From Acidobacteriota bacterium (GTDB lineage: Bacteria; Acidobacteriota; Terriglobia; Terriglobales; Acidobacteriaceae): 64,000 nt of DNA. The notes under the pieces are model-generated. The model made no database searches and had not been told where the DNA came from. It worked only from the letters and a program-made list of their open reading frames with translations. Each line of letters starts with the position of its first letter. The stretch's first letter is position 1. The stretch is from the NCBI GenBank assembly GCA_021813745.1, contig JAKAJO010000025.1:1-64000 (forward strand). Direction: 5' to 3'. Below, piece by piece: positions 1 to 64,000 of the stretch. A program made the position numbers and the translations under genes.

Positions 1-412
1 CTGCCAGCACAAGCCTGGTCTTCCTCAGATAGATGGGCGCAAAGCTCCTCGCTGCTTGCGCGTTGAAGCAATGCGGCGCGCGCATCTTCGGGTTCCAGAA
101 CTCCGCATCATCCTCGCTCTGCGCCCACGACCTCTCCACCATGCAGAGAAATCCATTCGTGCCCTTCACCGCGGTTCTGTACCCCTCGCGTCCCAGCACC
201 ATCACCTCGGCCCCGTCCGAAATGGACTTCGGTGCAGCACTGCGAGCCAGCGCAATCTCCGATCGCTCGTCGGATATCAGGTACTGGTCCAGGGGAGCCA
301 TCGCCGGATAAGCCGCTTTTCCAGCCTGTGCAACCGTCTGCCGGCCTGCGCCCGATAAAACCATCGGCAGACCGAATATCAAAACGATGATTTCGAAGCG
401 AACCTTTCTCAT
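1..412 (-). CDS. Hypothetical secreted protein, C-terminus beyond the window
   Basis: An open frame starts at ATG 412 and runs without a stop to the left edge, so the gene is truncated by the window (137 residues seen). The N-terminus MRKVRFEIIVLIFGLPMVLS has a positive start and a hydrophobic core, as in a signal peptide. The rest has no motif I recognise; it includes the stretch LDQYLISDERSEIALARSA. It lies 88 bp downstream of a VWFA-related gene on the same strand and could be cotranscribed with it. The function is unknown; export is inferred only from the N-terminus. Confidence 0.6.
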   Translation of the reverse strand, partial: MRKVRFEIIVLIFGLPMVLSGAGRQTVAQAGKAAYPAMAPLDQYLISDERSEIALARSAAPKSISDGAEVMVLGREGYRTAVKGTNGFLCMVERSWAQSEDDAEFWNPKMRAPHCFNAQAARSFAPIYLRKTRLVLA

Positions 413-440
413 CTGGATCCTCCCAAATCGTGAACTAGCC

Positions 441-468
441 GGAGCGTTCAAAAAAGAAGCTCTTGAGC
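441..468 (-). terminator. Weak possible terminator
   Basis: On the minus strand, downstream of the VWFA-related gene, GCTC-aa-GAGC is followed by TTCTTTTTT. The stem is only 4 bp, so the T-run is the main support. Confidence 0.3.
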
Positions 469-500
469 GCATCGCCGCCTCACCGCACAACTCGCCGCCC

Positions 501-1622
501 TCACTGCGCGCCCCCCGCCACCCCCGCCGGCTCGTCATAATAGCCCGTCGTCGTCCGCACCGTCAGTCCCGGCCGGTCCGTCACCAGCTTCAGCTCATGA
601 AACTCATCCGCATGTGCCGTCACCGGCGGGTCAAACCCAATCCTGTAGTACGCATTCGCATCCGCCACACACTGCGCAATCTGTCCCGCCATGTCGTTGC
701 CCGGCACCATCACCTTGCCACCCGTCTGCTCCGCCAGCACGCCCAGCGCCAGGTTCGGCGTCGCCGCATCGTTCGCGTTCTTCACACCCTTCACATACGC
801 CTGATACTCAAACATCTTCGTCACCGTGTCGATCAGCACCGGCCCCACACTGTACACCGCAATCTGCGCCTCCCGCAGGCTCCGCGACAGCTCCACAATC
901 GTTGCGAAGTATTCGTCCTGCACCTTCTGCGAGTAGTACCCCACATCCGGTCGTACCAGCAGCGGCCATCCCGGCCCCAGCCAGATCAGCAGCTTCCGTC
1001 CCGGCTTCCGCGATTCATTCTCTGCAATCTCCGCCATCTGCTGCACAGAGAGCTGCATGCGCTCCAGCTCCCCATAACCCGCCATCGCCCGGTCCAGTGT
1101 CCGGATGTTTGCCTCAATCCCCTGCACTTCCTTGTCTACCGCATTGCCATCCAGCGAGGGATGCGGCTGCAGCTGCACTCCTTTGTCCGTCAACAGAATC
1201 ACGCTCACCGGTTGCGCCAAATGCCCTCCATTCTTCAGCAAGTACGCATCCAGCCCCTGCCGCACCAGCGCCACCTGCGAGAACGGCAGATTCACCAGAT
1301 CCATCACCAGAATCACTTCCACCGGCGGCTGCGGCATCACGTGTACGCCATCAAACTTCTTGAATGACAGAATCCTCGCCGGCTTCCCGTTGTCCAGCAG
1401 CTTCAGGTCCCACGGCTGCAAATCCATCACCGGATGCCCCTGCGCGTCTGTCACAACTGCGTTGATCTTTACCGCTCCGTCCGGAATCACCAGTCTCTTT
1501 AAGGGCTTTGCTGGCCGCTGCTTCAGAGTAGGCGCCGTCTGCGTCCCCTGCTGTCCCCAAACCCCTTGCGCTCCGCCGCACACGCACAGTGCCAACCCAA
1601 ATACCCAACCCGCTCGTCCCAT
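501..1622 (-). CDS. VWFA-related secreted protein (acidobacterial type)
   Basis: The protein has about 373 residues. It has a signal peptide (MGRAGWVFGLALCVCGGAQG), a short Ig-like stretch with the phrase AVVTDAQGHPVMDLQPWDL, then a von Willebrand factor A-like domain from about residue 100 (EVILVMDLVNLPFS). Its C-terminus contains TGGKVMVPGN and YYRIGFDPP. This layout is that of the VWFA-related proteins common in Acidobacteria, thought to act outside the cytoplasm; no substrate is known. Two in-frame ATGs lie at 1628 and 1622. I chose 1622 because GGGAG lies 6 nt upstream of it but directly abuts the other. The gene follows a methyltransferase gene on the same strand but a terminator separates them. 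Confidence 0.85.
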   Translation of the reverse strand: MGRAGWVFGLALCVCGGAQGVWGQQGTQTAPTLKQRPAKPLKRLVIPDGAVKINAVVTDAQGHPVMDLQPWDLKLLDNGKPARILSFKKFDGVHVMPQPPVEVILVMDLVNLPFSQVALVRQGLDAYLLKNGGHLAQPVSVILLTDKGVQLQPHPSLDGNAVDKEVQGIEANIRTLDRAMAGYGELERMQLSVQQMAEIAENESRKPGRKLLIWLGPGWPLLVRPDVGYYSQKVQDEYFATIVELSRSLREAQIAVYSVGPVLIDTVTKMFEYQAYVKGVKNANDAATPNLALGVLAEQTGGKVMVPGNDMAGQIAQCVADANAYYRIGFDPPVTAHADEFHELKLVTDRPGLTVRTTTGYYDEPAGVAGGAQ

Positions 1623-1720
1623 CCTCATCTCCCGTAATACCTATCCATAGGAGCCGGAAGCTTCTCAGAAGGTTGTACCCTCTTACATCCCACCCGTTCT
1701 CTTCCCACATTCGCCCGGAT

Positions 1721-1763
1721 CCAATAAAAGGCCTGCGCCGCGGTTCAACAGCCGGCGCAGACC
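1721..1763 (-). terminator. Rho-independent terminator after the methyltransferase gene
   Basis: Read on the minus strand, GTCTGCGCCG-gctgttgaac-CGCGGCGCAGGC forms a GC-rich hairpin followed directly by CTTTTATT. It lies 20 bp beyond the methyltransferase stop. Confidence 0.7.
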
Positions 1764-1783
1764 TCGTCTCATTCCGTTCTTCT

Positions 1784-2809
1784 CTATCCCCGTCCCATCA
1801 CAATCGTGTGCGGACTCATCGGAATCGGATGCCCTGTCACATCCCGCAGCCCCGCTTCCTCATACATCGCCCGCAGCTCGCTCAGCGGATACGCATCTCC
1901 CGCCGGAGTCGTCGCCAGCATCGTCAGCGCAAACGCCGCCGGCATCGGCGGAGACACCCGATCCTCATCCGGTACAAACTCCAGCGTCGCCACGCGCCCG
2001 CCCGGCTTCAGCGCTCCGCGCACCTTCTTCAGCAGCCCCACGCACGTCGGCTTATCAAAGTGATGCAGAAAGTTCGTCAGCAGCACCGCATCGTACGGCC
2101 CGCCAAAGTCCACCTCAAACGCGCTCCCCGGCAGCATGTCATACCGGTCATGCACCCCAGCCTTCTCCGCATTCTTCAGCGCCACGCGCAGCACCGGAGC
2201 CCAGTCCAGCCCCGTCACATGCGCCTGCTTGTTCTGCTTCGCAATCTCGATCCCGAACAGCCCGTGCCCCGCGGCAATATCCAGCACCCGCATCGGCCCC
2301 GCATGCCCATCCAGCACCACCTTGCCCAGCGGAGCCGCCATCGGCGCCATCATCGGCGCCATCGTCTCCGCAAACTGCACCCACACCGGATTCTCCGGCT
2401 CCACGCTCCCATCCCCGTCCAGCGTCGTACGCCCCCGGCGCACAATCTCCGCCAGTTCCTTCATCGGATTGTTCATTGCCTGGTTGCCCAGGAACTGCGC
2501 AATCGTCGCCAGCGACGACGGCGACCGCGGGTCCAGAAACGCCGCGCTCGTCGGCGTGTGCCGATAACGCCCCCCCTCTTTCAGCAGCACGCCGTGAATC
2601 ACCAGGTAATCGCACAGGATGCGAATGCCCCGCTCCGACGCCTTGCAATGCCGCGCAATCGACGCCACGTCACCCGGTCCGTCGCCGACCGCCGTAAACA
2701 CATCCAAATCGATTGCCGCTTTCAGCGCCGCCGTCTGGTGATACGCCTGAAGCATGCCAAACACAACGGCCGGCGTCACCGGCCCCTGTGCAGCCTGTCC
2801 ATGTGCCAT
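1784..2809 (-). CDS. SAM-dependent methyltransferase (O-methyltransferase-like)
   Basis: The protein has 341 residues. The N-terminal ~100 residues form a winged-helix-like dimerisation region (VVFGMLQAYHQTAALKAAID, then DVASIARHCKASERGIRILC). The C-terminal half is a class I methyltransferase: SAM-binding motif I is VLDIAAGHGLFGIEIAK, followed by TGLDWAPVL and an acidic post-motif, AVLLTNFLHHFDKP, and LKPGGRVATLEFV. This matches O-methyltransferases and related small-molecule methyltransferases; the substrate cannot be read. The start at 2809 has AGGAGG 8 nt upstream, so a longer reading frame reaching 3028 is not used. A terminator follows the stop. Confidence 0.88.
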   Translation of the reverse strand: MAHGQAAQGPVTPAVVFGMLQAYHQTAALKAAIDLDVFTAVGDGPGDVASIARHCKASERGIRILCDYLVIHGVLLKEGGRYRHTPTSAAFLDPRSPSSLATIAQFLGNQAMNNPMKELAEIVRRGRTTLDGDGSVEPENPVWVQFAETMAPMMAPMAAPLGKVVLDGHAGPMRVLDIAAGHGLFGIEIAKQNKQAHVTGLDWAPVLRVALKNAEKAGVHDRYDMLPGSAFEVDFGGPYDAVLLTNFLHHFDKPTCVGLLKKVRGALKPGGRVATLEFVPDEDRVSPPMPAAFALTMLATTPAGDAYPLSELRAMYEEAGLRDVTGHPIPMSPHTIVMGRG

Positions 2810-3159
2810 GGGGAAATCCTCCTCGTTCGCGCCACGGTGGATTTGAGAGAGGAAGGGAAATGCCATCCGCGGGCCAGCCGAGTGTACCACCCACCTCACT
2901 TCCTCGTTAAACTCAACGCTTTGTAGCCCTTCGCTTTCGCACACTCCACCCCGCTCGCTCGTCTCGCTGTCGGCCTGTCCCGCGCGTTCTGGCACAAGAC
3001 CGCTCGATTGCGCTAGACTGGCCAGCAAAACAATTTACCCGCATGTTTCCGTAATCTTTTCAGTCGGAATCCGCGAGCCACTGGCGATTCTTTCAATGGG
3101 CACGGCGGGCACTGAACATCCGAGCAGAGCGCTCCACAGGCTCGCTCGCACGGAATGGA

Positions 3160-6090
3160 ATGAGACCTTACCTCCTAACCTGCATCTCCCTCGGCGCCAT
3201 CCTTGCTGCGTCCCTTTCCCCGCTCGCCGCGCAGCAGGCGCCCGCGCCTTCCCCGTCCGCCTCGCCCGCCGCAGCCGATCCCATGCAGCTCTACCTCGTC
3301 GTCCATGACCGGCACGACAAGCCCATCCTCGACCTCAAAGCGGATGAACTCAAAGTCACTGACGACGGCTCCCCAGTCAGCCTCCAGAACTTCCAGTTCA
3401 TCAACCACCAGAAGCAATCCGCTAATCTCGTCACTTTTGTCTTCGACAACTTCCCCGTTGAGAAAGGTAAACAGCCGCCCAAAAACTCATCCCATATGGG
3501 AAACGCACACGACGCGGCCTTAAAGATCCTTGCCCTGCTCTCTGAAAGCGGATTCGAGTTTTCTGTCTTCAACATTGACTCACGCCTCCATCTCCAGCAG
3601 CCGTTCACTTCAGATCTCAGTACCGTCGAAAAGGCCATCAACTCCGCCACAGGCCCTCTCGCAACCCGCGACAAAAAGGAAGCCTCCGCCGCGGAAAAGG
3701 CCGTCCTCTCCGTTGCCCTCGATGGCGTCGATTCCTCCGGCAAGCGCGTCGATGCTCGCGACCGCCTCCTCGCCCAGTCCATTTACTCCGCCCTCCGAAA
3801 CTCCACCCGCATCGCGCAGGACCGTCGCATCGCGCCCTCGCTCCCCTCCATCCTGGCCCTCGTTCAGGCACAGCAGCACCTCACCGGACGAAAAACCATC
3901 ATCTACCTCAGCTCCCTCCAGCAGGCGGAGATTGACGACGCCGCTCGCCAGGCCATGCTGTCCATCATCGGTTCCGCCAACCAGGCCGGCATCTGCATCG
4001 ACATCGTCGACGGCACCGCGCTCGGCCCCCATGGTTCGCACATCAAAATGCTCGATCCCAACAGTCAGGGAGCCCTCGTTGCCCTCAATACGATTTCCAT
4101 CGCAGGAGGCGGTTCGATCTCCATTCCGCCCGACGCAAGCGACCTCGAAGTCACGGAAGATGCCCCCGTCAATGCCGACCTCCAGCACCTCGCACTCGCC
4201 ACCGGAGGCACTTACATCAACGGCGACAGCCAGCGCAAATCCCTCCAGCAGCTCATCGGTGACATGACCTCCTATTACGAGGCATCCTTCGTCCCCACAA
4301 TGAACGGGTACGATGGCAAATTCCACCCGCTCGCCGTCACATCCACCCGCTCCGGCCTCAAGATCCGCACCCAGTCCGGGTATCTCGCACTGCCGCCTCC
4401 CGCCGCCGATGGAAGCCGCCTCCAGGCTTTCGAGTTGCCACTCCTCAAGTACCTCAACCAGTCCCCACCTCCCGCGCAGCTTCCCTTCCGCGCCGCCGTC
4501 CTCAACCTCGGCGACTCCGCAGACGGCAACCGCGCCGTCCTCGCTCTCGAAGTCCCCGTAGCAAGCCTCGACCTCCAGAGCGACGCCAATTCCCCCAGTT
4601 CTCTCGCCCACGTCGCCATGATTGCCGAAATCAAGGACCAGGCCGGTACCGTTGCCGCTCACTTCAGCTCCAATTCTCCGCATCGCATCACCCTGCACGG
4701 CGAAGCAGCCAAATCTTCGCAGCTCATCTCGCTCCAGCGCCACTTCATCCTGCCCCCGGGCAAATACACCCTCCAGGTCCTCCTCGTCGATACCGACAGC
4801 GGCAAAGCCGGAGCCCAGAGCATTCCCTTCACCATCACCAGCGAGCCCGGCACGCCCTCGCTCAGCAACCTCGTCCTCGTCCGCCGTGCTGATCCCATCC
4901 CTGCCGCAGGCAGCGACCCTACAGATCCTCTCCTCGACGCCAAGAAGCGCATCACCCCCAACATCTCCGGCGCACTGCCCTCCGGAAACGCCACTCTCTC
5001 CCTCTTCTTTGCCGCACACGTCAACCCGCATGCCCCACAACCCGCCAAACTCAGCATCGCGATCCTTCGCAACGGCCAGATCCTCGGCGGCGCACCCGCC
5101 ATCGACCGCGAAGTCAATGGAGAGGAATACTTCTCCTTCCTCACCAGCCTCGGCATCAGCCACCCCGAAGACGGCGCCTACCAGGTCGAGGCCATACTCA
5201 CCCAGAATGGAAAAACCGCCCGCGCTGAAACAACCTTCACCCTCTCCAACGTCGCCTCCGTCGACGACGATTCCACCGGCCCAAAAATCTCGCTCGAATC
5301 CATCTCCCGCCCCGCCGGCCCACTGGCCATCAGCGTCTCCACAAACACCGATCAGCGCCCGCCCGCCGCCGAAATCACCACCCTCCTCGCAGACGCCGCC
5401 CTGTACTCCAACAACTATTGGGAGTCCCTGCCCAACTTCATGTGCCAACAAATTACCGATCGCTTCGTCGACTCCAACGGCAACTCCAAATGGAGGCACA
5501 TCGACACCCTCACCGGCCAGCTCACCTACTTCGACCACCAGGAGGACTGGCAGTTCCAGGAATCCAAACTCAATCACCGCACCAGCCACGACCGCAGCAG
5601 CGACACCGAGCACGGCATCTCCGGCGCAGGCATCTTCGGCGGCGTCATCCGCGGCCTCTTCCGCCCCGATTCAAAAGCGGAAATCACCTGGTATCAAACC
5701 GGCACTCTCGGCAGCGACACCGTCCAGATCTTCAAATACCGCGTCGCCAAAAAGAACTCCAATCTCGGCCTTCGCGTCGGACCCACCGAGCTTGCCGTTG
5801 TCGGTTATCACGGCCTCGTCTTCATCGATAGCACCACACACGGCGTCCGCCGCATCACCGAAACCGCCGACGACGTGCCCCGCCGCTTCCCCATCCGCGA
5901 GGCCCTCGTCAGCGCCGACTACGACTACGTCACCATCGGCTCCCAGCAATACCTCGTCCCCATTGGCGCACAAGTCATCCTCCGCAAAGGCCGCCGCTTG
6001 ATTGAACTCAACCAGATACGCTTCCGCGACTTCCATCGCTTCCGCTCCAGCATGAAGATCCTCACCTCCATGCCCATCCCGGAAAAATAG
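3160..6090 (+). CDS. Large VWFA-related secreted protein
   Basis: The protein has 976 residues. A signal peptide (MRPYLLTCISLGAILAASLS, cleavage probably after LAAQQ) precedes a VWFA-like region at about residues 45-420, with LVVHDRHDKPILDLKADEL, LVTFVFDNFPVEKGK, GRKTIIYLSSLQQ and TGGTYINGD. The middle holds beta-rich segments, and the C-terminal ~230 residues contain LPNFMCQQITDRFVDSNG, which resembles a module I associate with acidobacterial secreted proteins. It shares the VWFA-like architecture with the gene at 501-1622 but is much longer and on the opposite strand. It uses almost exclusively C-ending codons, which creates long antisense frames. The biological role is unknown. Confidence 0.85.
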   Translation: MRPYLLTCISLGAILAASLSPLAAQQAPAPSPSASPAAADPMQLYLVVHDRHDKPILDLKADELKVTDDGSPVSLQNFQFINHQKQSANLVTFVFDNFPVEKGKQPPKNSSHMGNAHDAALKILALLSESGFEFSVFNIDSRLHLQQPFTSDLSTVEKAINSATGPLATRDKKEASAAEKAVLSVALDGVDSSGKRVDARDRLLAQSIYSALRNSTRIAQDRRIAPSLPSILALVQAQQHLTGRKTIIYLSSLQQAEIDDAARQAMLSIIGSANQAGICIDIVDGTALGPHGSHIKMLDPNSQGALVALNTISIAGGGSISIPPDASDLEVTEDAPVNADLQHLALATGGTYINGDSQRKSLQQLIGDMTSYYEASFVPTMNGYDGKFHPLAVTSTRSGLKIRTQSGYLALPPPAADGSRLQAFELPLLKYLNQSPPPAQLPFRAAVLNLGDSADGNRAVLALEVPVASLDLQSDANSPSSLAHVAMIAEIKDQAGTVAAHFSSNSPHRITLHGEAAKSSQLISLQRHFILPPGKYTLQVLLVDTDSGKAGAQSIPFTITSEPGTPSLSNLVLVRRADPIPAAGSDPTDPLLDAKKRITPNISGALPSGNATLSLFFAAHVNPHAPQPAKLSIAILRNGQILGGAPAIDREVNGEEYFSFLTSLGISHPEDGAYQVEAILTQNGKTARAETTFTLSNVASVDDDSTGPKISLESISRPAGPLAISVSTNTDQRPPAAEITTLLADAALYSNNYWESLPNFMCQQITDRFVDSNGNSKWRHIDTLTGQLTYFDHQEDWQFQESKLNHRTSHDRSSDTEHGISGAGIFGGVIRGLFRPDSKAEITWYQTGTLGSDTVQIFKYRVAKKNSNLGLRVGPTELAVVGYHGLVFIDSTTHGVRRITETADDVPRRFPIREALVSADYDYVTIGSQQYLVPIGAQVILRKGRRLIELNQIRFRDFHRFRSSMKILTSMPIPEK

Positions 6091-6270
6091 GCAGGCGGCC
6101 ATACGCCTTGAAGGTGTAACCACGAAAGAACAGAGCTGGGCCCGGTTCATCGCAGCCGTATCGCAATGAACGGGCGTTGGCGGGTGGCCCCGGGACCTCG
6201 CCGTCGGGAATCGGGCCGAGTGCCTGTAGTTGATCAAGACATTGTTCTGGATTCGGAGCGGCTGATTGGC

Positions 6271-6318
6271 CGGGTACCCCATTCAAGGCGCGTGCGCAGC
6301 ATGCGCCTTGAGTGGGAA
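6271..6318. repeat. REP-like intergenic palindrome, copy 1
   Basis: The unit begins cgggtaccccattcaaggcg and ends gcgccttgagtgggaa. Arms 6277-6291 and 6303-6316 pair over 14 positions with one G-T mismatch around a short loop. The ends gggtRcccca and gtggga are shared with the copy at 6347. Confidence 0.65.
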
Positions 6319-6346
6319 ACCTCAATCCACACCAACCATCAACCTT

Positions 6347-6397
6347 CGGGTGCCCCATCTTCACCGATGCGCCTCAGCGCAGCGGTTAAGGTGGGAA
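6347..6397. repeat. REP-like intergenic palindrome, copy 2
   Basis: This unit starts cgggtgccccatcttcaccg and ends cggttaaggtgggaa. Its arms pair imperfectly, but its outer sequence matches the copy at 6271, so the two are diverged members of one repeat family. The inner sequence differs while pairing is kept, which suggests that structure is what is conserved. Confidence 0.6.
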
Positions 6398-6812
6398 TTA
6401 ACCCCACCTCCCACCACCCCAAAAGCCGTCAAGCCCCCTCAGCCCAACATTTCTTCTAACTCCCTCATTCCACTCATCAAAAAACTTCAGCCGCTTTGCA
6501 TATTAATTCCAGCAAACGCGCATACTAGAGCCATCAGCCTGAGATCCGCGCCCACCGGCCCGTCTTCTCAGGCATTTTCATTGCAGGAGACCCGCGCCAT
6601 GCCAGCTTTCCTCCCGGTTCAATATGTCAGGTATGCGGCCGGTCTGTACCCCCCCCTACCCCCCCTCCAATATTTTTCTTTTCCACATTTTCTTTGCATG
6701 TTTTCGCCTTATCGTTTTCGCTCTGGTTTCGCTTTCTTGCACCGGACATCTCATCGTGCATCTGCAAGCCCTTTATCATTAATCCGAGCGCGGCAAGAGG
6801 GTCCGCGATTCC

Positions 6813-8048
6813 ATGCCCGAGCCAACCTTCTTCATCTCGGCCGGTGAAGCCAGCGGCGAGCACTACGGCGCCCTGCTCGTCGCCGCACTCAAAGCCCGCC
6901 TTCAGACCGCCGGCAACTCCGCCACCTTCTATGGCATGGGCGGCGACCGCATGGTAGCCGCCGGCCTCGAGCGCGTCGTCCGATCAGAAGATATGGCCGT
7001 CATGGGCATCACAGAGGTCGTCCGCCACCTCCCGCGCATCTATCGAGAGTTCCGCAAGCTCAAGGCCGCCATCCGCCGCCGTCCGCCCACCGTCGCCATC
7101 CTCATTGACTTCCCAGACATCCACTTCCGCCTTGCCGCCCTGCTCCACCAACTCGGCGTGCCTGTCCTCTTCTTCGTCAGCCCCCAGCTCTGGGCATGGA
7201 AGAAGCACCGAATCCGGCTCGTCCAGAAATACATCGACGAGATGCTCGTCATCTTCCCCTTCGAAGAGCAGTTCTACCGCGAGTATGGCGTCCGGGCTCG
7301 CTTCATCGGCCATCCCCTCGCCGACCTGCCTGCACCCGCCATCTCCCGCGCCAACTTCGCTGCCGAGCATCAGCTTGACCCGGCAAAGCCGTGGATCGGC
7401 CTCCTGCCCGGCAGCCGCGCCAAAGAAATTCGCAGCAACCTGCCGGAAATGCTCAAGGCCGCCATCCTGCTCTTTCATGACTGGCATCTGGAGCATGGCA
7501 ATCCGGAGCCGCAATTCATCCTCCCGCTCGCCCCCACTCTGACCGCGGAACAACGGGCGGAAGTCGCCGGCATGGTCGCACAGGAAAGTGAAAACCTCAC
7601 CATCCGCCTCACCTCAGACGCCCGCGCCGCGCTCTTCCATGCCCGCGCCTCCATCGTCGCCAGCGGCACCGCCACTGTCGAAGCCGCACTCATCGGCAAT
7701 CCATTTATCGTCGTCTATCGCGTCTCGCCCCTCACCTACGCCATCGCCCAGCGAGTCGTCACCGTACCCCACGTCGCCATGGCCAACCTCATCGCCGGCC
7801 GCCGCGTCGTGCCAGAGCTCCTCCAAAGCGACTTCACCGCCGCCAACATCACCCAACAGCTCGCCCCCTTGCTACCCGATGGCACCCCCCGGAAGTCCAT
7901 GATGCAGGAGCTCGCTCGCGTTCGTGCCCTGCTCGCTTCGCATCCCGTCCAGGTTCAACCCGCGGCAAGCGCTGTTGATCGGGTCGCAGAGATCGCGCTC
8001 GCTTATGCCGGCCTGCCTTCTCCCGTTTCCGAATCCGTGTCATCCTGA
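6813..8048 (+). CDS. lpxB: Lipid-A-disaccharide synthase LpxB
   Basis: LpxB is a glycosyltransferase (GT19) that joins UDP-2,3-diacylglucosamine and lipid X into the lipid A disaccharide at the inner face of the inner membrane. The 411-residue protein shows the family signatures: FFISAGEASGEHYGALL at the N-terminus, VSPQLWAWKKHRI, LLPGSRAKEIRSNLPEML, and SGTATVEAALIGNPFIVVYR in the C-terminal nucleotide-binding half. Its length is close to the family norm of about 380 residues. Its presence implies a lipid A outer membrane. A peptidase-like gene follows 63 bp later on the same strand but has no obvious link to lipid A. Confidence 0.95.
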   Translation: MPEPTFFISAGEASGEHYGALLVAALKARLQTAGNSATFYGMGGDRMVAAGLERVVRSEDMAVMGITEVVRHLPRIYREFRKLKAAIRRRPPTVAILIDFPDIHFRLAALLHQLGVPVLFFVSPQLWAWKKHRIRLVQKYIDEMLVIFPFEEQFYREYGVRARFIGHPLADLPAPAISRANFAAEHQLDPAKPWIGLLPGSRAKEIRSNLPEMLKAAILLFHDWHLEHGNPEPQFILPLAPTLTAEQRAEVAGMVAQESENLTIRLTSDARAALFHARASIVASGTATVEAALIGNPFIVVYRVSPLTYAIAQRVVTVPHVAMANLIAGRRVVPELLQSDFTAANITQQLAPLLPDGTPRKSMMQELARVRALLASHPVQVQPAASAVDRVAEIALAYAGLPSPVSESVSS

Positions 8049-8111
8049 AACAGATACACTTTGGTCCGGCAATTTAAAATCAGTGACTCCCGCGTGAAGG
8101 GCTGCCACACC

Positions 8112-10145
8112 ATGATGATTGCTTTCGGTTTTAGGAACTTGTTCCCGTCCTTAGCTTCCCCATCGCTCCGCACCCGCGCCCTGGCAGGCATCGTCGCCCT
8201 GGCCGTCCTCTCCGTCGCGCCGCTCCCCGCCCAGCGGCCGGAGCGCGCGCGCCTCAACATCACCGCCTACAACATCGACGCTGAAATCGACACCACCGCC
8301 CACACCCTTACCGCCACCACCGTTGTCACCTTCACCGCCCCCGACAACACCCCCGACATCAGCTTCGGCTTCCATCCCGCCCTCAAAATCACCCAGATTA
8401 CCGACGATGCCGGCAAGCTCCTCACCGGCGAGCGCCTCGCCGACGGCACCATCCGCGTCACACCCATCACGCCCATCGTCCAGGCTCAACCCCAGCACTG
8501 GACCTTCAAGTACAACGGCGTCATCACAGGCAAGGAAGACGGCCCCGTCGAAGGCCTCAAGCTCGCTGCCATTGAGGAGCCCATCACCTACCTCCTCTAT
8601 CCCGCCCGCTGGTTCCCCATGACCGGCTACTTGACCGACCGCTTCACCGCCGAGATCCACATCCGTGTTCCCCAGGGCATGAAGGTCTTCGCCAGCGGCC
8701 AGCAAGGCGCCTCCCACTCCGTCTCTCTCGCCAGCGGCAAGCCCGGCGACCAGTTCGATTTCAAGTGGGATAAGCCCGGCTTTCCCGGCACCGTCATCGC
8801 CGGCCGCTACCTCGGCCCCTATACTGCCGGCCCCGGTAACGTGAAGGTCTACCTCACCGTCGCCCACCAGTCCTTCGGCAACCAGTTCGCCCAGACCGCT
8901 GCCAAAGAGTTCGACTTTTTCAGCGAAGACTTTGGCGAAGCCGAGACACCACACCTCAACGTCGTTGAAGTCCCCGACGACACCCTGCCCGCCGTCTGGG
9001 CCCCCGAGCTCGCCGCCATCCTGGGCTCCCGCGTGGGTGACAAGTCCGGCATCCGCCTCCTCGCCAACACCATCGCCCACCAGTGGTGGGGCTCCGAAAT
9101 CAGCCCGCAGACCCTCAGCGACGCCTGGATCACCAACGGCATGTCCCGCTACGGCGAGCTCATGTATCTCGAAAACGAGAGCGGGAAAAATGCCCTCCGC
9201 GCCGCGCTTGACGACGTCGCCGCTGGCGCCCTGGCCTACGACACCATCCCTCTCTCCAGCGCCGGCCGTCTCGATCCCTTCACGCCCCAGTTCCAGTCCA
9301 TGACCCTTGAAAAAGGCGCCATGATTTTCCACATGTTGCGCGGCGAGCTCGGTGACACCGTCTTTCTCAACATCCTCAAAGGCGCCCTCAGCCAGTACAC
9401 CGACAAGCCCATCACTTCAGACGATTTTGAGAAGGTCGCCGAAGCCCAAAGCCAGAAGAACCTCACGCCCTTCTTCGCCCAGTGGGTCGATGGCACCGGC
9501 GCGCCCACCTTCAAAAACAAATACAGCGTCTATCGCCTCGGCAATAACAAGGGCTTCCGCACCATCGGCGACATCACCCAGGACCTCGACCTCTTCAACA
9601 TGCCCGTCGACATCCGCGTGGATACCGAAGGCAAAACCGTCAATCAGAAAGTCGACGTCGTCGGCACAGACTCCCAGTTCGTCATTGACACCTTCGGCCG
9701 TCCCCGCAGCATCTCCATCGACCCCGACGGCTGGGTCCTCAAATCCACTCCCGACCTCCAGGTCCGCATCGCCATCCTCAAGGGCCAGCAGCTCGTCGCC
9801 CAGGGCGACCTCGTAGGCGCCCTCGCGCAATACCAGAAAGCCCTCCAGGCCAACCCGCAAAGCTCCCTCGCCGACTACCGCATCGGCGAAGTCCTCTTCA
9901 CCCAGCGCAACTACCAGGCCAGCGTCAACGCCTACCGCGATGCCCTCCGCGGCGACGACGAGCCACCTTGGACTGAAGTCTGGAGCCACATTCAGATTGG
10001 CAAGATCTTTGACCTCACCGGCCAACGCGACCGCGCCGTCAATGAATACCGTCTCGCCATCCAGACCAACGACAACACCCAGGGCGCCCTCAACGAAGCG
10101 CGGCTCTATCTCACCAAACCCTACAAGCGCCCTGAAAACCAGTAG
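8112..10145 (+). CDS. M1-peptidase-like protein with lost zinc site and C-terminal TPRs
   Basis: The protein has 677 residues: signal peptide (FRNLFPSLASPSLRTRALAG...), an M1 aminopeptidase-like beta domain and gluzincin-like helical domain, then about three TPR units near the C-terminus (LVGALAQYQKALQANPQ, NYQASVNAYRDAL, RDRAVNEYRLAI). Where active M1 enzymes have HEXXH this one has N319-T-I-A-H323, and the third zinc ligand, Glu in WxNEG, is Asn342 (AWITNG). The flanking HQWWG and the W-x-x-x-G frame are intact, so the fold is probably kept but catalysis is unlikely. ATG 8112 is preferred over TTG 8061 because of gaaggg upstream and the signal peptide that follows. Confidence 0.8.
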   Translation: MMIAFGFRNLFPSLASPSLRTRALAGIVALAVLSVAPLPAQRPERARLNITAYNIDAEIDTTAHTLTATTVVTFTAPDNTPDISFGFHPALKITQITDDAGKLLTGERLADGTIRVTPITPIVQAQPQHWTFKYNGVITGKEDGPVEGLKLAAIEEPITYLLYPARWFPMTGYLTDRFTAEIHIRVPQGMKVFASGQQGASHSVSLASGKPGDQFDFKWDKPGFPGTVIAGRYLGPYTAGPGNVKVYLTVAHQSFGNQFAQTAAKEFDFFSEDFGEAETPHLNVVEVPDDTLPAVWAPELAAILGSRVGDKSGIRLLANTIAHQWWGSEISPQTLSDAWITNGMSRYGELMYLENESGKNALRAALDDVAAGALAYDTIPLSSAGRLDPFTPQFQSMTLEKGAMIFHMLRGELGDTVFLNILKGALSQYTDKPITSDDFEKVAEAQSQKNLTPFFAQWVDGTGAPTFKNKYSVYRLGNNKGFRTIGDITQDLDLFNMPVDIRVDTEGKTVNQKVDVVGTDSQFVIDTFGRPRSISIDPDGWVLKSTPDLQVRIAILKGQQLVAQGDLVGALAQYQKALQANPQSSLADYRIGEVLFTQRNYQASVNAYRDALRGDDEPPWTEVWSHIQIGKIFDLTGQRDRAVNEYRLAIQTNDNTQGALNEARLYLTKPYKRPENQ

Positions 10146-10158
10146 CGCAGGCCCCAAG

Positions 10159-10177
10159 CCCGGACGGAGCGTCCGGG
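10159..10177 (+). terminator. Hairpin after the M1-like gene
   Basis: CCCGGAC-ggagc-GTCCGGG is a perfect 7-bp stem 14 bp past the stop at 10145. There is no T-run directly after it, so it is terminator-like rather than canonical. Confidence 0.5.
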
Positions 10178-10215
10178 CCGTCTGATTCATGCTTCTTTCC
10201 GCCGCCAAACGCAAG

Positions 10216-10238
10216 CGGCCAGCCGATTCGGCTGGCCG
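10216..10238. terminator. Bidirectional terminator hairpin between convergent genes
   Basis: CGGCCAGCCG-att-CGGCTGGCCG is a perfect 10-bp stem followed by ttacgctttctttcc on the plus strand. It sits between the convergent M1-like gene and rlpA. Confidence 0.65.
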
Positions 10239-10263
10239 TTACGCTTTCTTTCCTGCACTGACT

Positions 10264-10797
10264 TTAGTTCGGTTGTGTCGGCGTCCTCGGAGACAGAACC
10301 TGCAGATCTACTTCCGCCAGCCCATCATGGGCCATGTGCAGCTTCTTGGCCGCCTCGTAGGACAGATCGATGATCCGCCCCGGCTTCAGCGCGCCACGGT
10401 CCGTGATTCGTACCTCAACCGACCGATGATTCTCCAGGTCCACCACGCGCACTATCGTCCCAAACGGAAGCGTCGGGTGGCACGCCGTCATGGCATACAT
10501 GTTGAACCGTTCCCCGCTCGCCGTCTTCCGGCCGTTGAACCGGGGTCCGTACCAGGACGCCACTCCATGCAGCAGGTCCTGCTTCTTCGCCTCACCAGCT
10601 CCCTCCATTGCCGGTGTAGGGCTTGTCGCCGCTGGCGTATCCGCCGTCGGCTTGGACAAAAGCGCATCCGCAAACACTGACACCGTTGGAAAGGTCAGCG
10701 CCGCGGCAATCAGCGCTACGCAGGTTAACCCCACCAGCACCCAAAGGTGCAAGGAAGTTTCCCCGTTCACGTTGCTTGCGTTTCGTCTTAATCGCAT
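10264..10797 (-). CDS. rlpA: RlpA-like septal ring / DPBB-domain protein
   Basis: The protein has 177 residues. A hydrophobic N-terminal segment (LWVLVGLTCVALIAAALTF) is a signal peptide or anchor. A double-psi beta-barrel domain follows from about residue 80: VASWYGPRFNGRKTASGERF, LPFGTIVRVVDLENHRSVEV, RITDRGALKPGRIIDLS. RlpA proteins bind or cleave denuded peptidoglycan strands at the septum. This copy keeps the WYG...GRKTASGE and ITDRG...GRIIDLS motifs and has no SPOR domain, so it resembles the shorter RlpA-like proteins. It converges with the M1-like gene at a shared terminator. Confidence 0.88.
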   Translation of the reverse strand: MRLRRNASNVNGETSLHLWVLVGLTCVALIAAALTFPTVSVFADALLSKPTADTPAATSPTPAMEGAGEAKKQDLLHGVASWYGPRFNGRKTASGERFNMYAMTACHPTLPFGTIVRVVDLENHRSVEVRITDRGALKPGRIIDLSYEAAKKLHMAHDGLAEVDLQVLSPRTPTQPN

Positions 10798-11236
10798 TGA
10801 TCTATTTTACCGGCTTTACGCCAGTATCCTCAAGGAATTACAGGAGATACGTCGAATTTTCCGCAAAGAGCATTGGTAACTTCTACCTTGTTACCAAGTA
10901 AGCCTTTGCCTAAGTTCAACTTATCTTCCGCACCAATTTTCGTGCGAAATCCCGTACTTCAGGTTGTGAGACGATCCATGCACTGTTGAGGGAGGAATTG
11001 CGCAGTGCGCCGCGAGCCCCATACTGCCAGAATAAGATTCGGAAAGACTAGCACATATCCCCTGTGAATAACTCCAGAAACCTTCCAGCAAAAAACTCTG
11101 TCAAGTCCCCTTACCTCAAAAAATTTATCTAACACATTGAAAGAAATGTGTTTAAAATCTTTCTCGGATTTGCATATTATTTCTTCCGTCCTGCTAACTT
11201 TTAACTAAGGTCAAGATAGACCTGCGAGGGGGCAGC
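10798..11236. other. AT-richer intergenic region with two inverted repeats
   Basis: The ~440 bp between the divergent rlpA and lysozyme genes hold no credible gene. TTGGTAAC-(9 nt)-GTTACCAA at 10873-10897 and AACACATT-gaaaga-AATGTGTT at 11131-11152 are perfect 8-bp inverted repeats. Either could be an operator or, for the second with its ttaaaa flank, a hairpin. The composition is clearly more AT-rich than the neighbouring genes, as expected for promoter DNA. Confidence 0.5.
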
Positions 11237-11704
11237 ATGCAGTTCAGCGAGGCGGGATTGGCAGTCTTGAAACAAGCGGAAGGCTTTCGGGGGCAATCTT
11301 ATTTGGATGCAGAGGGTTACCCCACCATCGGCTACGGCCATCGGATCGTCCATCCCGAGTACTATCCCTATGGCATCACCGAAGAACAAGCCTGCGTCAT
11401 CCTCCAGTGGGACGTTCAGGAAGCCGAAAGAGCCGTCGAGCAACTCGTCAAAGTTCCGCTCACGCAGGGCCAGTTTGACGCGCTCGTTGACTTCACCTTC
11501 AACCTCGGCATCGCCCGGCTCGCCCATTCCACCCTGCTCCAGGACCTGAATCAGGGACGGTACGATGCCGCCGCCCAGCAGCTCCTTCGCTGGGATCACG
11601 CCGGCCAGGAAGTCGCTCCCGGGCTCCAGGCCCGCCGCCAAGCCGAGTTTCACCTCTGGCACGCGGGAGAAGCCAACACCACCGCCACTTCCGCCGCAGC
11701 TTGA
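11237..11704 (+). CDS. Phage-type lysozyme (glycoside hydrolase family 24)
   Basis: The 155-residue protein is a T4-type muramidase that would hydrolyse the MurNAc-GlcNAc bond of peptidoglycan. The catalytic triad has the exact family spacing, Glu15-(8)-Asp24-(5)-Thr30, in QAEGFRGQSYLDAEGYPTIG followed by YGH. There is no signal peptide, so export would need a holin or lysis; a small holin-like gene lies about 900 bp further on, but four genes and two strands make a functional link speculative. The start has GAGGGGG upstream. No other phage genes surround it, so it may be a domesticated or secreted bacterial enzyme rather than prophage. Confidence 0.88.
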   Translation: MQFSEAGLAVLKQAEGFRGQSYLDAEGYPTIGYGHRIVHPEYYPYGITEEQACVILQWDVQEAERAVEQLVKVPLTQGQFDALVDFTFNLGIARLAHSTLLQDLNQGRYDAAAQQLLRWDHAGQEVAPGLQARRQAEFHLWHAGEANTTATSAAA

Positions 11705-11716
11705 GCCGGGCCCGCC

Positions 11717-11983
11717 TCAGCGTGCCTGCTCTGTCACTTCAAGCCGGTCGTCCGGTTTCAGATATCCTTTACGGCGAAACCAGTCCTCCATCGCCGTGGC
11801 AAGCCGATCCAGCGGCACCCGGTGACCCGCTTCCATCAGGCCGTCACCCACCGGCAGCGTGTCGTCAAACACCGCGTCGTTGGTGAAGTTTCGCATCGCA
11901 AAGTTGTCGATCCAGCGCTGGGGGCAGGCTTCGCGTACACCGTCGCCGCTCACCCGCCGGATTGAAAGCAGTCGCTCGAACAT
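11717..11983 (-). CDS. Small conserved-looking hypothetical protein
   Basis: The 88-residue product starts MFERLLSIRRVSGDGVREAC and ends KPDDRLEVTEQAR. It has no signal peptide, membrane span or motif I recognise. It lies 11 bp after the cupin gene on the same strand, which suggests cotranscription. The start at 11983 was chosen over an upstream in-frame ATG at 12067 that would overlap the cupin gene. Confidence 0.55.
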   Translation of the reverse strand: MFERLLSIRRVSGDGVREACPQRWIDNFAMRNFTNDAVFDDTLPVGDGLMEAGHRVPLDRLATAMEDWFRRKGYLKPDDRLEVTEQAR

Positions 11984-11994
11984 GGCTCGGCATC

Positions 11995-12501
11995 CTAAAG
12001 GCTTATTGGCCCGCTCGGCTCTGCCGGGGATGCTGCCGCCAGCGGCTCCAGCACCGTCGACTCGCACTTTTCATACACTTTGGCCACCGCCTCCGGCGTG
12101 TGCTCCGGCAGAATGTTGAGCTCCTGGATCAGCAGAAAAATTCGCGGCGCCATCACCATCAGGAACCGGACAGGCTCCGGATTTGGATTCCAGAATGTGT
12201 GCGGCGTGCCACGTTGTACGAAAACTCCGCCGCCAGCCGGCGTCGTCTCTTCCTCGCTTCCAAGCTTGATGCGAAGAGCGCCCTCCAGCACAAAAATGGC
12301 CTCATCATCCTTGTGATGCACGTGCAACGGAACCAGGTGATGCGCAGTTTCCTGCGATCCTCCCTCGGCCTGCACTTCCATCACCACAAAATTCGCCTCG
12401 GGTGAGCCAAGCACCCGGCCTTCCTGAAGAAGAGGTATCAAAGTCGCCTCGAATGATTCAGATCTCGGACTCTCCGCCCAGTCCATCACAACTTCATTCA
12501 C
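11995..12501 (-). CDS. Cupin-domain protein
   Basis: The protein has about 168 residues with a single conserved cupin barrel: HLVPLHVHHKDDEAIFVLEG gives the first motif (two His and a Glu as likely metal ligands) and QRGTPHTFWNPNPEPVRF the second (His). Such proteins are metal-dependent enzymes or sensors with very varied roles; the substrate is not evident. The frame opens at GTG 12501; an internal ATG at 12486 is a possible alternative. It is the first gene of a likely two-gene unit with the small gene at 11717-11983. Confidence 0.8.
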   Translation of the reverse strand: MNEVVMDWAESPRSESFEATLIPLLQEGRVLGSPEANFVVMEVQAEGGSQETAHHLVPLHVHHKDDEAIFVLEGALRIKLGSEEETTPAGGGVFVQRGTPHTFWNPNPEPVRFLMVMAPRIFLLIQELNILPEHTPEAVAKVYEKCESTVLEPLAAASPAEPSGPISL

Positions 12502-12633
12502 CCGCCGGTGTCAATACGGATGACATTTGTACCGTTCCCCGCAGAATTGGAATTCCATTTTTACCCGCTTGTGGCATCCTACCTGTACCCCTCCGTTGGA
12601 GCTGCAATCCAGGAGTAGAAGAGGTCTGTTCGC

Positions 12634-12978
12634 ATGTTCCGGTTGATGGTCCAGTGGATTCTAAGTGCGGTCGCGCTGATGATAACCACCCGCGTGGTAC
12701 CGGGCTTCTATATCACCACCACGACTTCTGCCCTCATCGCTGCGATCGTGATTGGTTTCCTGAGCGCCACCCTCGGATACTTCCTCAAGCTGATTACCTT
12801 TCCGCTCGTCGTCCTCACGTTCGGCATCTTCACGATCTTCATCAACGCCGCCATGATTGTCGTGGCCTCGCGGCTGGTCGATGGCTTCTATGTGTACGGC
12901 TACCAGCCCGCCGTGTGGGCCGCTGCCGTCCTGGCGATCCTCGGCATCGTGATTCGCTTCGTCATGCAACCGGAATAA
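12634..12978 (+). CDS. Phage-holin-family (YvlD-like) membrane protein
   Basis: The 114-residue protein is nearly all hydrophobic with four predicted membrane spans, around residues 5-22, 29-50, 56-77 and 88-110. The pattern FLSATLGYFLKLITFPLVVL and FGIFTIFINAAMIVVAS is typical of the small four-helix 'phage holin family' (YvlD-type) proteins widespread in bacteria. Despite the family name they are usually not in prophages, and their role is unclear. It converges with the anti-sigma-like gene, the two stops lying 15 bp apart. Confidence 0.82.
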   Translation: MFRLMVQWILSAVALMITTRVVPGFYITTTTSALIAAIVIGFLSATLGYFLKLITFPLVVLTFGIFTIFINAAMIVVASRLVDGFYVYGYQPAVWAAAVLAILGIVIRFVMQPE

Positions 12979-12993
12979 GAGTGCAGAGGCTGC

Positions 12994-13512
12994 TTACGGC
13001 GCCAGGCCAGCCTCGCCAGTCCGCTGCCCTTTGGGCTTATGGACATGTGCCTTGGAAGCGCCTGCATCGGGCTTTTTTCCTGCACTCGGCACAGCTTCCT
13101 GCTGTGCCTTGGGATGAACGGTCGGCGCCACAAGCGTTTGTGGCGTCCGCACAGCCCCCGCGCTCGAGAAGTTGCCCGGCCCCGCGAGCCGTGGCGGTTT
13201 CACCGTAGCTGCCGGCGGATGTGCTGCCTGCGTCCGAAGATACACACTCCAGCTGCCTCCAGTGACCACCGCGACCAGCGCTGCAGCCGCGATGCCGCGT
13301 CGCCAACCGCTGTCTGTCCGGCGCACGCCGGGATCCGTTGCCTGAGGCCACTGTAGTACCCGGCCCGTGCGCGGCTCCACGGCCAGCAGCGCCTTCACGC
13401 GTTCTTCCAAACCCTCGGGCGCAGGCAGGCTCGCCACCCGGCGCAACACCTCTTCTGCCTCGGCAACTTTGCCCAACCCATTGACGAATTCACGGGGATC
13501 CGCCGGCTTCAT
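12994..13512 (-). CDS. Probable anti-sigma factor
   Basis: The 172-residue protein overlaps the preceding ECF sigma gene by 4 nt (ATGA), the usual arrangement for translationally coupled sigma/anti-sigma pairs. It has one membrane span at about residues 71-90 (WRRGIAAAALVAVVTGGSWS), a charged cytoplasmic N-terminus and a Pro/Ala/Lys-rich outer tail. I see no zinc-binding HxxxCxxC motif, so it is not a ZAS-type anti-sigma factor. The role as anti-sigma is inferred from operon context and topology only. Confidence 0.65.
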   Translation of the reverse strand: MKPADPREFVNGLGKVAEAEEVLRRVASLPAPEGLEERVKALLAVEPRTGRVLQWPQATDPGVRRTDSGWRRGIAAAALVAVVTGGSWSVYLRTQAAHPPAATVKPPRLAGPGNFSSAGAVRTPQTLVAPTVHPKAQQEAVPSAGKKPDAGASKAHVHKPKGQRTGEAGLAP

Positions 13513-14069
13513 CGCACACTCCTTGGACGCTCAAGCAACTTGGCCATCAGGTTGCGCGCACGGAAAAGGCGGGAACGAACACTCGATTCCGTAATGCCCA
13601 GAACCTCGGCAATCTCCACGCTGGATAGCTCGTCAAAAGCAGAGAGCGTCAGAACCTCCCGCTCCTTGGCCGGCAATTGCTCCACCAGCGCCAGAATCTG
13701 CGCATGGTGCTGAGCTGCCGCCGCGCGTTCCTCCGCGCTCAAGCCGCTGGCGGGCAATACGCGACCCAGTTCGGCAATGTCATCCGTCTCCGGGCGCGTC
13801 TTGGCTCGCCGTTTCCGGTCCAGCACAATGTTCCAGACGATGCGGATCAGCCACACACGCTTGTCGCGTACCTCGCCCAGCATGGCGCGATGCCGCAACA
13901 CACGCAGAAATGCCTCCTGCACTGCATCTTCAGCATCCTGCTGGTTCTTCAATACGGAATAGGCAACGCGATAGAGAGTCCCCGCGTACTCGTCGACCAG
14001 GGCCGCAAGCACACCCTCGTCCGCGGACTGGCGCACCGAATCATCCATGCTGACGGAAGCGATTTCCAT
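13509..14069 (-). CDS. ECF-type RNA polymerase sigma factor
   Basis: The protein has about 186 residues. Region 2 is seen in LYRVAYSVLKNQQDAEDAVQ (core binding) and VWLIRIVWNIVLDRKRR (-10 recognition); region 4 is LPAKEREVLTLSAFDELSSV followed by the helix-turn-helix IAEVLGITESSVRSRLFRAR. It would direct RNA polymerase to an alternative promoter set, held back by the overlapping downstream gene. Several in-frame starts exist (14102, 14069, 14048) and none has a strong Shine-Dalgarno, so the start is uncertain. Confidence 0.9.
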   Translation of the reverse strand: MEIASVSMDDSVRQSADEGVLAALVDEYAGTLYRVAYSVLKNQQDAEDAVQEAFLRVLRHRAMLGEVRDKRVWLIRIVWNIVLDRKRRAKTRPETDDIAELGRVLPASGLSAEERAAAAQHHAQILALVEQLPAKEREVLTLSAFDELSSVEIAEVLGITESSVRSRLFRARNLMAKLLERPRSVR

Positions 14070-14144
14070 CCAACCTGCGAGGGCTGCGGAAGCTGCACAC
14101 ATACATCCGACTGACGCAGGCGCCTCTCGAAATGCTCATCCCCA

Positions 14145-14852
14145 TTACTGGCCGGTGCTGAGCCTCTGCGCTGCGATTGAGCCGGCCATGCCGTCCTTGT
14201 CCGCGTCCTTCACCTTGGCCCACAACGCCCGCGCCTGCTCCTTCTTCCCGGTTGCCGCATACAGGTCGGCCAGGTCAAGCTGCGCTACCGCCGCCGGTAC
14301 CGTCGTGGACGGCTTGGAGGCCAATTCGTTGTACAGGCTGATCGCCTCGTCGTCGCGACCGGTTTGGTGATAAAGACCCGCCAGCGCCAGCTTGGCCAGG
14401 TTTGCGAGGTTACGATTCCAGGAGCCGGCTGCCTCTTTCAGCTCCGTCTCAGCCTGGCTGTTCTGTCCCAGATCCTCGTAGGTGACACCGGCAAAGTAGT
14501 GCGCCCGCGCACCCTGCGGCAGCCAGCTATACTGCTGCGCCACTGTCAGAAACTGCTGATTGGCCGTCTTTGCCCGCTCGCTGGCCGTGGCGTACACACC
14601 CTTTTGCGGTGGTGCGCCGGGAATCGCCAGAGGAGCCGAGTACGTATCCATCGCCGCACCCAGAGCCGCATCGGCAGAGGCCGTGCGCACATTCCAAAAC
14701 ACCAGCACCGAAACCAGCACCACGAGCACCACGACCACGCTCACCACCCAGCGCACCACGCCCTGGCGGTGATCGCTGACCCAGCTGACGCCGGTCCTGG
14801 TAGCCTCGGCAAACTTATCGCCCTTCAGGGCATGACGGGTTTGAGTATCCAC
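14145..14852 (-). CDS. Membrane-anchored TPR protein (YfgM-like)
   Basis: The 235-residue protein has a cytoplasmic N-terminus of ~33 residues, one membrane span at about 34-54 (VVSVVVVLVVLVSVLVFW), then TPR-like helical repeats to the C-terminus (LPQGARAHYFAGVTYEDLGQ, LALAGLYHQTGRDDEAISLY, LDLADLYAATGKKEQARALW). The same layout is found in YfgM-type proteins, which sit in the inner membrane and help periplasmic chaperone networks. It lies upstream of the sigma factor gene on the same strand with a ~75-bp gap. Confidence 0.75.
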   Translation of the reverse strand: MDTQTRHALKGDKFAEATRTGVSWVSDHRQGVVRWVVSVVVVLVVLVSVLVFWNVRTASADAALGAAMDTYSAPLAIPGAPPQKGVYATASERAKTANQQFLTVAQQYSWLPQGARAHYFAGVTYEDLGQNSQAETELKEAAGSWNRNLANLAKLALAGLYHQTGRDDEAISLYNELASKPSTTVPAAVAQLDLADLYAATGKKEQARALWAKVKDADKDGMAGSIAAQRLSTGQ

Positions 14853-15017
14853 GGTGTCTCGTTATCCTTCTTCAATCAGTGAACTTGCAGGCGGGTCCGT
14901 ACAGGTTGGAGGCACAGCCACTGCAACCTGTTCAGTCTACCAGTGCTTCAACATGCGAGTCCACCAGCCAAACCGCCGTCACTTGCTCTCGCTCGACCGG
15001 AACGATAGGCTAGAGGC

Positions 15018-15395
15018 ATGTACGAGGACTTTCACGTAACCGACCGCTGGACGAATGAAGACCTGCACTGCCGCTGGAAGGCCAACATGGTGGCCATCGC
15101 CACCCGCCACGCCGATGCCATTGATGTCCGCTTCGACGTGAACGGTCGTCCCATGTGGATTGCACTGCCCTCCGAAGCATGGGTCGAACAGAAGAAGCGC
15201 ACCGGCAAGGTCATCACAGACCAACTCGCCGCTCAGATTGCCGGCCGTTATCTCAAGCAACTTGTGGAAGAAGGCTACGATGCGCGGCGCGAGGTCTACA
15301 CCATGAGCACCGACGAAGTGCTGAAACAGCTCGATGCCGTGGTGACCGAAGCCATGGAGCAACACAATCTTCCCGTCCTTCCCGTCATCGGCTGA
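15018..15395 (+). CDS. Conserved-looking hypothetical protein
   Basis: The 125-residue soluble protein begins MYEDFHVTDRWTNEDLHCRW and contains the run MWIALPSEAWVEQKKRTGKV. I do not recognise a domain. It has no signal peptide and no membrane span. The start has tagaggc just upstream, a reasonable ribosome binding site. It precedes the secreted protein gene at 15500 on the same strand with a 104-bp gap. Confidence 0.6.
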   Translation: MYEDFHVTDRWTNEDLHCRWKANMVAIATRHADAIDVRFDVNGRPMWIALPSEAWVEQKKRTGKVITDQLAAQIAGRYLKQLVEEGYDARREVYTMSTDEVLKQLDAVVTEAMEQHNLPVLPVIG

Positions 15396-15499
15396 TCTCG
15401 GAGCTATCCAGTTGCTTTACTGAGTCAGCCGTTGATCCCGCGCCAGTGCCTGTACCTGACGCAGCAACCCGTCTGAACCGCCCCGCGGGAGTTTCCTGC

Positions 15500-16360
15500 G
15501 TGACCGCATCCCTGATTCCGTTCTCGCTCCGCTTCACAGTCTGTCTTGCTTTCGCTGCCATTCTGTGTGCAGAAACTCCGCGTCCCACACCGCAGCAGCC
15601 GTTGCCCAATCCTGCGGAACTGTTGCAGCGCGCCCTCGCCAACCAGAAGAAAGTTGCGGCTGAGCGCGAACGCTATGAGTGCCGCGTCACTGACGATGCC
15701 ACTGAAACAGACAGCAAAGGCAACATCAAGCGCCAGACCATCGAGGTTAATGACCAGTTCTACGTGAATGGCATCGCAATTCAGCGCACCCTTTCAAAAA
15801 ACGGCAAAACACTCACGCCCGATCAGGCCCGCAAAGAAGACGATCGGGTGATGAAAGAGACCCTGAAGTACAGCAACCCCTCCAACGCAACCAAAGAAAC
15901 CGACAAACAGGACCAGCAAGTCGAAGACCTGCTCTCTGCCATGATGCTCACCAATGGGCATCGCGAGCTGGTGAATGGCCGCAGCGTACTTTTCTTTGAC
16001 ATCGTGCCGAATCCGCACTTCCAGGCCAGGAACCTGAACCAGCGTTTTGCCCAGGTGATTCAGGGAACCATTTCAGTGGATGAAGAAACCGGCGAACTGA
16101 TCGATCTCAACATCCGGTCCGTGCGTGACCTCAAGATTGGCGGCGGCCTGCTGGCCAATCTGCACAAGGGCTTCTGGCTGCATGTGCACAACCAGCGCCA
16201 GCCGGACGGCGTATGGCTGACCGACCTGGCGGAGGGGTCAGGCGATGCGCGCGCGATGCTCTTCGTACATCCTTACTTTCGCTTCAAAGAGACGACAGAC
16301 AACTGCCATCTCTACACCGCTACGGCCACCCAGGTAGGCGCAGCCAAACCTGTGAAGTAG
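15500..16360 (+). CDS. Secreted protein of unknown function
   Basis: Reading from GTG 15500 (ggga upstream), the 286-residue product opens with a signal peptide, TASLIPFSLRFTVCLAFAAI, ending near LCAETP. The mature part starts with a Pro-rich linker and an alpha-helical segment (LLQRALANQKKVAAERERYE), then a beta-rich region with VLFFDIVPNPHFQARN and GTISVDEETGELIDLN. The beta-strand pattern recalls periplasmic lipoprotein-handling (LolA-like) or acidobacterial 'YxC' secreted modules, but this is resemblance only. Its 3' end converges on the SRAP gene 20 bp away. Confidence 0.65.
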   Translation: MTASLIPFSLRFTVCLAFAAILCAETPRPTPQQPLPNPAELLQRALANQKKVAAERERYECRVTDDATETDSKGNIKRQTIEVNDQFYVNGIAIQRTLSKNGKTLTPDQARKEDDRVMKETLKYSNPSNATKETDKQDQQVEDLLSAMMLTNGHRELVNGRSVLFFDIVPNPHFQARNLNQRFAQVIQGTISVDEETGELIDLNIRSVRDLKIGGGLLANLHKGFWLHVHNQRQPDGVWLTDLAEGSGDARAMLFVHPYFRFKETTDNCHLYTATATQVGAAKPVK

Positions 16361-16380
16361 GCGGCCATGTTCTCCTGCAT

Positions 16381-17136
16381 TCAAAAAAGCCCGCGCGCAG
16401 CTTCCATTCCGCCAGCTGTCACCGGCTCCAGCAGATGCGGCCCATTGCCTTGAAGCTTTGCCACCCGCCATGCCTTCATCTCCTCAGAAGGCAATGGCTT
16501 TACCAGGTCGACCGGCAGATGCGATGGGTCAGCCGGCGCCAGCCATCGTTCGTAGTCTCTGGGTTCAAGAATGAGCGGACATCGGTTGTGAAATGGCTCG
16601 AGCAGCTCATTGGGATCGGTGGTGATGATGCTGAAGCTCTCCACGATCATTTCGTTGCTGCGCACATCGTTGCCCTTCCATCGATCCCAGATGCCACCGA
16701 AGGCAAAGAGACGATCATCCTGCATGGCCACCACCCAGGGCTTGCTGATCTTCTTTTTCTCCTCTTCCTTGGTAAGGGGCTCCCACTCGTAGAAGAAGTT
16801 GGCGGGTATCAGGCAACGTCGATGCCTCCATGGTTCGCGCCACGCGCCGCTGGTCGCCAGCTTGTCTGATCGTGCATTGATGGAGCTGAAGCTAGCCTTT
16901 GGCCCACGGGACCAATAGGGCACAAGCCCCCATTTCATCAGCACCACGACGCGCTCTCCGGTCTCGTCGTCAAGGCGCACCACCGGCTGGATGCTTTCCG
17001 GAGCAATGTTGTAGGAGGGCGTGAAGCAGAGGTGCTGCATCTCGTAGTACTCCTCATTGAACACATCCGTATTGTGGGTGCGAAACCACTCTGCGATGCG
17101 CTGCTTGTCTGACCGACGCCCGTAACGTCCACACAT
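16381..17136 (-). CDS. SOS response-associated peptidase-like (SRAP / YedK / HMCES) protein
   Basis: SRAP proteins crosslink to abasic sites in single-stranded DNA through the amino group of Cys2. The protein starts MCGRYGR if ATG 17136 is used, placing the catalytic Cys directly after the initiator Met; an ATG 18 nt upstream would bury it, so 17136 is chosen. Other conserved elements are SYNIAPESIQPVVR, MKWGLVPYWSRGP, INARSDKL, RCLIPANFFYEW and the active-site His in EPFHNRCPLIL. The 251-residue length is normal. It is divergent from the imuA-imuB-dnaE2 damage-tolerance cassette and shares its upstream DNA, which fits a common SOS control. Confidence 0.93.
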   Translation of the reverse strand: MCGRYGRRSDKQRIAEWFRTHNTDVFNEEYYEMQHLCFTPSYNIAPESIQPVVRLDDETGERVVVLMKWGLVPYWSRGPKASFSSINARSDKLATSGAWREPWRHRRCLIPANFFYEWEPLTKEEEKKKISKPWVVAMQDDRLFAFGGIWDRWKGNDVRSNEMIVESFSIITTDPNELLEPFHNRCPLILEPRDYERWLAPADPSHLPVDLVKPLPSEEMKAWRVAKLQGNGPHLLEPVTAGGMEAARGLF

Positions 17137-17197
17137 AGGCTTCAGTGTAGCCAAAGAACAAAATAAACAACTTTATTTCAGGGGCTTGGCATTGTTT

Positions 17198-17263
17198 TGC
17201 ACTGGGATAAGTGCAGTGTGGTCTTGCAGAGATGGGCAGGAAAGGCGAATATAAGGCGAATAT
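17198..17263. promoter_or_regulatory. Divergent SOS-type control region with inverted and tandem repeats
   Basis: The 133 bp between SRAP (minus) and imuA (plus) carry TGCACT-gggata-AGTGCA at 17198-17215 (perfect 6-bp arms) and a perfect tandem repeat of aaggcgaatat at 17242-17263, ending 6 bp before the imuA ATG. Either could be a LexA-type operator. I cannot match them to a known acidobacterial LexA box; the assignment rests on position between two damage-response units. Confidence 0.45.
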
Positions 17264-17269
17264 TGTTCC

Positions 17270-18307
17270 ATGCCTTCCGCCTCCACAATTCGGCACCAGA
17301 TTGAATCCGCTCTTGCCCACCGCATTCCCTCTGCCCTGACCCCGGCGGTGAAGGTCAGCAGACCGGTCACACCGACGGGGGTCACTGCGGTCGACACACT
17401 GCTCGAAGGAGGCATCCCGATTGGCGCAATCACAGAACTGTCCGGCCCTGAGTGCAGTGGAAGAACCTCACTGGCCCTCTCGTTGATAGCCCGTATCACT
17501 CACTCGGATCGAGTGGCCGCCTGGGTTGACGTATCGGATGCACTGCACCCCGAATCCGCAGCCGCCGCCGGAGTTGATCTGGACCGGCTGCTGTGGGTCC
17601 GATGTGGAGTCGTTCCGGAAAAGAAGCGAGATGACGCCCACTATCAGTTTGTGCTTCCGGAGAAGTATATGGTTCCGCCGCCCGCGATCAAAGGTCTGCA
17701 CGGTGGTGGCTGCGGTGGGCACCCGCGTGGAGAGACCAAGGGACTTGCCGCGGCGATTGGCGGCTTGTTGCACGCGGAGATAGCCGCTGCGAGTCGCCCG
17801 ACACCGCAGCCGGGCATGTCCCGGAAGCAGGCAGATTCGGCACAGGCAACCCATCCGCGCGGGCGCGGCATGAGCCTGCACGCGCCGCAGGACAAGCCAT
17901 GGGCACGCATCGAGCAGGGACTTCGTGTTAGCGATCTTCTCCTGCAGGCGGGTGGATTCAGCGCCATTGTTCTGGACTTCGGCAGCATTGCGCCTGAGTA
18001 CGCATCGCGTGTCCCACTGGCAACGTGGTTTCGGTATCGGGCGGCAGCGGAGCGTACGCAGACAAGCCTCGTGGTGCTGACGCAGCATGCGTGCACCAAG
18101 AGCAGCGCGGAGTTGCTGTTGCAGTTTCAATCTGCCACTGGAAGGGAAGACGAGCGCACCGTGTTTACGGGAATGGCATATTGCGTTGAAGTGGAGCGGC
18201 ACCGCTTTGCATCACACCCTGCCAACGCTGCTTCGATGCGCAAGCCTCCGCAGAGGGCAACCATCGGACATTGGGCAAGTCATTCTGCCTGGGCAGGTGC
18301 TCGATGA
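17270..18307 (+). CDS. imuA: ImuA-like RecA-family protein of the mutagenesis cassette
   Basis: The 345-residue protein is a RecA-like ATPase-fold protein and the first gene of the imuA-imuB-dnaE2 cassette, where ImuA supports translesion synthesis by ImuB and DnaE2. The RecA core is visible as VDTLLEGGIPIGAITELSGP, the P-loop GPECSGRTS, WVDVSDALHP and SAIVLDFGS. The P-loop lysine is replaced by Arg65. A Gly- and charge-rich insertion sits around residues 130-200. It overlaps imuB by 4 nt. No Shine-Dalgarno precedes ATG 17270 (a tandem repeat is there instead), so the exact start is uncertain. Confidence 0.82.
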   Translation: MPSASTIRHQIESALAHRIPSALTPAVKVSRPVTPTGVTAVDTLLEGGIPIGAITELSGPECSGRTSLALSLIARITHSDRVAAWVDVSDALHPESAAAAGVDLDRLLWVRCGVVPEKKRDDAHYQFVLPEKYMVPPPAIKGLHGGGCGGHPRGETKGLAAAIGGLLHAEIAAASRPTPQPGMSRKQADSAQATHPRGRGMSLHAPQDKPWARIEQGLRVSDLLLQAGGFSAIVLDFGSIAPEYASRVPLATWFRYRAAAERTQTSLVVLTQHACTKSSAELLLQFQSATGREDERTVFTGMAYCVEVERHRFASHPANAASMRKPPQRATIGHWASHSAWAGAR

Positions 18308-19818
18308 GCCGGACCGCAGAGCTCTATGCCTGCATCTATGCGCGAGATTTTCCCGCGCAGGCGCAGCTGCGACTGAGGCCAGCACTGCGCAGCCGCGCAT
18401 GCGCTGTGCTGGATGGCAGCCCCCCGCTGCAACAGGTATGTGTGGCAAATGCCGCGGCGAAGGCGCTGGGGGTGGAGCATGGGATGACGCAGGTTGAGCT
18501 TGAGGCCTTTCCCGCAGTTGCGGTGCTGCAGCGCGCGCCAGACGAAGAAGCAACCGCGAAAGCCGCGATTCTGGACTGTGCAAGTCATTTCTCGCCACGC
18601 GTGGAAGACTGCAGCATTGCAGGCACATGCGCATACGTCATCGACATTGCAGGAACCGGCAAGCTGTTCGGATCGCCTGAAACTCTTGCGTGCGACCTTC
18701 TCAGGCGCATCTGCGAACTGGGCATCGAGGCGTGCATCGCCGTGAGTGGCAACTTTGATGCTGCTCTGTCCCTGGCAAAGGGGTTGTCGCCGGAAGCGCC
18801 GGTACAAGTGATCCCTCGCGGTGAAGAATGCACCGCACTTGCCTCCTTGCCGCTGATGGTGCTTGATCTGACTGCCGAACAAAAGGAGACCTTTGCACTC
18901 TGGGGCATCTCGACGCTGGGCACCCTGGCGGCACTTCCAGAAAAAGATCTCGTAGCGCGATTAGGCCAGGAGGGAAAGCGTCTGCGTCAGTTGGCGCGAG
19001 GAGAAAAGAACCATCTATTCAAGCCCCTTGAGCAGGGCTTGACGCTCAAAGAACACATGGAGCTCGACTCACCGATTGAATCGCTTGATGCCCTGCTCTT
19101 TATCGTCCGTCTTCTTCTGGAACAAGTTATCTTGCGCGCCATCACTCAATTGGTTGTGCTGGCTTCGGTGACCCTGACGCTGGATCTGGATGGAGGCATG
19201 ACACACTCGCAAACGGTGCGTCCCGCGTTGCCTGGTAATGACCGGCAGTTCTGGTTGAAGCTGCTCCATCTGGATCTGGCAGCACACCCACCATCGGCCG
19301 CCATTCTGGGCGCAACACTGAACGCCGAGACCGGCAGCCCCCGTGTAGCACAACTTGGATTGTTCGCGCCGCAACTGCCTGAGCCCGGACGACTGGATCT
19401 GACGCTGGCGCGCATCCGGGCCGTTGTTGGAGAGGAAAACGCAGGCCGTGCCGTACTGCAAGATACGCATCAGCCCGATCGATTCCGCGTGGAGCCGTTC
19501 TCAATTCCTGCAGCGCAGACTGGCAAATGTGCAGCGGTGCCAGCCCGGCCAGCGATGCGCTGGTTGAGACCTATGGTGACTGTGTCCGTGACATGCCAAG
19601 ATACGCAGCCGGCAGCGTTTGTCTTTCGAGCAGCGCGCTACACGGTCGCGCGAGCATATGGGCCATGGCAGTCCAGCGGGGAATGGTGGAATCCAATGCA
19701 TTGGGCGCGGGAAGAGTGGGATGTGATAGCGCGTACGCGCGACGGGGCCATGCTGTACTGTTGCCTGGCACGCGACCTGATTCATGCACAGTGGCAAATG
19801 GTGGCTTTGTATGACTGA
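18304..19818 (+). CDS. imuB: ImuB, inactive Y-family polymerase-like mutagenesis protein
   Basis: The 504-residue protein has the Y-family (DinB/UmuC) fold without its catalytic residues: the N-terminal strand reads ELYACIYARDF where active enzymes have HVDMD, and the SxDE motif is replaced by CAYVIDIAG. The helix-hairpin-helix region (LWGISTLGTLAALPEKDLVA) and a C-terminal tail follow. In known cassettes ImuB links the error-prone polymerase DnaE2 to the sliding clamp. It overlaps imuA by 4 nt and dnaE2 by 8 nt, so the three are probably translationally coupled. Confidence 0.9.
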   Translation: MSRTAELYACIYARDFPAQAQLRLRPALRSRACAVLDGSPPLQQVCVANAAAKALGVEHGMTQVELEAFPAVAVLQRAPDEEATAKAAILDCASHFSPRVEDCSIAGTCAYVIDIAGTGKLFGSPETLACDLLRRICELGIEACIAVSGNFDAALSLAKGLSPEAPVQVIPRGEECTALASLPLMVLDLTAEQKETFALWGISTLGTLAALPEKDLVARLGQEGKRLRQLARGEKNHLFKPLEQGLTLKEHMELDSPIESLDALLFIVRLLLEQVILRAITQLVVLASVTLTLDLDGGMTHSQTVRPALPGNDRQFWLKLLHLDLAAHPPSAAILGATLNAETGSPRVAQLGLFAPQLPEPGRLDLTLARIRAVVGEENAGRAVLQDTHQPDRFRVEPFSIPAAQTGKCAAVPARPAMRWLRPMVTVSVTCQDTQPAAFVFRAARYTVARAYGPWQSSGEWWNPMHWAREEWDVIARTRDGAMLYCCLARDLIHAQWQMVALYD

Positions 19819-22800
19819 GTATGTTGAGCTGCATGCTGCGAGCGCATTCAGCTTCCTGCAAGCTGCCGCACAACCTGAAAGCCTGATGGAGCGCGCCGCG
19901 GAACTTGAAATACCGTCGATGGCCCTGCTGGACCACAACGGTGTCTACGGCGCCGCACGATTCCATACATCTGGCAAGCGCAGCGGTGTCCGTGCGCACA
20001 TCGGCGCTGAGGTCTCCGTCTCCTCGCTGGGATCGCGCCTGCAGCCTGCAACCTGGCTGCCCCATCAACATCTCGAAGAACCGGTACGGCTTCCGCTGCT
20101 GTGCGCCTCGCGCGCCGGCTACCAGAATCTATGCCAGCTCATTACGCAGTTCAAGATGCGTGAGAGAAGCAAGGGCGCCGGCGCGGCAACCCTGGACGAC
20201 CTGAGCCAATATGCAACCGGCCTGATTTGCCTCACGGGCGGGGATGAGGGACCTCTGGCTGCAGCACTCCACAGTGGCGGTGAAGCGGCGGGCCGTGAAG
20301 TGGCGGAGCAGTTGGTACGAATCTTCGGGCGGGAGCAGGTCTTCATTGAATTGCAGCGCCATGGGGAACGCGCAGAGGAGTGGCGCAATCAGGCGGCACT
20401 CCGCATTGCGCAGGCACTGAAGCTGCCCGTTTTGGCCACCAATGGGGTACGCTACGCAACGGCGTATGACCGCGAGATTCAGGATCTATTCACGGCAATT
20501 CGCCACCATGTTCAACTGGATCAGGCCGGACGCCTCCTCACACTGAATGCCCAACGGCATTTGAAGGCTGCGTGCGAGATGGCGGATCTTTTCCGCGACA
20601 TTCCGGGAGCGGTGGAGAACAGCGTTGTCCTTTCCTCGCGACTCGACTTCCAACTCGATGACCTTGGGTATGAGTTTCCACGCTACCCGGTTCCGGATGG
20701 CGAGACGATGGACAGCTTTCTGCGCAAGCGCACCGCAGAGGGCATTGAGCGGCGGTATGGACCGAAGAACGATCACGTGCTGATGGAACGGGCCAAAAAA
20801 CAGGTGGACCATGAGCTTGGTTTGATCGCAAAACTCGGCTTCGCCGGATATTTTTTGATTGTCTGGGACATCATCCGCTTCTGCAAGGCGCACGGCATCC
20901 TGGTGCAGGGCCGGGGCAGTGCTGCCAATTCCGCCGTCTGCTATTGCCTGGAAATCACGGCGATCGATCCTGTGGGAATGGAACTGCTTTTTGAGCGATT
21001 CCTCTCTGAGAGCCGCAACGAGTGGCCGGACATCGATCTTGATCTTCCGTCGGAAAAGCAGCGCGAACAGGCCATTCAGTATATCTACCAGCGATACGGC
21101 GAGCTGGGTGCTGCCATGACCGCCAACGTCATTTCCTACCGGGGCAAATCGGCTGCGAGAGAGACCGGCAAGGCTCTGGGCTTCGACGAAGATACACTTG
21201 GACGTCTTTCAAGCCTTGTCAGCCAATGGGAGTGGCGCGGCCAGACGGACACGATGGCGCATTCGTTTCAGCACGCAGGCTTCGATATCCATCACCCGCG
21301 GATCGCCAAATATCTTGAGTTGTCGATGCGCATTCAGGACCTGCCTCGACACCTTGGGCAGCATAGTGGTGGCATGGTCATCTGCCAGGGAAAGCTGAAT
21401 CATGTCGTGCCATTAGAGCGTGCCACCATGCCAGGCCGAACTGTGGTTCAGTGGGACAAGGAAGATTGTGCTGATCTGGGCATCATCAAGGTAGACCTGC
21501 TGGGCCTCGGCATGATGGCGGTGCTGAAAGACTGTCTCGAATTGATCCCCGAGCATTATGGTGAGCGAATCGACCTTGCCCAGTTGCCGCAGGATGGCGC
21601 GGTATATCGCGTTCTGCAGCAGGCCGACACGGTGGGCATGTTTCAGGTTGAAAGCAGAGCGCAGATGGCTTCGCTCCCGCGCAATTATCCCGAGCGCTTT
21701 TACGATCTCGTGGTACAGGTTGCGATCATCCGGCCAGGACCGATTGTCGGCCAGATGATGCATCCCTACATGCGACGCCGGCAAAAGCGGGAAGCGATTA
21801 CGTATCCTCATCCTTCCCTCGAACCTGTTCTGAAGCGAACACTCGGAGTGCCGCTCTTTCAGGAACAGCTTTTGCGCATCGCCATGACAGTTGCTGATTT
21901 TTCTGGTGCGGAGGCTGAAGAACTGCGGCGTGCGGTCGGGATGCGTCGCTCGTGGGAGCGCATGCGGAATCTTGAAGGGAAGCTGCGCGCCGGCATGGCG
22001 GCAAAGGGTATCGATGCCACCACACAGGATACGATCGTGCAACAGATCAGCTCATTTGCGCTTTACGGATTTCCTGAATCGCACGCCGCCAGCTTTGCCT
22101 TGATCGCGTATGCCTCAGCCTATCTGAAGGTGCATTATCTTGCTGCGTTCACCTGTGCCCTTCTCAATAATCAGCCCATGGGATTCTATGTGCCCGCTGT
22201 GCTGGTGAAGGATGCACAACGCCACGGCCTTCGTGTAAAACCTATTGACGTGCAGGCATCCGATTGGCCTTGCACCATCGAGCACGAAACGGATGGATCA
22301 CTCTCTCTGCGCATGGGGCTGGGATATGCAAAAGGCCTGAGCAGGTCCGCAGCCGAGATGCTGCGAGAGACGCGCGCGCGGGATGGCTTTTTTCACTCCG
22401 CGGACGATCTGGCGCAGCGTGTGCCTTATCTGGCGCGTAAAGAGCTGAATCGGCTGGCACAAATTGGGGCGCTCAATGGACTTGAAGGTATCCGGCACCG
22501 GCGTGATGCTCTTTGGCAGGTTGAACGGGCGGGCAAGCTGGAGGGTCCGTTATTCCGACAGAACTGTACAGCTCTGCGCGAAACCTCAGGGGCGCTACCC
22601 TTGCAACAGATGAATATTGAAGAGCGCCTGATGGCAGACTATGCGGGAACGGGGCTGACGACAGGCAGGCACCCACTGTATTACCGACGCGCAGCTCTGC
22701 GTGAACAAAACGTTCTCTCCGCTGAAGAGTTGCGATCCTGCCGCGACGGCGAACATGTCCGGATAGCTGGGTGTGTCATTGCGCGTCAGCGACCCGGAAC

Positions 22801-23026
22801 TGCGAAGGGCTTCATCTTTATTTCCATGGAAGATGAAACGGGCATTGCCAACGTGATTGTCACGCCCGCCCTCTATGAAAGAGACCGGCTGACCGTTTCA
22901 CGCAGCCGGTTTCTTCTGGTGGAAGGGCCGCTCCAAAACCAGGACAACGTCATCCACGTCAAAGCAACCCGTTTGACATCGCTCGCGTACAGCAACCTCG
23001 CGGTCACTTCGCATGATTTTCATTGA
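19811..23026 (+). CDS. dnaE2: Error-prone DNA polymerase DnaE2
   Basis: The 1071-residue protein is a C-family DNA polymerase of the DnaE2 type, which copies damaged DNA with low fidelity. Visible in order: a degenerate PHP domain (YVELHAASAFSFLQAA, ALLDHNGVYGAARF), the palm with VQGRGSAANSAVCYCL and the catalytic aspartates in WPDIDLDLPSEKQRE, and the fingers/little-finger region (GVPLFQEQLLRIAMTVADFS, FPESHAASFALIAYASAYLK). A helix-hairpin-helix region and an OB-fold (VRIAGCVIARQRPGTAKGFI) finish the protein. It is the last gene of the imuA-imuB-dnaE2 operon. The start at 19811 overlaps the imuB stop. Confidence 0.95.
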   Translation: MTEYVELHAASAFSFLQAAAQPESLMERAAELEIPSMALLDHNGVYGAARFHTSGKRSGVRAHIGAEVSVSSLGSRLQPATWLPHQHLEEPVRLPLLCASRAGYQNLCQLITQFKMRERSKGAGAATLDDLSQYATGLICLTGGDEGPLAAALHSGGEAAGREVAEQLVRIFGREQVFIELQRHGERAEEWRNQAALRIAQALKLPVLATNGVRYATAYDREIQDLFTAIRHHVQLDQAGRLLTLNAQRHLKAACEMADLFRDIPGAVENSVVLSSRLDFQLDDLGYEFPRYPVPDGETMDSFLRKRTAEGIERRYGPKNDHVLMERAKKQVDHELGLIAKLGFAGYFLIVWDIIRFCKAHGILVQGRGSAANSAVCYCLEITAIDPVGMELLFERFLSESRNEWPDIDLDLPSEKQREQAIQYIYQRYGELGAAMTANVISYRGKSAARETGKALGFDEDTLGRLSSLVSQWEWRGQTDTMAHSFQHAGFDIHHPRIAKYLELSMRIQDLPRHLGQHSGGMVICQGKLNHVVPLERATMPGRTVVQWDKEDCADLGIIKVDLLGLGMMAVLKDCLELIPEHYGERIDLAQLPQDGAVYRVLQQADTVGMFQVESRAQMASLPRNYPERFYDLVVQVAIIRPGPIVGQMMHPYMRRRQKREAITYPHPSLEPVLKRTLGVPLFQEQLLRIAMTVADFSGAEAEELRRAVGMRRSWERMRNLEGKLRAGMAAKGIDATTQDTIVQQISSFALYGFPESHAASFALIAYASAYLKVHYLAAFTCALLNNQPMGFYVPAVLVKDAQRHGLRVKPIDVQASDWPCTIEHETDGSLSLRMGLGYAKGLSRSAAEMLRETRARDGFFHSADDLAQRVPYLARKELNRLAQIGALNGLEGIRHRRDALWQVERAGKLEGPLFRQNCTALRETSGALPLQQMNIEERLMADYAGTGLTTGRHPLYYRRAALREQNVLSAEELRSCRDGEHVRIAGCVIARQRPGTAKGFIFISMEDETGIANVIVTPALYERDRLTVSRSRFLLVEGPLQNQDNVIHVKATRLTSLAYSNLAVTSHDFH

Positions 23027-23115
23027 TTTCATGGGAGGAAGAACCGCTGGAAGCACGGTGTTGCGCACCGCAAGACCCGCCTTCCGCACGTCTCGTTCGT
23101 GGGGGATCCGAGGCG

Positions 23116-23277
23116 TCCTTCGGAAGCTATGACGTTGATGAGTCAACGCACACGCTGACCCACCACGTGCAGGGTTCGAATACCGGCGATCAGATCGTTG
23201 GCAAGGATCTGCCTCGCAACTATCAACTCACAAGAGATGGCCGCCTCATCATTCGCCCCGCTGAGTCAGATGAGCTT
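23116..23277 (+). pseudogene. Remnant of a lipocalin-like domain protein
   Basis: In a frame running past the dnaE2 stop, the residues SFGSYDVDESTHTLTHHVQG and then GKDLPRNYQLTRDGRLII resemble the C-terminal beta-strands of lipocalin-like domain proteins, whose full length is roughly 150 residues. Neither an N-terminal half nor a proper start is present. I read it as a decayed fragment rather than a gene. It marks the start of a stretch of debris after the mutagenesis cassette. Confidence 0.4.
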
Positions 23278-23942
23278 GGTCGGTCGTGTGGGCACGGTAC
23301 TGATCCATCGCACCACCTGAAATAGAGCAAAGGCGATGTCTTTGGCAAATCTTCCCCATTCCGCGCTGACGCCTGAGGATATCCGGGTGGCATCGTCAGC
23401 ATGGGAAATGACGCTCACAGCCCGTTGGCGGCGTTGAGAGATGCGTCTTTCGGTGGCGCAGCGATCTTGCCCTGGATGGCATAGCCCATCGCGGCGCGGT
23501 GCCGAGGGGTTGAGCCAGCCTGGCGCTGAGCGCCAAAAGCACTGCTGCGATGCAGGTAGCGAGCGAGACGGCCAGCACCCGCTCAGGTCCGGCGCACCGT
23601 TCGCATGAATGGCTGGATCGTGGACTTGCCGCCTTGACGGGAGACGGCCGCCGAAGAGTGTCGTATCGTTTGTCGATTCGTACAATCGAGCGACTGTCCA
23701 TTTCACAGCAGTTCCGGAGAAGGCTTGCCGATTTGCGGGACATCATTGAAATTCGGCGCTGATTTCAGCGCACCTTTGCGAAGCTCCAACAACTCACTCA
23801 TGTAGTTCGATGGAAGCCCCATCTCGCCTTTCGCTGAGGCTGGTGAGCGAGCCCGCGAAATCAAAATGACTCGGTGTGATGAAAGTCACTGATTGCGGAC
23901 GCACCTACATGGCAAATTGGCCAACAGGGCAATGGAGTGGCA
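23278..23942. other. Gap without a clear gene
   Basis: Several overlapping short frames on both strands have no coherent protein features. The minus-strand frame at 23396-23746 includes a hydrophobic run (VLAVSLATCIAAVLLALSA) but no homology I can name. With the fragment just upstream, this looks like degraded DNA. The last ~60 bp should hold the arsR promoter. Confidence 0.45.
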
Positions 23943-24236
23943 ATGGATAAGCGACAAACGTTTGCGAAACAGGCAAGGATGCTGAAGGCTCTTGCTCACG
24001 AGTCACGGCTACTGATTGTAGACCGGCTTAGCCGTGGCGAGAGTTCGGTTGGAGAGCTCCGAGAGCTCGTTGGCGGCGACCTGTCGACTGTCTCGAAGCA
24101 CTTAGCATTATTGCGCGCACATGGAATCGTCGAAGATCGTCGTGAGGGAACCTCCGTGTACTATCGGCTGGTCACCCCCTGCGTATGTAACTTCTTCACC
24201 TGCGCGACGCAGGTTCTGAAGGAACGTTCGAGGTGA
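23943..24236 (+). CDS. ArsR/SmtB-family regulator with C-terminal cysteines
   Basis: The 97-residue winged-helix protein shows the ArsR pattern: MLKALAHESRLLIVDRLSRG, then the recognition helix in VGGDLSTVSKHLALLRAHGI and the wing VEDRREGTSVYYRLV. The C-terminus TPCVCNFFTC has three cysteines that could bind metal, metalloid or a thiol signal, so it may be a true metalloregulator. The usual ELCVCDL site of arsenic ArsRs is absent from the recognition region. ATG 23943 has GGAG 7 nt upstream. It precedes the TolC-HlyD-ABC operon by ~180 bp and could control it. A 42-codon frame at 24240 lies between them without recognisable identity. Confidence 0.82.
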   Translation: MDKRQTFAKQARMLKALAHESRLLIVDRLSRGESSVGELRELVGGDLSTVSKHLALLRAHGIVEDRREGTSVYYRLVTPCVCNFFTCATQVLKERSR

Positions 24237-24418
24237 GCAATGAAGAGCCTGATTCTCGGTCCAAGTTGCACGGTGTTAGAAGCTGTGAAGATCGTGCGGC
24301 TCGCTTTGGCAACGAAAGTTATTGGAGATGGAGAGCCGATTTTCGAGGCGCTGCAAAACGCCAGGTGAGGGCAACTCACCATTCGGCGAAAAGCTGGCGA
24401 TGCAGTCAGGTGAATGCA

Positions 24419-25822
24419 ATGAGAGTATTCCCGATAAGAAGATACTTTGATCTCCCTCCAGGAGGGAGAAGAACCTCCCTGTTCAGGTGCTTGACCTGGG
24501 CGTTCTCATCGGCTCTGTTGGCGATCCTGTGGGGCGCGACGCAGGCCGCAGCACAGACAACCGTGGAGGATCTGGCAACTGCCTATCAGCAGGCGGCAGG
24601 CACCTCTCCGATCATTGCGCAAGCTCGCGCACAGCTGGATGCGGAGCTGGCTGGTAAACCTCTGGCGCGTTCGACGTTGCTTCCTCATGTCAATGCCTTT
24701 ACCAGCGGGGGCATGTACACGGGACGCGTAACCGGCTTCGGCGCTCAAACCATTTCCACCGGTTATCATTCCGATGTCTTCAGCGCCAGTCTCACGGAGT
24801 CTCTGTTCGATGGTCAGAGCCTCGTTGCCCTGAAGCAGGCGGACAGCAGGATTCAGGCCAGTGAGGCAGCCCTCGCCTATGCGCAGCAAGTCGTTGCGCT
24901 GGAGGTCACACAGGCTTATTTCGGTGTGCTCCAGGCGGAGGCTAGCGAGCGAGTCGCGCAGCAGCAGGTCGATCTGCTCAAGAGCATTTATGACCAGACG
25001 AATACCAGCCTGAAAGTTGGGACCGGCGACATCATCACCGTCCAGGAGGCCCAGGCGCAACTCGACGCCGCAAATGCGGATTTGATAGCAGCAAAGAATG
25101 CTGTTGCGGTGGCCAGGAATCAGTTGGCACGTCTCACACACAATCCGATCGGGACTCTGCGGGACGTCACGACTCTTGAAGCAATGGGTCCCCAGCCGGA
25201 TACGGCGGATGCCTGGGTTGCCGCCGCAGTCAAGAACCAGCCTCTCTTGCAGCAAGCAAGGGCAACACTTCATGTTTCCGAACAGCAGGTTCAGTACGCG
25301 CAGCGAGCACGATGGCCCACCCTGACCTTAAGCGGGGTCGGGCAACATGCGGCAGGTACATTGATACCGCCCGTCGCCATCGACCAGGTGGGTGCATCGC
25401 TGAACCTTTCCGTTCCGATTTTCGAAGGCGGACACACACGCGCAAGTATTCACCAGGCACAGGCACTGGCGCGAGCCAGCCGGGAGAATGTGGCGAATAC
25501 GCAGGACCAGATCACGGTCGATACGCAGACGGCATTCCTCGATCTTGAAAACAGCGTTGCCCAGTATCACGCAGCTCAGCAATCCATCACTTCTGCGGAG
25601 ATCTCGCTCGCGGGCACGCGCAAGGGCTACGAGATTGGGAGCCGGTCGATCATCGATCTGCTGACTGCGACAACAAACTATGCGGCGGCGCAGCGCAACT
25701 ACTATCTGGCTCTTTATACGCAACTGGTGGCCAGAACCCAGCTCAAGGCGGCAGCGGGGGTATTGACGCCTCTGGATATTGAACACATCAACTCTCTTCT
25801 CGATGGCAGCACCTCGAATTGA
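24419..25822 (+). CDS. TolC-family outer membrane efflux protein
   Basis: The protein has about 467 residues. A signal peptide (LTWAFSSALLAILWGATQAA) is followed by two OEP-type repeats rich in long helices: TTVEDLATAYQQAAGTSP and VALEVTQAYFGVLQAEASER in the first, FLDLENSVAQYHAAQQSITS and GYEIGSRSIIDLLTATTNYA in the second. TolC proteins form the outer membrane channel of tripartite pumps. It is the first gene of a five-gene efflux operon and ends 27 bp before the HlyD gene. The chosen start at 24419 is the first that gives a signal peptide. Confidence 0.88.
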   Translation: MRVFPIRRYFDLPPGGRRTSLFRCLTWAFSSALLAILWGATQAAAQTTVEDLATAYQQAAGTSPIIAQARAQLDAELAGKPLARSTLLPHVNAFTSGGMYTGRVTGFGAQTISTGYHSDVFSASLTESLFDGQSLVALKQADSRIQASEAALAYAQQVVALEVTQAYFGVLQAEASERVAQQQVDLLKSIYDQTNTSLKVGTGDIITVQEAQAQLDAANADLIAAKNAVAVARNQLARLTHNPIGTLRDVTTLEAMGPQPDTADAWVAAAVKNQPLLQQARATLHVSEQQVQYAQRARWPTLTLSGVGQHAAGTLIPPVAIDQVGASLNLSVPIFEGGHTRASIHQAQALARASRENVANTQDQITVDTQTAFLDLENSVAQYHAAQQSITSAEISLAGTRKGYEIGSRSIIDLLTATTNYAAAQRNYYLALYTQLVARTQLKAAAGVLTPLDIEHINSLLDGSTSN

Positions 25823-25849
25823 GCAGGAACACGAGTTGAAGGAGTCCTT

Positions 25850-26932
25850 ATGATTTCTGTCAAAAAGCGCATTTCGATCGTGGCACTGGTCATTCTTGTT
25901 GCGGTGGGCTTCTTCTTCTGGCGCAGGCTTCACCAGAAGGACACGGTGAGCGACAACGTCACAATCTATGGCAATGTCGACATTCGCCAGGTACAGATCG
26001 CCTTTAATGATAACGAGCGAATTGACAAGCTCCTGGTGGACGAAGGCAGCGCGGTGCACGAGGGGCAGCTGATTGGCCAGTTGGTTCAGCAGCGCTTTTC
26101 CGACGCCGTGGCGCAGGATCAGGCGCTTGCGGCAGCGCAGCAGCAGGTTGTGGCGAGGCTGCATGCGGGGAGCCGTCCCGAAGAGATTGCTCAGGCACGT
26201 GCCGATGTTCAGGCGGCAGAGGCCAACGTTGCCGCCGCACAGGCCAACGTGAAAAATGCAGAATTGCTTTTTCGCCGCCAGCAAACCCTGGCGAAGCAGC
26301 AGTACGTTTCGTTACAGATTCGGGATGATGCAGAGCGCTCTTACTTGGCCCAGAAGGCTGACCTGGCCGCCACCGAGCAGATTCTTGCCGCCAAACAGCA
26401 AGCCCTTCAACTGGCTGTAATCGGGCCCCGCAAGGAAGACATCGCCGCAGCGGAGGCGACTCTTAAGGCGGACCAGGCGGCACTGGCTTTGGCACAAAAG
26501 CAGTTGGCCGATACCCAGCTTTATGCTCCTGCCTCAGGCGTCATCCAGAACAGAATTCTGGAGCCCGGAGACATGGCGACCCCGCAGACACCGGTTTTCA
26601 CTCTCGCCCTCGACAATCCGCTCTGGGTACGTGCCTACCTGCCGGAAACGCAGATGGGCAAAATCGCCCTGGGCATGCGCGCATCCATTGAAGTGGACAG
26701 CTTTCCCGGGCAACGCTTCGCGGGCTGGGTGGGATTCATCTCACCCGTGTCGGAGTTCACGCCTAAGAATGTAGAAACCACGGAACTGCGCTCGCAGCTT
26801 GTCTATCGGGTGCGCATATATGCCTGCAATCCTGATCATCGTCTGCGCCTGGGCATGCCGGCGACGGTCATCATTCCTCTCAGCAACAATCCCGCTCGCG
26901 GAGTCGAAGCCCATCCCTGTGAGGAAAGATGA
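25850..26932 (+). CDS. HlyD-family periplasmic adaptor (YbhG-like)
   Basis: The 360-residue protein has a membrane anchor at the N-terminus (ISIVALVILVAVGFFFW), a biotinyl-lipoyl half-motif (VDEGSAVHEGQLIGQL), a long alpha-helical hairpin rich in Ala/Gln (about residues 80-220), the second lipoyl half (LYAPASGVIQNRILEPGD) and a beta-barrel. It would bridge the ABC-2 transporter in the inner membrane and the TolC channel. AAGGAG precedes the ATG. The stop lies just before the ABC ATPase start, so the operon continues. Confidence 0.88.
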   Translation: MISVKKRISIVALVILVAVGFFFWRRLHQKDTVSDNVTIYGNVDIRQVQIAFNDNERIDKLLVDEGSAVHEGQLIGQLVQQRFSDAVAQDQALAAAQQQVVARLHAGSRPEEIAQARADVQAAEANVAAAQANVKNAELLFRRQQTLAKQQYVSLQIRDDAERSYLAQKADLAATEQILAAKQQALQLAVIGPRKEDIAAAEATLKADQAALALAQKQLADTQLYAPASGVIQNRILEPGDMATPQTPVFTLALDNPLWVRAYLPETQMGKIALGMRASIEVDSFPGQRFAGWVGFISPVSEFTPKNVETTELRSQLVYRVRIYACNPDHRLRLGMPATVIIPLSNNPARGVEAHPCEER

Positions 26933-26933
26933 G

Positions 26934-28667
26934 ATGGGCGTGATCGTCGTCAACAATCTCAGCAAATCCTTTGGTAAGGGAACAAGCCGCAAGAATGCGC
27001 TGAAGAACGTTTCCTTCGAGATCGCCGAAGGCAACATGGCCGCGCTCATCGGGCCGGACGGAGCGGGCAAGACCACGCTTCTTCGTCTTCTTGCTGGCAT
27101 CCTTCAGCCGGATGCCGGGACGCTTCAAGTACTCGGTCATGCGCTGCCCGACGACTCCCTGCAACTCCAAGCCAGGATCGGCTATATGCCGCAGCGCTTT
27201 GGCCTGTATGAAAACCTTACGGTCGAAGAAAACCTGACGCTCTTCGCCGATCTGCACAACCTCTCGGAAGACGGTCGCAAGGCGCGCTTCGATGAACTGT
27301 TGACCATGACGGCGCTCGGCCCCTTTCGCACGCGCCGGGCCGGACAACTTTCCGGCGGAATGAAGCAGAAGCTGGGACTGGCATGCACCTTGATTCATCC
27401 TCCGAAGTTACTGCTTCTCGATGAGGCCAGCGTCGGAGTGGACCCAATTTCGCGCAGGGAATTGTGGAGCATCATTCAGCACCAAGTGATCCATGAAAAG
27501 GTGACAGTCCTTTTAAGCACGGCCTATATGGACGAAGCCGAGCGATGCGACCATGTTCTTCTTCTGCACGAAGGAGAGATTCTCGCGCAAGGAAGCCCTT
27601 CGGACCTCATTGCGCCTATGCAAGGTCATTCCTTCCTTCTCAAAGACGCTGCGCTGGCGCCACGCGCGCTTCAGTCTCAGATCGCCCGTCTGCAGGACGT
27701 GGTAGATTCGGTGATCCAAGGGGATGGACTGCGCATAGTGATGAAGAGCGCGGAAGCGCCGACTTTGCCGGCACGCCTGGTCGCCCAGGGGCTGTCGAAA
27801 CCTGTCCCGGCTCGACTGGAAGATGCATTTGTCAGTCTGCTTTTTAACCGCAATCCGCATCATTCCACTCCTCTGCCCAAGACAACTGAGACAGCCGCCA
27901 ATGACATTCCGGTGGTTGAGGTGAAGAGCCTTTACCGCTATTTTGGCTCCTTTGCCGCAGTGAAGGACGTCAGCTTCTCAGTGCACAAAGGAGAGATTTT
28001 CGGACTGCTTGGAGCGAACGGCGCCGGAAAGTCCACAACCTTCCGTATGTTGTGCGGATTGATGCCGGCTTCTTCAGGGACCTTGCGAGTCGCCGGCGCC
28101 GACCTGCGCACCGGGGCAGCATCGGCCCGAGCACGCATCGGTTATGTCTCGCAGAAGTTCTCTCTCTACGGCGCTCTGAGTGTCCTGCAGAATCTTTCTT
28201 TCTTTGCCACTGTCTATGGTCTTCAGAGCCGGCGCAAGCAAGACCGCATTGCATGGGCTCTCGAAGAACTTGAACTCAAGAACTACATTGCCACAAATGC
28301 CGCCGATCTGCCCCTGGGATACAAGCAGCGCCTAGCCCTGGCCTGCGCCTTGATGCACGAGCCGAGCATCCTTTTTCTCGATGAGCCAACTTCGGGGGTC
28401 GATCCGCTGGCGCGGCGGGAGTTCTGGGCACGTGTGAACGCGCTTGCGCAAGGCGGAACCACATGCCTGGTGACGACCCACTTTATGGAAGAAGCAGAGT
28501 ACTGCGACCGCCTGGTCTTGATGTCATTGGGAGAGGTTCTGGCGGAGGGCACTCCCACGGAAATTAAGAGCAGGGTACGGCGTGCGGATCAGCCCAACCC
28601 AAGCATGGAAGACGCCTTCATCTCCCTCATTGAAGAACACGAGCGCGTCAGCCGGAGGGCATCATGA
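26934..28667 (+). CDS. ABC transporter ATPase with two nucleotide-binding domains (YbhF-like)
   Basis: The 577-residue protein carries two ABC ATPase domains in one chain. Domain 1 has Walker A LIGPDGAGKTTLLRLLAG, signature LSGGMKQKLGLACTL and Walker B LLLLDEASVGVDP. Domain 2 (from about residue 325) has LLGANGAGKSTTFRMLCG, a degenerate signature LPLGYKQRLALACAL and ILFLDEPTSGVDP. This is the YbhF type that works with two ABC-2 permeases in multidrug-type export. ATG 26934 has gaggaaa upstream. It overlaps the following permease gene by 4 nt. Confidence 0.9.
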   Translation: MGVIVVNNLSKSFGKGTSRKNALKNVSFEIAEGNMAALIGPDGAGKTTLLRLLAGILQPDAGTLQVLGHALPDDSLQLQARIGYMPQRFGLYENLTVEENLTLFADLHNLSEDGRKARFDELLTMTALGPFRTRRAGQLSGGMKQKLGLACTLIHPPKLLLLDEASVGVDPISRRELWSIIQHQVIHEKVTVLLSTAYMDEAERCDHVLLLHEGEILAQGSPSDLIAPMQGHSFLLKDAALAPRALQSQIARLQDVVDSVIQGDGLRIVMKSAEAPTLPARLVAQGLSKPVPARLEDAFVSLLFNRNPHHSTPLPKTTETAANDIPVVEVKSLYRYFGSFAAVKDVSFSVHKGEIFGLLGANGAGKSTTFRMLCGLMPASSGTLRVAGADLRTGAASARARIGYVSQKFSLYGALSVLQNLSFFATVYGLQSRRKQDRIAWALEELELKNYIATNAADLPLGYKQRLALACALMHEPSILFLDEPTSGVDPLARREFWARVNALAQGGTTCLVTTHFMEEAEYCDRLVLMSLGEVLAEGTPTEIKSRVRRADQPNPSMEDAFISLIEEHERVSRRAS

Positions 28668-29779
28668 ACCGGATGCGCGTTAAAGGCCTTATGCGCAAGG
28701 AGGTCTATGAGATCGTTCGCGATCCTTCCAGCATCGCTATTGCCTTTGTCCTGCCCCTGGTTCTCCTGTTGATCTTTGGATATGGTGTTTCACTCGATGC
28801 GCGAAGCGTTCCTGTTGCCGAGGTGGTCGAACAGCCGACATATCTGACAGCCTCCTTTCTCAGTGAACTCGATCATTCACCCTGGTTTCATCCGGCGCGC
28901 TACCCCGATCAGGCATCCGCCGAGCAGGCCATGATGCAGGGCCGCGTTCAGGCAATCCTCTGGCTGCGTAGTGACTTCTCACGGCGATCTCTGAGCTCCG
29001 GGGAGACTCCGATACACCTCACCATCAATGGCGTCGATGCCAATCAGGCGCGCATCATTCAGAACTACGTGAATGGAACTTGGCAAACCTGGCTGCAACA
29101 GCAGGCGACACTTCAGGGGCAGCCGCTCGCCGTTCCCGTCGTCGCGGATGTGCGTATATGGTTCAATCCAGCACTCACCAGCCGCGACTATCTGATTCCG
29201 GGACTCATTGCCATCATCATGACGCTCATTGGAGCTCTCTTGACTGCGCTGGTTGTGGCGCGTGAATGGGAGCGAGGCACCATGGAAGGCATCATGGTCA
29301 CTCCAGTAGCAAAAACCGAAATCCTGCTGGGCAAACTGGTCCCCTATTTCGTGATGGGAATGGGCGGAATGATGTTGTCGACTGCGATGGCGGTCTTCCT
29401 GTTTCATGTTCCGCTGCGTGGTTCTCTGACGGTTCTCATTGGATCCGCTGCGCTCTTTTTGCTTACCGCCCTGGGGATGGGACTGGCGATCTCCGTGCTG
29501 GCGCGAAGCCAGTTTGTGGCTGCGATGGTTGCGATCGTCACTACGTTCCTTCCAGCCTTCATACTCTCTGGATTTCTCTTCGATATCCGCTCCATGCCGC
29601 AGGCGATTCAGGTTCTCACGCACATTGTCGCTGCGCGTTACTTTGTGGCTACGCTGCAAAGCTCGTTTCTTGCCGGGGATCTCTGGTCTGTGATTGTGCC
29701 CAACCTACTGGGGCTTGCAGTCCTCTGCATTGTCTTTCTTGGCTTATCTGTGCTTCGGTTTCGCAAGAGGTTGGATTGA
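28664..29779 (+). CDS. ABC-2 type permease, first (YbhS-like)
   Basis: The 371-residue protein has one N-terminal membrane span (SIAIAFVLPLVLLLIFGYGV), a large extracytoplasmic loop (about 45-170), and five spans towards the C-terminus (LIPGLIAIIMTLIGALLTAL onward). The motif VVAREWERGTMEGIMVTPVA is characteristic of ABC-2 transporters. It overlaps the ATPase gene by 4 nt and the second permease by 1 nt (TGATG), implying a heterodimeric transporter assembled from coupled translation. Confidence 0.88.
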   Translation: MNRMRVKGLMRKEVYEIVRDPSSIAIAFVLPLVLLLIFGYGVSLDARSVPVAEVVEQPTYLTASFLSELDHSPWFHPARYPDQASAEQAMMQGRVQAILWLRSDFSRRSLSSGETPIHLTINGVDANQARIIQNYVNGTWQTWLQQQATLQGQPLAVPVVADVRIWFNPALTSRDYLIPGLIAIIMTLIGALLTALVVAREWERGTMEGIMVTPVAKTEILLGKLVPYFVMGMGGMMLSTAMAVFLFHVPLRGSLTVLIGSAALFLLTALGMGLAISVLARSQFVAAMVAIVTTFLPAFILSGFLFDIRSMPQAIQVLTHIVAARYFVATLQSSFLAGDLWSVIVPNLLGLAVLCIVFLGLSVLRFRKRLD

Positions 29780-30897
29780 TGCGAACGAGAATTCTGCGCG
29801 TCTTTGCACTTGTTGTGAAGGAACTTCTGGCCTTGCTGCGCGACCCCGCCAGTCGCGCCGTTCTGATCGGTCCGCCGATCATTCAGCTCATCGTGTTTGG
29901 CTATGCGGCCACCTTCGAACTGAAGCACGTTCCGTTTGTCGTGTACAACCAGGACCAGGGACAGCTATCAAGAGAGCTTGTCGCGCGCTTCGCCGGCGCG
30001 CCAAGTTTCGATCTTGTGCAATTCGTCTATGACCAGAGCGCGGTAAAGAAGGCAATCAATAACAAGTCGGCATTGATGGCTATGGATATCGGGCCGAACT
30101 TTACTTCAGACCTGGAGCGTGGGCAACCGGCACACGTCCAGATTGTTCTGGATGGGAGAGACTCCAACACCGCTGCCATTGCCATGGGATACGTCCAATC
30201 CATCGTGACCCATTTCAATGAGTCACAAGTTCTGCAGCACGGAACGAAGCCTCCGCCCACGGTGCTTCTGGATCGAGCCTTGTTCAATCCAAATCTTGAT
30301 TCGCGGTGGTTCATCGTCCCTGGCATCTGTGGAATTCTCACGCTTTTGGTGAGTATGCTCACCACGGGCCTCTCTGTTGCACGCGAACGCGAAATGGGAA
30401 CCTTCGATCAGCTCCTCGTCACTCCGATGCCTCCGACAGAGATTCTGCTAGGAAAGGCCTTGCCGGGCTTTCTGGTTGGCACAGCAGAAGGAACACTGAT
30501 TGTTTTGATGGCGATCTTCTGGTTCCATGTTCCCTTCACAGGAAGCCTAATTGGCCTTTACATTGGCCTGCTCTGCTTTCTCTTCGCGGCGGTTGGCATT
30601 GGATTGATGATTTCGTCCCTAGCCGTCACGCAACAGCAAGGGCTGCTGGGTGTCTTTCTCTTCATGGTGCCGGCAATCGTCCTCTCCGGGTTCGCAACCC
30701 CAATCGCGAATATGCCTCAGGCCGTGCAGTACATTACGCTGCTCGATCCATTGCGCTACTTTCTAATCGTCCTGCGGGGCAGCTTCCTGGAGGGTGGTGG
30801 CATCGCCTTGTTTTGGCCGCAATATTGGCCACTACTCATGATTGGGCTGATCTGCATGGTCGCGGCCGGCAATCTCTTCCGAAAACGCCTCGCTTAA
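29779..30897 (+). CDS. ABC-2 type permease, second (YbhR-like)
   Basis: The 372-residue partner of the preceding permease has the same layout: N-terminal span (RAVLIGPPIIQLIVFGYAAT), extracytoplasmic loop with FVVYNQDQGQLSRELVARF, and C-terminal spans after VPGICGILTLLVSMLTTGLS, with SVAREREMGTFDQLLVTPM. It ends the TolC-HlyD-ATPase-permease-permease operon. Downstream, a 6-bp inverted repeat (GTGCGC/GCGCAC, 30918-30937) lacks a T-run, so termination is unclear. Confidence 0.88.
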   Translation: MRTRILRVFALVVKELLALLRDPASRAVLIGPPIIQLIVFGYAATFELKHVPFVVYNQDQGQLSRELVARFAGAPSFDLVQFVYDQSAVKKAINNKSALMAMDIGPNFTSDLERGQPAHVQIVLDGRDSNTAAIAMGYVQSIVTHFNESQVLQHGTKPPPTVLLDRALFNPNLDSRWFIVPGICGILTLLVSMLTTGLSVAREREMGTFDQLLVTPMPPTEILLGKALPGFLVGTAEGTLIVLMAIFWFHVPFTGSLIGLYIGLLCFLFAAVGIGLMISSLAVTQQQGLLGVFLFMVPAIVLSGFATPIANMPQAVQYITLLDPLRYFLIVLRGSFLEGGGIALFWPQYWPLLMIGLICMVAAGNLFRKRLA

Positions 30898-31013
30898 TCG
30901 CCGCGATGCGCCTCTCAGTGCGCGTCACTTAGCGCACGTGGCACTGACTGCCTGGAGGCTCTCTTGCGAATCTACTCAGGCTGAATCTGCAATAGCGGCT
31001 CTGTGAAGTATCA

Positions 31014-31175
31014 TCACTGGAACTGAAAGGCCACATAGACGAATGTCATCACTTCAGGGACCTCGTCCAGCAAGCCGATAGCTACTGCGCAAGCTGCTTC
31101 TAAATTGGTTCCATAGAGCGCAGCTGCCACGGTCATCGTTACCTCACAACTGTTCGATGCGGCGGTGAATGACAT
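31014..31175 (-). pseudogene. C-terminal remnant of an ACR3-type arsenite permease
   Basis: The minus strand translates in one frame to FTAASNSCEVTMTVAAALYG followed by TNLEAACAVAIGLLDEVPEV and a stop at 31014. This matches the last transmembrane part of ACR3 arsenite efflux permeases (FTAASN..., ALYG/N..A...A..IG.L.EVPV). The rest of the ~350-residue protein is missing, so this is a fragment. Its presence beside an IS3 remnant and an ArsR gene points to a broken ars cluster. Confidence 0.6.
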
Positions 31176-31229
31176 TGATGAGCCCCGTCCTCTTAAAGCT
31201 TTGCTACACGTGAGTCTTCGGCCAGAACC

Positions 31230-31640
31230 GAGCCTGCAAAGGCGGAAGATTGGCTGATGAAGAAGGAGCGCTGTTCCGTTGCACAGATTGTGGTGTTCTG
31301 AAGGGGGCAGAAGTGGGAGTGCTTGTCACGGACGTGATCGCAAAGTCGGGGATCAGCGAACAAACGTTCTACCGCTGGAAGAAGCAGTATGTCGGCCCGG
31401 AATCGGACCAGGTCTGGGAGATGAAACAGCTGCAGGACGAGAACGGCCGCCTGAAGCAGTTCGGGCCGACTTAGCCTGGATAAGACGATACTCCAGGATT
31501 TGCTCCATAAAAGTGGTAAAGCCGCCTCGGCGCCAGGCACTGGTCCAGTACCTATGTGACCAGTACCACGTCAGCGAATAGCATGCCTGTAGAGCACTAC
31601 GAACTGATTGCGTTCCGCATCGCCACAATGGACAAAGACT
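31230..31640 (+). mobile_element. Degraded IS3-family transposase (orfA plus start of orfB)
   Basis: From ATG 31256 the frame MKKERCSVAQIV shifts near 31290 into GAEVGVLVTDVIAKSGISEQ and TFYRWKKQYVG, the helix-turn-helix of IS3-family OrfA. After a stop at 31474 the sequence continues with a LSLDK-like stretch and LVQYLCDQYHVSE, the start of OrfB, then more stops. At least one frameshift and several stops mean it is dead. No intact ends or target duplication are visible. Confidence 0.65.
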
Positions 31641-31651
31641 ATAACGACTGA

Positions 31652-31682
31652 TAGTATATTCGAAGTATCTAATATTCGAACT
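31652..31682. promoter_or_regulatory. Candidate ArsR operator/promoter: repeated TATTCGAA
   Basis: atattcgaa occurs at 31656-31664 and again at 31672-31680, 16 bp apart, just 10 bp before the arsR start. TTCGAA is itself palindromic, and the surroundings are very AT-rich as in a promoter. Autoregulation of the arsR-hyf operon through this site is an inference. Confidence 0.45.
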
Positions 31683-31690
31683 TATGGTAG

Positions 31691-32050
31691 ATGGTCATGC
31701 CCGATGCACTGCGTCGCTTTAAAGCAGAAGTCTTTCAAGCATTAGCACATCCGACGCGAATTGCGATTATCGATCTGCTTGGGGAGAAGGAGCTATCGGC
31801 TGGAGAACTGATGGAAAAGCTCGGCATCGAGCAAGCAAACATTTCTCAACACCTCGCCGTGCTCCGATCCAGACAGTTGCTGGTAAATCGAAAGGTTGGC
31901 AACCAAGTTTTCTACTCGGTCCGCGACCGGCTCTTGCTTGAGGTGCTTGCGCTTATGCGCACCTATTTCCAAAATCATCTCACTGGTTCACTGGCATTAG
32001 CTCGCGAGATGAGCAGCGAGAATAAACGGATGAAAGCGACGCGATCGTAG
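31691..32050 (+). CDS. ArsR-family regulator heading the hyf-like operon
   Basis: The 119-residue winged-helix protein has ALRRFKAEVFQALAHPTRIA, a recognition helix in LGIEQANISQHLAVLRSRQL and the wing VNRKVGNQVFYSVRDRLLLE. No cysteine pair typical of metal sensors is present, so the signal is unknown. The gene ends 38 bp before hyfB on the same strand, and the repeated TATTCGAA sites lie just upstream. It therefore probably regulates its own operon of complex-I-like genes. It may alternatively be a left-over of the broken arsenic cluster to its left. Confidence 0.85.
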   Translation: MVMPDALRRFKAEVFQALAHPTRIAIIDLLGEKELSAGELMEKLGIEQANISQHLAVLRSRQLLVNRKVGNQVFYSVRDRLLLEVLALMRTYFQNHLTGSLALAREMSSENKRMKATRS

Positions 32051-32088
32051 AGGATCAAATTCGCTGAGAGAGCCTGACGAGAGGAATC

Positions 32089-34134
32089 TTGAGCCTTTAT
32101 TTCTCGAGTTCGAATGTTGCCGCATGGATGCCAGGGCACAGCGTGACCACAATATTGGCGATTGTCCTGTCATGGACAATCCTCTCTGCAGGTTGCATGC
32201 TGCGGCCGCACAGTGTGCGGTATGTAGCACGCTTTCTCTTTCCGGTGGGTGCGTTAGGATCCATTGCGATGTTTATTGGAGCAGCATGGTATGTCTTCCA
32301 TGCTTCCGCGCCTGAAACCATAACCCTTCCGCTCGGTCTCCCTGATCTTCCGTTTCACATTCGTCTGGATGCTCTGTCTGCATTCTTTCTGATGATCCTT
32401 GGACTTTCGAGTGCCGGTATTTCTCTGTTTGCAGCCGGATATTTTCGTAGTGGGGAAGGAACTGCTCCAGGGGTTCTTGGACTTTACTACCATGTCTTTC
32501 TTGCAAGCATGGCGATTGTCATTCTTGCCGACGATGCTTACTTATTCATGGTGGCCTGGGAGACGATGGCGCTTTCTTCGTACTTCCTCGTCACCTCGCA
32601 GCACCGAATTCCTGAGATTCGCAGCGCTGGATTTCTGTATCTGCTAATGGCCCACCTAGGGGCCGTCTGCATTCTACTCAGCTTTGGCGTGATGCAGGGT
32701 GGAAGCTGGCAATTCACCCTCGACGCAATGCGTGGCGCATCGTTGAGCCCTTTCTGGGCAAGCGTTGCGTTTACGCTGGCGCTGATTGGATTCGGCGCCA
32801 AGGCAGGATTAGTACCTATGCACGTCTGGCTGCCAGAGGCGCATCCCGCCGCACCTTCGCCCGTCTCCGCGATGATGAGCGGCCTGATGCTGAAGACAGC
32901 TATCTACGGGCTGCTACGAGTCACCTTCGATCTTCTTCATGTCCACTTCTGGCAATGGGGAGTGGCTGTGCTTGCATTGGGACTCTTCTCCGGATTGTTT
33001 GGGGCGATCTTTGCCGCAGTGCAGACGGACATGAAGCGACTGCTCGCATATTCATCTATCGAGAACATCGGCCTAATCTTTACGGGCATTGGACTTTCGA
33101 TTCTATTCGCTGCAAGCCACTTGCTCCTCTTTGCAGCATTAGCATTGAGTGCGGCTTTGATCCACGCTCTAAATCACTCTCTATTCAAGAGTATGCTGTT
33201 TCTGGCGACCGGTTCCGTTTTACACGCCACGCGCCAACGGAGCCTCGGTAAGCTAGGCGGGCTGATTCGGTACATGCCGTGGGTTGCGACGCTGGCCTTG
33301 ATTGGTACGCTCGCCATCGCCGGCTTACCTCCGCTGAATGGCTTCATTTCTGAGTGGCTACTTTTGCAGTCATTCCTTTTTACACCTCGGCTTCCGCACG
33401 CCTTCATCAATATGCTGATTCCGCTGGGTGCGGCGGCATTGGCGTTGACGGTGGCACTTGCGGCCTATGTCATGGTGAAGTTTTACGGAGTCATTTTCCT
33501 GGGGCAGCCCCGCGAGCCGTCTCTCCAACAAGCGCACGACGCAAATTGGCTCGAACGACTCGGTCTCAGTTGGCTGGCCGCAGGATGCATTGTAATCGGG
33601 GTACAGCCGCAACTGGCGCTTCACGCTGCGGGGAAAGCGACGAGATTGCTTGTGGGCCAGGCGGTGGTTCCCGATCCGTCGCTCTGGCGTATAGCTCCGA
33701 TTGCGCCTGCACAGGCTTCGTATAGCGGATCGATCTTTCTCGGAGTGATCGTTTGCGTTGTTGCCATCACTTTTCTGGGGGTTCGTCTCCTAGCTCATGG
33801 CCGGATGCGCAGGACCGCTGCATGGGACTGCGGCTATCGCTGGCAAACATCGCGTATGCAGGATACTGCGGAGGGATTTGGTCAGCCGATTCGGCATATG
33901 TTTGGCGCCTTCTTCCAAATGGAACGCCAACTTCCCTCCGCGGACGACATGAATCCACGCTATCAAATGCACATTGAAGACCGCTTCTGGCGGGCCATGT
34001 ACCGGCCCATCGCGGCAGCTGTGCCCCGACTAGCCGATGCGATTAGTGTCCTGCAGGGAGGACGCCTTGCGATCTATCTGCTCTATAGCTTCCTGACGTT
34101 ACTTGGCCTCCTGGTATTTGTTCTATGGCTTTGA
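32089..34134 (+). CDS. hyfB: HyfB-like proton-pumping membrane subunit (NuoL/N family)
   Basis: The 681-residue, about 16-span membrane protein belongs to the Mrp-antiporter/NuoL-like family. The conserved core reads LIGFGAKAGLVPMHVWLPEA with HPAAPSPVSAMMSGLMLKTA after it, then LLAYSSIENIGLIFTGIGL and ALNHSLFKSMLFLATGSV, containing the Lys and Glu residues of the proton channel. The C-terminus (WDCGYRWQTSRMQDTAEGFG) is typical of HyfB/HycC. It starts at TTG 32089 with GAGAGG upstream and overlaps hyfC by 10 nt. In the complex it would translocate protons or sodium. Confidence 0.92.
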   Translation: MSLYFSSSNVAAWMPGHSVTTILAIVLSWTILSAGCMLRPHSVRYVARFLFPVGALGSIAMFIGAAWYVFHASAPETITLPLGLPDLPFHIRLDALSAFFLMILGLSSAGISLFAAGYFRSGEGTAPGVLGLYYHVFLASMAIVILADDAYLFMVAWETMALSSYFLVTSQHRIPEIRSAGFLYLLMAHLGAVCILLSFGVMQGGSWQFTLDAMRGASLSPFWASVAFTLALIGFGAKAGLVPMHVWLPEAHPAAPSPVSAMMSGLMLKTAIYGLLRVTFDLLHVHFWQWGVAVLALGLFSGLFGAIFAAVQTDMKRLLAYSSIENIGLIFTGIGLSILFAASHLLLFAALALSAALIHALNHSLFKSMLFLATGSVLHATRQRSLGKLGGLIRYMPWVATLALIGTLAIAGLPPLNGFISEWLLLQSFLFTPRLPHAFINMLIPLGAAALALTVALAAYVMVKFYGVIFLGQPREPSLQQAHDANWLERLGLSWLAAGCIVIGVQPQLALHAAGKATRLLVGQAVVPDPSLWRIAPIAPAQASYSGSIFLGVIVCVVAITFLGVRLLAHGRMRRTAAWDCGYRWQTSRMQDTAEGFGQPIRHMFGAFFQMERQLPSADDMNPRYQMHIEDRFWRAMYRPIAAAVPRLADAISVLQGGRLAIYLLYSFLTLLGLLVFVLWL

Positions 34135-35093
34135 AATTCGTCCCATTTATGTGGCAGTTTGGAGAGGTAATCCTCGCCGTTGCATTGGCGCCCCTGTTCG
34201 CAGGCTGGATCGGTCAGTGTCGTGCCTGGATGCAAAACAGATCGGCGCCACCGCTGACTCAGCAATACCGCATGCTGCGGAAGCTCTTTAAAAAAGACGT
34301 TGCTTTGGCGGAGAATGCATCGCGGCTCTACCGCACCGCGCCGTATGTCCTGTTCGCTACGATGGTGTTGGTCGCAGCAATTACCCCTTCTGTCGTTACC
34401 GATTTGCCCTTTGCGCACGCGGCGGACGCCATCGCGCTCATTGGACTGTTCGCCACAGCGAGGGTATTCCAGGCACTCGCGGCTATGGACATTGGAACAT
34501 CGTTTGGGACGCTTGGAGCCAGACGAGAGATGATGGTTGGTTTCCTTGCGGAACCGGCGATTCTCATGGTGTTCTTCAATGCATTTCTTCTTTTTGACAG
34601 CACCGCACTAACCAGTCTCGTCGACAACTACTCGACGCATCCGTCCGTCATTGATCCGAGCGTAATCTTCGCTGCGATCGCATTTGTCATGGTCTTGCTC
34701 GCGGAGAATGCGAGAATCCCGATCGACAATCCAGCGACGCATCTCGAATTGACGATGATTCACGAAGCGATGGTGCTCGAGTATTCTGCGCGTCACCTTG
34801 CGCTGGTCGAATGGGCATCGTCCCTCAAGCTATTCAACTACGTCTGCATCGGCATCGCGCTATTTCTGCCTTGGGGTATTGCCATTCACGGAGCCAATCT
34901 TATCGCGATTCTGATTGCACTTGCTGCACTCTCTGTGAAACTTGCTTTCTGTGGGGCAGTACTTGCACTCATCGAATCACTTTCGGCGAAACTTCGGATC
35001 TTTCGCGCACCGGAGTTTCTGGCCATGGCCTTTCTGATTGCCGTGCTGGGACTGCTTGTTCATCTATTACTGGGAGCGAATACAAATGCTTAG
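34125..35093 (+). CDS. hyfC: HyfC-like membrane subunit (NuoH family)
   Basis: The 322-residue protein has about eight spans. It shows NuoH-type features: MLRKLFKKDVALAENASRLY in the first cytoplasmic loop, MDIGTSFGTLGARREMMVGF, and the conserved acidic loop LLAENARIPIDNPATHLELT with MIHEAMVLEYSARHLALVEW. These residues form the link between the hydrophilic arm and the membrane arm in complex I and group 4 hydrogenases. It overlaps both neighbours (hyfB by 10 nt, hyfE by 8 nt). Confidence 0.92.
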   Translation: MALKFVPFMWQFGEVILAVALAPLFAGWIGQCRAWMQNRSAPPLTQQYRMLRKLFKKDVALAENASRLYRTAPYVLFATMVLVAAITPSVVTDLPFAHAADAIALIGLFATARVFQALAAMDIGTSFGTLGARREMMVGFLAEPAILMVFFNAFLLFDSTALTSLVDNYSTHPSVIDPSVIFAAIAFVMVLLAENARIPIDNPATHLELTMIHEAMVLEYSARHLALVEWASSLKLFNYVCIGIALFLPWGIAIHGANLIAILIALAALSVKLAFCGAVLALIESLSAKLRIFRAPEFLAMAFLIAVLGLLVHLLLGANTNA

Positions 35094-35751
35094 ATCGCAC
35101 CTGGATCTCGAATTTGCAAAGCTGCTTGCCGCTGCCATGCTGCTTCTTTCTTTCGTCATGCTGTCGACACGACGTACACAACAATTGATTACGCTGTTCG
35201 CTTGGCAGGGGACCATTCTCTTCTTGTCCACCGTACTCGTAGCGCATGACGCAGGCGTGACGGAGTTGTATTTCTCCGCGGCGCTCACCCTGATCCTGAA
35301 AGTGATTACTCTGCCATTGGTACTTCATTTTCTGATTCGGAGGCTTGGGGCACAGTGGGACAACGAGCCGTTGGTTAATATTCCCGTCACAATGCTCGTC
35401 GGCCTGGTACTTGTGATCTTTGCATTTGGTCTTGCTCAGCCCATCAGCATACTGGCCACAACGATCATGCGCCATACCATCGGCATCGCGCTGTCTGTCA
35501 TTCTGCTTTCGTTCCTTATGATGATTACGCGGCGCAAGGCTGTGACACAGGTGATCGGGTTCCTCGCGATGGAAAACGGGCTTTTCCTTGCCGCTACTAG
35601 CGCAACGTACGGCATGCCGATGGTGATTGAGCTGGGCATCGCGCTCGATCTTCTCGTAGCTGTCTTCATACTTGGGATATTTTTCTTCCAGATCCGTGAG
35701 CAGTTCGACAGTCTTGATCTTCATCACCTTGAGTCACTGCGGGAGGAGTAA
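35086..35751 (+). CDS. hyfE: HyfE-like membrane subunit (NuoK-related)
   Basis: The 221-residue protein has six or seven spans. The segment LFLSTVLVAHDAGVTELYFS followed by AALTLILKVITLPLVLHFLI has the NuoK-like acidic and lysine residues, and VIGFLAMENGLFLAATSATY carries the conserved MENG motif. HyfE fuses a NuoK-like part to extra helices. The gene starts within the end of hyfC and stops 1 bp before the hyfF start codon, with a GGAGGAG ribosome site for hyfF inside its last codons. Confidence 0.88.
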   Translation: MLRSHLDLEFAKLLAAAMLLLSFVMLSTRRTQQLITLFAWQGTILFLSTVLVAHDAGVTELYFSAALTLILKVITLPLVLHFLIRRLGAQWDNEPLVNIPVTMLVGLVLVIFAFGLAQPISILATTIMRHTIGIALSVILLSFLMMITRRKAVTQVIGFLAMENGLFLAATSATYGMPMVIELGIALDLLVAVFILGIFFFQIREQFDSLDLHHLESLREE

Positions 35752-35752
35752 C

Positions 35753-37204
35753 GTGGAACTGTTGCTGGTTCTGGGGCTGCCACTGATCGGGACGTTAATT
35801 CTCGCAATTGCAGGCGCGCGCCGTTATGCGGCAGAGGTGAACATCGGCATCAGTTTTATGACGCTGATCTTTGCATCCTTCCTTGTCTTGCGCATCATCA
35901 GGAGCGGACCGTTGCTGGTCTGGCATGAACAATTCTTTGTGGACTCGTTCAACGTTTTTCTGGTAGCACTCACCGCGTTTGTTGGCATGACTACGGCTGT
36001 CTTTTCTCGGCCTTACATGCATATCGAAGAAGATCATGGAAAGCTAAGCGCGAAGCGCCTTCGCCTGTATCACAGCATGTATCAGCTTTTCATGTTCGCG
36101 ATGCTGCTGGCGCTGCTCACCAACAATATGGGGCTCGTATGGGTTGCTATGGAGGCAGCAACGCTCTCGACCGTTTTGCTGGTATCGCTCTACAGAACGA
36201 AAGCAAGCCTGGAAGCCGCATGGAAATACTTCATCCTGTGTGGCGTGGGAATCGCTCAGGCCCTGTTTGGAACGATCCTCCTCTATTTTGCCGCCGAGCA
36301 TACTTTGGGACGTCAAGGAATGACGGCACTTCTCTGGACGCACCTGAACGCTGTGAAGACAGAGTTGGAGCCCACCGTGTTGGGTCTCGCATTCGTCTTC
36401 CTTCTTGTCGGGTACGGTACCAAGGTTGGACTGGCTCCTTTGCATAATTGGCTTCCTGATGCTCATGCCGAAGGGCCAACGCCCGTCTCCGCAGTACTCT
36501 CGGGTCTTCTCTTGAACGTCGCGCTCTATGCTGTCGTCCGCTGCAAGGTTCTGGCCGTCGGATCGATCGGCTCGTTGATTCCATCCAGGATGATGATGGC
36601 GTTCGGATTGTTATCCGCCCTGCTTGGAGCGTTCTTCTTATGGCGACAACACGACATTAAGCGCCTTTTTGGATACTCGTCGATCGAGCACATGGGCATT
36701 ATTACGTTTGCGTTTGGACTGGGCGGACCTATTGCCAACTTCGCAGCACTTCTGCACATGACCGTCCACTCGCTCACCAAGTCGTCTATCTTTTTTACCG
36801 CAGGTCACGCGTCGCAAACAGCCGGAACTCAGCAGGTGGACGGAATTCGAGGACTTGCGGAGATCAACCCAACGGTCGGATGGGGACTGATGCTGGGCTC
36901 ACTGGCAATTCTTGGGATGCCTCCATTCGGGGTATTCGCAAGCGAATTCCTGATACTCACGACCGCAATGCGTGAGCATCCATGGGCCACGCCATTCTTG
37001 CTCATTGCGCTCGGCGTAGCGTTCGCCGGCATATTCATCAAGGTGCAACCGATGGTCTTTGGCGAGAGCGACGCACCCAAACTTCCGCATTCACCTGCTC
37101 TCGTTCCCGTGTTTGTGCATCTCGCTTTGGTTCTCACTCTGGGCTTGTATATCCCCCCGGCGCTGGCTGAGTGGTACCGCGCCGCGGCAAGGTTAATTGG
37201 ATAA
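35753..37204 (+). CDS. hyfF: HyfF-like proton-pumping membrane subunit (NuoN/M family)
   Basis: The 483-residue protein has about 14 spans and starts at GTG 35753 with GGAGGAG upstream. Family signatures include NNMGLVWVAMEAATLSTVLL (channel Glu), GYGTKVGLAPLHNWLPDAHA, EGPTPVSAVLSGLLLNVALY, and LFGYSSIEHMGIITFAFGLG. The conserved Glu and Lys residues of the antiporter-like channel are present, so proton translocation is plausible. It is the second antiporter-like subunit of this cluster beside hyfB. The stop falls 4 nt before the hyfG ATG. Confidence 0.92.
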   Translation: MELLLVLGLPLIGTLILAIAGARRYAAEVNIGISFMTLIFASFLVLRIIRSGPLLVWHEQFFVDSFNVFLVALTAFVGMTTAVFSRPYMHIEEDHGKLSAKRLRLYHSMYQLFMFAMLLALLTNNMGLVWVAMEAATLSTVLLVSLYRTKASLEAAWKYFILCGVGIAQALFGTILLYFAAEHTLGRQGMTALLWTHLNAVKTELEPTVLGLAFVFLLVGYGTKVGLAPLHNWLPDAHAEGPTPVSAVLSGLLLNVALYAVVRCKVLAVGSIGSLIPSRMMMAFGLLSALLGAFFLWRQHDIKRLFGYSSIEHMGIITFAFGLGGPIANFAALLHMTVHSLTKSSIFFTAGHASQTAGTQQVDGIRGLAEINPTVGWGLMLGSLAILGMPPFGVFASEFLILTTAMREHPWATPFLLIALGVAFAGIFIKVQPMVFGESDAPKLPHSPALVPVFVHLALVLTLGLYIPPALAEWYRAAARLIG

Positions 37205-37208
37205 CTCG

Positions 37209-38756
37209 ATGACGCCAGATTCAATCAAAGAAGCGGAAGGCGGACTGTACTCGAACCTGCGGTGCCGAAAGTTCGAGGCCGGCGCAGTGGCTTGGCGTAA
37301 CTTTGCGGAGACAACGCGCTCGGACGGTGGCAGACTGCTGGCCCTGTGGGGCACTGATGATTGTGACAGGGATGGGAGGCTCCGCATCGTTGCGTGCTAT
37401 CTCAATGCCGAATCTCTAGCCGTAGTCGAGCACGCAATGGACAGTTGCTCAAAGCCGCTCTACCCGAGCCTCGTCGAATTTTTCCCGAGTGCATTGAGGA
37501 TGGAGCGTGCTGTTGCCGATCTTCTTGGAATCCAGAGTATGCAGCCGGACCACCGTGGCTGGCTGCGGCACAACGGTTGGCCAGAGGGTGTCTTTCCGCT
37601 GCGTCGCAGCTTCAACGCGAGCACTCAATATCAGCTTGACTCGGAGCCTTACTCATTCATACAGGTAGAAGGTGACGGCGTTCACGAGATTCCAGTGGGG
37701 CCTGTACACGCGGGCACCATTGAACCAGGCCACTTCCGCTTCTCTGTGGTAGGCGAAAAGGTCCTTCGCCTCGAGGAACGGCTTGGCTATGCGCACAAGG
37801 GCATCGAGAAGCGCTTCGAAGAGCTCCGCCAAAAAGAGGGGCACAAGTTGGCGGCGCGCATTTCTGGCGATTCGGCCGTTGCCTATTCATGGGCTTACTG
37901 TGCGGCACTGGAATCCATTACGCAAACAACCTGTCCGCCACGAGCGGCACAGTTGCGGGCCCTGGCTCTGGAGCATGAGCGCATCGCTAATCATCTGGGC
38001 GATCTTGGGGCACTGGGCAATGATGCTGGTTTCGCTTTCGGACTCACACAGTTCTCGCGCTTGAAAGAAGATCTCCTCCGCATTCATCAACCCATCTTCG
38101 GCACCCGTTATCTGATGGATTTCATTCAACCCGGCGGGGTAGCGGTCAATTTGCCGCAGGATGCGCCACAATTACTTCTGGACCACTACGCCGCTCTCGA
38201 GATCAGTGTCTCAGAACTGCGCGGCATCTATGAGAATCATGCCGGTGTTCAGGACCGATTCAGAGGCGCCGGAGTGCTCTCGAATGAGATTGCGGTGCGA
38301 TTGGGTGCCATGGGACTTGCTGGGCGTGCCTCGGGCATTGCCCATGATCTCCGCGTCGATTGTCCATGGCATCCCTACAACGACGTGACTTTGAAGATAG
38401 CTACACAGACCACAGGTGACGTCGCCGCTCGCGTGAATGTACGCTTCGACGAAATCGTACAGTCGATAATGATCTGCCGTGAACTTTTAACCAACATTGC
38501 AGATGGCGCAATTGTGTCTGACGTTCCTGACGCCGCTCCTGGCATCCTGGGCGTGGGCGTTATTGAGGGGTGGAGAGGCCCGGTCCTCATAGCATTAGAG
38601 ACTGGGCCGTCAGGAATGATTCGACGCTGCCATGCCCACGACCCATCCTGGCAGAACTGGCCTCTGATTGAGTACGCGATTCTAGGGAATATCGTGCCCG
38701 ACTTTCCATTAATCAACAAGTCATTCAATTTGTCCTACAGCGGACAGGACGGGTGA
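37209..38756 (+). CDS. hyfG: HyfG-like large subunit without nickel-binding cysteines (NuoC-NuoD fusion)
   Basis: The 515-residue protein joins a NuoC-like N-terminal domain (about 1-150) to a NuoD/[NiFe]-hydrogenase large-subunit-like domain (about 160-515: PVGPVHAGTIEPGHFRFSV, LRLEERLGYAHKGIEKRFE, LEHERIANHLGDLGALGNDA). The two CxxC motifs that hold the Ni-Fe centre are gone. L1 reads R-I-S219-G-D-S222 in place of RxCGxC, and L2 reads DP-S480-W-Q-N483 in place of DPCxxC. It cannot carry a standard Ni-Fe site, which fits Ehr complexes rather than hydrogenase-4. ATG 37209 is used; TTG 37197 is an alternative overlapping hyfF. Confidence 0.88.
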   Translation: MTPDSIKEAEGGLYSNLRCRKFEAGAVAWRNFAETTRSDGGRLLALWGTDDCDRDGRLRIVACYLNAESLAVVEHAMDSCSKPLYPSLVEFFPSALRMERAVADLLGIQSMQPDHRGWLRHNGWPEGVFPLRRSFNASTQYQLDSEPYSFIQVEGDGVHEIPVGPVHAGTIEPGHFRFSVVGEKVLRLEERLGYAHKGIEKRFEELRQKEGHKLAARISGDSAVAYSWAYCAALESITQTTCPPRAAQLRALALEHERIANHLGDLGALGNDAGFAFGLTQFSRLKEDLLRIHQPIFGTRYLMDFIQPGGVAVNLPQDAPQLLLDHYAALEISVSELRGIYENHAGVQDRFRGAGVLSNEIAVRLGAMGLAGRASGIAHDLRVDCPWHPYNDVTLKIATQTTGDVAARVNVRFDEIVQSIMICRELLTNIADGAIVSDVPDAAPGILGVGVIEGWRGPVLIALETGPSGMIRRCHAHDPSWQNWPLIEYAILGNIVPDFPLINKSFNLSYSGQDG

Positions 38757-38763
38757 GGCGGAG

Positions 38764-39276
38764 ATGATCAAGACCCTTGGGCGCATGATTCGCACAGGAA
38801 TCCTGACCGAGAAGATTGAGAGAGTAGCAAGGCCGGATTCTGAAGCGGACGAGATCCACGCAAAGCTTCGCGGGATCCTGGGCCGTGCCCTCTGTATTCG
38901 CCAGGTCGATGCCGGCTCCTGCAATGGATGCGAACTCGAGATTCAGGCCCTCAACAACCCGTACTACAATCTCGAGGGCCTTGGAATCAAGTTCGTGGCC
39001 AGCCCCCGTCACGCAGACATGTTGCTCGTCACCGGCCCCGTATCGGTCAATATGGAAGAAGCGCTCAAGCGCACTTTCGATGCCATGCCCGATCCAAAGT
39101 TTGTTGTCGCTGTCGGAGATTGCGGTGCATGTGGGGGGATCTTTGGCGAGAGCTATGCCAGCAGAGGCGCAGTCGCTCATGTCATCCCAGTCGACTCCAC
39201 GGTTCCAGGCTGCCCGCCAACTCCCACCGCCATTCTTCAAGCCATTCTCCAAGCCGTTTCGCCCGGCCAAGTATAG
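38764..39276 (+). CDS. hyfI: HyfI-like small subunit with intact [4Fe-4S] ligands (NuoB family)
   Basis: The 170-residue NuoB-type protein keeps the four ligands of the N2-like cluster: Cys53 and Cys56 in DAGSCNGCELEIQAL, Cys120 or Cys123 in VGDCGACGGIFGES, and Cys150 in STVPGCPPTP. It should pass electrons next to the large subunit even though that subunit lacks its nickel ligands. It is the last gene of the arsR-hyfBCEFGI run and lies 7 bp after hyfG. No ferredoxin-like subunit (HyfA/HyfH) and no hydrogenase maturation gene occurs in the window. Confidence 0.92.
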   Translation: MIKTLGRMIRTGILTEKIERVARPDSEADEIHAKLRGILGRALCIRQVDAGSCNGCELEIQALNNPYYNLEGLGIKFVASPRHADMLLVTGPVSVNMEEALKRTFDAMPDPKFVVAVGDCGACGGIFGESYASRGAVAHVIPVDSTVPGCPPTPTAILQAILQAVSPGQV

Positions 39277-39294
39277 GGAGAACTCGCGTGGGCA

Positions 39295-39621
39295 ACGGTT
39301 GAAGTCACTTCTTCAAGAAACTGTTTCATAAATCCTTCTCCATCCATTGCGCCGAGCAATGTACGTCAGGCGTCAAGCCAAACATCTTGTTGTTCCTACT
39401 GCTTCAAACGCCGCCAGCAGGTCGCCGGAGATGGATGATTGTCCTGAAGAAATTGCCACGCCGCCCCGGTCCACAACGCCCAAAGGATGCCTTCCAAACA
39501 GGCCCAGTTCGACACCCCAAGACGGCCCCGCTTATCGCGGCGACGTTTGGGCTCAGGCAACAGCGGCTCAATCAGAGATCACCGTGCATCGGTCAACAGT
39601 TCGAATCGACGCTTGGTCACC
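39295..39621 (-). pseudogene. IS5-family transposase remnant
   Basis: From GTG 39621 the minus strand reads VTKRRFELLTDAR-stop-SLIEPLLPEPKRRRDKRG, then VSNWACLEGILWALWTGAAW and SPATCWRRLKQ-stop-EQQDVWLDA-stop. This is the N-terminal half of an IS5-family transposase with three in-frame stops; the DDE catalytic half is missing. The fragment lies between the hyf operon and the tRNA remnant and shows that this boundary has been a landing place for mobile DNA. Confidence 0.7.
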
Positions 39622-39836
39622 CAACCAGTGAGCCAAACTCAGACCGCATCAAAAGTACCCACCTTGAAGCCGAAGCGATTTATTAAGCAGCCTTCAGGAT
39701 GAAGGTTGCAGATTTGGGCGGAGTTAAGGATCAATCGCATTCTTAATTTCAGCGGTTGGGTGCCTGTTGCACCCCATATCAAACTCACGACCTCTGCTTT
39801 TTCAGGGAGTCATCGGCCATAAACCCTTTAGATTTA

Positions 39837-39881
39837 TGGCGGGGACGACGGGGCTCGAACCCGCGACCTCTGCCGTGACAG
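39837..39881 (-). other. 3' fragment of tRNA-Asp(GTC), probable attachment site
   Basis: On the minus strand the 45 nt from CTGTCAC to GTCCCCGCCA reproduce the anticodon loop (anticodon GTC), variable region, T-arm (GGTTCGAGC), 3' acceptor strand and encoded CCA of tRNA-Asp. The 5' half is absent: upstream sequence neither pairs with the acceptor nor with the anticodon stem. Such 3' pieces are what tyrosine integrases leave at one end of an element inserted in a tRNA gene. By polarity the element lies to the right. An imperfect echo (acgacctctgc) appears ~80 bp to the left. Confidence 0.7.
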
Positions 39882-40013
39882 TCTACCCGTACTAGGTTTT
39901 TCAACGACTTACGAACCCGTGGGGAACGCCTAAGACCACCGAAGTCGTCGAAGACCGCGCATTTTGTGGATCGGATTGTGGATCAAAATCGTGTCTTTAC
40001 ATTCATCAAGCGG

Positions 40014-43000
40014 TTACCCCAGTTTTGAATCGCCATGCTTGCCGTCGAGAGCCGCGAGGAGATTCAGTAGGGAGCCCCGAAGGTCTTCGGATAGATCCTT
40101 TTGCAGAACTTCTTCGACTCGTTTTGACCAAGTCTTGCGGGCATCTTTGATCGACTTCGACTGGGGTTTCCATTCCTTCGCCAGAGTGGTGAGCCATTCC
40201 ACCTCTGGTTCCCCGGGATTCTCGATGATCTGCTTTACTCTTTCGTACGACTTCTCAGGGCCATCTTCCAGAACTAGTTGAGCAACAAGACAACCATAGT
40301 AAGGAAGCGCACCACCGATCCTTCCGTTGATTGATTTGAACGCACCCAGCAGTCGCAACCGGAAGGTACTCAAGTCGGATTCGCTCAAAAGGTCAATTAC
40401 TTCGCTCCAGTCCTTGCGAGGCTTCGCCCCGTCTGGTTGACCCAGCCTGCCTTCCACATGCGCGAATAGGGCATCCTGAAACGCCAACTCGAGCTTCAAG
40501 CCATTTGCCTTAAGTAGTAGCGCCAAGTCAAGAAGCTCTGTTTCAGCGTTCAAGGCTTCCAGCCATCGATCTTTGTTCACGCCCAATAGTGAAGTAGTCA
40601 GGAACTGGCGGTAGGCTTCATTACCGTCCTCGCGCATCGCAAGAACATAGAGATGCATGAGCTTGAGATCAAATTGGTGGATTGACAAACATGTCGCGAG
40701 CTCTCCAGAGGAAGCCTTTACTTGGAGAATTCGCACCAAGTCCTTTTCCTCTGCTGCCCCCTGCCAAAAATCGAAGTGCGTGACAAGTTCGTCGGTATCG
40801 ACTTCGTGAGCACTCGCCTGTTTGAATCGTGCGGCGATCATCCGCAGTATGAGCTGAGCGCGGTCTACATGTCGTGCCGAGGTTTCACGCCATTCCGCGA
40901 AGGTGAGCCAGGACAGACAGTGTGCCGCGATCACATCCAGTGCAGGGTATGAAGCTGGGCTTTGAAACCACCCATTGAACAACTGCCTCCCGTTCCACGA
41001 CCGCCATTGAGGAGTATTCTGTGGCCACCCCTGATTTGGAGTCTGTGCTATTTGGAATCCGTTCCCGAGCAATGGGAGAGAGCAGAGTGCAACTGACTCA
41101 GGATTTCCAGCTTGATTGAACAAAGAAGTCAATTGGATCAGCGCTTCGCTCTGTCCCGTGTTCTCAAGCACGCTTCGAGCCTGGCTAAACTTGGGTACAA
41201 ATCCGTCCAAAGTCTTCAGCACCTCTGACACATCGTTCGGAACCGGCTGCGGATGATCGGTAATCCGGGATTGCAAGGCCGCAATCAGAGGCGCACAATC
41301 TAAGTCTTTTAGTATCGCTGTGAGTCGCCACGCGATATGGCGTTCGCGTTCCGCCCAGTTTCCGCTTTTTGCAGTTTGCGCTAAGGAGTCAACGAGGTCT
41401 TTCCCGGGGATGGCGGGCTGTAAATAGGGCCAAAGGTCGTCTGGTAAGGCAAGGTCCCGCATTCTGTTCAAGATTGCGAAATAACTCGGAGCATCGCAAT
41501 TCACTCTGAATTCGCGGCGAAGGGCCATATTTTCACGCACTGCAAATGCGGGAAGTAAGATCGCAACCCCTGCGCACCAGTCGGGAGAATTGCCCTCAGG
41601 ACCTCCAGGCGTATTGACCTTGAGGGAATCGCAAACGCTTCTAATGAGCGGGATAGTCGCGGAGCCATTGGCTGCCACCGTAACCAATTCTTTAATCCCA
41701 GTCGCTATGGAATCATTGAAAGGGACCCAGTCCCTAACTAGGTGTGATGCACGCAGGAGGTGTCTCTGGCACCGATCTTTGCCTTCCCAGTCTTCAGTCA
41801 AGCTGGCGAACGCCTTCGCAGAGTTAGCTATTTTCTCTGAGTCAATTTGAACAGTCAGTCCAGGCTGTTCGAGGATCGTTTCCAGCACTTCATAGAAGCC
41901 CGAATTCTTTGCCAATGTTGCCAGGTCATCTCCGTTCCCAGCATGCAGCGTGCTGGTGATCGGTTGGAACAGGAGCGTTTGATAGGCATCCGCCGGCTCG
42001 ACATTGAAGTGGAGAGCGGCCAAGTTTCTCTGCCATCCTTCTCCCAGCAGCACATTCAAAGTCTGAGCATCGCTGGGAAAGACCGCAGGCTCGGCAGACA
42101 ATAAAGTTCCAAGGACACCGTTGCTCTTCTTTTCCGCCAGTAAGACAAAGGCGGCTTGGTGGGGCAAGGGGATTCGTTCCTGCCACTGGGCGTGCAATGC
42201 CCCCAAACCGTTGACGAAGATTTTCAGATTTCGAGGAGTTGGCGGTGCGAACCCGGAAACTGCGAGACGGTCATAAAGGCGGAAAATCGCGTGAAATTCC
42301 ACTTCCGTGTGCCTTGGGTCTGGAAATGCTTTCCTCAGTTGTGCGATGAGGTATTTCTCCCAATTCGTCAGGATGACGGGAGGAACACGAAACGTAGCTT
42401 GAAATGTTTTCTCAAGAAAATGGCGCGATGCGGCAGTACGATCGTTCGTGGCATTGCCTTCACCCGCTTCCCAAAGATCGGTGATCGCTTCAGGATCGAA
42501 CGGAATGAGGACCCATACTCGACTGCGCCAATCGCTCTTACCTTTGGTGGGAGGATCGAAGAATACCCGAAGAGTTGCCCAGATCGATCGAGCGTCTTCG
42601 TGGCGGACTCGATCAAGGTTGTCGATTACGAGAAGAACTCGCCGTTCATTGTTCCTCAAAACTTCAGCGAGGAGGTCCTGATAAATCTTCTCGAACTCGA
42701 CCGATGTCGGGTCCGGTGTTTTACTGGTTTTCGATAACGTCGTGTTCTCCGTTGTTGTGAAGATTAGGTTCGGAAGTGGCTCCTTGTCTTTCTCGGACTT
42801 CCCACGTTCTTTGAAGCTCCACCAAGCCCAAAGCATCAATGCCACAATCAATGGCAGGGTACTCAATGCCAATGCTATGGATTCCCATACCGGGTGCCAT
42901 TCGTGATGAACCTTTTGGTAAACCTGGAGCGCGACAGGGGCGATAAGAAGGGAAAGCGCGCCAGCAATTCCCCATGGGCCTAAACGAGGGCTGCTTTCTG

Positions 43001-43397
43001 TCTTCACCACCTCCTTTCGCCTTGCAAGCTCTTCGATAACATCATTCCAATCTTTCTTGCCGGTGGTCCACTTCAACTCGCCGTGGCACCAATCGATCAG
43101 CTTTTCTAGGAATGTTCGCCTCAGAGGATCACCTTGGTGAGCCCAAGCGTCAAAGACAAATGTTTGAACTGGCCGTTCTGACTTCTTCAACTCCTCTGCC
43201 AGCAGGCTGACCACTGTGGATTTGCCGCTCCCCCATGATCCTGTGAGAGCGATGGCGCAACCGCCATCATTGCCGCGGATCATGTCCGCAATCGCATGGC
43301 CAATTTCCTCGTGTCGAAATGCGTCCTCTGTGGCGATCCGATCCGGGATCAAAACCGTTGGGCATCGGGTGGCTGCTGAGATTGTCTCTTTGCTCAC
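40014..43397 (-). CDS. KAP-family P-loop NTPase
   Basis: The protein has 1127 residues. The Walker A motif is GSWGSGKST at 53-61, and Walker B is RRVLLVIDNLDRV at about 252-264, the Asp-rich form seen in KAP NTPases. Two membrane spans lie between them (IAGALSLLIAPVALQVYQ and ALALSTLPLIVALMLWAWWS), which is the defining KAP feature. The remaining ~800 residues are alpha-helical and lack a motif I know. KAP proteins in bacteria are often mobile and several act in phage defence. It is the first gene inside the presumed element, next to the tRNA fragment, and stands alone. Confidence 0.85.
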   Translation of the reverse strand: MSKETISAATRCPTVLIPDRIATEDAFRHEEIGHAIADMIRGNDGGCAIALTGSWGSGKSTVVSLLAEELKKSERPVQTFVFDAWAHQGDPLRRTFLEKLIDWCHGELKWTTGKKDWNDVIEELARRKEVVKTESSPRLGPWGIAGALSLLIAPVALQVYQKVHHEWHPVWESIALALSTLPLIVALMLWAWWSFKERGKSEKDKEPLPNLIFTTTENTTLSKTSKTPDPTSVEFEKIYQDLLAEVLRNNERRVLLVIDNLDRVRHEDARSIWATLRVFFDPPTKGKSDWRSRVWVLIPFDPEAITDLWEAGEGNATNDRTAASRHFLEKTFQATFRVPPVILTNWEKYLIAQLRKAFPDPRHTEVEFHAIFRLYDRLAVSGFAPPTPRNLKIFVNGLGALHAQWQERIPLPHQAAFVLLAEKKSNGVLGTLLSAEPAVFPSDAQTLNVLLGEGWQRNLAALHFNVEPADAYQTLLFQPITSTLHAGNGDDLATLAKNSGFYEVLETILEQPGLTVQIDSEKIANSAKAFASLTEDWEGKDRCQRHLLRASHLVRDWVPFNDSIATGIKELVTVAANGSATIPLIRSVCDSLKVNTPGGPEGNSPDWCAGVAILLPAFAVRENMALRREFRVNCDAPSYFAILNRMRDLALPDDLWPYLQPAIPGKDLVDSLAQTAKSGNWAERERHIAWRLTAILKDLDCAPLIAALQSRITDHPQPVPNDVSEVLKTLDGFVPKFSQARSVLENTGQSEALIQLTSLFNQAGNPESVALCSLPLLGNGFQIAQTPNQGWPQNTPQWRSWNGRQLFNGWFQSPASYPALDVIAAHCLSWLTFAEWRETSARHVDRAQLILRMIAARFKQASAHEVDTDELVTHFDFWQGAAEEKDLVRILQVKASSGELATCLSIHQFDLKLMHLYVLAMREDGNEAYRQFLTTSLLGVNKDRWLEALNAETELLDLALLLKANGLKLELAFQDALFAHVEGRLGQPDGAKPRKDWSEVIDLLSESDLSTFRLRLLGAFKSINGRIGGALPYYGCLVAQLVLEDGPEKSYERVKQIIENPGEPEVEWLTTLAKEWKPQSKSIKDARKTWSKRVEEVLQKDLSEDLRGSLLNLLAALDGKHGDSKLG

Positions 43398-43607
43398 GGC
43401 CGTCTCCAGACAAACAGACTATTAGTATGAAGCTAATGGTACTTCATTTACATGATCTAAGTAATTGCCTGGCTTTGGCTTAGTCCATTCGGAGAAGAAA
43501 GCTTGACCCCGGCACGATCAATGACTGACAGGGATATGCAAAATCGACGAGGTACCGAGATTTCTTCGAGTCTTAATGACATACCATTCGCGCCTCATGA
43601 CAGTTCG

Positions 43608-44024
43608 CTATTCTTCCCTATTCCTCAGATAATGCGGTTGCGCGCTTTCCGGCAATGCAATAGCCGCATGTGCCGTTCCCCATTCTGCTAGAGTGTCGAT
43701 CAGGCGCAACGCGGCAAAGCCGAGAGGGGCCGACAGCGAATACTCGACATGGCGCAGTTTGGCGCTCAAATCAGATCGCACCACAAGGCCATCTTCTTCC
43801 AACTCGCGCAGATGCTGCGTCAGCATCTTCTTGGATGCGCCGGGAATCATTCGCCCAAGCTGGCTCAAGCGCAGCGGTCCATGCCGGAGCCGCGACAGGA
43901 TGACGATCTTCCATTTTCCCTGAATGAGCGCCATCGCGAATTGGGCAGGGTCGTCCGCGATTGGCTGGCGCGACGGGCAGGTCTCATTTGCGGCTTCCCT
44001 TTCTCGCGGAAACACAAGGTGCAT
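43608..44024 (-). CDS. HxlR-family transcriptional regulator
   Basis: The 138-residue winged-helix protein shows the HxlR core: ALIQGKWKIVILSRLRHGPL, LSQLGRMIPGASKKMLTQHL and RELEEDGLVVRSDLSAKLRH, with VEYSLSAPLGFAALRLIDTL at the end. HxlR proteins respond to reactive small molecules. Start 44024 (MHLVFPRERE) is chosen; an in-frame ATG at 44126 is possible. It is divergent from the sigma factor gene with ~295 bp between, so it may control itself or its neighbour. Confidence 0.8.
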   Translation of the reverse strand: MHLVFPREREAANETCPSRQPIADDPAQFAMALIQGKWKIVILSRLRHGPLRLSQLGRMIPGASKKMLTQHLRELEEDGLVVRSDLSAKLRHVEYSLSAPLGFAALRLIDTLAEWGTAHAAIALPESAQPHYLRNREE

Positions 44025-44319
44025 CGGCTCAATCTCGGTGACCGCCCTGGACGTGATCTCGGACGCAATGCGACGACCGTTTCGCCCGGAATCGAGTTGA
44101 GCCCGTGATTCCGCCTTGCAAGCCATCTCTCACCGCCAAAGTCAGAGAAAGGTCGTGCCTGCCGGTCCGCCTCCTCAGAGGCGTCCCTGTATCTACTAAA
44201 GGCATTTCCAAAGGTACTTTGGGGCAGGCGGCCTATAATTCTTTACGTCCGGTTCACAAAATCGTCGCTATACTCTGGGTAACTGGTGGTCAATCCCCCC
44301 TCGGGCAAGGCGCTCGCAT

Positions 44320-44889
44320 ATGCCACCAAGAGATCGCGTCAATCAAAAACTGACGTGGGACTGGGCATTTTCAACCGGTGACCCGGCTTTGGATGTCCGG
44401 CTTGAGGACGCCGCGCAGGCAGCCTGGCCTTACGCGCGGGTGTGTGCCTGGACTTACCTCAGCGATGGCGACGCGGCACACGACCTGATGGACCATGCCC
44501 TTCAAAATGCGGCGCACTACGCCTCTCGTCATCCTGGCCGCCCAACGGAGAAGCTCACCGCGCGCATCAAGGGTGTCATCCGGCGGCGGGCAAAGCAGCT
44601 TGCCGCGAAGAAGGGGCGCGAACTCTCATCCGGCTCTCTGGCGGATCTGGAGCAATTTCTTACCCGCGAACCGGAGGCGGAGCAGCGGGTCTACGCCAAC
44701 GAGCTGCTCGAACGCCTCTCGCCTTTCGCACAATCCATCGTAAAGTGGCGCTGGCTCGGCTACTCCTGGAGGGAGATTGCAGGGCATTTGGAGATGGACC
44801 ACACCACGGTTCGCCGTGCATACTTCCGGGAGATAGAGTCCCTGCTGCTCCGTCTCTCCCAGTCTGGAGACCTGCTCAAATGCGATTGA
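44320..44889 (+). CDS. Sigma-70-like transcription factor
   Basis: The 189-residue protein has a helical N-terminal half (ALDVRLEDAAQAAWPYARVC) and a sigma region-4 helix-turn-helix at about 140-180 (FAQSIVKWRWLGYSWREIAG and HLEMDHTTVRRAYFREIESL). Region 2 motifs are weak, so it is an atypical ECF-like sigma factor or a DNA-binding relative. Its last 10 nt overlap a gene with an anti-sigma layout. The pair precedes several unknown genes of the element, which they might control. Confidence 0.7.
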   Translation: MPPRDRVNQKLTWDWAFSTGDPALDVRLEDAAQAAWPYARVCAWTYLSDGDAAHDLMDHALQNAAHYASRHPGRPTEKLTARIKGVIRRRAKQLAAKKGRELSSGSLADLEQFLTREPEAEQRVYANELLERLSPFAQSIVKWRWLGYSWREIAGHLEMDHTTVRRAYFREIESLLLRLSQSGDLLKCD

Positions 44890-45581
44890 GTTGGCGCCTC
44901 TCCTCACGCTCTGAGGATCGATTTGAAACATGGATTGCGCAGCGCCACCAGGAGCGGGTGCTCACTGGGGAGACGACGGCTGTCGGCCCCTGCCCCGACC
45001 AAGCCTTTCTCCGGGATCTGGCCCGTAGGTCCAAACGGATCACACTGTCAGACCCGCGTGTCGATCATGCCGCAAGCTGTCCCGAGTGCATGAAGCGGCT
45101 GCTGGCGTTCCGCAATGTTGACCGCTCGCGCCGACGGAAGCTGACAGCAGCAGCCGCTTTCGCCGCGTGCTTGCTGGTTGCCGCCGTCTTCGTTTCCGTG
45201 ACAGAGTACCGGGCACCCAGGAAGCAGTCCGCGGCCAACGCGGCCGTAGCTTCCGTCACTGTAGACCTCTTTGATGCTGGCACGATTCGAGGCGAACAGC
45301 CCGGCGCGCTGCAGTCGGTATTGCTGCCTGCTTCCGTGGTAAAGGTGACGGTCATCCTGCCCCGCTTCAGCCCGGCAGGACAATACGCGGTGGCCGTCAC
45401 GCAAGATCAGAACGGAAACGGGGTTGTGGCCCAGGGCGGGGCCGCGGCAACCAGCAACGGAGACCATGTAACGGTATCTGTAGAGCTGGATTTGCGGAAG
45501 GCCAAGGCGGGGGCGTATTTCCTGGCCACGATCCACGAACAGGATCAGGCGTCCTATTACTACCCGCTCCGGATCAAGTAG
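44880..45581 (+). CDS. Anti-sigma-like membrane protein with HxxxCxxC motif
   Basis: The 233-residue protein starts MRLSWRLSSRSEDRFETWI inside the end of the sigma gene. Residues 62-72 contain DHAASCPECMK, giving the His-x3-Cys-x2-Cys zinc motif of ZAS anti-sigma factors. One membrane span follows (LTAAAAFAACLLVAAVFVSV) and then a beta-rich extracytoplasmic part (VKVTVILPRFSPAGQYAVAV). It likely holds the sigma-like protein in check until a signal reaches the outer domain. Its role is inferred from motif, topology and overlap. Confidence 0.72.
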   Translation: MRLSWRLSSRSEDRFETWIAQRHQERVLTGETTAVGPCPDQAFLRDLARRSKRITLSDPRVDHAASCPECMKRLLAFRNVDRSRRRKLTAAAAFAACLLVAAVFVSVTEYRAPRKQSAANAAVASVTVDLFDAGTIRGEQPGALQSVLLPASVVKVTVILPRFSPAGQYAVAVTQDQNGNGVVAQGGAAATSNGDHVTVSVELDLRKAKAGAYFLATIHEQDQASYYYPLRIK

Positions 45582-45940
45582 AGAGTCACCCTCGTTAGCG
45601 CAATTCTCTCCTCTGCGACAGGCTAAGGGTGGCTGAAAACTGGGCTCCATGAGTGGTAGGGCCTGAATGCGACAATTGACAGTACTGAGTATGAAGGTTC
45701 ATAGAACCTTACTGGGTTAAATGGGAGCTGATTTCAGCTTGTCGGCCAGATATGACCCTTCTGGCACACCTCACGCCCTTGAAGTTAGCGTTAGGTTTTC
45801 CACCTTCTTCGGAGCGAGTCCATCATCACCTACGGGTAGAACGCACCGAGCGTCTAAACCGCGCTCATGGCATGTATTATGGTGGCAGCTTTCGGGAGAT
45901 GAAATGAAAAGCAACAGCCCTTGAAAGAAGGGAGTGGGAC
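45582..45940. other. Intergenic region with a perfect inverted repeat
   Basis: No gene is supported here. AAGGTTC-ata-GAACCTT at 45694-45710 is a perfect 7-bp inverted repeat that could be an operator or short hairpin. A ribosome binding site (aagggag) leads into the gene at 45941. A short frame at 45721-45924 has no protein-like features. Confidence 0.4.
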
Positions 45941-47239
45941 ATGATCAGCTTTTCGAGGGTCATCGGCTTGGTCACAAGGTGGGTGTTGGCTGCACTGGCC
46001 GCATGGTGGTTCTTCTGGTTCATCACCCTTATTGGGGAGTCTTCGGACAAGGCACAGGAACTTGCTGGGATGGCGATTGCCAAAGCTGTTATCTGTGGCG
46101 CCGTGGCAGGGATATGGTTTTATAGAGCGAACCAGGCAAAAGCCGCAGAGACCCTGAAACTCATCCACACTATCTCTACCGCAAAGGCATCATCAATCGA
46201 GCCTGGGAGCAGCGAGCCCGATAACCGGTCAGAGGCAGATTCCACGGACATGGACAAGTCAGGCCAGGCAGACGCTCATGGTCAGAACATCCTTTCACCA
46301 CACATTCAGACATCAGCGGCAATCTCGCTGGAACCTTCTTGCAAATACCAGGAGACCACGAGTATCGTCTGCTGTGAATGTGGCAAGGAATCAGCAGATG
46401 AATTCAGATTCTGCCCATACTGTGGCAAGGCGTTCCCTGCGAAATCGCCGGCAGTTCAATCACAAGGCCCTTCATTGCAAACCCGGCTAGTCCCGGAAGT
46501 CGCTGAGAGAGAACCTACGCAAACAGCAGACGTTCCGAGCAATGGATCGAACGAGATCGGCACCTACGTTTTTGGCGCATTTTCAGCGATCTCAGTGGTT
46601 GTATCCATCACAAAAGGCATTGTCCCGATCTACCTTGTCGAGGCCGCCATTTGGGCCGGCTGCGCGTGGTACTGGCATCGCAGGAACAAGCATAGCGAGC
46701 TTGCCAAGGCCATCGTCGTTGTCTTGGCTGTTTTGATCGCCATCGGCGAGGTTATTCACATAGCTTCCCAGGCCAATCCGAAGGCTACTGCGCCTACGGT
46801 CAGCGATCCCTTCGCTGCGTACGGAGGTCATGAGGTCGCACCTGCTGAAGCGTCGGTTGCTTCCCATGTTGCAAACGTCGAAGAGCAGGCGGTAGCACTC
46901 TTTAATCAGAAGCAATACAAGGAAGCGAGGCCACTTTTCGAACAGTCCTGTAATGGTACGGACGAAAACGGATTCAAATATGCCGGGTTTGACGGGGAGA
47001 TGAAAGCTTGCAACTACCTTGGCTTTCTCTATGCCAAAGGCCTCGGAGGCCCCCGCGATAGAAGCAAGGCGCAGGACCTCTATCAGAGAGCCTGCGATCA
47101 TGGAGTATTGTCCAGCTGTGCCAGCCTCGGCTCACTGTATCAGGACGCAGGAAATAGCGATGATGCAAGCAAGTATTTCAGCAAAGCCTGCCAAGGCGGA
47201 GTAACCGAAGCCTGCAGCTTGCTGCGTGGCGTCAAGTAA
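45941..47239 (+). CDS. Membrane protein with zinc ribbon and Sel1-like repeats
   Basis: The 432-residue protein is a mosaic: two membrane spans at about 13-32 and 43-61, a linker, a zinc ribbon with Cys145/148 (CCECGKES) and Cys158/161 (FCPYCGKAF), two more spans near 212-247, and a C-terminal Sel1/TPR-like stretch with regularly spaced cysteines (EARPLFEQSCNG, YLGFLYAKGLGGPRDRSKAQ, LYQRACDHGVLSSCASLGSL). Sel1 repeats mediate protein contacts. I know no characterised protein with this order. It follows the sigma/anti-sigma pair and precedes another unknown gene on the same strand. Confidence 0.65.
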   Translation: MISFSRVIGLVTRWVLAALAAWWFFWFITLIGESSDKAQELAGMAIAKAVICGAVAGIWFYRANQAKAAETLKLIHTISTAKASSIEPGSSEPDNRSEADSTDMDKSGQADAHGQNILSPHIQTSAAISLEPSCKYQETTSIVCCECGKESADEFRFCPYCGKAFPAKSPAVQSQGPSLQTRLVPEVAEREPTQTADVPSNGSNEIGTYVFGAFSAISVVVSITKGIVPIYLVEAAIWAGCAWYWHRRNKHSELAKAIVVVLAVLIAIGEVIHIASQANPKATAPTVSDPFAAYGGHEVAPAEASVASHVANVEEQAVALFNQKQYKEARPLFEQSCNGTDENGFKYAGFDGEMKACNYLGFLYAKGLGGPRDRSKAQDLYQRACDHGVLSSCASLGSLYQDAGNSDDASKYFSKACQGGVTEACSLLRGVK

Positions 47240-47317
47240 TTCGGGGGAAACGGAAAAAAGGTCCGACAGGCGTCGGGTATATGGTGTCCTCGTTAACAGG
47301 ATGCACAGGAGGAGGAA

Positions 47318-48598
47318 GTGAAGGCTGGAACGATAGTAGTTTGGGCGCTGGTCGCATTCACGGCAAAAGTGCAGTTGATGGCGCAACAGGGTGAGGGTCC
47401 CATCCTGCACCCGAAGACAACTTCAACGAACTCCTCAGGAAATGCCCAAGCCGTTTGCAAGTTCATAAGCGAACACATGCAATCGGCGCTGCCTCAGTCC
47501 CCGGCTCTCTGTTCGGCAGCGCAGGAGGTAACGGGAGAATACGAGATCAATGTCTTCTCTCCGAATGACGTGTTTGAAAGTAGCATGCGCAGGGCTTGGT
47601 CATCTGCGTTGTTCCAAACTCTGGAAGCACTCGTGGCGGAGAAGTCGCTCAAAGGGGCGTGCTCGCTGGAGGAGCCTGTCTGTTTTGTGAGCGTTTCGGA
47701 CTCCCACCTAACGAACGAAGGGATTCGCTACAGGCTATTTCTCTCAAAGAAAGACGTGGACGCTCTGAAGACTCTGGTCGAAGCATTTCATGGCACCGAG
47801 TTTTCCGACCCGTGGTACTTTGCCTGGTGGAAAAACTTGATGATTTCCAAGGAATCGGAACGTCCTCGGTCGAAAGGGAATGCAGAGTTAATTGCGAGAG
47901 GCGCTTGTGAAGACTACATTCAGGCCAACTCCATAGTTGCAAGTCTGCGAAACCAGAAGCCACCTTCTTGCTCGGTATTACTCGCTACAGATAAATCTAT
48001 ATACATTGAAATTGACACTTCTTACAGAGCGAGGTGGGCCGTTGAAGAAGACTTTCAGGATATTGTGGGAGCATTGATCTCCAATGTTTACGCAGACCTG
48101 CCGAAGACTATTGGTAGGGCTTTCGACCCTACCGGCTACGACGGACAGGTCGTAGTCAAATCCCCCTGGACGAATTCATCTGATGGCCCTCAAGAACGGG
48201 ATTTCTTCACGATTTCGGTTCGCGATTTGGAGTTCCTCTATGATGAGATTACGTCTGGTGCGAGAAGCGAAGCGGATACTCACACGCTCTTGCTAAGTCG
48301 CTATCGCCACGAAGGGCAGACAACTTTGGCTAGCTTGTTGCGCTCGGATCAAGAAGGCAGTCTCGTCTTCCGGGATACAGCAGTTGTCACAATCAAGTCT
48401 AGTCAAGGCAATGCAGCTACTGTGCAAACAACTGACGGGGCGGAATGGCGGGCGTCTGAACAGAATTTAATTCGATGCGGCGTGTATCCCGGAAAGGAAA
48501 TAGAAGTATGGGCTATACCCGATAAGCCGACAACTATCTCTGTTGATAATGCGGGAACAAACTGCCGTCTTGATGTCAGTTTCGTGAGGGGTTGGTGA
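47318..48598 (+). CDS. Secreted protein of unknown function
   Basis: The frame starts at GTG 47318 directly after AGGAGGAGG, a strong ribosome site. The 426-residue product begins with a probable signal peptide (KAGTIVVWALVAFTAKVQLM) and a mature part with CKFISEHMQSALPQSPALC. I see no known domain; the C-terminal part (LASLLRSDQEGSLVFRDTAV) resembles a small beta-barrel only vaguely. It sits 78 bp after the zinc-ribbon membrane protein and 57 bp before the FRG-domain gene, so the three may form one transcription unit. Confidence 0.6.
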   Translation: MKAGTIVVWALVAFTAKVQLMAQQGEGPILHPKTTSTNSSGNAQAVCKFISEHMQSALPQSPALCSAAQEVTGEYEINVFSPNDVFESSMRRAWSSALFQTLEALVAEKSLKGACSLEEPVCFVSVSDSHLTNEGIRYRLFLSKKDVDALKTLVEAFHGTEFSDPWYFAWWKNLMISKESERPRSKGNAELIARGACEDYIQANSIVASLRNQKPPSCSVLLATDKSIYIEIDTSYRARWAVEEDFQDIVGALISNVYADLPKTIGRAFDPTGYDGQVVVKSPWTNSSDGPQERDFFTISVRDLEFLYDEITSGARSEADTHTLLLSRYRHEGQTTLASLLRSDQEGSLVFRDTAVVTIKSSQGNAATVQTTDGAEWRASEQNLIRCGVYPGKEIEVWAIPDKPTTISVDNAGTNCRLDVSFVRGW

Positions 48599-48655
48599 AT
48601 CTAGTCAAGTGTTCACACCAACTCGACGAGAATGCACTATCCGAGGGGATCAATC

Positions 48656-49483
48656 ATGCCAGCTGACCAATCTGAGATCACCTCCCTGGCGTCACTGGAA
48701 ATGGCCTTGGAAAAGTTGAACCTCGCTTTCGACGGAGAAGCGATGTGGTGGCGCGGACATGCCGACGCGGTGAATTGGGTGCTGAGGCCGTCTGTATTCC
48801 GTAAAAGGCGGAATGGCCAGCCCTATAATGAAAACGCTCTGATCAACAACTTCCAAATGCGTGCGTATGGAAGACTTGGTCATCGGCCTAGGCCATGTTC
48901 GGACCTCGAATGGTTGTTTCTAGCACAGCACTACGGGCTTCCAACCAGACTGCTTGATTGGACGGAGAGCCCGCTTGTCGCACTGTACTTCGCGGTGTCC
49001 GAGGAATATTGCCGAGGCGCACTGAGAGATTGCAACGCCTGTCTCTGGGCAGTTTCGCCCCGCGAGTTGAATAAAGCGAATTCAAACCGGTCCGACCCGG
49101 CTAATGCGCAGGTTGGGCTAATCAACCCCGAGAATTCAGTAGTGCAAGCGATGGCAATGAAGGCGTTTGGTTGGAAGGATGAGGATGTTTCGAGGCGAAC
49201 CGGGCAGAACCCTTACGCGCTGCCACAGGTCGTGGCGTTAGAGACTTTTGAGATAGACGAGAGGATCGTTGCGCAATCCGGACGTTTTACGCTCCATTCA
49301 TGTGAGCAAGCAATCGAGAGCCTTGGTGATAAAGAGCAGTACCTTCGTAAATTTCTGATCCCCGCCGGCTCGAAGCCGACGATTCGGCAGAAGCTAGAAG
49401 ACCTTGGAATTCAAAGATGGAGCCTTTTCCCCGACTTGCAGGCGCTTGCCGCCGGCCTAAAAGACCATGAGTTCACCAACTAA
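48656..49483 (+). CDS. FRG-domain protein
   Basis: The 275-residue protein carries the FRG signature (F/W-R-G): AMWWRGHADAVNWVLRPSVF near the N-terminus and the core FLAQHYGLPTRLLDWTESPL with VALYFAV at about residues 85-110. FRG-domain proteins are frequent in prophages and defence islands and are thought to act as toxins or nucleotide-modifying enzymes, but their activity is not settled. Start 48656 has GAGGGG 7 nt upstream. The last third (VVALETFEIDERIVAQSGRF, LIPAGSKPTIRQKLEDLGIQ) is typical of the family. Confidence 0.85.
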   Translation: MPADQSEITSLASLEMALEKLNLAFDGEAMWWRGHADAVNWVLRPSVFRKRRNGQPYNENALINNFQMRAYGRLGHRPRPCSDLEWLFLAQHYGLPTRLLDWTESPLVALYFAVSEEYCRGALRDCNACLWAVSPRELNKANSNRSDPANAQVGLINPENSVVQAMAMKAFGWKDEDVSRRTGQNPYALPQVVALETFEIDERIVAQSGRFTLHSCEQAIESLGDKEQYLRKFLIPAGSKPTIRQKLEDLGIQRWSLFPDLQALAAGLKDHEFTN

Positions 49484-49768
49484 ATCGGCGCAGCAGAGAG
49501 TAAGCAATCAGAAAAGGTCTTGGCCTGCGGCATTCATGATCCGATTGTAGGCATGCAGACGTTTAGGCGGCGGTGTGAGACGTTGCAGGGTGAGGGCGGC
49601 ACTCTGAGACTGCGTCCTAGTCCGTGACAACCCGGACGATTTCGATTCCTGTTAGTACGTCTTGCCAAGAAGTATCCAAAAGATTGGCTTACGCAAGCGC
49701 ACGCAAACACAGGCCTGGTCCACGCAGTTTCATGGGTCTGAGGTATTCACCTGCGATCTGCTTTGAAC
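49484..49768. other. Intergenic region, nothing recognised
   Basis: The 285 bp between the convergent FRG gene and the small secreted-protein gene show no gene, repeat or hairpin that I can support. Confidence 0.4.
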
Positions 49769-50035
49769 CTACTCGGTGCTACACGTAGCAGTTATTACGA
49801 CCGTACAAGTAACCGAGCCTGGGCCAGCCATGTGGCAATCGTCCGTCGTCACTTGTGGGCTCAAGATGTGGCCGTTTGAACATGCATTCTGCAAGTTGTC
49901 TTTCGCCTGTTCTAGTGCTTCGGAGCGCGCCCGCGATTGGTCCGCATCAGTGGCCGATCCCCTGCCGTGGACGTATCGTTCGCTTGCGGAGGCTGCAAGA
50001 CCCAGAAGCAATACGGCGAAGAGCGTCTTTGTCAT
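49769..50035 (-). CDS. Small secreted protein
   Basis: The 88-residue product opens with a clean signal peptide (MTKTLFAVLLLGLAASAS) and has AAGGAG 6 nt before its ATG. The mature ~70 residues contain four cysteines (ACSNGHI, DDCHMA, TCTVVITATCST), possibly two disulfides. No family is recognised. It stands alone on this strand, which leaves its partners unclear. Confidence 0.62.
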   Translation of the reverse strand: MTKTLFAVLLLGLAASASERYVHGRGSATDADQSRARSEALEQAKDNLQNACSNGHILSPQVTTDDCHMAGPGSVTCTVVITATCSTE

Positions 50036-50799
50036 AGATTCTCCTTACTCATGCGTGTCCCTCGACTGCCCGATGTTTTGTACCAGATTGCATGTCAGTT
50101 TAACACCACTCCAAGAAACAACGGTGGTTGTAGTCAATGCACTCACAAAAAGGGGCTCCGGGGAAGAGCTGCTCGGTTCAAGCCTCCAGCCCGTACGGTG
50201 TTCCCGCAAACTCCCGGATGTCGGTGGTGGTGCTGTGCTGGCGCTGGTGCTGCTGATGTGTTCCTCCGAGGCGAAATACCTGGATGGTGAAGTTGGGTGG
50301 CGGTGCTGTCTGCCTCAATCGGCGCGATTGGCTGAGGCGGTGGAAGCGTTGCCTGAAGTGGCGGAAGCGGTAGGGGGAATCCCAGCACTTCAATCGGCAC
50401 TTACGCGGTTACCGTGACCGGCACCTGCACACCAACTAGCGCGTCGAGCCCGATCACGGCGACGGTTGGTACAGTCACACTGGCGATGAACTGACCGGCA
50501 CGACAGGATGAAAAGCTGCGAGCGGCGAGGGACAGACTAGGCTCCTCGCTGTTTGTATTAGTGTCGGCTCGGCGCCTCCCAAATACACCTGTTTCTGGAA
50601 GGGCACGATCAGCCGATTCCGGTGACGCAGAGTGAGGTGTTTACAACGGCCGATTCCAGCAGGTCTTTTGGAACCTGCTGATCGGGCTGCCATAATACAA
50701 CCTCAAAACTCTCGGAGAGAAGTTGCACAAGGAAAACTCAAGGGTATTGAAACCGATAATTCGGTGCCAACCTCAATGAGCACATAATCGCCGAGTCGC
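50036..50799. other. Gap with gene debris
   Basis: No intact gene is visible in these ~760 bp. One translated stretch at 50384-50494 matches the end of an Ig-like surface protein (listed separately). The remaining frames are short and of low complexity on the minus strand (Pro/His-rich). Confidence 0.4.
50384..50494 (+). pseudogene. C-terminal fragment of an Ig-like repeat surface protein
   Basis: One frame reads IGTYAVTVTGTCTPTSASSP and continues ITATVGTVTLAMN to a stop. The pattern GTYxVTVTGT...T.T.T..VTL.. is the last strand set of bacterial Ig-like (BACON/Big-type) domains common in acidobacterial surface proteins. Nothing upstream supports a complete gene, so it is a remnant. Confidence 0.35.
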
Positions 50800-52134
50800 T
50801 CATGACAACCTGGCACTCACGTTCTCTTGAGCATCCATTCCGGTTGTGGCTGCATGTTGAAAGCTTTGTTTGCGAAGAAATTCGATGGTGTGTTTTAGTT
50901 GAACGTCCGTACCTCCCCGACGTTCGCGCCAATCGAATTCAGCCAACTCGTCTGGCGCGATGGGCGTTCCCTCCAGCACCAGCCCTTTCCATGTGTAATA
51001 GGCTCCGGTAGGCAGCGCCAGACGAAACCCACCTCCGACTTTGACTGAGGTTGCCGCAAGCAGCCGTCCGGCAGTCTTCTCTCCGACTATGGTAGCGAGG
51101 TTGTTCTCTCGCGCGAACGCAACGATCATTTCGGCGGCACTGGCAGTGTGGCGGTTAACAAGCAAAACGATTCGTCCGTGAAAGGGTTTGCTTCCAAGAC
51201 CTTCGGTTTGTAGCACGATAGGCTTCTTTGTCATCATTGCCGGGGCAAACCGCAATGCGAGCAACCAGAGAGCCTTCTTTGACGAAGGAATGCGGGAGAA
51301 TCGTCGAAAGCTCTGCTTCTCTGATTCCAGATTGACTGTGACTCTACGCCTGTCGAGGGCGAACCCGACGGGTATTTTGCCCGGCGTGAGCAGGCTCATG
51401 ACGCGAAGTGCGCCGATTCCGCCTCCGGTGTTTCCACGCAGGTCGATGATCAGGCGATCGACTGCGCCCAGTTTCTCCACGGCGCTGGAAATCTTGTTCG
51501 CTACTTCAACCCCAATCATGCCAGGGAACATCGCAATCTTCAGGTATCCGACCCCGCCGTCGAGTTGGCGCGCCTCAACCAGCTTAGGCTCGATGAAGTG
51601 TAGCTTCTTTCCCTTGGGACGCGCCACATCCACGGCAACGGTGCGCCGCCGGTCTTCCCTGCCGACAATCTGCACGCTAGTCTGCTTGCCCATCGGGAAG
51701 ACCGGATGCTCAGGCGGCGCGATTTCACGACCATCGACGCTGAGGAGAATGTCGCCGGGTTCAATTCCAGCTATCGATGCCGCACCACCGGCATGAACGT
51801 CCTGAAAGATCCAACGGCTTCCATAGGGCGTCTCGTCGGCAAGGTACGTGGCACTGAGAGCGGCGCGACTCGATGCCCGGCGCGCGCTGCCGTGAAAGAA
51901 GCCCAGATGCGAAGTGTGCAAATCTGCCAACAGATCGCTCATGGCCCCTTCGAAGACGTCCGCCGTATCCGCGCCCTCGATCACAGGCCGGTGCCGCTCG
52001 ACAGCAGCCTGCCAGTTGGCATCCAGCTTTTCAGGCGCATAGAAGCGCTTTCTCAGCGTGGCGAGAACTTTGTCGAGAATGGCGCGGCGATTCTGAAGCG
52101 AAAGTTGGATGGCCGGTATGGCGTCTTTTGTCAT
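50800..52134 (-). CDS. S41-family peptidase with PDZ domain
   Basis: The protein has 444 residues. A helical N-terminal part (about 1-80) is followed by a PDZ-like domain at about 95-165 (SRWIFQDVHAGGAASIAGIE and PGDILLSVDG), then the S41 catalytic core. The core has LIIDLRGNTGGGIGALRVMS, the nucleophile Ser332 in NRHTASAAEMIVAFA and the base Lys353 in VGEKTAGRLL. S41 (C-terminal processing / tail-specific) peptidases usually act outside the cytoplasm, but no signal peptide is seen here. The start overlaps the stop of the upstream CHAT gene by 4 nt, so the two are coupled. Confidence 0.85.
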   Translation of the reverse strand: MTKDAIPAIQLSLQNRRAILDKVLATLRKRFYAPEKLDANWQAAVERHRPVIEGADTADVFEGAMSDLLADLHTSHLGFFHGSARRASSRAALSATYLADETPYGSRWIFQDVHAGGAASIAGIEPGDILLSVDGREIAPPEHPVFPMGKQTSVQIVGREDRRRTVAVDVARPKGKKLHFIEPKLVEARQLDGGVGYLKIAMFPGMIGVEVANKISSAVEKLGAVDRLIIDLRGNTGGGIGALRVMSLLTPGKIPVGFALDRRRVTVNLESEKQSFRRFSRIPSSKKALWLLALRFAPAMMTKKPIVLQTEGLGSKPFHGRIVLLVNRHTASAAEMIVAFARENNLATIVGEKTAGRLLAATSVKVGGGFRLALPTGAYYTWKGLVLEGTPIAPDELAEFDWRERRGGTDVQLKHTIEFLRKQSFQHAATTGMDAQENVSARLS

Positions 52135-54764
52135 CGGGTGCTCCTGGAAGTAAGCTGAATCTGGGTTTCCCGGAAGAGGTTGCCGCTCGGTTCGCCGTCG
52201 AGTACGAAGCCAGCCCAGTAGTACGGCGGCGCGCCGGAGTTCAGCATTTCAAGCTGCGACTGCCTGAGCGCTTCCGCCTTCTCTTCGTGACGGCCGAGGT
52301 GAGCATAGAAGACTGTCATCAGGTGAGCGGTCGCATGATCTTCGAGTTCCCATAAGGTTGAGACAACACTCTGCGCGCCAGCCTCAATGAAGGCATTGAC
52401 GATGTTCGCAACCCCCTCTTCGCCTACCGGGCCAACGCCGGTGTCGCAGGCTGAGAGCGTGACAAGACTCGCATTGAGGCGAAGATTCCTGATTTCGCGG
52501 ACTTGAAGGAGACCGTCGTTGACGACCGGCTGCTCCGGGGCGAAGACAAGCGCGGAACGGTCTGGAAACTCAGGATCGGCATAACCATGCAGGGCCAGGT
52601 GAATGACGCTGTATTGGTCGAGAGGAAGCTGCTTAAAGCGTGTCTCCGTGGCATTCGTGCCGAGCAGAATGGTATTGGGCTTGGGAAGATCGGCTGCAAT
52701 GGCCTCTACTTCGTACCGGCTCTCCGGCAGCGGGACGAGTTCGCGTCTCTCTGGCCCCGAAGCCGCTCGAAGAATCGTCGCAAGGAGTGTTGCCGGCGGC
52801 GGCTTCGATGTCCATGCCGCCACGCCGACGTAAGGAAGATCGTCGCGAATTGCCTGATTGTCTCGATGCCTCAGCATGTCGAGCACGGTACCCGACGGAA
52901 CGACCGATATGCGATGCGACGTAAGGATGTATTGCCCGTCATCCATCAGCGCCGCAAACGGTAACAGGTGGAGTTTTCCGTCCGGCACCACGATCAACGC
53001 GGACTTCTCTTTGAATTCAGGTATAACGCCGAGCAGGCCATTGAAAAGCTTCTGAGCCAGCGCGGAGTCCGTCTTCCGCTGCACCAACTCAGAGCGGTAT
53101 TGCACCGTCTGCTGCTCCAGAACCGCTTTCTGCGGCAACGTGTAGCGCCGAGCAGAATTCCGCGTCACCACCAGGGCGGAGGATTGCGGTTCGGAAAGCA
53201 CGTACTCTACAAAAAGCTCGGTAGCGCGCAATTCGTGCTGCAGTTGGAGGAGAGGGACAGGCTGCGGTGCGCGGCCTGCCGACGAAGTTGCTGGGAGTTC
53301 CTGCTCCACAGTGTAGATCGCGTTGAGGAGATGTCCTCTGGCGGCCGAGTCGTCAGTATTGAGAAGTTCGACATTCAGCTTCGTCAGTCGCTGTTCCGCG
53401 GCATTTGGTTCGTGCGGCACGATAACATCGTGGTGCACCAGCGATTCGGCCTCCACCCTGCCGCGCGCCCGCTCGATCACATGGAAAGCGTCGGCTATCC
53501 GGCCGTCATTGCTGAGAGAAGCGAAATATCCCGCGTACACAACACTGAGGTCGGCCAGCAGTTGGCGCTCGACGGTGGGCGTCGGAGCTTTGCTGAGAAG
53601 GCTATCCAGCAGGTCCATGCTCTTCTCATACAAATCGTTCGATGCCTTGGTCCGTCCGAGCCGCGCCAGAATCTCTGCTTTGATGGCAAGGTTCTTGGGA
53701 ACGAAGTACAGTTCATCCGGGATTTTTTCGTTCGCAGCAATGGCTTCATTGACTGCGGCCAATGCGGGGTGCAATGCGCCCATCCGTAGGTAGGCTCGCG
53801 CGAGCAGGCCATCCGCCTGGGTCAATCCGCGCCAATAGGAAAGCTGCTTCGCATATTCTGCCGCGTGCGCGTAATCGGACACTGCCTGGTCCCACTGGCC
53901 CATCTGTTCGTAAACGCGAGCCTTTGTCTCGTATAGCTCGTAGAGGTGCCCGGCAAGATGGTAGCGTGAAACCCGCTGCATTTCGTCCGCGGCCAGCGCC
54001 AGCGCCTCTTTGTTCTCTCCCAATCCGCTGAGAGCTTCGATCTTAGCGGTGATGGCAATCGAGGGGTACGCAGCCCCTTTGGTCTTCTCCGCAGTCTTGA
54101 TTGCTTCATTGAGCGGACCAAGGGCTTCTTGGTACTTGTGCATTTCCACAAGGCCTGTACCGTACACGCTCGCATACCGAATGCGGGCGGCGGGATCGGC
54201 GACCTTCGCAACCATCCATGCCTTCAGCACATCCTTCTTTGCAGTTCCGAGGTCGCCAAGCAGAAACTCTGCAATTCCCTGCTCACCGATGGCCCGCGAT
54301 GCCAGCAGGTAATGCTGCTTCTTTGCCGCGAGATTCTCCACGTCCGCCCACGTCTGCCGCGCCATTCCAGCGTCGTAGTTCACTTCCAGCATTCCAAGGA
54401 TGGTAAGGATGCGAAGCCGGGTTTCCGGGTCTTGCGCTCCCGGCAGTTCCAGGTCATGCCTCAGCAAAGCAATTTGAGATGGGACACTCGTCGAAGATTC
54501 GCTGTCCGCCGGCATCTGGCTGACACGCGCATAGAGGACCTTGGAGAACTGGTGCCTCTGGGCAAATTCAAGCTCACACTGGCGGTAAAGCGGGGCAGCT
54601 GCTATCCAGCTATTCAACCACGACATCTCGTCGGCTCGCTTCAGGAGCGCGTCTGGAGCGTGAGAATTCAGCCGCCGGAGAACTTGATACCCGACAACAC
54701 TCAGCAGGACGGCCAGCAGCAAACCGGCAGCAATGCGACGGGTGGGGGATACCGCGTTTCGCAT
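52131..54764 (-). CDS. TPR-CHAT caspase-like protease
   Basis: The protein has 877 residues. An N-terminal signal anchor (IAAGLLLAVLLSVVGYQVL) is followed by many TPR-like helices to about residue 430 (ALGPLNEAIKTAEKTKGAAY, QWDQAVSDYAHAAEYAKQLS) and a C-terminal CHAT domain. The catalytic dyad is His726 in VIHLALHGYADPEF and Cys773 in LVTLSACDTGVGPVGEEGVA. CHAT is a caspase-like cysteine protease fold used in bacterial signalling and cell-death systems, with TPRs often acting as the sensor. It precedes the S41 peptidase gene with a 4-nt overlap, giving a two-protease operon. Confidence 0.88.
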   Translation of the reverse strand: MRNAVSPTRRIAAGLLLAVLLSVVGYQVLRRLNSHAPDALLKRADEMSWLNSWIAAAPLYRQCELEFAQRHQFSKVLYARVSQMPADSESSTSVPSQIALLRHDLELPGAQDPETRLRILTILGMLEVNYDAGMARQTWADVENLAAKKQHYLLASRAIGEQGIAEFLLGDLGTAKKDVLKAWMVAKVADPAARIRYASVYGTGLVEMHKYQEALGPLNEAIKTAEKTKGAAYPSIAITAKIEALSGLGENKEALALAADEMQRVSRYHLAGHLYELYETKARVYEQMGQWDQAVSDYAHAAEYAKQLSYWRGLTQADGLLARAYLRMGALHPALAAVNEAIAANEKIPDELYFVPKNLAIKAEILARLGRTKASNDLYEKSMDLLDSLLSKAPTPTVERQLLADLSVVYAGYFASLSNDGRIADAFHVIERARGRVEAESLVHHDVIVPHEPNAAEQRLTKLNVELLNTDDSAARGHLLNAIYTVEQELPATSSAGRAPQPVPLLQLQHELRATELFVEYVLSEPQSSALVVTRNSARRYTLPQKAVLEQQTVQYRSELVQRKTDSALAQKLFNGLLGVIPEFKEKSALIVVPDGKLHLLPFAALMDDGQYILTSHRISVVPSGTVLDMLRHRDNQAIRDDLPYVGVAAWTSKPPPATLLATILRAASGPERRELVPLPESRYEVEAIAADLPKPNTILLGTNATETRFKQLPLDQYSVIHLALHGYADPEFPDRSALVFAPEQPVVNDGLLQVREIRNLRLNASLVTLSACDTGVGPVGEEGVANIVNAFIEAGAQSVVSTLWELEDHATAHLMTVFYAHLGRHEEKAEALRQSQLEMLNSGAPPYYWAGFVLDGEPSGNLFRETQIQLTSRSTR

Positions 54765-55212
54765 GACGCCTTGCCAACTTGGAAGTTATACTGCCAGAAC
54801 GCAATTCAAAGATCAACAGCCACCACGTAAACGGCAGATTGCAAATGTCTTATTGCCACGCGCAATGGTGTTGCGCTCTGCTGCGCGTTGATATCGCTGA
54901 GTCCGAGCAGAGACGGCGCTTTGCCGGTGCGGCAACACAAATGAGCGATGGAAGATGGTCTCTGGCTCAACTTGTGCAAATGTCCTGTTGAGACCGCAGT
55001 TCCCTTACATCCCAAAGAACTGGCCGACCTGCACGAAGACTTGCAGGGACAAATCCCCAACCGGTCCAATCCTGAGCTCATCCAGCGCGCCGGATGCCCA
55101 CTAAGAAAGTTCCTCACCCTCGTGGTCACTATCACGACGATGCTTCATCGGAATACACTTGCTATAGAATTCCTCTCGACCTTCCTTTCAGGGAAAAAGA
55201 GGGGAACCGACC
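54765..55212. other. Divergent intergenic region
   Basis: This ~450-bp stretch lies between the divergent CHAT and nuclease genes and must hold both promoters. A plus-strand reading near 54948-55130 gives a protein-like run (VPLHPKELADLHEDLQGQIP) without a ribosome site or recognisable family, so I do not call it. The last 40 bp include ttgctatag, a plausible -10 region, and gagggg before the nuclease ATG. Confidence 0.4.
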
Positions 55213-56694
55213 ATGATTTCCGCCGCTCAACTCTACGATTTTGTCCACTGTCCCCATAGAGTTTCAATGGATGCCTTTGGCGACCCAGACGAACGAGATG
55301 AGACGTCTCCGTTTGTAGAGCTTCTGTGGGAGCAAGGCCTCGTGCACGAGGCCACAATTGCCGCCGGCCTCAACATCACCGTAAATCTCAGGTTGATTGG
55401 CGCAGCTGATCGAGAAAGGGAAACTCTTTCGGCGATGACGCGTCACGAGCCACTCATCTATGGTGGACGCTTAACCGCCGGTGATTTGGTTGGTGAACCC
55501 GACCTCCTCGAGTGGACCGAGTTTGGTTACGTGCCGGGCGACATCAAGTCCGGCTCTGGATTTGAGGGGGAGGAGAGCGAGGGAAAGCTCAAGAAGCATT
55601 ATGCCTTCCAGCTTGCACATTATGTGGCGATTCTTGAGCGACTTGGCCTTGGATCTCCAACGCGCTCCCCGTACGTTGTCGATCGAGAAGGCAGGCGGGT
55701 TCCGTACGTGCTCATGGATCCGCAAGGTATACGCAACACGGAAACATGGTGGGATAGCTACCAGACAGCCTTATCTGCAATTCGGGCGAGCCTCAACCAA
55801 TCTAATGCTTCGACTCCGGCCCTGAGCGCCGCGTGTAAGCTTTGTCATTGGCATTCACATTGCAAAAATGAGCTTGTCGCGACAAATGACCTGACACTCA
55901 TCGCAGAATTGGGACGAGCAAAACGGGATGTTATCAGCGGAGTAATCCCAACAATTCAGGCATTCGCCCAATGTGATCCCGATTCCTACGTTCAAAAGAA
56001 GAAAACGGTCTTCCCAGGAATAGGCCTGGATACTCTTTCCAAATTTCGAGCGAGAGCTCAATTGCTAACAGTCCCGGGGGCCACGGCCTATCTTAAAGAA
56101 CGGGTCGACCTTCCTATCAAGGACAATGAGGTCTACTTTGACATCGAAGCCGATCCAATGCGCGGCGTTGTCTACTTGCATGGCTTCGTGGAAAGGAAAT
56201 TCGGCCAAGCAGGGGCAGCACAATTCATCCCGTATTTCGCCGACGGGAATGAACCAACTCACGAGGAAGCAGCATTCCACGGTGCCTGGAATTATCTGAA
56301 AGCGCGAACCCAAGACTCAACGATCTACTATTACTCCAAGTACGAAAGGACTGAGTACAAGAAACTTGCAGAGAAATACCCCGCAGTATGCTCGGTGGAG
56401 GAAGTTGAAACCCTTTTCGCTCTACCGGTGATGATCGACCTCTATTTCGACGTCGTCAAGAAAGCAACAGAGTGGCCGCTTTACGATCAATCGATCAAGA
56501 CCATTGCACAGTATCTAGATTTTCGGTGGAGGGATACGAACCCTTCAGGAGCAGCATCTATCGAGTGGTATAACCGTTGGATTGAATCCAGCGACCCTGC
56601 AATCAAGCAACGCATACTCGACTACAACGAGGATGATTGCCTGGCAACAGGAGTCGTAGTGGATGGAATCCGAGCCTTGCCTGTAAAGGCCTGA
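55213..56694 (+). CDS. RecB/Cas4-like nuclease fused to RNase H-like domain (TM0106 family)
   Basis: The 493-residue protein has two nuclease-like parts. The N-terminal ~215 residues are Cas4/RecB-like: Cys in FVHCPHRVSM, the PD-(D/E)xK acids in VGEPDLLEWTEF and GDIKSGSG, the QLAHYVAILERLG helix, and a C-terminal Cys set in ACKLCHWHSHCKNEL that with the first Cys could hold a 4Fe-4S cluster. The C-terminal part is RNase H/3'-5' exonuclease-like (NEVYFDIEADPMRGVVYLHG, YYYSKYERTEYKKL, YNEDDCLAT). This is the TM0106-type putative nuclease architecture. GAGGGG precedes the ATG. A DUF4917 gene follows 57 bp later. Confidence 0.82.
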   Translation: MISAAQLYDFVHCPHRVSMDAFGDPDERDETSPFVELLWEQGLVHEATIAAGLNITVNLRLIGAADRERETLSAMTRHEPLIYGGRLTAGDLVGEPDLLEWTEFGYVPGDIKSGSGFEGEESEGKLKKHYAFQLAHYVAILERLGLGSPTRSPYVVDREGRRVPYVLMDPQGIRNTETWWDSYQTALSAIRASLNQSNASTPALSAACKLCHWHSHCKNELVATNDLTLIAELGRAKRDVISGVIPTIQAFAQCDPDSYVQKKKTVFPGIGLDTLSKFRARAQLLTVPGATAYLKERVDLPIKDNEVYFDIEADPMRGVVYLHGFVERKFGQAGAAQFIPYFADGNEPTHEEAAFHGAWNYLKARTQDSTIYYYSKYERTEYKKLAEKYPAVCSVEEVETLFALPVMIDLYFDVVKKATEWPLYDQSIKTIAQYLDFRWRDTNPSGAASIEWYNRWIESSDPAIKQRILDYNEDDCLATGVVVDGIRALPVKA

Positions 56695-56751
56695 GCGCCA
56701 ATATCCGCCTATCAGCCTTCTTGCCCCAACTGTCATCTGATGGAGAGAGCC

Positions 56752-57834
56752 ATGACGACTAGGCTAATTGACTTTGATCAAGCGCTGAAAAAGGCTCAGA
56801 AATATGGCAAGAAACACTTACTCCTAGGGAATGGTTTCAGCATTGCATGCAAACCTGACATCTTTTCTTATGGCTCCCTTTTCGAGGAAGCCAAAAAGAC
56901 AATGTCAAAGGAACTTGCTGCAATCTTCGCAGCGATGGGTACGCAGGACTTCGAAGAAGTGATTCGCGCGCTTCAAAATGCGGCAAAAATTGTAAGTGTC
57001 TATAAACCTGGACTCAGAGCCACGAAAAAGCTCCTCTTGTCGGATGCAGATGAATTGAAACGTGGACTGATTCAGGCCGTTGCCGGACGTCATCCAGCCC
57101 GTCCGAATGCAATCACAGAGGACCGCTATCATGCGTGCCGGAAGTTTCTCGCCCACTTCATTGGTAACGGTGCGGATGGCAAAGTCTACACGATGAATTA
57201 TGACCTTCTCCTGTATTGGGCACTGATGCATGGAGAGGAGGACCCCGAGAATCGAGTGGACCTTGGGCATGACGACGGATTTAGGAAAGACGAAGACGAT
57301 TTGAATGCGTCCTATGTCGAATGGCAGGGTGAAGGTGCGGCGCAAGGCCAATGCATCCATTACCTACATGGAGCGTTGCACCTATTCGATGCTGGTCATC
57401 AACTCCAGAAGTACACTTGGGTAAATACTGGCGTTGCTCTTGTGGATCAGGCGAACGACGCCTTGAAGCGCAACTTCTTCCCGCTTTTCGTGGCTGAGGG
57501 TGATAGCAACAGCAAGCTCACGAAGATCCAGCACAGCGCTTACCTTCATCACTGTTTTAAGAGTTTTGCAAGAATGTGCACGACAGGTGCTCGCGAAGGC
57601 ACGGCGCTCTTCGTTTTCGGCCATTCGTTTGCCAAGAATGATGCGCATGTCTTCGACATGATCGGTCGAGGAAAGATTGCACATTTGTTTGTAAGCCTTC
57701 ATGGGGACCCAACAAGCAGCGCTAATCAACGGATTCGGACTCATGTCGAACAGGTTGCCGGGCTTCGACCCCGAAGTTATTCCCCATTGCAGGTGGACTT
57801 TTTTGACGCTCGGTCGGCGAAGGTGTGGGGATAA
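56752..57834 (+). CDS. DUF4917 (SIR2-like) protein
   Basis: The 360-residue protein opens with an NAD-pocket-like loop, KKHLLLGNGFSIACKPDIFS, and later has KVYTMNYDLLLYWALMHG and GQCIHYLHGALHLFD, motifs of SIR2-like DUF4917 proteins (GxGxS, TxNYD and the LHG). Related SIR2-like proteins deplete NAD+ in phage defence. Start 56752 has GGAG 6 nt upstream; an ATG at 56740 is possible. Its neighbour 57 bp upstream is a nuclease on the same strand, which suggests a two-gene unit. Confidence 0.75.
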   Translation: MTTRLIDFDQALKKAQKYGKKHLLLGNGFSIACKPDIFSYGSLFEEAKKTMSKELAAIFAAMGTQDFEEVIRALQNAAKIVSVYKPGLRATKKLLLSDADELKRGLIQAVAGRHPARPNAITEDRYHACRKFLAHFIGNGADGKVYTMNYDLLLYWALMHGEEDPENRVDLGHDDGFRKDEDDLNASYVEWQGEGAAQGQCIHYLHGALHLFDAGHQLQKYTWVNTGVALVDQANDALKRNFFPLFVAEGDSNSKLTKIQHSAYLHHCFKSFARMCTTGAREGTALFVFGHSFAKNDAHVFDMIGRGKIAHLFVSLHGDPTSSANQRIRTHVEQVAGLRPRSYSPLQVDFFDARSAKVWG

Positions 57835-58094
57835 CACGGGAGTCACGCCATTCCATCGCAGGCTGAGAATAATCCCCGTTGGATAGGCCAGAACAATCGT
57901 CATAGGATTTCCGTAAATCGGTCCCGGAAGGCCGGCGTTGCGCAAGTATTCAAATCTATGCGGCCAATCGATAGTCCAGACTGGCACTCTCACCGGGCAC
58001 GATTTGGCCAGGTATCAAACCCAAGAGCCAATGAGTCTGCGCCCGGAGTTGATTCTGGTATCCCATTAAGGTGCGCTGTAGTGCGGCGCGCCTC

Positions 58095-58164
58095 TGCCCG
58101 TCGGGTGGGCCAGGTTTGCCCTCCCGCCGAAGCGGGAGAGCGAATGAGGGCGGGTAGACGGGCA
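58095..58164. repeat. Nested GC-rich palindrome
   Basis: TGCCCGTC (58095-58102) pairs with GACGGGCA (58157-58164), and inside it CTCCCGC-cgaa-GCGGGAG (58121-58138) forms a perfect hairpin. The element lies between the convergent DUF4917 and parB genes. It could be part of transcription termination or a structured repeat. Confidence 0.5.
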
Positions 58165-58171
58165 CCGGGCA

Positions 58172-58204
58172 CAAAAAATGCGAAGCCGGTCTTGCTGGCT
58201 CCGC
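58172..58204 (-). terminator. Rho-independent terminator after parB
   Basis: On the minus strand GCGGAGCC-agcaagacc-GGCTTCGC forms an 8-bp stem (one G-U) followed by ATTTTTT. It lies 24 bp past the parB stop. Confidence 0.75.
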
Positions 58205-58228
58205 GATGAATTTTGACGTGGGTGAGGG

Positions 58229-59839
58229 CTACGCTGCGGCGGCCTTCTTGGAGGCTTTGCCTGCTGGTTTCGGCGCGGCCTTGTTCGATTTCGTGGCCTT
58301 CTCCTTCGCTGCGAATTCCTGCTTGACCTTGGCCGTGATTGCGGCCACGTCCACCTTGTAGAACTCGGCGGCTTCGTGGAGGGCCTTGGCCGCCTCGTTG
58401 GGTGAATGTGCCGATTGGAGAACGGCAACTTCGACCAAGATGCGTCCGAGGGTGCTCTCATCGGCCTTGCGCAGAAAGGTTGCGAGCATTTTGGCCGGAG
58501 CATCAGTGGCTCCATTGACCTTGCCCACACCGTGAAGGCGAAGCATGATTGAAATGCGGCGCTCGTCCAGTGCGGTCGCAAGCCATTCGGCCACAAAGAG
58601 CAGGTCACGCTTCATCAGGCGGACGGGAACCGCATCGCCGATGGCTTTGAGGACGCGAAGGCCGGTTGTCTGTGCAATGGCTTCCTCGCGGCGGCGCTTT
58701 TCCTGCTCGGCTTTGAATCCCGCGTCTGTTGCGGGTTTTGGCTTGCGGGCGTGGTGAATCGGACACTCGGGGTTTGCGCAGACGCGCTTGGTCTCGCCCT
58801 TTTCGCTACCCTCGGTGACGATGGCCTCGGTGGTGTACTTGCAGGTCTTGTACTCCGGCCAGTCGCGCTGCTTCTGGTTCGCGGGCTTCCCAGAATCAGT
58901 CTGGGGGCGAATCTCTACATATTTGTTGCGTGGCACAACGGGGCTGTCAACGCTCGCGGGACCGTAGGCCGTGCTGATCTGAACGAGTTTCGGTTTGGCG
59001 GCGATACTCTGGCGGATGTGTGCGTCCACCTTCAATGCCCAGCATTTCGGGTCCGAACAGGAATCATGCTTTGCTGCGATGCCCTCGAAGAGCAGAACGT
59101 TGTGGCCGGTACGCTTCGGGCAATCGACACAGGAGCCGGCTTCGGGCACGAGCGCCGTATCCTCTTTCGAGAACGGAGCAGCGGCAAGCTCCAAGAGGAT
59201 ATTGTGCTCAATCCACTGTTGGAGATGGCGGACAGGCAGCAGAATGCGCTTGGCTTTGCTGCCATTGGCGTACTGCTCCTGATAGCAAGCGGCAAGGGCC
59301 TCTTCCTGCTGTGCCGGTTGCAACTTGGCCAGCAAAAGCGCATGGCCGACGCCGATCTCGTCCTTGGCGAAGGCTTCGGCAACGGGCGCGGCAAGTTCAA
59401 TCAAGCGGAGTCGAGCCGCGACGTAAACGGGACTCTTGCCGCACTTCGCGCCAATCTGCTCAATGGTGTACTTCGGCTCTTCAAGACGCATCAGGGCGGC
59501 GAAGCCCTGCGCCTCGTCGAGCGGGTGAACGTCCCGGCGCTGGAGATTCTCGACGATGCTGGTTTCAAGCGCCTGGGCATCGGTCAACTCGACGATTCGG
59601 ACCGGCGCGGTTTCGAGTCCTGCACGTTGCGCCGCACGATAGCGACGGGCACCGGCGACGATCTCGAAGTGATGGTCTACAGGCCGCACGACAAGCGGCG
59701 CAAGAATGCCCTGCGTCTTGATCGACTCGGCCAACTCGTTCAGACTGGCCTCGTCAAAGCTCTTGCGGGGATTGTTCGGCGACTCGGTGAGTGAGTCGAG
59801 CGGCAGGTTGCGATATTCGGATTGCATGGTCGATGTCAT
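58229..59839 (-). CDS. ParB/RepB-like partition or nuclease protein
   Basis: The 536-residue protein has an N-terminal ParB domain at about 15-110 (SPNNPRKSFDEASLNELAES, then the GARRYRAAQRAGLETAPVRI motif in place of GERRxRA, then ETSIVENLQRRDVHPLDEAQ) and a central helix-turn-helix (YTIEQIGAKCGKSPVYVAAR). The middle carries several Cys (SCVDCPKRT, DSCSDPKCW), possibly metal binding, and the C-terminus is Ala/Lys-rich. Such long ParB-like proteins are typical of plasmids and integrative elements rather than the chromosomal Par system. AAAGGAG precedes ATG 59839. No parA is next to it. Confidence 0.85.
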   Translation of the reverse strand: MTSTMQSEYRNLPLDSLTESPNNPRKSFDEASLNELAESIKTQGILAPLVVRPVDHHFEIVAGARRYRAAQRAGLETAPVRIVELTDAQALETSIVENLQRRDVHPLDEAQGFAALMRLEEPKYTIEQIGAKCGKSPVYVAARLRLIELAAPVAEAFAKDEIGVGHALLLAKLQPAQQEEALAACYQEQYANGSKAKRILLPVRHLQQWIEHNILLELAAAPFSKEDTALVPEAGSCVDCPKRTGHNVLLFEGIAAKHDSCSDPKCWALKVDAHIRQSIAAKPKLVQISTAYGPASVDSPVVPRNKYVEIRPQTDSGKPANQKQRDWPEYKTCKYTTEAIVTEGSEKGETKRVCANPECPIHHARKPKPATDAGFKAEQEKRRREEAIAQTTGLRVLKAIGDAVPVRLMKRDLLFVAEWLATALDERRISIMLRLHGVGKVNGATDAPAKMLATFLRKADESTLGRILVEVAVLQSAHSPNEAAKALHEAAEFYKVDVAAITAKVKQEFAAKEKATKSNKAAPKPAGKASKKAAAA

Positions 59840-59911
59840 GATCGATTCTCCTTTTGAGGTTGTAGTGCGTGAATGCGAAGGCGGGCGCGTAACCCGCCCA
59901 AGGATCTGGGT

Positions 59912-60328
59912 CTAGCGATTGCGGCTGGGCTGGAATGCCTCAAGAAATCCCTGTGACCGCAGATTGCGGTCCCACATCGAGGCAAGCGTCTGGTGCTGCT
60001 GCTTCATCGCCGGATGGACAATAAGCCGTCCTCCTTCGTCGCGGTAGCTGGAATGCTGCTCAATGCCGAGGTAGTCATTCCGCCAGTAGTAGGCAAGGAG
60101 TTCGAGCGCACTGCCCGCGCGGCGCATCTCGAAAAGCATCTCGGGATCGCGCATGAGGTCGCCATTCTGTTCGCCGTAGTGTGCGACAGAGAGCGTCGGC
60201 ATTCCGTTCGGTCCGTTCTGCTGGATGTCTTCGATGGAGAGCGGCATCCAAGGCGGATTGTCGATATGGATGTGGAAACCGGGTTCGAGCATCCCGGCTT
60301 CCTCTAAGATGCGAACGATGGTTTCCAT
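59912..60328 (-). CDS. DUF6908-like mobile-element protein
   Basis: The 138-residue protein contains PPWMPLSIEDIQQNGPNGMP, LSVAHYGEQNGDLMRDPEML and YYWRNDYLGIEQHSSYRDEG. This pattern fits the DUF6908-type proteins that I associate with ArdC and ParB on integrative elements; the family name is from memory and not checked. It has no known function. Its ATG overlaps the ArdC stop by 1 nt (TAATG), so the two are translationally coupled, and ParB follows 72 bp further on. Confidence 0.65.
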   Translation of the reverse strand: METIVRILEEAGMLEPGFHIHIDNPPWMPLSIEDIQQNGPNGMPTLSVAHYGEQNGDLMRDPEMLFEMRRAGSALELLAYYWRNDYLGIEQHSSYRDEGGRLIVHPAMKQQHQTLASMWDRNLRSQGFLEAFQPSRNR

Positions 60329-61308
60329 TACGCCACCTCTGCGAGAGAGTTGTTCTCGCTGGCCGCGTCCTCGGAGAGAATGGCTCCGAGGATCACGGCA
60401 GAGGTGCGCTGGATGACTTCAAGACTCTCTGCCAGAAGCGCCGCATTGCCCGCGTACATCTGGATGTAGTCGCTGGAGGCGGTTCCCATCTCCAGGCCCA
60501 CGGCCTGACCAACGATGAAGGCCACGGCCTCGGCTTCGGTCTCGCGCACGGTGGCGGTGGTCATGGTCCGCCTCTCGGCTTTATGCAAAAGCTCGTGAGC
60601 CGTCTCGTGAACCAGCGTGGTGAACTCCTCGGCCTTCGACTGGCCCGGCAGCAGCGCGATCCTGCCGCCGTAACTGACGCCAAGCGCCGGGGCGATCTTC
60701 TCGTTGAACTCCAGCTTGATGTTCTGCGCGTTGAGGAACGCAATCAGCCGGTCGCGGTGTGCGCCGACTTCGCCGTTAACGGTGTGCTCGAACTCGGGCA
60801 GGTCCGCACCTTCGGTCTGTGCGCAGTCGAAAACGTAGACCGCGCGGAAGCCAATCAGCATCGGCGCGGGTTTCCCTTCCTGACTCGCGTTCTGCTCCTG
60901 TTCGGCTGCATCCTTCCTGCGCCGGAAGCCGACAATCGGGGCAAGAATCTGGATGCCCTTCTCGCCTTTCTTCACAAACCGACCCAACTCGTTCCATGTG
61001 CGGAGGCCAGCGACTCGGGTCGCCGTGGGACGCTGCCGTGCGATGGCGAGAATGTTGCCGAACGAATAGTTGTGAAAGCGGGCCATTGCCGCCAGATACG
61101 CGGTTAGTGTCTCGCTCTTACCTGCCTCAAGCTGCTTGAGCAGGAATTCCACAGCCTGCTTGATGAGCTGCTGTGCGGGGTTCTCGCGCTGCGTGGTGCG
61201 CTGATGGTAGGGCGATTCGATCTGAGCCTTGAGCGCCGCATTTTTCCTGTGCGGCGCGGTGTGGCTGCTGCCGCTGTTGCTGTTGTGGTTGTTCCTCTTG
61301 AAATTCAT
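60328..61308 (-). CDS. ardC: ArdC-like antirestriction protein with zincin domain
   Basis: The 326-residue protein has an N-terminal ssDNA-binding region (SETLTAYLAAMARFHNYSFG, TRVAGLRTWNELGRFVKKGE, KGIQILAPIVGFRR) and a C-terminal metallopeptidase-like part with HETAHELLH (zinc motif HExxH) and ETEAEAVAFIVGQAVGLEMG (third ligand Glu). ArdC proteins protect incoming conjugative DNA from restriction. AAGGAG lies before ATG 61308. It heads the ArdC-DUF6908-ParB run, behind a terminator that separates it from the Res gene. Confidence 0.88.
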   Translation of the reverse strand: MNFKRNNHNSNSGSSHTAPHRKNAALKAQIESPYHQRTTQRENPAQQLIKQAVEFLLKQLEAGKSETLTAYLAAMARFHNYSFGNILAIARQRPTATRVAGLRTWNELGRFVKKGEKGIQILAPIVGFRRRKDAAEQEQNASQEGKPAPMLIGFRAVYVFDCAQTEGADLPEFEHTVNGEVGAHRDRLIAFLNAQNIKLEFNEKIAPALGVSYGGRIALLPGQSKAEEFTTLVHETAHELLHKAERRTMTTATVRETEAEAVAFIVGQAVGLEMGTASSDYIQMYAGNAALLAESLEVIQRTSAVILGAILSEDAASENNSLAEVA

Positions 61309-61493
61309 GTTTTTGTTCTCCTTTTCCGCCGTAACCGACTGAGCGTCTTTCTCACCCGCGGCTGGGAAGCGCGAAGACGGTTGGCGGAAAAGGGACAAAC
61401 GCAGCGCACGACGGTGGGAGTCCGGCAGGAAAAGGCGCGGCAAGTGACAAACGCGCACTTCGTTTGGCACGCAGTCGGCGCTCCTCGGCGGAC

Positions 61494-61532
61494 GGAAAAG
61501 GCCCGGCGCAGGGCTAGGGCGTGCGCCGGGCC
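61494..61532 (-). terminator. Rho-independent terminator upstream of ardC
   Basis: On the minus strand GGCCCGGCGCA-(11 nt)-TGCGCCGGGCC is a perfect 11-bp stem followed by TTTTCC. It would stop transcripts coming from the Res gene before ardC. Confidence 0.75.
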
Positions 61533-61789
61533 GTCCACCCGAGGGCGCGAAGTGGGATGGAAGGAACAACCTGCTACGGATTCAGTGGCCCCGCCAGGTA
61601 CCGCAGGCTGTCTCAATGCTGCTTCGATATTTGGATAGGAGAGTCAGGAGCGGGTATGGCGGGGACGAACATGCCCGCTAGGATCGGGAGCGGAAAAGCG
61701 TTGGCACTAATAGCGGCTGAAACGAGGGGAGGTGCTCTTCCCTGCAAAAGGCATTGCACATCCATTTCCAGGGAAGAGGTGAAATCCTG

Positions 61790-64000
61790 CTATCGATACT
61801 GCTGTACAAGACTCAAGAAGGTTCTGCTGATTTGGATGGTGTCATGTGGCAGGAGAATGTAATGCCACGGCTTATCGCTGACGCCTGATGCCCGTTCACA
61901 CCACTGCGTAGCGGCCTTTGCCTTCTTCTGAACATTTGCCGTTTCGACATCGCTTGCTCTCTTGATCTCGCAAAGAAAGCGCCCGCTCTTTGTCTCAACG
62001 ATAAAGTCCGGGTTGTAATTGTCTTCCTCCGCATACTGAATCTTCAGTAAGTCTTTCGGCGGCTTCAGCCACTTGACCGCGTCGCTATCGTCTTCGAGGA
62101 TCGTGGCAAAGCGACGCTCTGGATCAGAATCGAATTTCACCGCTGGATACAGGCACTTCACAAATCCACTGAAGACGAGGCTGCGAATATAGAGCTTGTC
62201 TTCCACCGGCTGCCTGAAGCACCGCGCGTTTTTCCCAAGTTCAACCTCCGCGCTGCTTGAGCTGAGCCGCTGAAATCCGCGCGCAACAGTGACTTGGTAT
62301 TCCGTAGCTTTTTCGATGTAGTGCTGGTTCATCTGCGTGTGAACGAGCCGAACCAGCTCACCCTGGTGATACTGCAATACGTTGCGAACGTCGTCTTCAT
62401 TAGACAGGTACGACTGGAGGTGATGAACGAGTTGACCTGCGAGTCTATAGAGCAACTGCGCATGGTCGTCGTAGCTGATGTCGTCCATGTCGATCAGGCC
62501 GCGAACAATGTAATTTTCCAAAAGCGGCTCCTGGACCACGCCATCGCCGCTCACAATCCGAAATCTCTCGTTGTCTGTAAGGCGCTGAATAAGCAGATCC
62601 TTGGCTACCGGCGGATAATGAACGCTGCTGCAGTCGAGATCGAAGTCCTGGAACCCAATTGTCATCTCGCCGGTTGGAATCACCGTAATCAGCGGAATAT
62701 CGATGGTGTTCTCAACGTAAGCGTTCGTTGTTTTGTCTACAATCGCCTGCACATCAACCTGCTCAACGACACCGGCCAACTCGCCCTGAACTGGGCGAAT
62801 CTCGTCCATGACCCTGGCCACAATTTTCTGTTGCACGTCGGGCGACTTCAGATCGGTTGAGCGACGTAGCTTCTCAAACTCACGGTGAATCACCTGAAGC
62901 GTCGTCTCGGCAACCCTGCGTTCTGGTTCGGTGGAGAAGAGCGGCTTCTGAGCGGCGGGGGCACCTTCTTCGGTACTAGCCGCAGCCGCCGGTGGCGTAA
63001 TCCCAAGAAGTGCATGAAGCGTGGGAGCAATGGTTAAAGCCTGCGTCGGAGCATCGGGAATTTCCCGGCCGATGACAACGCCTGTCCGAATAATCGAATT
63101 CGGATCGTTGGCGTGATCCACAATCTCCTGGAACTTGTCATGCGAGACGATGGTCAGCCGGTCCACATCGGCAACCCCGGTCCGCTTTCCGTAGGGCAAG
63201 CGTAGGCCGCGCCCGATGGACTGCTCGACCAACGTCTTCGAGTTCGCAGTGCGCAGCGGAACAATCGTATAAAGGTTGGTTACGTCCCAGCCTTCCTTGA
63301 GCATGTTCACGTGGACCACGATCTCGGTTGGGTTCGCTGGGTCTTCCACACTGAGCAACTGTTGAACGGTCTCGTCCTTCTCTTCGCCACTCTGGTTCGA
63401 GTGAACGGTAATCACGCGCCCCTTGTAACGCCCCTCAAAGAAGTCGTCCGCTTCTATCTTTGTCAGCAAGTCGCCGGCATGGGTCGTGTCTTTGGCCACG
63501 ACCAGCATGAAGGGCTTCACCAGCGGCCTTCCCGTATCCCGCGAGTAGATGTCGAGCTGCACCTTTGTGTGTTCGTGGACGCGGATGCCGTCCTGCAGCT
63601 TGAGTGTTTCGAGCGCGCCTTCATCGTAGTTTTCCGCGCGGAAGTTCTCTCGCGTGGCAACAGAAGGCTCCTTCACAAAGCCATCACGTAAGGCCGAGGC
63701 GAGCGGGTAGCTGTAGATGACGTTCTTGAAGTCAGTAGTCCGGTTCCCGTTCTCTATCTGCGGCGTGGCCGTCAGTTCCAACCCCAGGATCGGCTTCAGT
63801 TCGTTGATCGCGCGCATCCCTGCCTTGCCGCGATAGCGGTGACTCTCGTCCATCAGAAGAACCAGATCGTCCAGCTTCGACAAATACTCGAAGTAGCTCT
63901 CGCCGATATACTCCTGGAGCCGTTTGATGCGCGGTTCCTTGTCGCCGCGCACTTCGGCGTTGATCTTCGAGATATTGAAGATGTTGATGTGAACGCCGGT
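61790..64000 (-). CDS. Type III restriction enzyme Res subunit, N-terminus beyond the window
   Basis: The frame is open to the right window edge; 736 residues are seen and the N-terminus with Walker A is missing. Visible helicase motifs are II (LVLLMDESHRYRGKAGM), III (LGLELTATPQ) and VI (LVEQSIGRGLRLPYG), with ILKEGWDV-like VNMLKEGWDVTNLYTIVPLR. A C-terminal PD-(D/E)xK nuclease site is present: YNPDFIVETKSGRFLCEIKR gives PD...ExK. Type III enzymes translocate or diffuse on DNA and cut near the recognition site together with a Mod methyltransferase, which is not in this window. Alternatively it is a solitary SNF2/Res-like helicase-nuclease. Confidence 0.88.
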   Translation of the reverse strand, partial: TGVHINIFNISKINAEVRGDKEPRIKRLQEYIGESYFEYLSKLDDLVLLMDESHRYRGKAGMRAINELKPILGLELTATPQIENGNRTTDFKNVIYSYPLASALRDGFVKEPSVATRENFRAENYDEGALETLKLQDGIRVHEHTKVQLDIYSRDTGRPLVKPFMLVVAKDTTHAGDLLTKIEADDFFEGRYKGRVITVHSNQSGEEKDETVQQLLSVEDPANPTEIVVHVNMLKEGWDVTNLYTIVPLRTANSKTLVEQSIGRGLRLPYGKRTGVADVDRLTIVSHDKFQEIVDHANDPNSIIRTGVVIGREIPDAPTQALTIAPTLHALLGITPPAAAASTEEGAPAAQKPLFSTEPERRVAETTLQVIHREFEKLRRSTDLKSPDVQQKIVARVMDEIRPVQGELAGVVEQVDVQAIVDKTTNAYVENTIDIPLITVIPTGEMTIGFQDFDLDCSSVHYPPVAKDLLIQRLTDNERFRIVSGDGVVQEPLLENYIVRGLIDMDDISYDDHAQLLYRLAGQLVHHLQSYLSNEDDVRNVLQYHQGELVRLVHTQMNQHYIEKATEYQVTVARGFQRLSSSSAEVELGKNARCFRQPVEDKLYIRSLVFSGFVKCLYPAVKFDSDPERRFATILEDDSDAVKWLKPPKDLLKIQYAEEDNYNPDFIVETKSGRFLCEIKRASDVETANVQKKAKAATQWCERASGVSDKPWHYILLPHDTIQISRTFLSLVQQYR

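Follow-up and report, generated by a model that had tools for sequence, protein, structure and literature searches.

The seven genes arsR-hyfB-C-E-F-G-I, located at positions 31,691–39,276 of the window (the whole stretch analyzed, 64,000 nucleotides of an Acidobacteriota contig), encode an Ehr complex, a kind already known, as judged from the alignments and the tree described below. The large subunit lacks both CxxC pairs, antiporter-like and NuoH-like subunits are clustered with it, and the protein falls outside the hydrogenase clade. The reading preferred here, with a probability of about one half, is that of a nickel-less Ehr complex with a likely polar pocket for another substrate, working as a proton-moving oxidoreductase behind a dedicated ArsR-type predicted repressor. 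Sequence-based descriptions of Ehr complexes go back more than a decade, with no reaction yet assigned to them.

Gene Organization

The operon is intact: all seven frames are open and closely packed on the forward strand. The two antiporter-like membrane subunits are encoded by hyfB (32,089–34,134, TTG start; NuoL/M-type) and hyfF (35,753–37,204, GTG start at 35,753), whose profile matches are hydrogenase 4 subunit B (NF005086, 844 bits, cut-off 667) and subunit F (NF005045, 846 bits, cut-off 543), respectively. Between them lie hyfC (34,125–35,093), encoding a NuoH-like subunit (PF00146, NADHdh, 100.8 bits), and hyfE (35,086–35,751, ATG at 35,086), encoding a small membrane subunit whose match to NF008556 (101 bits) falls short of the cut-off, 136. 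The large subunit gene, hyfG (37,197–38,756), starts at TTG 37,197 or ATG 37,209, as read from the DNA; its product combines a 30 kDa, NuoC-like domain with a 49 kDa, NuoD/HycE-like one (PF00329 and PF00346). The last gene, hyfI (38,764–39,276), encodes a NuoB-like subunit with one [4Fe-4S] site (PF01058, Oxidored_q6, 107.6 bits). Coordinates, open frames, and profile matches thus bear out the original prediction of six complete, closely packed hyf genes.

The window's HyfI was aligned with E. coli HyfI; a comparison with HyfH shows that its N-terminus resembles that of HyfH, minus the HyfH ferredoxin domain. No ferredoxin-type HyfA or HyfH is found among the operon genes, nor is there a ferredoxin motif in the six frames between about 28,500 and 42,500. 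Gene calls and Pfam reveal no NADH module (NuoEFG) in the operon, which also contains no formate dehydrogenase gene and no donor or acceptor gene. The missing ferredoxin subunit had been considered unusual, but it is normal for this clade: across 80 related loci (hyf genes ±1.5 kb), the sole open frame with a ferredoxin motif overlaps hyfG out of frame.

Elsewhere in the same genome, a second nickel-less Hyf cluster is present on contig C29, along with two other NuoD-type genes. NiFe large-subunit matches are full-length on C107 and partial on C15. The claimed lack of maturation genes holds locally, but HypD is encoded on C125, outside the operon's neighborhood.

The Former Nickel Site of HyfG

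In the alignment with E. coli HycE and HyfG, the position of CGxC is occupied by S-G-D-S (S223/S226, TTG numbering), confirming the first replaced motif. The second, DPCxxC, had been placed at DPS480WQN483. This was a mislocation: DPSWQN aligns with AATYAN of the E. coli proteins, and the true counterpart of their DPCYSC is the C-terminal NLSYSG (residues 511–516 from TTG, 507–512 from ATG), with S513 and G516 in the columns of the second ligand pair. The loss of all nickel ligands survives this correction, as all four Cys columns are substituted and no intact Cys ligand stands elsewhere in the aligned columns. HyfG ends three residues past NLSYSG, leaving no tail for maturation cleavage; E. 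coli HyfG and HycE carry 32 more residues after DPCYSCTDR.

A frameshift or sequencing error behind the motif loss is unlikely, because neither Cys pair is present at the correct columns in any of the 120 matches listed (the window's own protein among them); the frames are open, and there is no sign of such an error in the motifs. Within the phylum sample, the ligands are lost in 35 of 40 Hyf-type large subunits, the window's protein and the C29 copy counted; the remaining five comprise four with the full set of Cys and one cut sequence. Eight HyfG residues within or close to the motifs that once held the ligands (E176, G178, D225, R386, K508, S509, N511, and Y514) are invariant in the 41 nickel-less sequences chosen for alignment. 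At the sequence level, the former nickel site is conserved, not decayed.

The top Foldseek match of the HyfG model is HycE (7z0s_E, TM 0.85 by query length); the model is a single-chain AlphaFold prediction in which segments 165–200 and 513–519 have a pLDDT below 50 and the pocket region is of low confidence. In Thermus complex I, the quinone ligands are His38 and Tyr87 of the 49 kDa subunit; HyfG keeps neither, the two columns holding I175 and G224. Complex I proper was rejected on the absence of the quinone ligands and the NADH module, and an active hydrogenase on the absence of the nickel ligands and the C-terminal tail. With all four nickel-binding Cys lost, the complex is likely unable to make hydrogen.

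In the HyfG tree, the window protein groups among nickel-less complexes of Proteobacteria and outside hydrogenase 4, so a position inside the active hydrogenase-4 branch is not seen. The four outgroup hydrogenases are separate (support 99; 61 rows, quick search). This tree draws on 19 of the 80 genome-contig loci plus five plasmid loci and leaves out five partial or odd ones (L052, L053, L063, L068, and L080). Ligand columns and tree together support an Ehr-type complex rather than a hydrogenase.

The named relatives include Gallionella, Sideroxyarcus, Thiobacillus, Nitrospirota, Paraburkholderia, Granulicella, Rhizobium, and also Cupriavidus. In a protein search from locus L062, no Mycobacterium-named protein occurs among the 120 matches listed of 7981. 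A regular partner gene beside hyf was rejected, the largest neighbor cluster covering only 13 of the 80 genome-contig loci, and RuBisCO, carbonic anhydrase, and DabA were not recognized as regular neighbors when these were read by eye.

Iron–Sulfur Site and Proton Path

HyfI retains SCNGC, GDC, and PGC, with C53, C56, C120, and C150 in the motif columns; the claim that the NuoB-type [4Fe-4S] cysteines are kept therefore stands. The companion claim on proton-channel residues is mostly right for HyfB and HyfF, but not for all of HyfC. HyfB E158/K238/K269/E422 sit in the columns of NuoM E144/K234/K265/E407, and HyfF E135/K225/E399 (numbered from the codon before GTG) in those of E144/K234/E407; the K265 column holds N in HyfF, as it does in E. 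coli HyfF. HyfC keeps acids at the NuoH E157, D213, E220, and E228 columns, while two E-channel acids, E216 and E218, are replaced by A and H. In a remote alignment, HyfE has no acid at the NuoK E36/E72 columns, and E. coli HyfE likewise has none. The complex is predicted, from residue conservation, to pump protons.

The ArsR-Type Regulator and Its Predicted Operator

The first gene, arsR (31,691–32,050, forward strand), encodes an ArsR/SmtB-type regulator of 119 residues (NF033788, 86 bits, cut-off 55; ArsR/HTH_5 by NCBIfam/Pfam). Its best PDB match is Rv0081 (6JMI, 65 bits; the next has 47). A single clade holds 33 Hyf-linked ArsRs and M. tuberculosis Rv0081 and excludes 22 own-genome ArsR-type rows (97/92), in a tree where the Rv0081 branch is long, the bootstrap is not fully settled, and the contrast consists of SmtB, NolR, and own-genome ArsRs only. 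The own-genome rows, which include duplicates, are open frames of up to 200 residues matching the window ArsR at 1e-3; the cut L092 is omitted. On this tree, the window ArsR belongs to the Rv0081 lineage.

Control by an ArsR-type protein had also been called unusual. Within this Acidobacteriota clade it is instead the norm: all 23 close relatives having upstream DNA show arsR as the nearest gene found ahead of hyfB. Such an arsR is missing from three of eight loci in the next clade; Hyf-linked ArsRs were found via similarity to the window ArsR, and an unlike ArsR could be missed. A weak ArsR-like frame (28 bits) on the opposite strand before hyf at L135 was left out of the Hyf-linked count, and the Rhizobium regulator before hyfB was rejected as an ArsR relative, having no match to the window ArsR. 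A literature search of limited scope found no published account of ArsR-led Ehr operons of Acidobacteriota.

Before arsR, at 31,656–31,675, lies a 20-bp imperfect palindrome, ATATTCGA-AGTA-TCTAATAT, which is the predicted ArsR operator. It matches ATATTCGA-N4-TCGAATAT at 15 of 16 positions and begins 62 bases upstream of the arsR FKA codon, a position common to most scored relatives (−65 at locus L051). Scores range from 12 to 16 out of 16 across 17 loci of the window's ArsR clade, the template being derived from these same loci. The palindrome is the sole ATAT-N12-ATAT of the 64 kb window, and a perfect ATAT-N4-ATAT does not occur in it. Sigma-70-like sites occur in this region no more often than in shuffles. 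The ArsR product is predicted to repress the hyf operon.

ArsR proper has a CxC metal site. The window ArsR contains no Cys and therefore is neither a thiol sensor, a reading rejected on this ground, nor a bearer of that site; some open frames of other Hyf-linked ArsRs have one to three Cys. Given that it is Cys-free and that its relative Rv0081 is part of a hypoxia network, the window ArsR probably answers to low oxygen or to a signal linked to redox state. Rv0081 has been described as a hypoxia-linked dimer that binds an inverted repeat of its own promoter and has no defined metal site (PMC6177252).

Possible Function of the Complex

In the preferred reading, the site of HyfG that once made hydrogen would have become a polar pocket for another substrate. 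A soluble low-potential donor would reduce the single [4Fe-4S] cluster of HyfI, and the electron would then pass to a small acceptor at the HyfG/HyfI/HyfC interface, with a quinone as the likeliest candidate, this redox reaction driving proton transfer via HyfC, HyfE, HyfB, and HyfF. Bound as a dimer to the palindrome ahead of its own gene, ArsR would hold the operon low, with a low-oxygen or redox-linked signal acting on it. Points against this reading are the quinone ligands that are not kept, the lack of a donor or acceptor gene, the two lost HyfC acids, and the acid-free columns of HyfE.

An alternative is a role in inorganic carbon, in which the former nickel site or its surroundings would hydrate CO2 or take up bicarbonate, coupled to proton transfer through the antiporter subunits and together with SulP anion transporters. 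In Acidithiobacillus caldus, a cluster named hyfBCEFG adjoins a beta-carbonic anhydrase gene, and another cluster goes with carbon-fixation genes (PMC3826726). In 8 of 57 relatives (including Methylobacter, Methylothermaceae, Thiobacillus, and Rhodocyclaceae), hyfB is directly preceded by a SulP anion transporter gene of the same strand, which keeps an inorganic-carbon role open; PF00916 was confirmed in all seven SulP neighbors tested, six of these among the eight. Many named relatives belong to lithoautotrophic genera. However, the other 49 relatives and the window's operon have no SulP gene directly before hyfB, SulP proteins differ in their substrates, and the [4Fe-4S] site is kept, which an enzyme of redox-free hydration could do without. 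Neither Acidobacteriaceae nor M. tuberculosis is known for needing such a system; we regard the idea as unlikely. Its broadest form is quite improbable: nickel-less Ehr complexes would be energized inorganic-carbon machines whose pocket handles CO2 or bicarbonate, SulP-fed in autotrophs and methanotrophs, and in Acidobacteriota and mycobacteria the same device would be a low-oxygen survival module under one cross-phylum regulator lineage, the Rv0081-type ArsR. Reverse operation, with the proton motive force pushing quinol electrons uphill to a ferredoxin-like acceptor, is permitted by the anatomy of the complex, which allows either direction, and the relatives Gallionella, Sideroxyarcus, Thiobacillus, and Nitrospirota are among the groups that need reverse electron flow. 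It is nevertheless not a probable reading, as the complex also occurs in Paraburkholderia, Granulicella, and Rhizobium, not known for such flow, and the operon has no ferredoxin gene.

The Mrp-like HyfB and HyfF with their Lys and Glu kept, the single Fe-S cluster, and the lack of an electron-input subunit would suit a redox-silent cation/proton antiporter or valve. The four cluster Cys of HyfI and the strongly conserved HyfG site make this decidedly unlikely. It is hardly credible that the complex is still a hydrogenase using other nickel ligands: HypD and the NiFe large-subunit matches in the genome would speak for it, but the four ligand columns hold Ser/Ser and Ser/Gly, and the maturation protease would find no C-terminal tail. 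A decaying operon, suggested by the motif loss and nothing else, is extremely improbable; it is contradicted by the seven open frames and by relatives at 63–72% identity across the family, which retain gene order, motifs, and regulator where contigs reach.

Returning to the preferred proton-moving oxidoreductase, a handle on when an Ehr complex is needed is offered by the lineage of the ArsR, by the conservation of its palindrome, and by how strictly arsR and hyf are paired; the signal lifting ArsR would reveal this, testable in harmless soil bacteria instead of a pathogen. A second, quite different testable hypothesis comes from the neighboring SulP and carbonic anhydrase genes. Should the complex prove to pump protons with neither hydrogen nor NADH, bacterial physiology would gain an energy-conserving enzyme that it has so far lacked.

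Comparison with Known Systems

E. coli hydrogenase 4 (Hyf) and FHL-1 (HycE) share homologous subunits B, C, E, F, G, and I and the HyfG fold with the window's complex. Unlike the latter, E. coli has the four Cys, the C-terminal tail, HyfA, D, H, and J, and HyfR. In the M. tuberculosis hyc-like locus, the NuoB-like gene comes first, whereas it is last (hyfI) in the window's operon. For that locus, rv0082-rv0087, the protein comparison covered Rv0081. Genes named there are hycD, hycP, hycQ, and hycE, and they are preceded and regulated by Rv0081 (PMC6901956). Rv0081 itself is described in an rv0079-rv0081 operon apart from rv0082-rv0087, whereas the window's arsR heads the hyf operon. A hyf operon of peatland Acidobacteria was published as a formate hydrogenlyase (PMC6018796).

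The motifs SGD[ST] and NLSYSGHDL were printed for Acidithiobacillus in 2018, and its nickel-less clusters share SGD[ST] and NLSYSG(H)D with the window's HyfG (PMC6002666). The authors describe those clusters as accompanied by genes for formate dehydrogenase, carbon fixation, or carbonic anhydrase, and no ArsR gene beside them is named in the available text (PMC6002666, PMC3826726). For Riflemargulisbacteria, an FDH-Ehr complex has been proposed; the window operon differs in having no FDH gene and an ArsR gene at its head. Like the window's complex, the published Ehr complexes combine a group-4-like large subunit without Ni ligands with complex-I-like or antiporter-like partners and an unassigned function.

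Operon organization and neighbouring genes

The operon opens with arsR (31691-32050, plus strand; NF033788, 86 bits), followed by hyfB, C, E, F, G and I (32089-39276, plus strand). All frames are open and neighbouring genes overlap slightly or leave small gaps: the six hyf genes are, as originally predicted, complete and closely packed behind arsR. HyfB (NF005086, 844 bits), HyfF (NF005045, 846 bits), HyfC (PF00146), HyfG (PF00329 and PF00346) and HyfI (PF01058) were assigned to families, and HyfE matches NF008556 under that family's cut-off. The genome, G000, comprises 4.6 Mb in 136 contigs (completeness 92.3%). Among the matches listed, Acidobacteriota and Terracidiphilus supply the closest proteins that carry a name. 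Among the best 80 of 578 loci in the contig database (genome_contigs), the closest named ones belong to one Acidobacteriaceae bacterium and Granulicella; 58 have the gene string B-C-E-F-G-I and several others are cut. This string also occurs on plasmids of Variovorax, Rhizobium, Methylocalor, Burkholderia, Azospirillum and Cupriavidus. Just one ferredoxin-motif frame was found in or near hyf in these 80 loci, out of frame over hyfG (L150).

A SulP-type anion transporter gene lies immediately upstream of hyfB, on the same strand, in 8 of 57 genome_contigs relatives (L096, L120, L145, L151, L163, L166, L167, L170); Pfam confirmed all seven SulP genes tested, six of them from these loci. In Burkholderiales, spermidine-synthase-like genes repeatedly adjoin hyf (L172 and L176 by annotation; L100, L103, L117 and L125 by eye). 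For A. caldus, a beta-carbonic anhydrase gene is reported next to hyfBCEFG (PMC3826726). Elsewhere in the window, a KAP-type P-loop NTPase (40014-43397, minus strand) weakly matches the defence ATPase QatA (43 bits vs. a cut-off of 600), and a Y-family polymerase-like protein (IMS domain) adjoins a DNA polymerase III alpha-type protein (18271-23026), resembling an imuB-dnaE2 pair.

Loss of the nickel site

The nickel ligands are gone from HyfG: CGIC of E. coli HycE and HyfG aligns to S223-G-D-S226 and DPCYSC to N511-L-S513-Y-S-G516 (numbered from TTG; the ATG numbers used originally are four lower). The SGDS motif was thus correctly named as the CGxC counterpart, but the DPSWQN proposed for the second site aligns to AATYAN, 29 residues upstream of the true one. 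HyfG ends three residues past NLSYSG, leaving no peptide for a maturation protease to cleave. Both Cys pairs are absent in 120 of 120 proteins among the matches listed (the window's own included), two of which have a single Cys. Among 40 Hyf-type large subunits taken from a phylum sample, including those of the window and of a second cluster in its genome on contig C29 (a 41st row was a NuoD), 35 have neither pair, four have all four Cys (L060, L061, L088, L089) and one, cut at its end, has the first pair (L053). The large subunits of L060 and L061 terminate in ELCYSCTDR or ELCYACTDR, with no cleavable tail; these are possibly hydrogenases independent of the maturation protease.

E176, D225, R386, K508, S509, N511 and Y514 are invariant across 41 aligned nickel-less HyfG. 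The cluster cysteines of HyfI are all present, as had been stated. The claim that proton-channel residues are kept holds for HyfB and mostly for HyfF and HyfC. HyfB and HyfF carry the Glu/Lys set of NuoM, except for N at the K265 column in HyfF, common to E. coli HyfF. HyfC keeps E157, D213, E220 and E228, but E216 is replaced by A and E218 by H; the NuoK E36/E72 columns hold no acid in window HyfE, nor in E. coli HyfE.

Phylogenetic placement

In the HyfG tree (61 rows, quick search), the four hydrogenases used to root it stand apart (support 99) and window HyfG lies outside hydrogenase 4, in line with the original prediction. It is sister to L051 (97), and both group with L092 (Granulicella) and L094 (Rhodanobacter) (99), nested in a 14-row set (99) that otherwise consists of 11 rows from Gamma- and Betaproteobacteria. 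Acquisition from Proteobacteria is likely. L060 and L061, with four Cys and no tail, branch basally in the nickel-less set, where the tree is unresolved.

The C29 cluster (L018:5377-15252) is also nickel-less and belongs to a different clade, with order C-E-F-G-I-B-B; its HyfI has PGN where the last cluster Cys (PGC) is expected. On contig C67 of the same genome (L086:83-10342), two HyfB-like antiporter genes precede genes for a 4Fe-4S dicluster protein, for an NrfD-like membrane protein and, last, a 1158-aa open frame, possibly another proton-pumping redox complex.

The ArsR regulator and its predicted operator

A survey of 300 genomes of the family gave matches at 1e-60 in 56. Window-type places (at least 63% identity) number 32: the window, L051 and 30 retrieved, seven of which reach a contig end before arsR could show. 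In all 23 uncut places, arsR is the next recognised gene upstream of hyfB, at most 483 bases off. Of 27 places at 33-43% identity, ten were retrieved, two of them cut; arsR is present in five of the eight with upstream DNA. Three loci from elsewhere in the phylum (L056, L058 and L062) have the same type of ArsR with gene order I-B-C-E-F-G, arsR lying 3' of hyfG in L058. No ArsR (1e-8) was found upstream of hyfB in the 57 genome_contigs relatives with enough DNA; the acidobacterial L092, which has one, is outside this count, its locus being cut near the start.

The best solved-structure match of the window ArsR is M. tuberculosis Rv0081 (6JMI; 65 bits, followed by SmtB with 47), as for the Hyf-linked ArsRs of L062 (74 vs. 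49) and L056 (63 vs. 48). Five other Hyf-linked ArsRs score 82-174 bits against the window ArsR, own-genome paralogues at most 45. In a tree of 58 rows and 115 columns, with bootstrap not settled and a long Rv0081 branch, 33 Hyf-linked ArsRs, identified through their resemblance to the window ArsR (at 1e-10 in the family survey and 1e-3 in the wider phylum), form one group with Rv0081 (97/92). Outside it fall SmtB, NolR and 22 own-genome ArsR-type rows, including a few duplicated frames where loci overlap. A second ArsR-type domain (about 24000-24134, L209) lies just before outer-membrane efflux/HlyD/ABC transporter genes (24233-30897).

Upstream of the window arsR, the palindrome ATATTCGA-N4-TCGAATAT (31656-31675) is the predicted operator. 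Seventeen loci of the window's ArsR clade were scored (an 18th was too short); their best matches reach 12-16 of 16, against background means of 8.1-8.7 and with a share of equally good random stretches of at most 0.02, scores that are partly circular because the template was derived from these loci. Its constant position is better evidence: it starts 62 to 64 bases ahead of the FKA codon, the reference point in arsR, in 13 of the 17 and 65 ahead in two others. Matches are weaker (9-12) in the other ArsR group, for which 12 loci were scored. L056, L062 and L058 carry ATAT-N4-ATAT-N4-ATAT at the operon head, and ATAT-N4-ATAT occurs nowhere else in their 18-19 kb.

Proposed function and comparison with known systems

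Electrons would enter via HyfI, a small acceptor, most likely a quinone, would occupy the former nickel site, and the complex would pump protons; a low-oxygen or redox-linked signal may lift the predicted ArsR repression of the operon. The quinone ligands of complex I are missing from window HyfG, which counts against quinone as the acceptor. In M. tuberculosis, Rv0081 is reported to be a dimer that is tied to hypoxia and lacks any defined metal site (PMC6177252), and rv0082-rv0087 are reported to be under its regulation (PMC6901956).

The window HyfI N-terminus, MIKTLGRMIRTGILTE, is similar to that of E. coli HyfH, MLKLLKTIMRAGTATV, where a ferredoxin domain follows, whereas HyfI has none; it may be the remnant of a HyfH-like subunit. 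By its sequence, the arsR-hyf operon encodes an Ehr complex, an already known kind. Sulfobacillus is reported to have six syntenic genes near a large subunit without Ni motifs (PMC4378227), and SGD[TS][TS][AV][GA]Y and NLSYSGHDL are already published for Acidithiobacillus (PMC6002666). New and useful here are the corrected second motif, the strict arsR pairing in this clade, a regulator lineage that spans phyla and a predicted operator.
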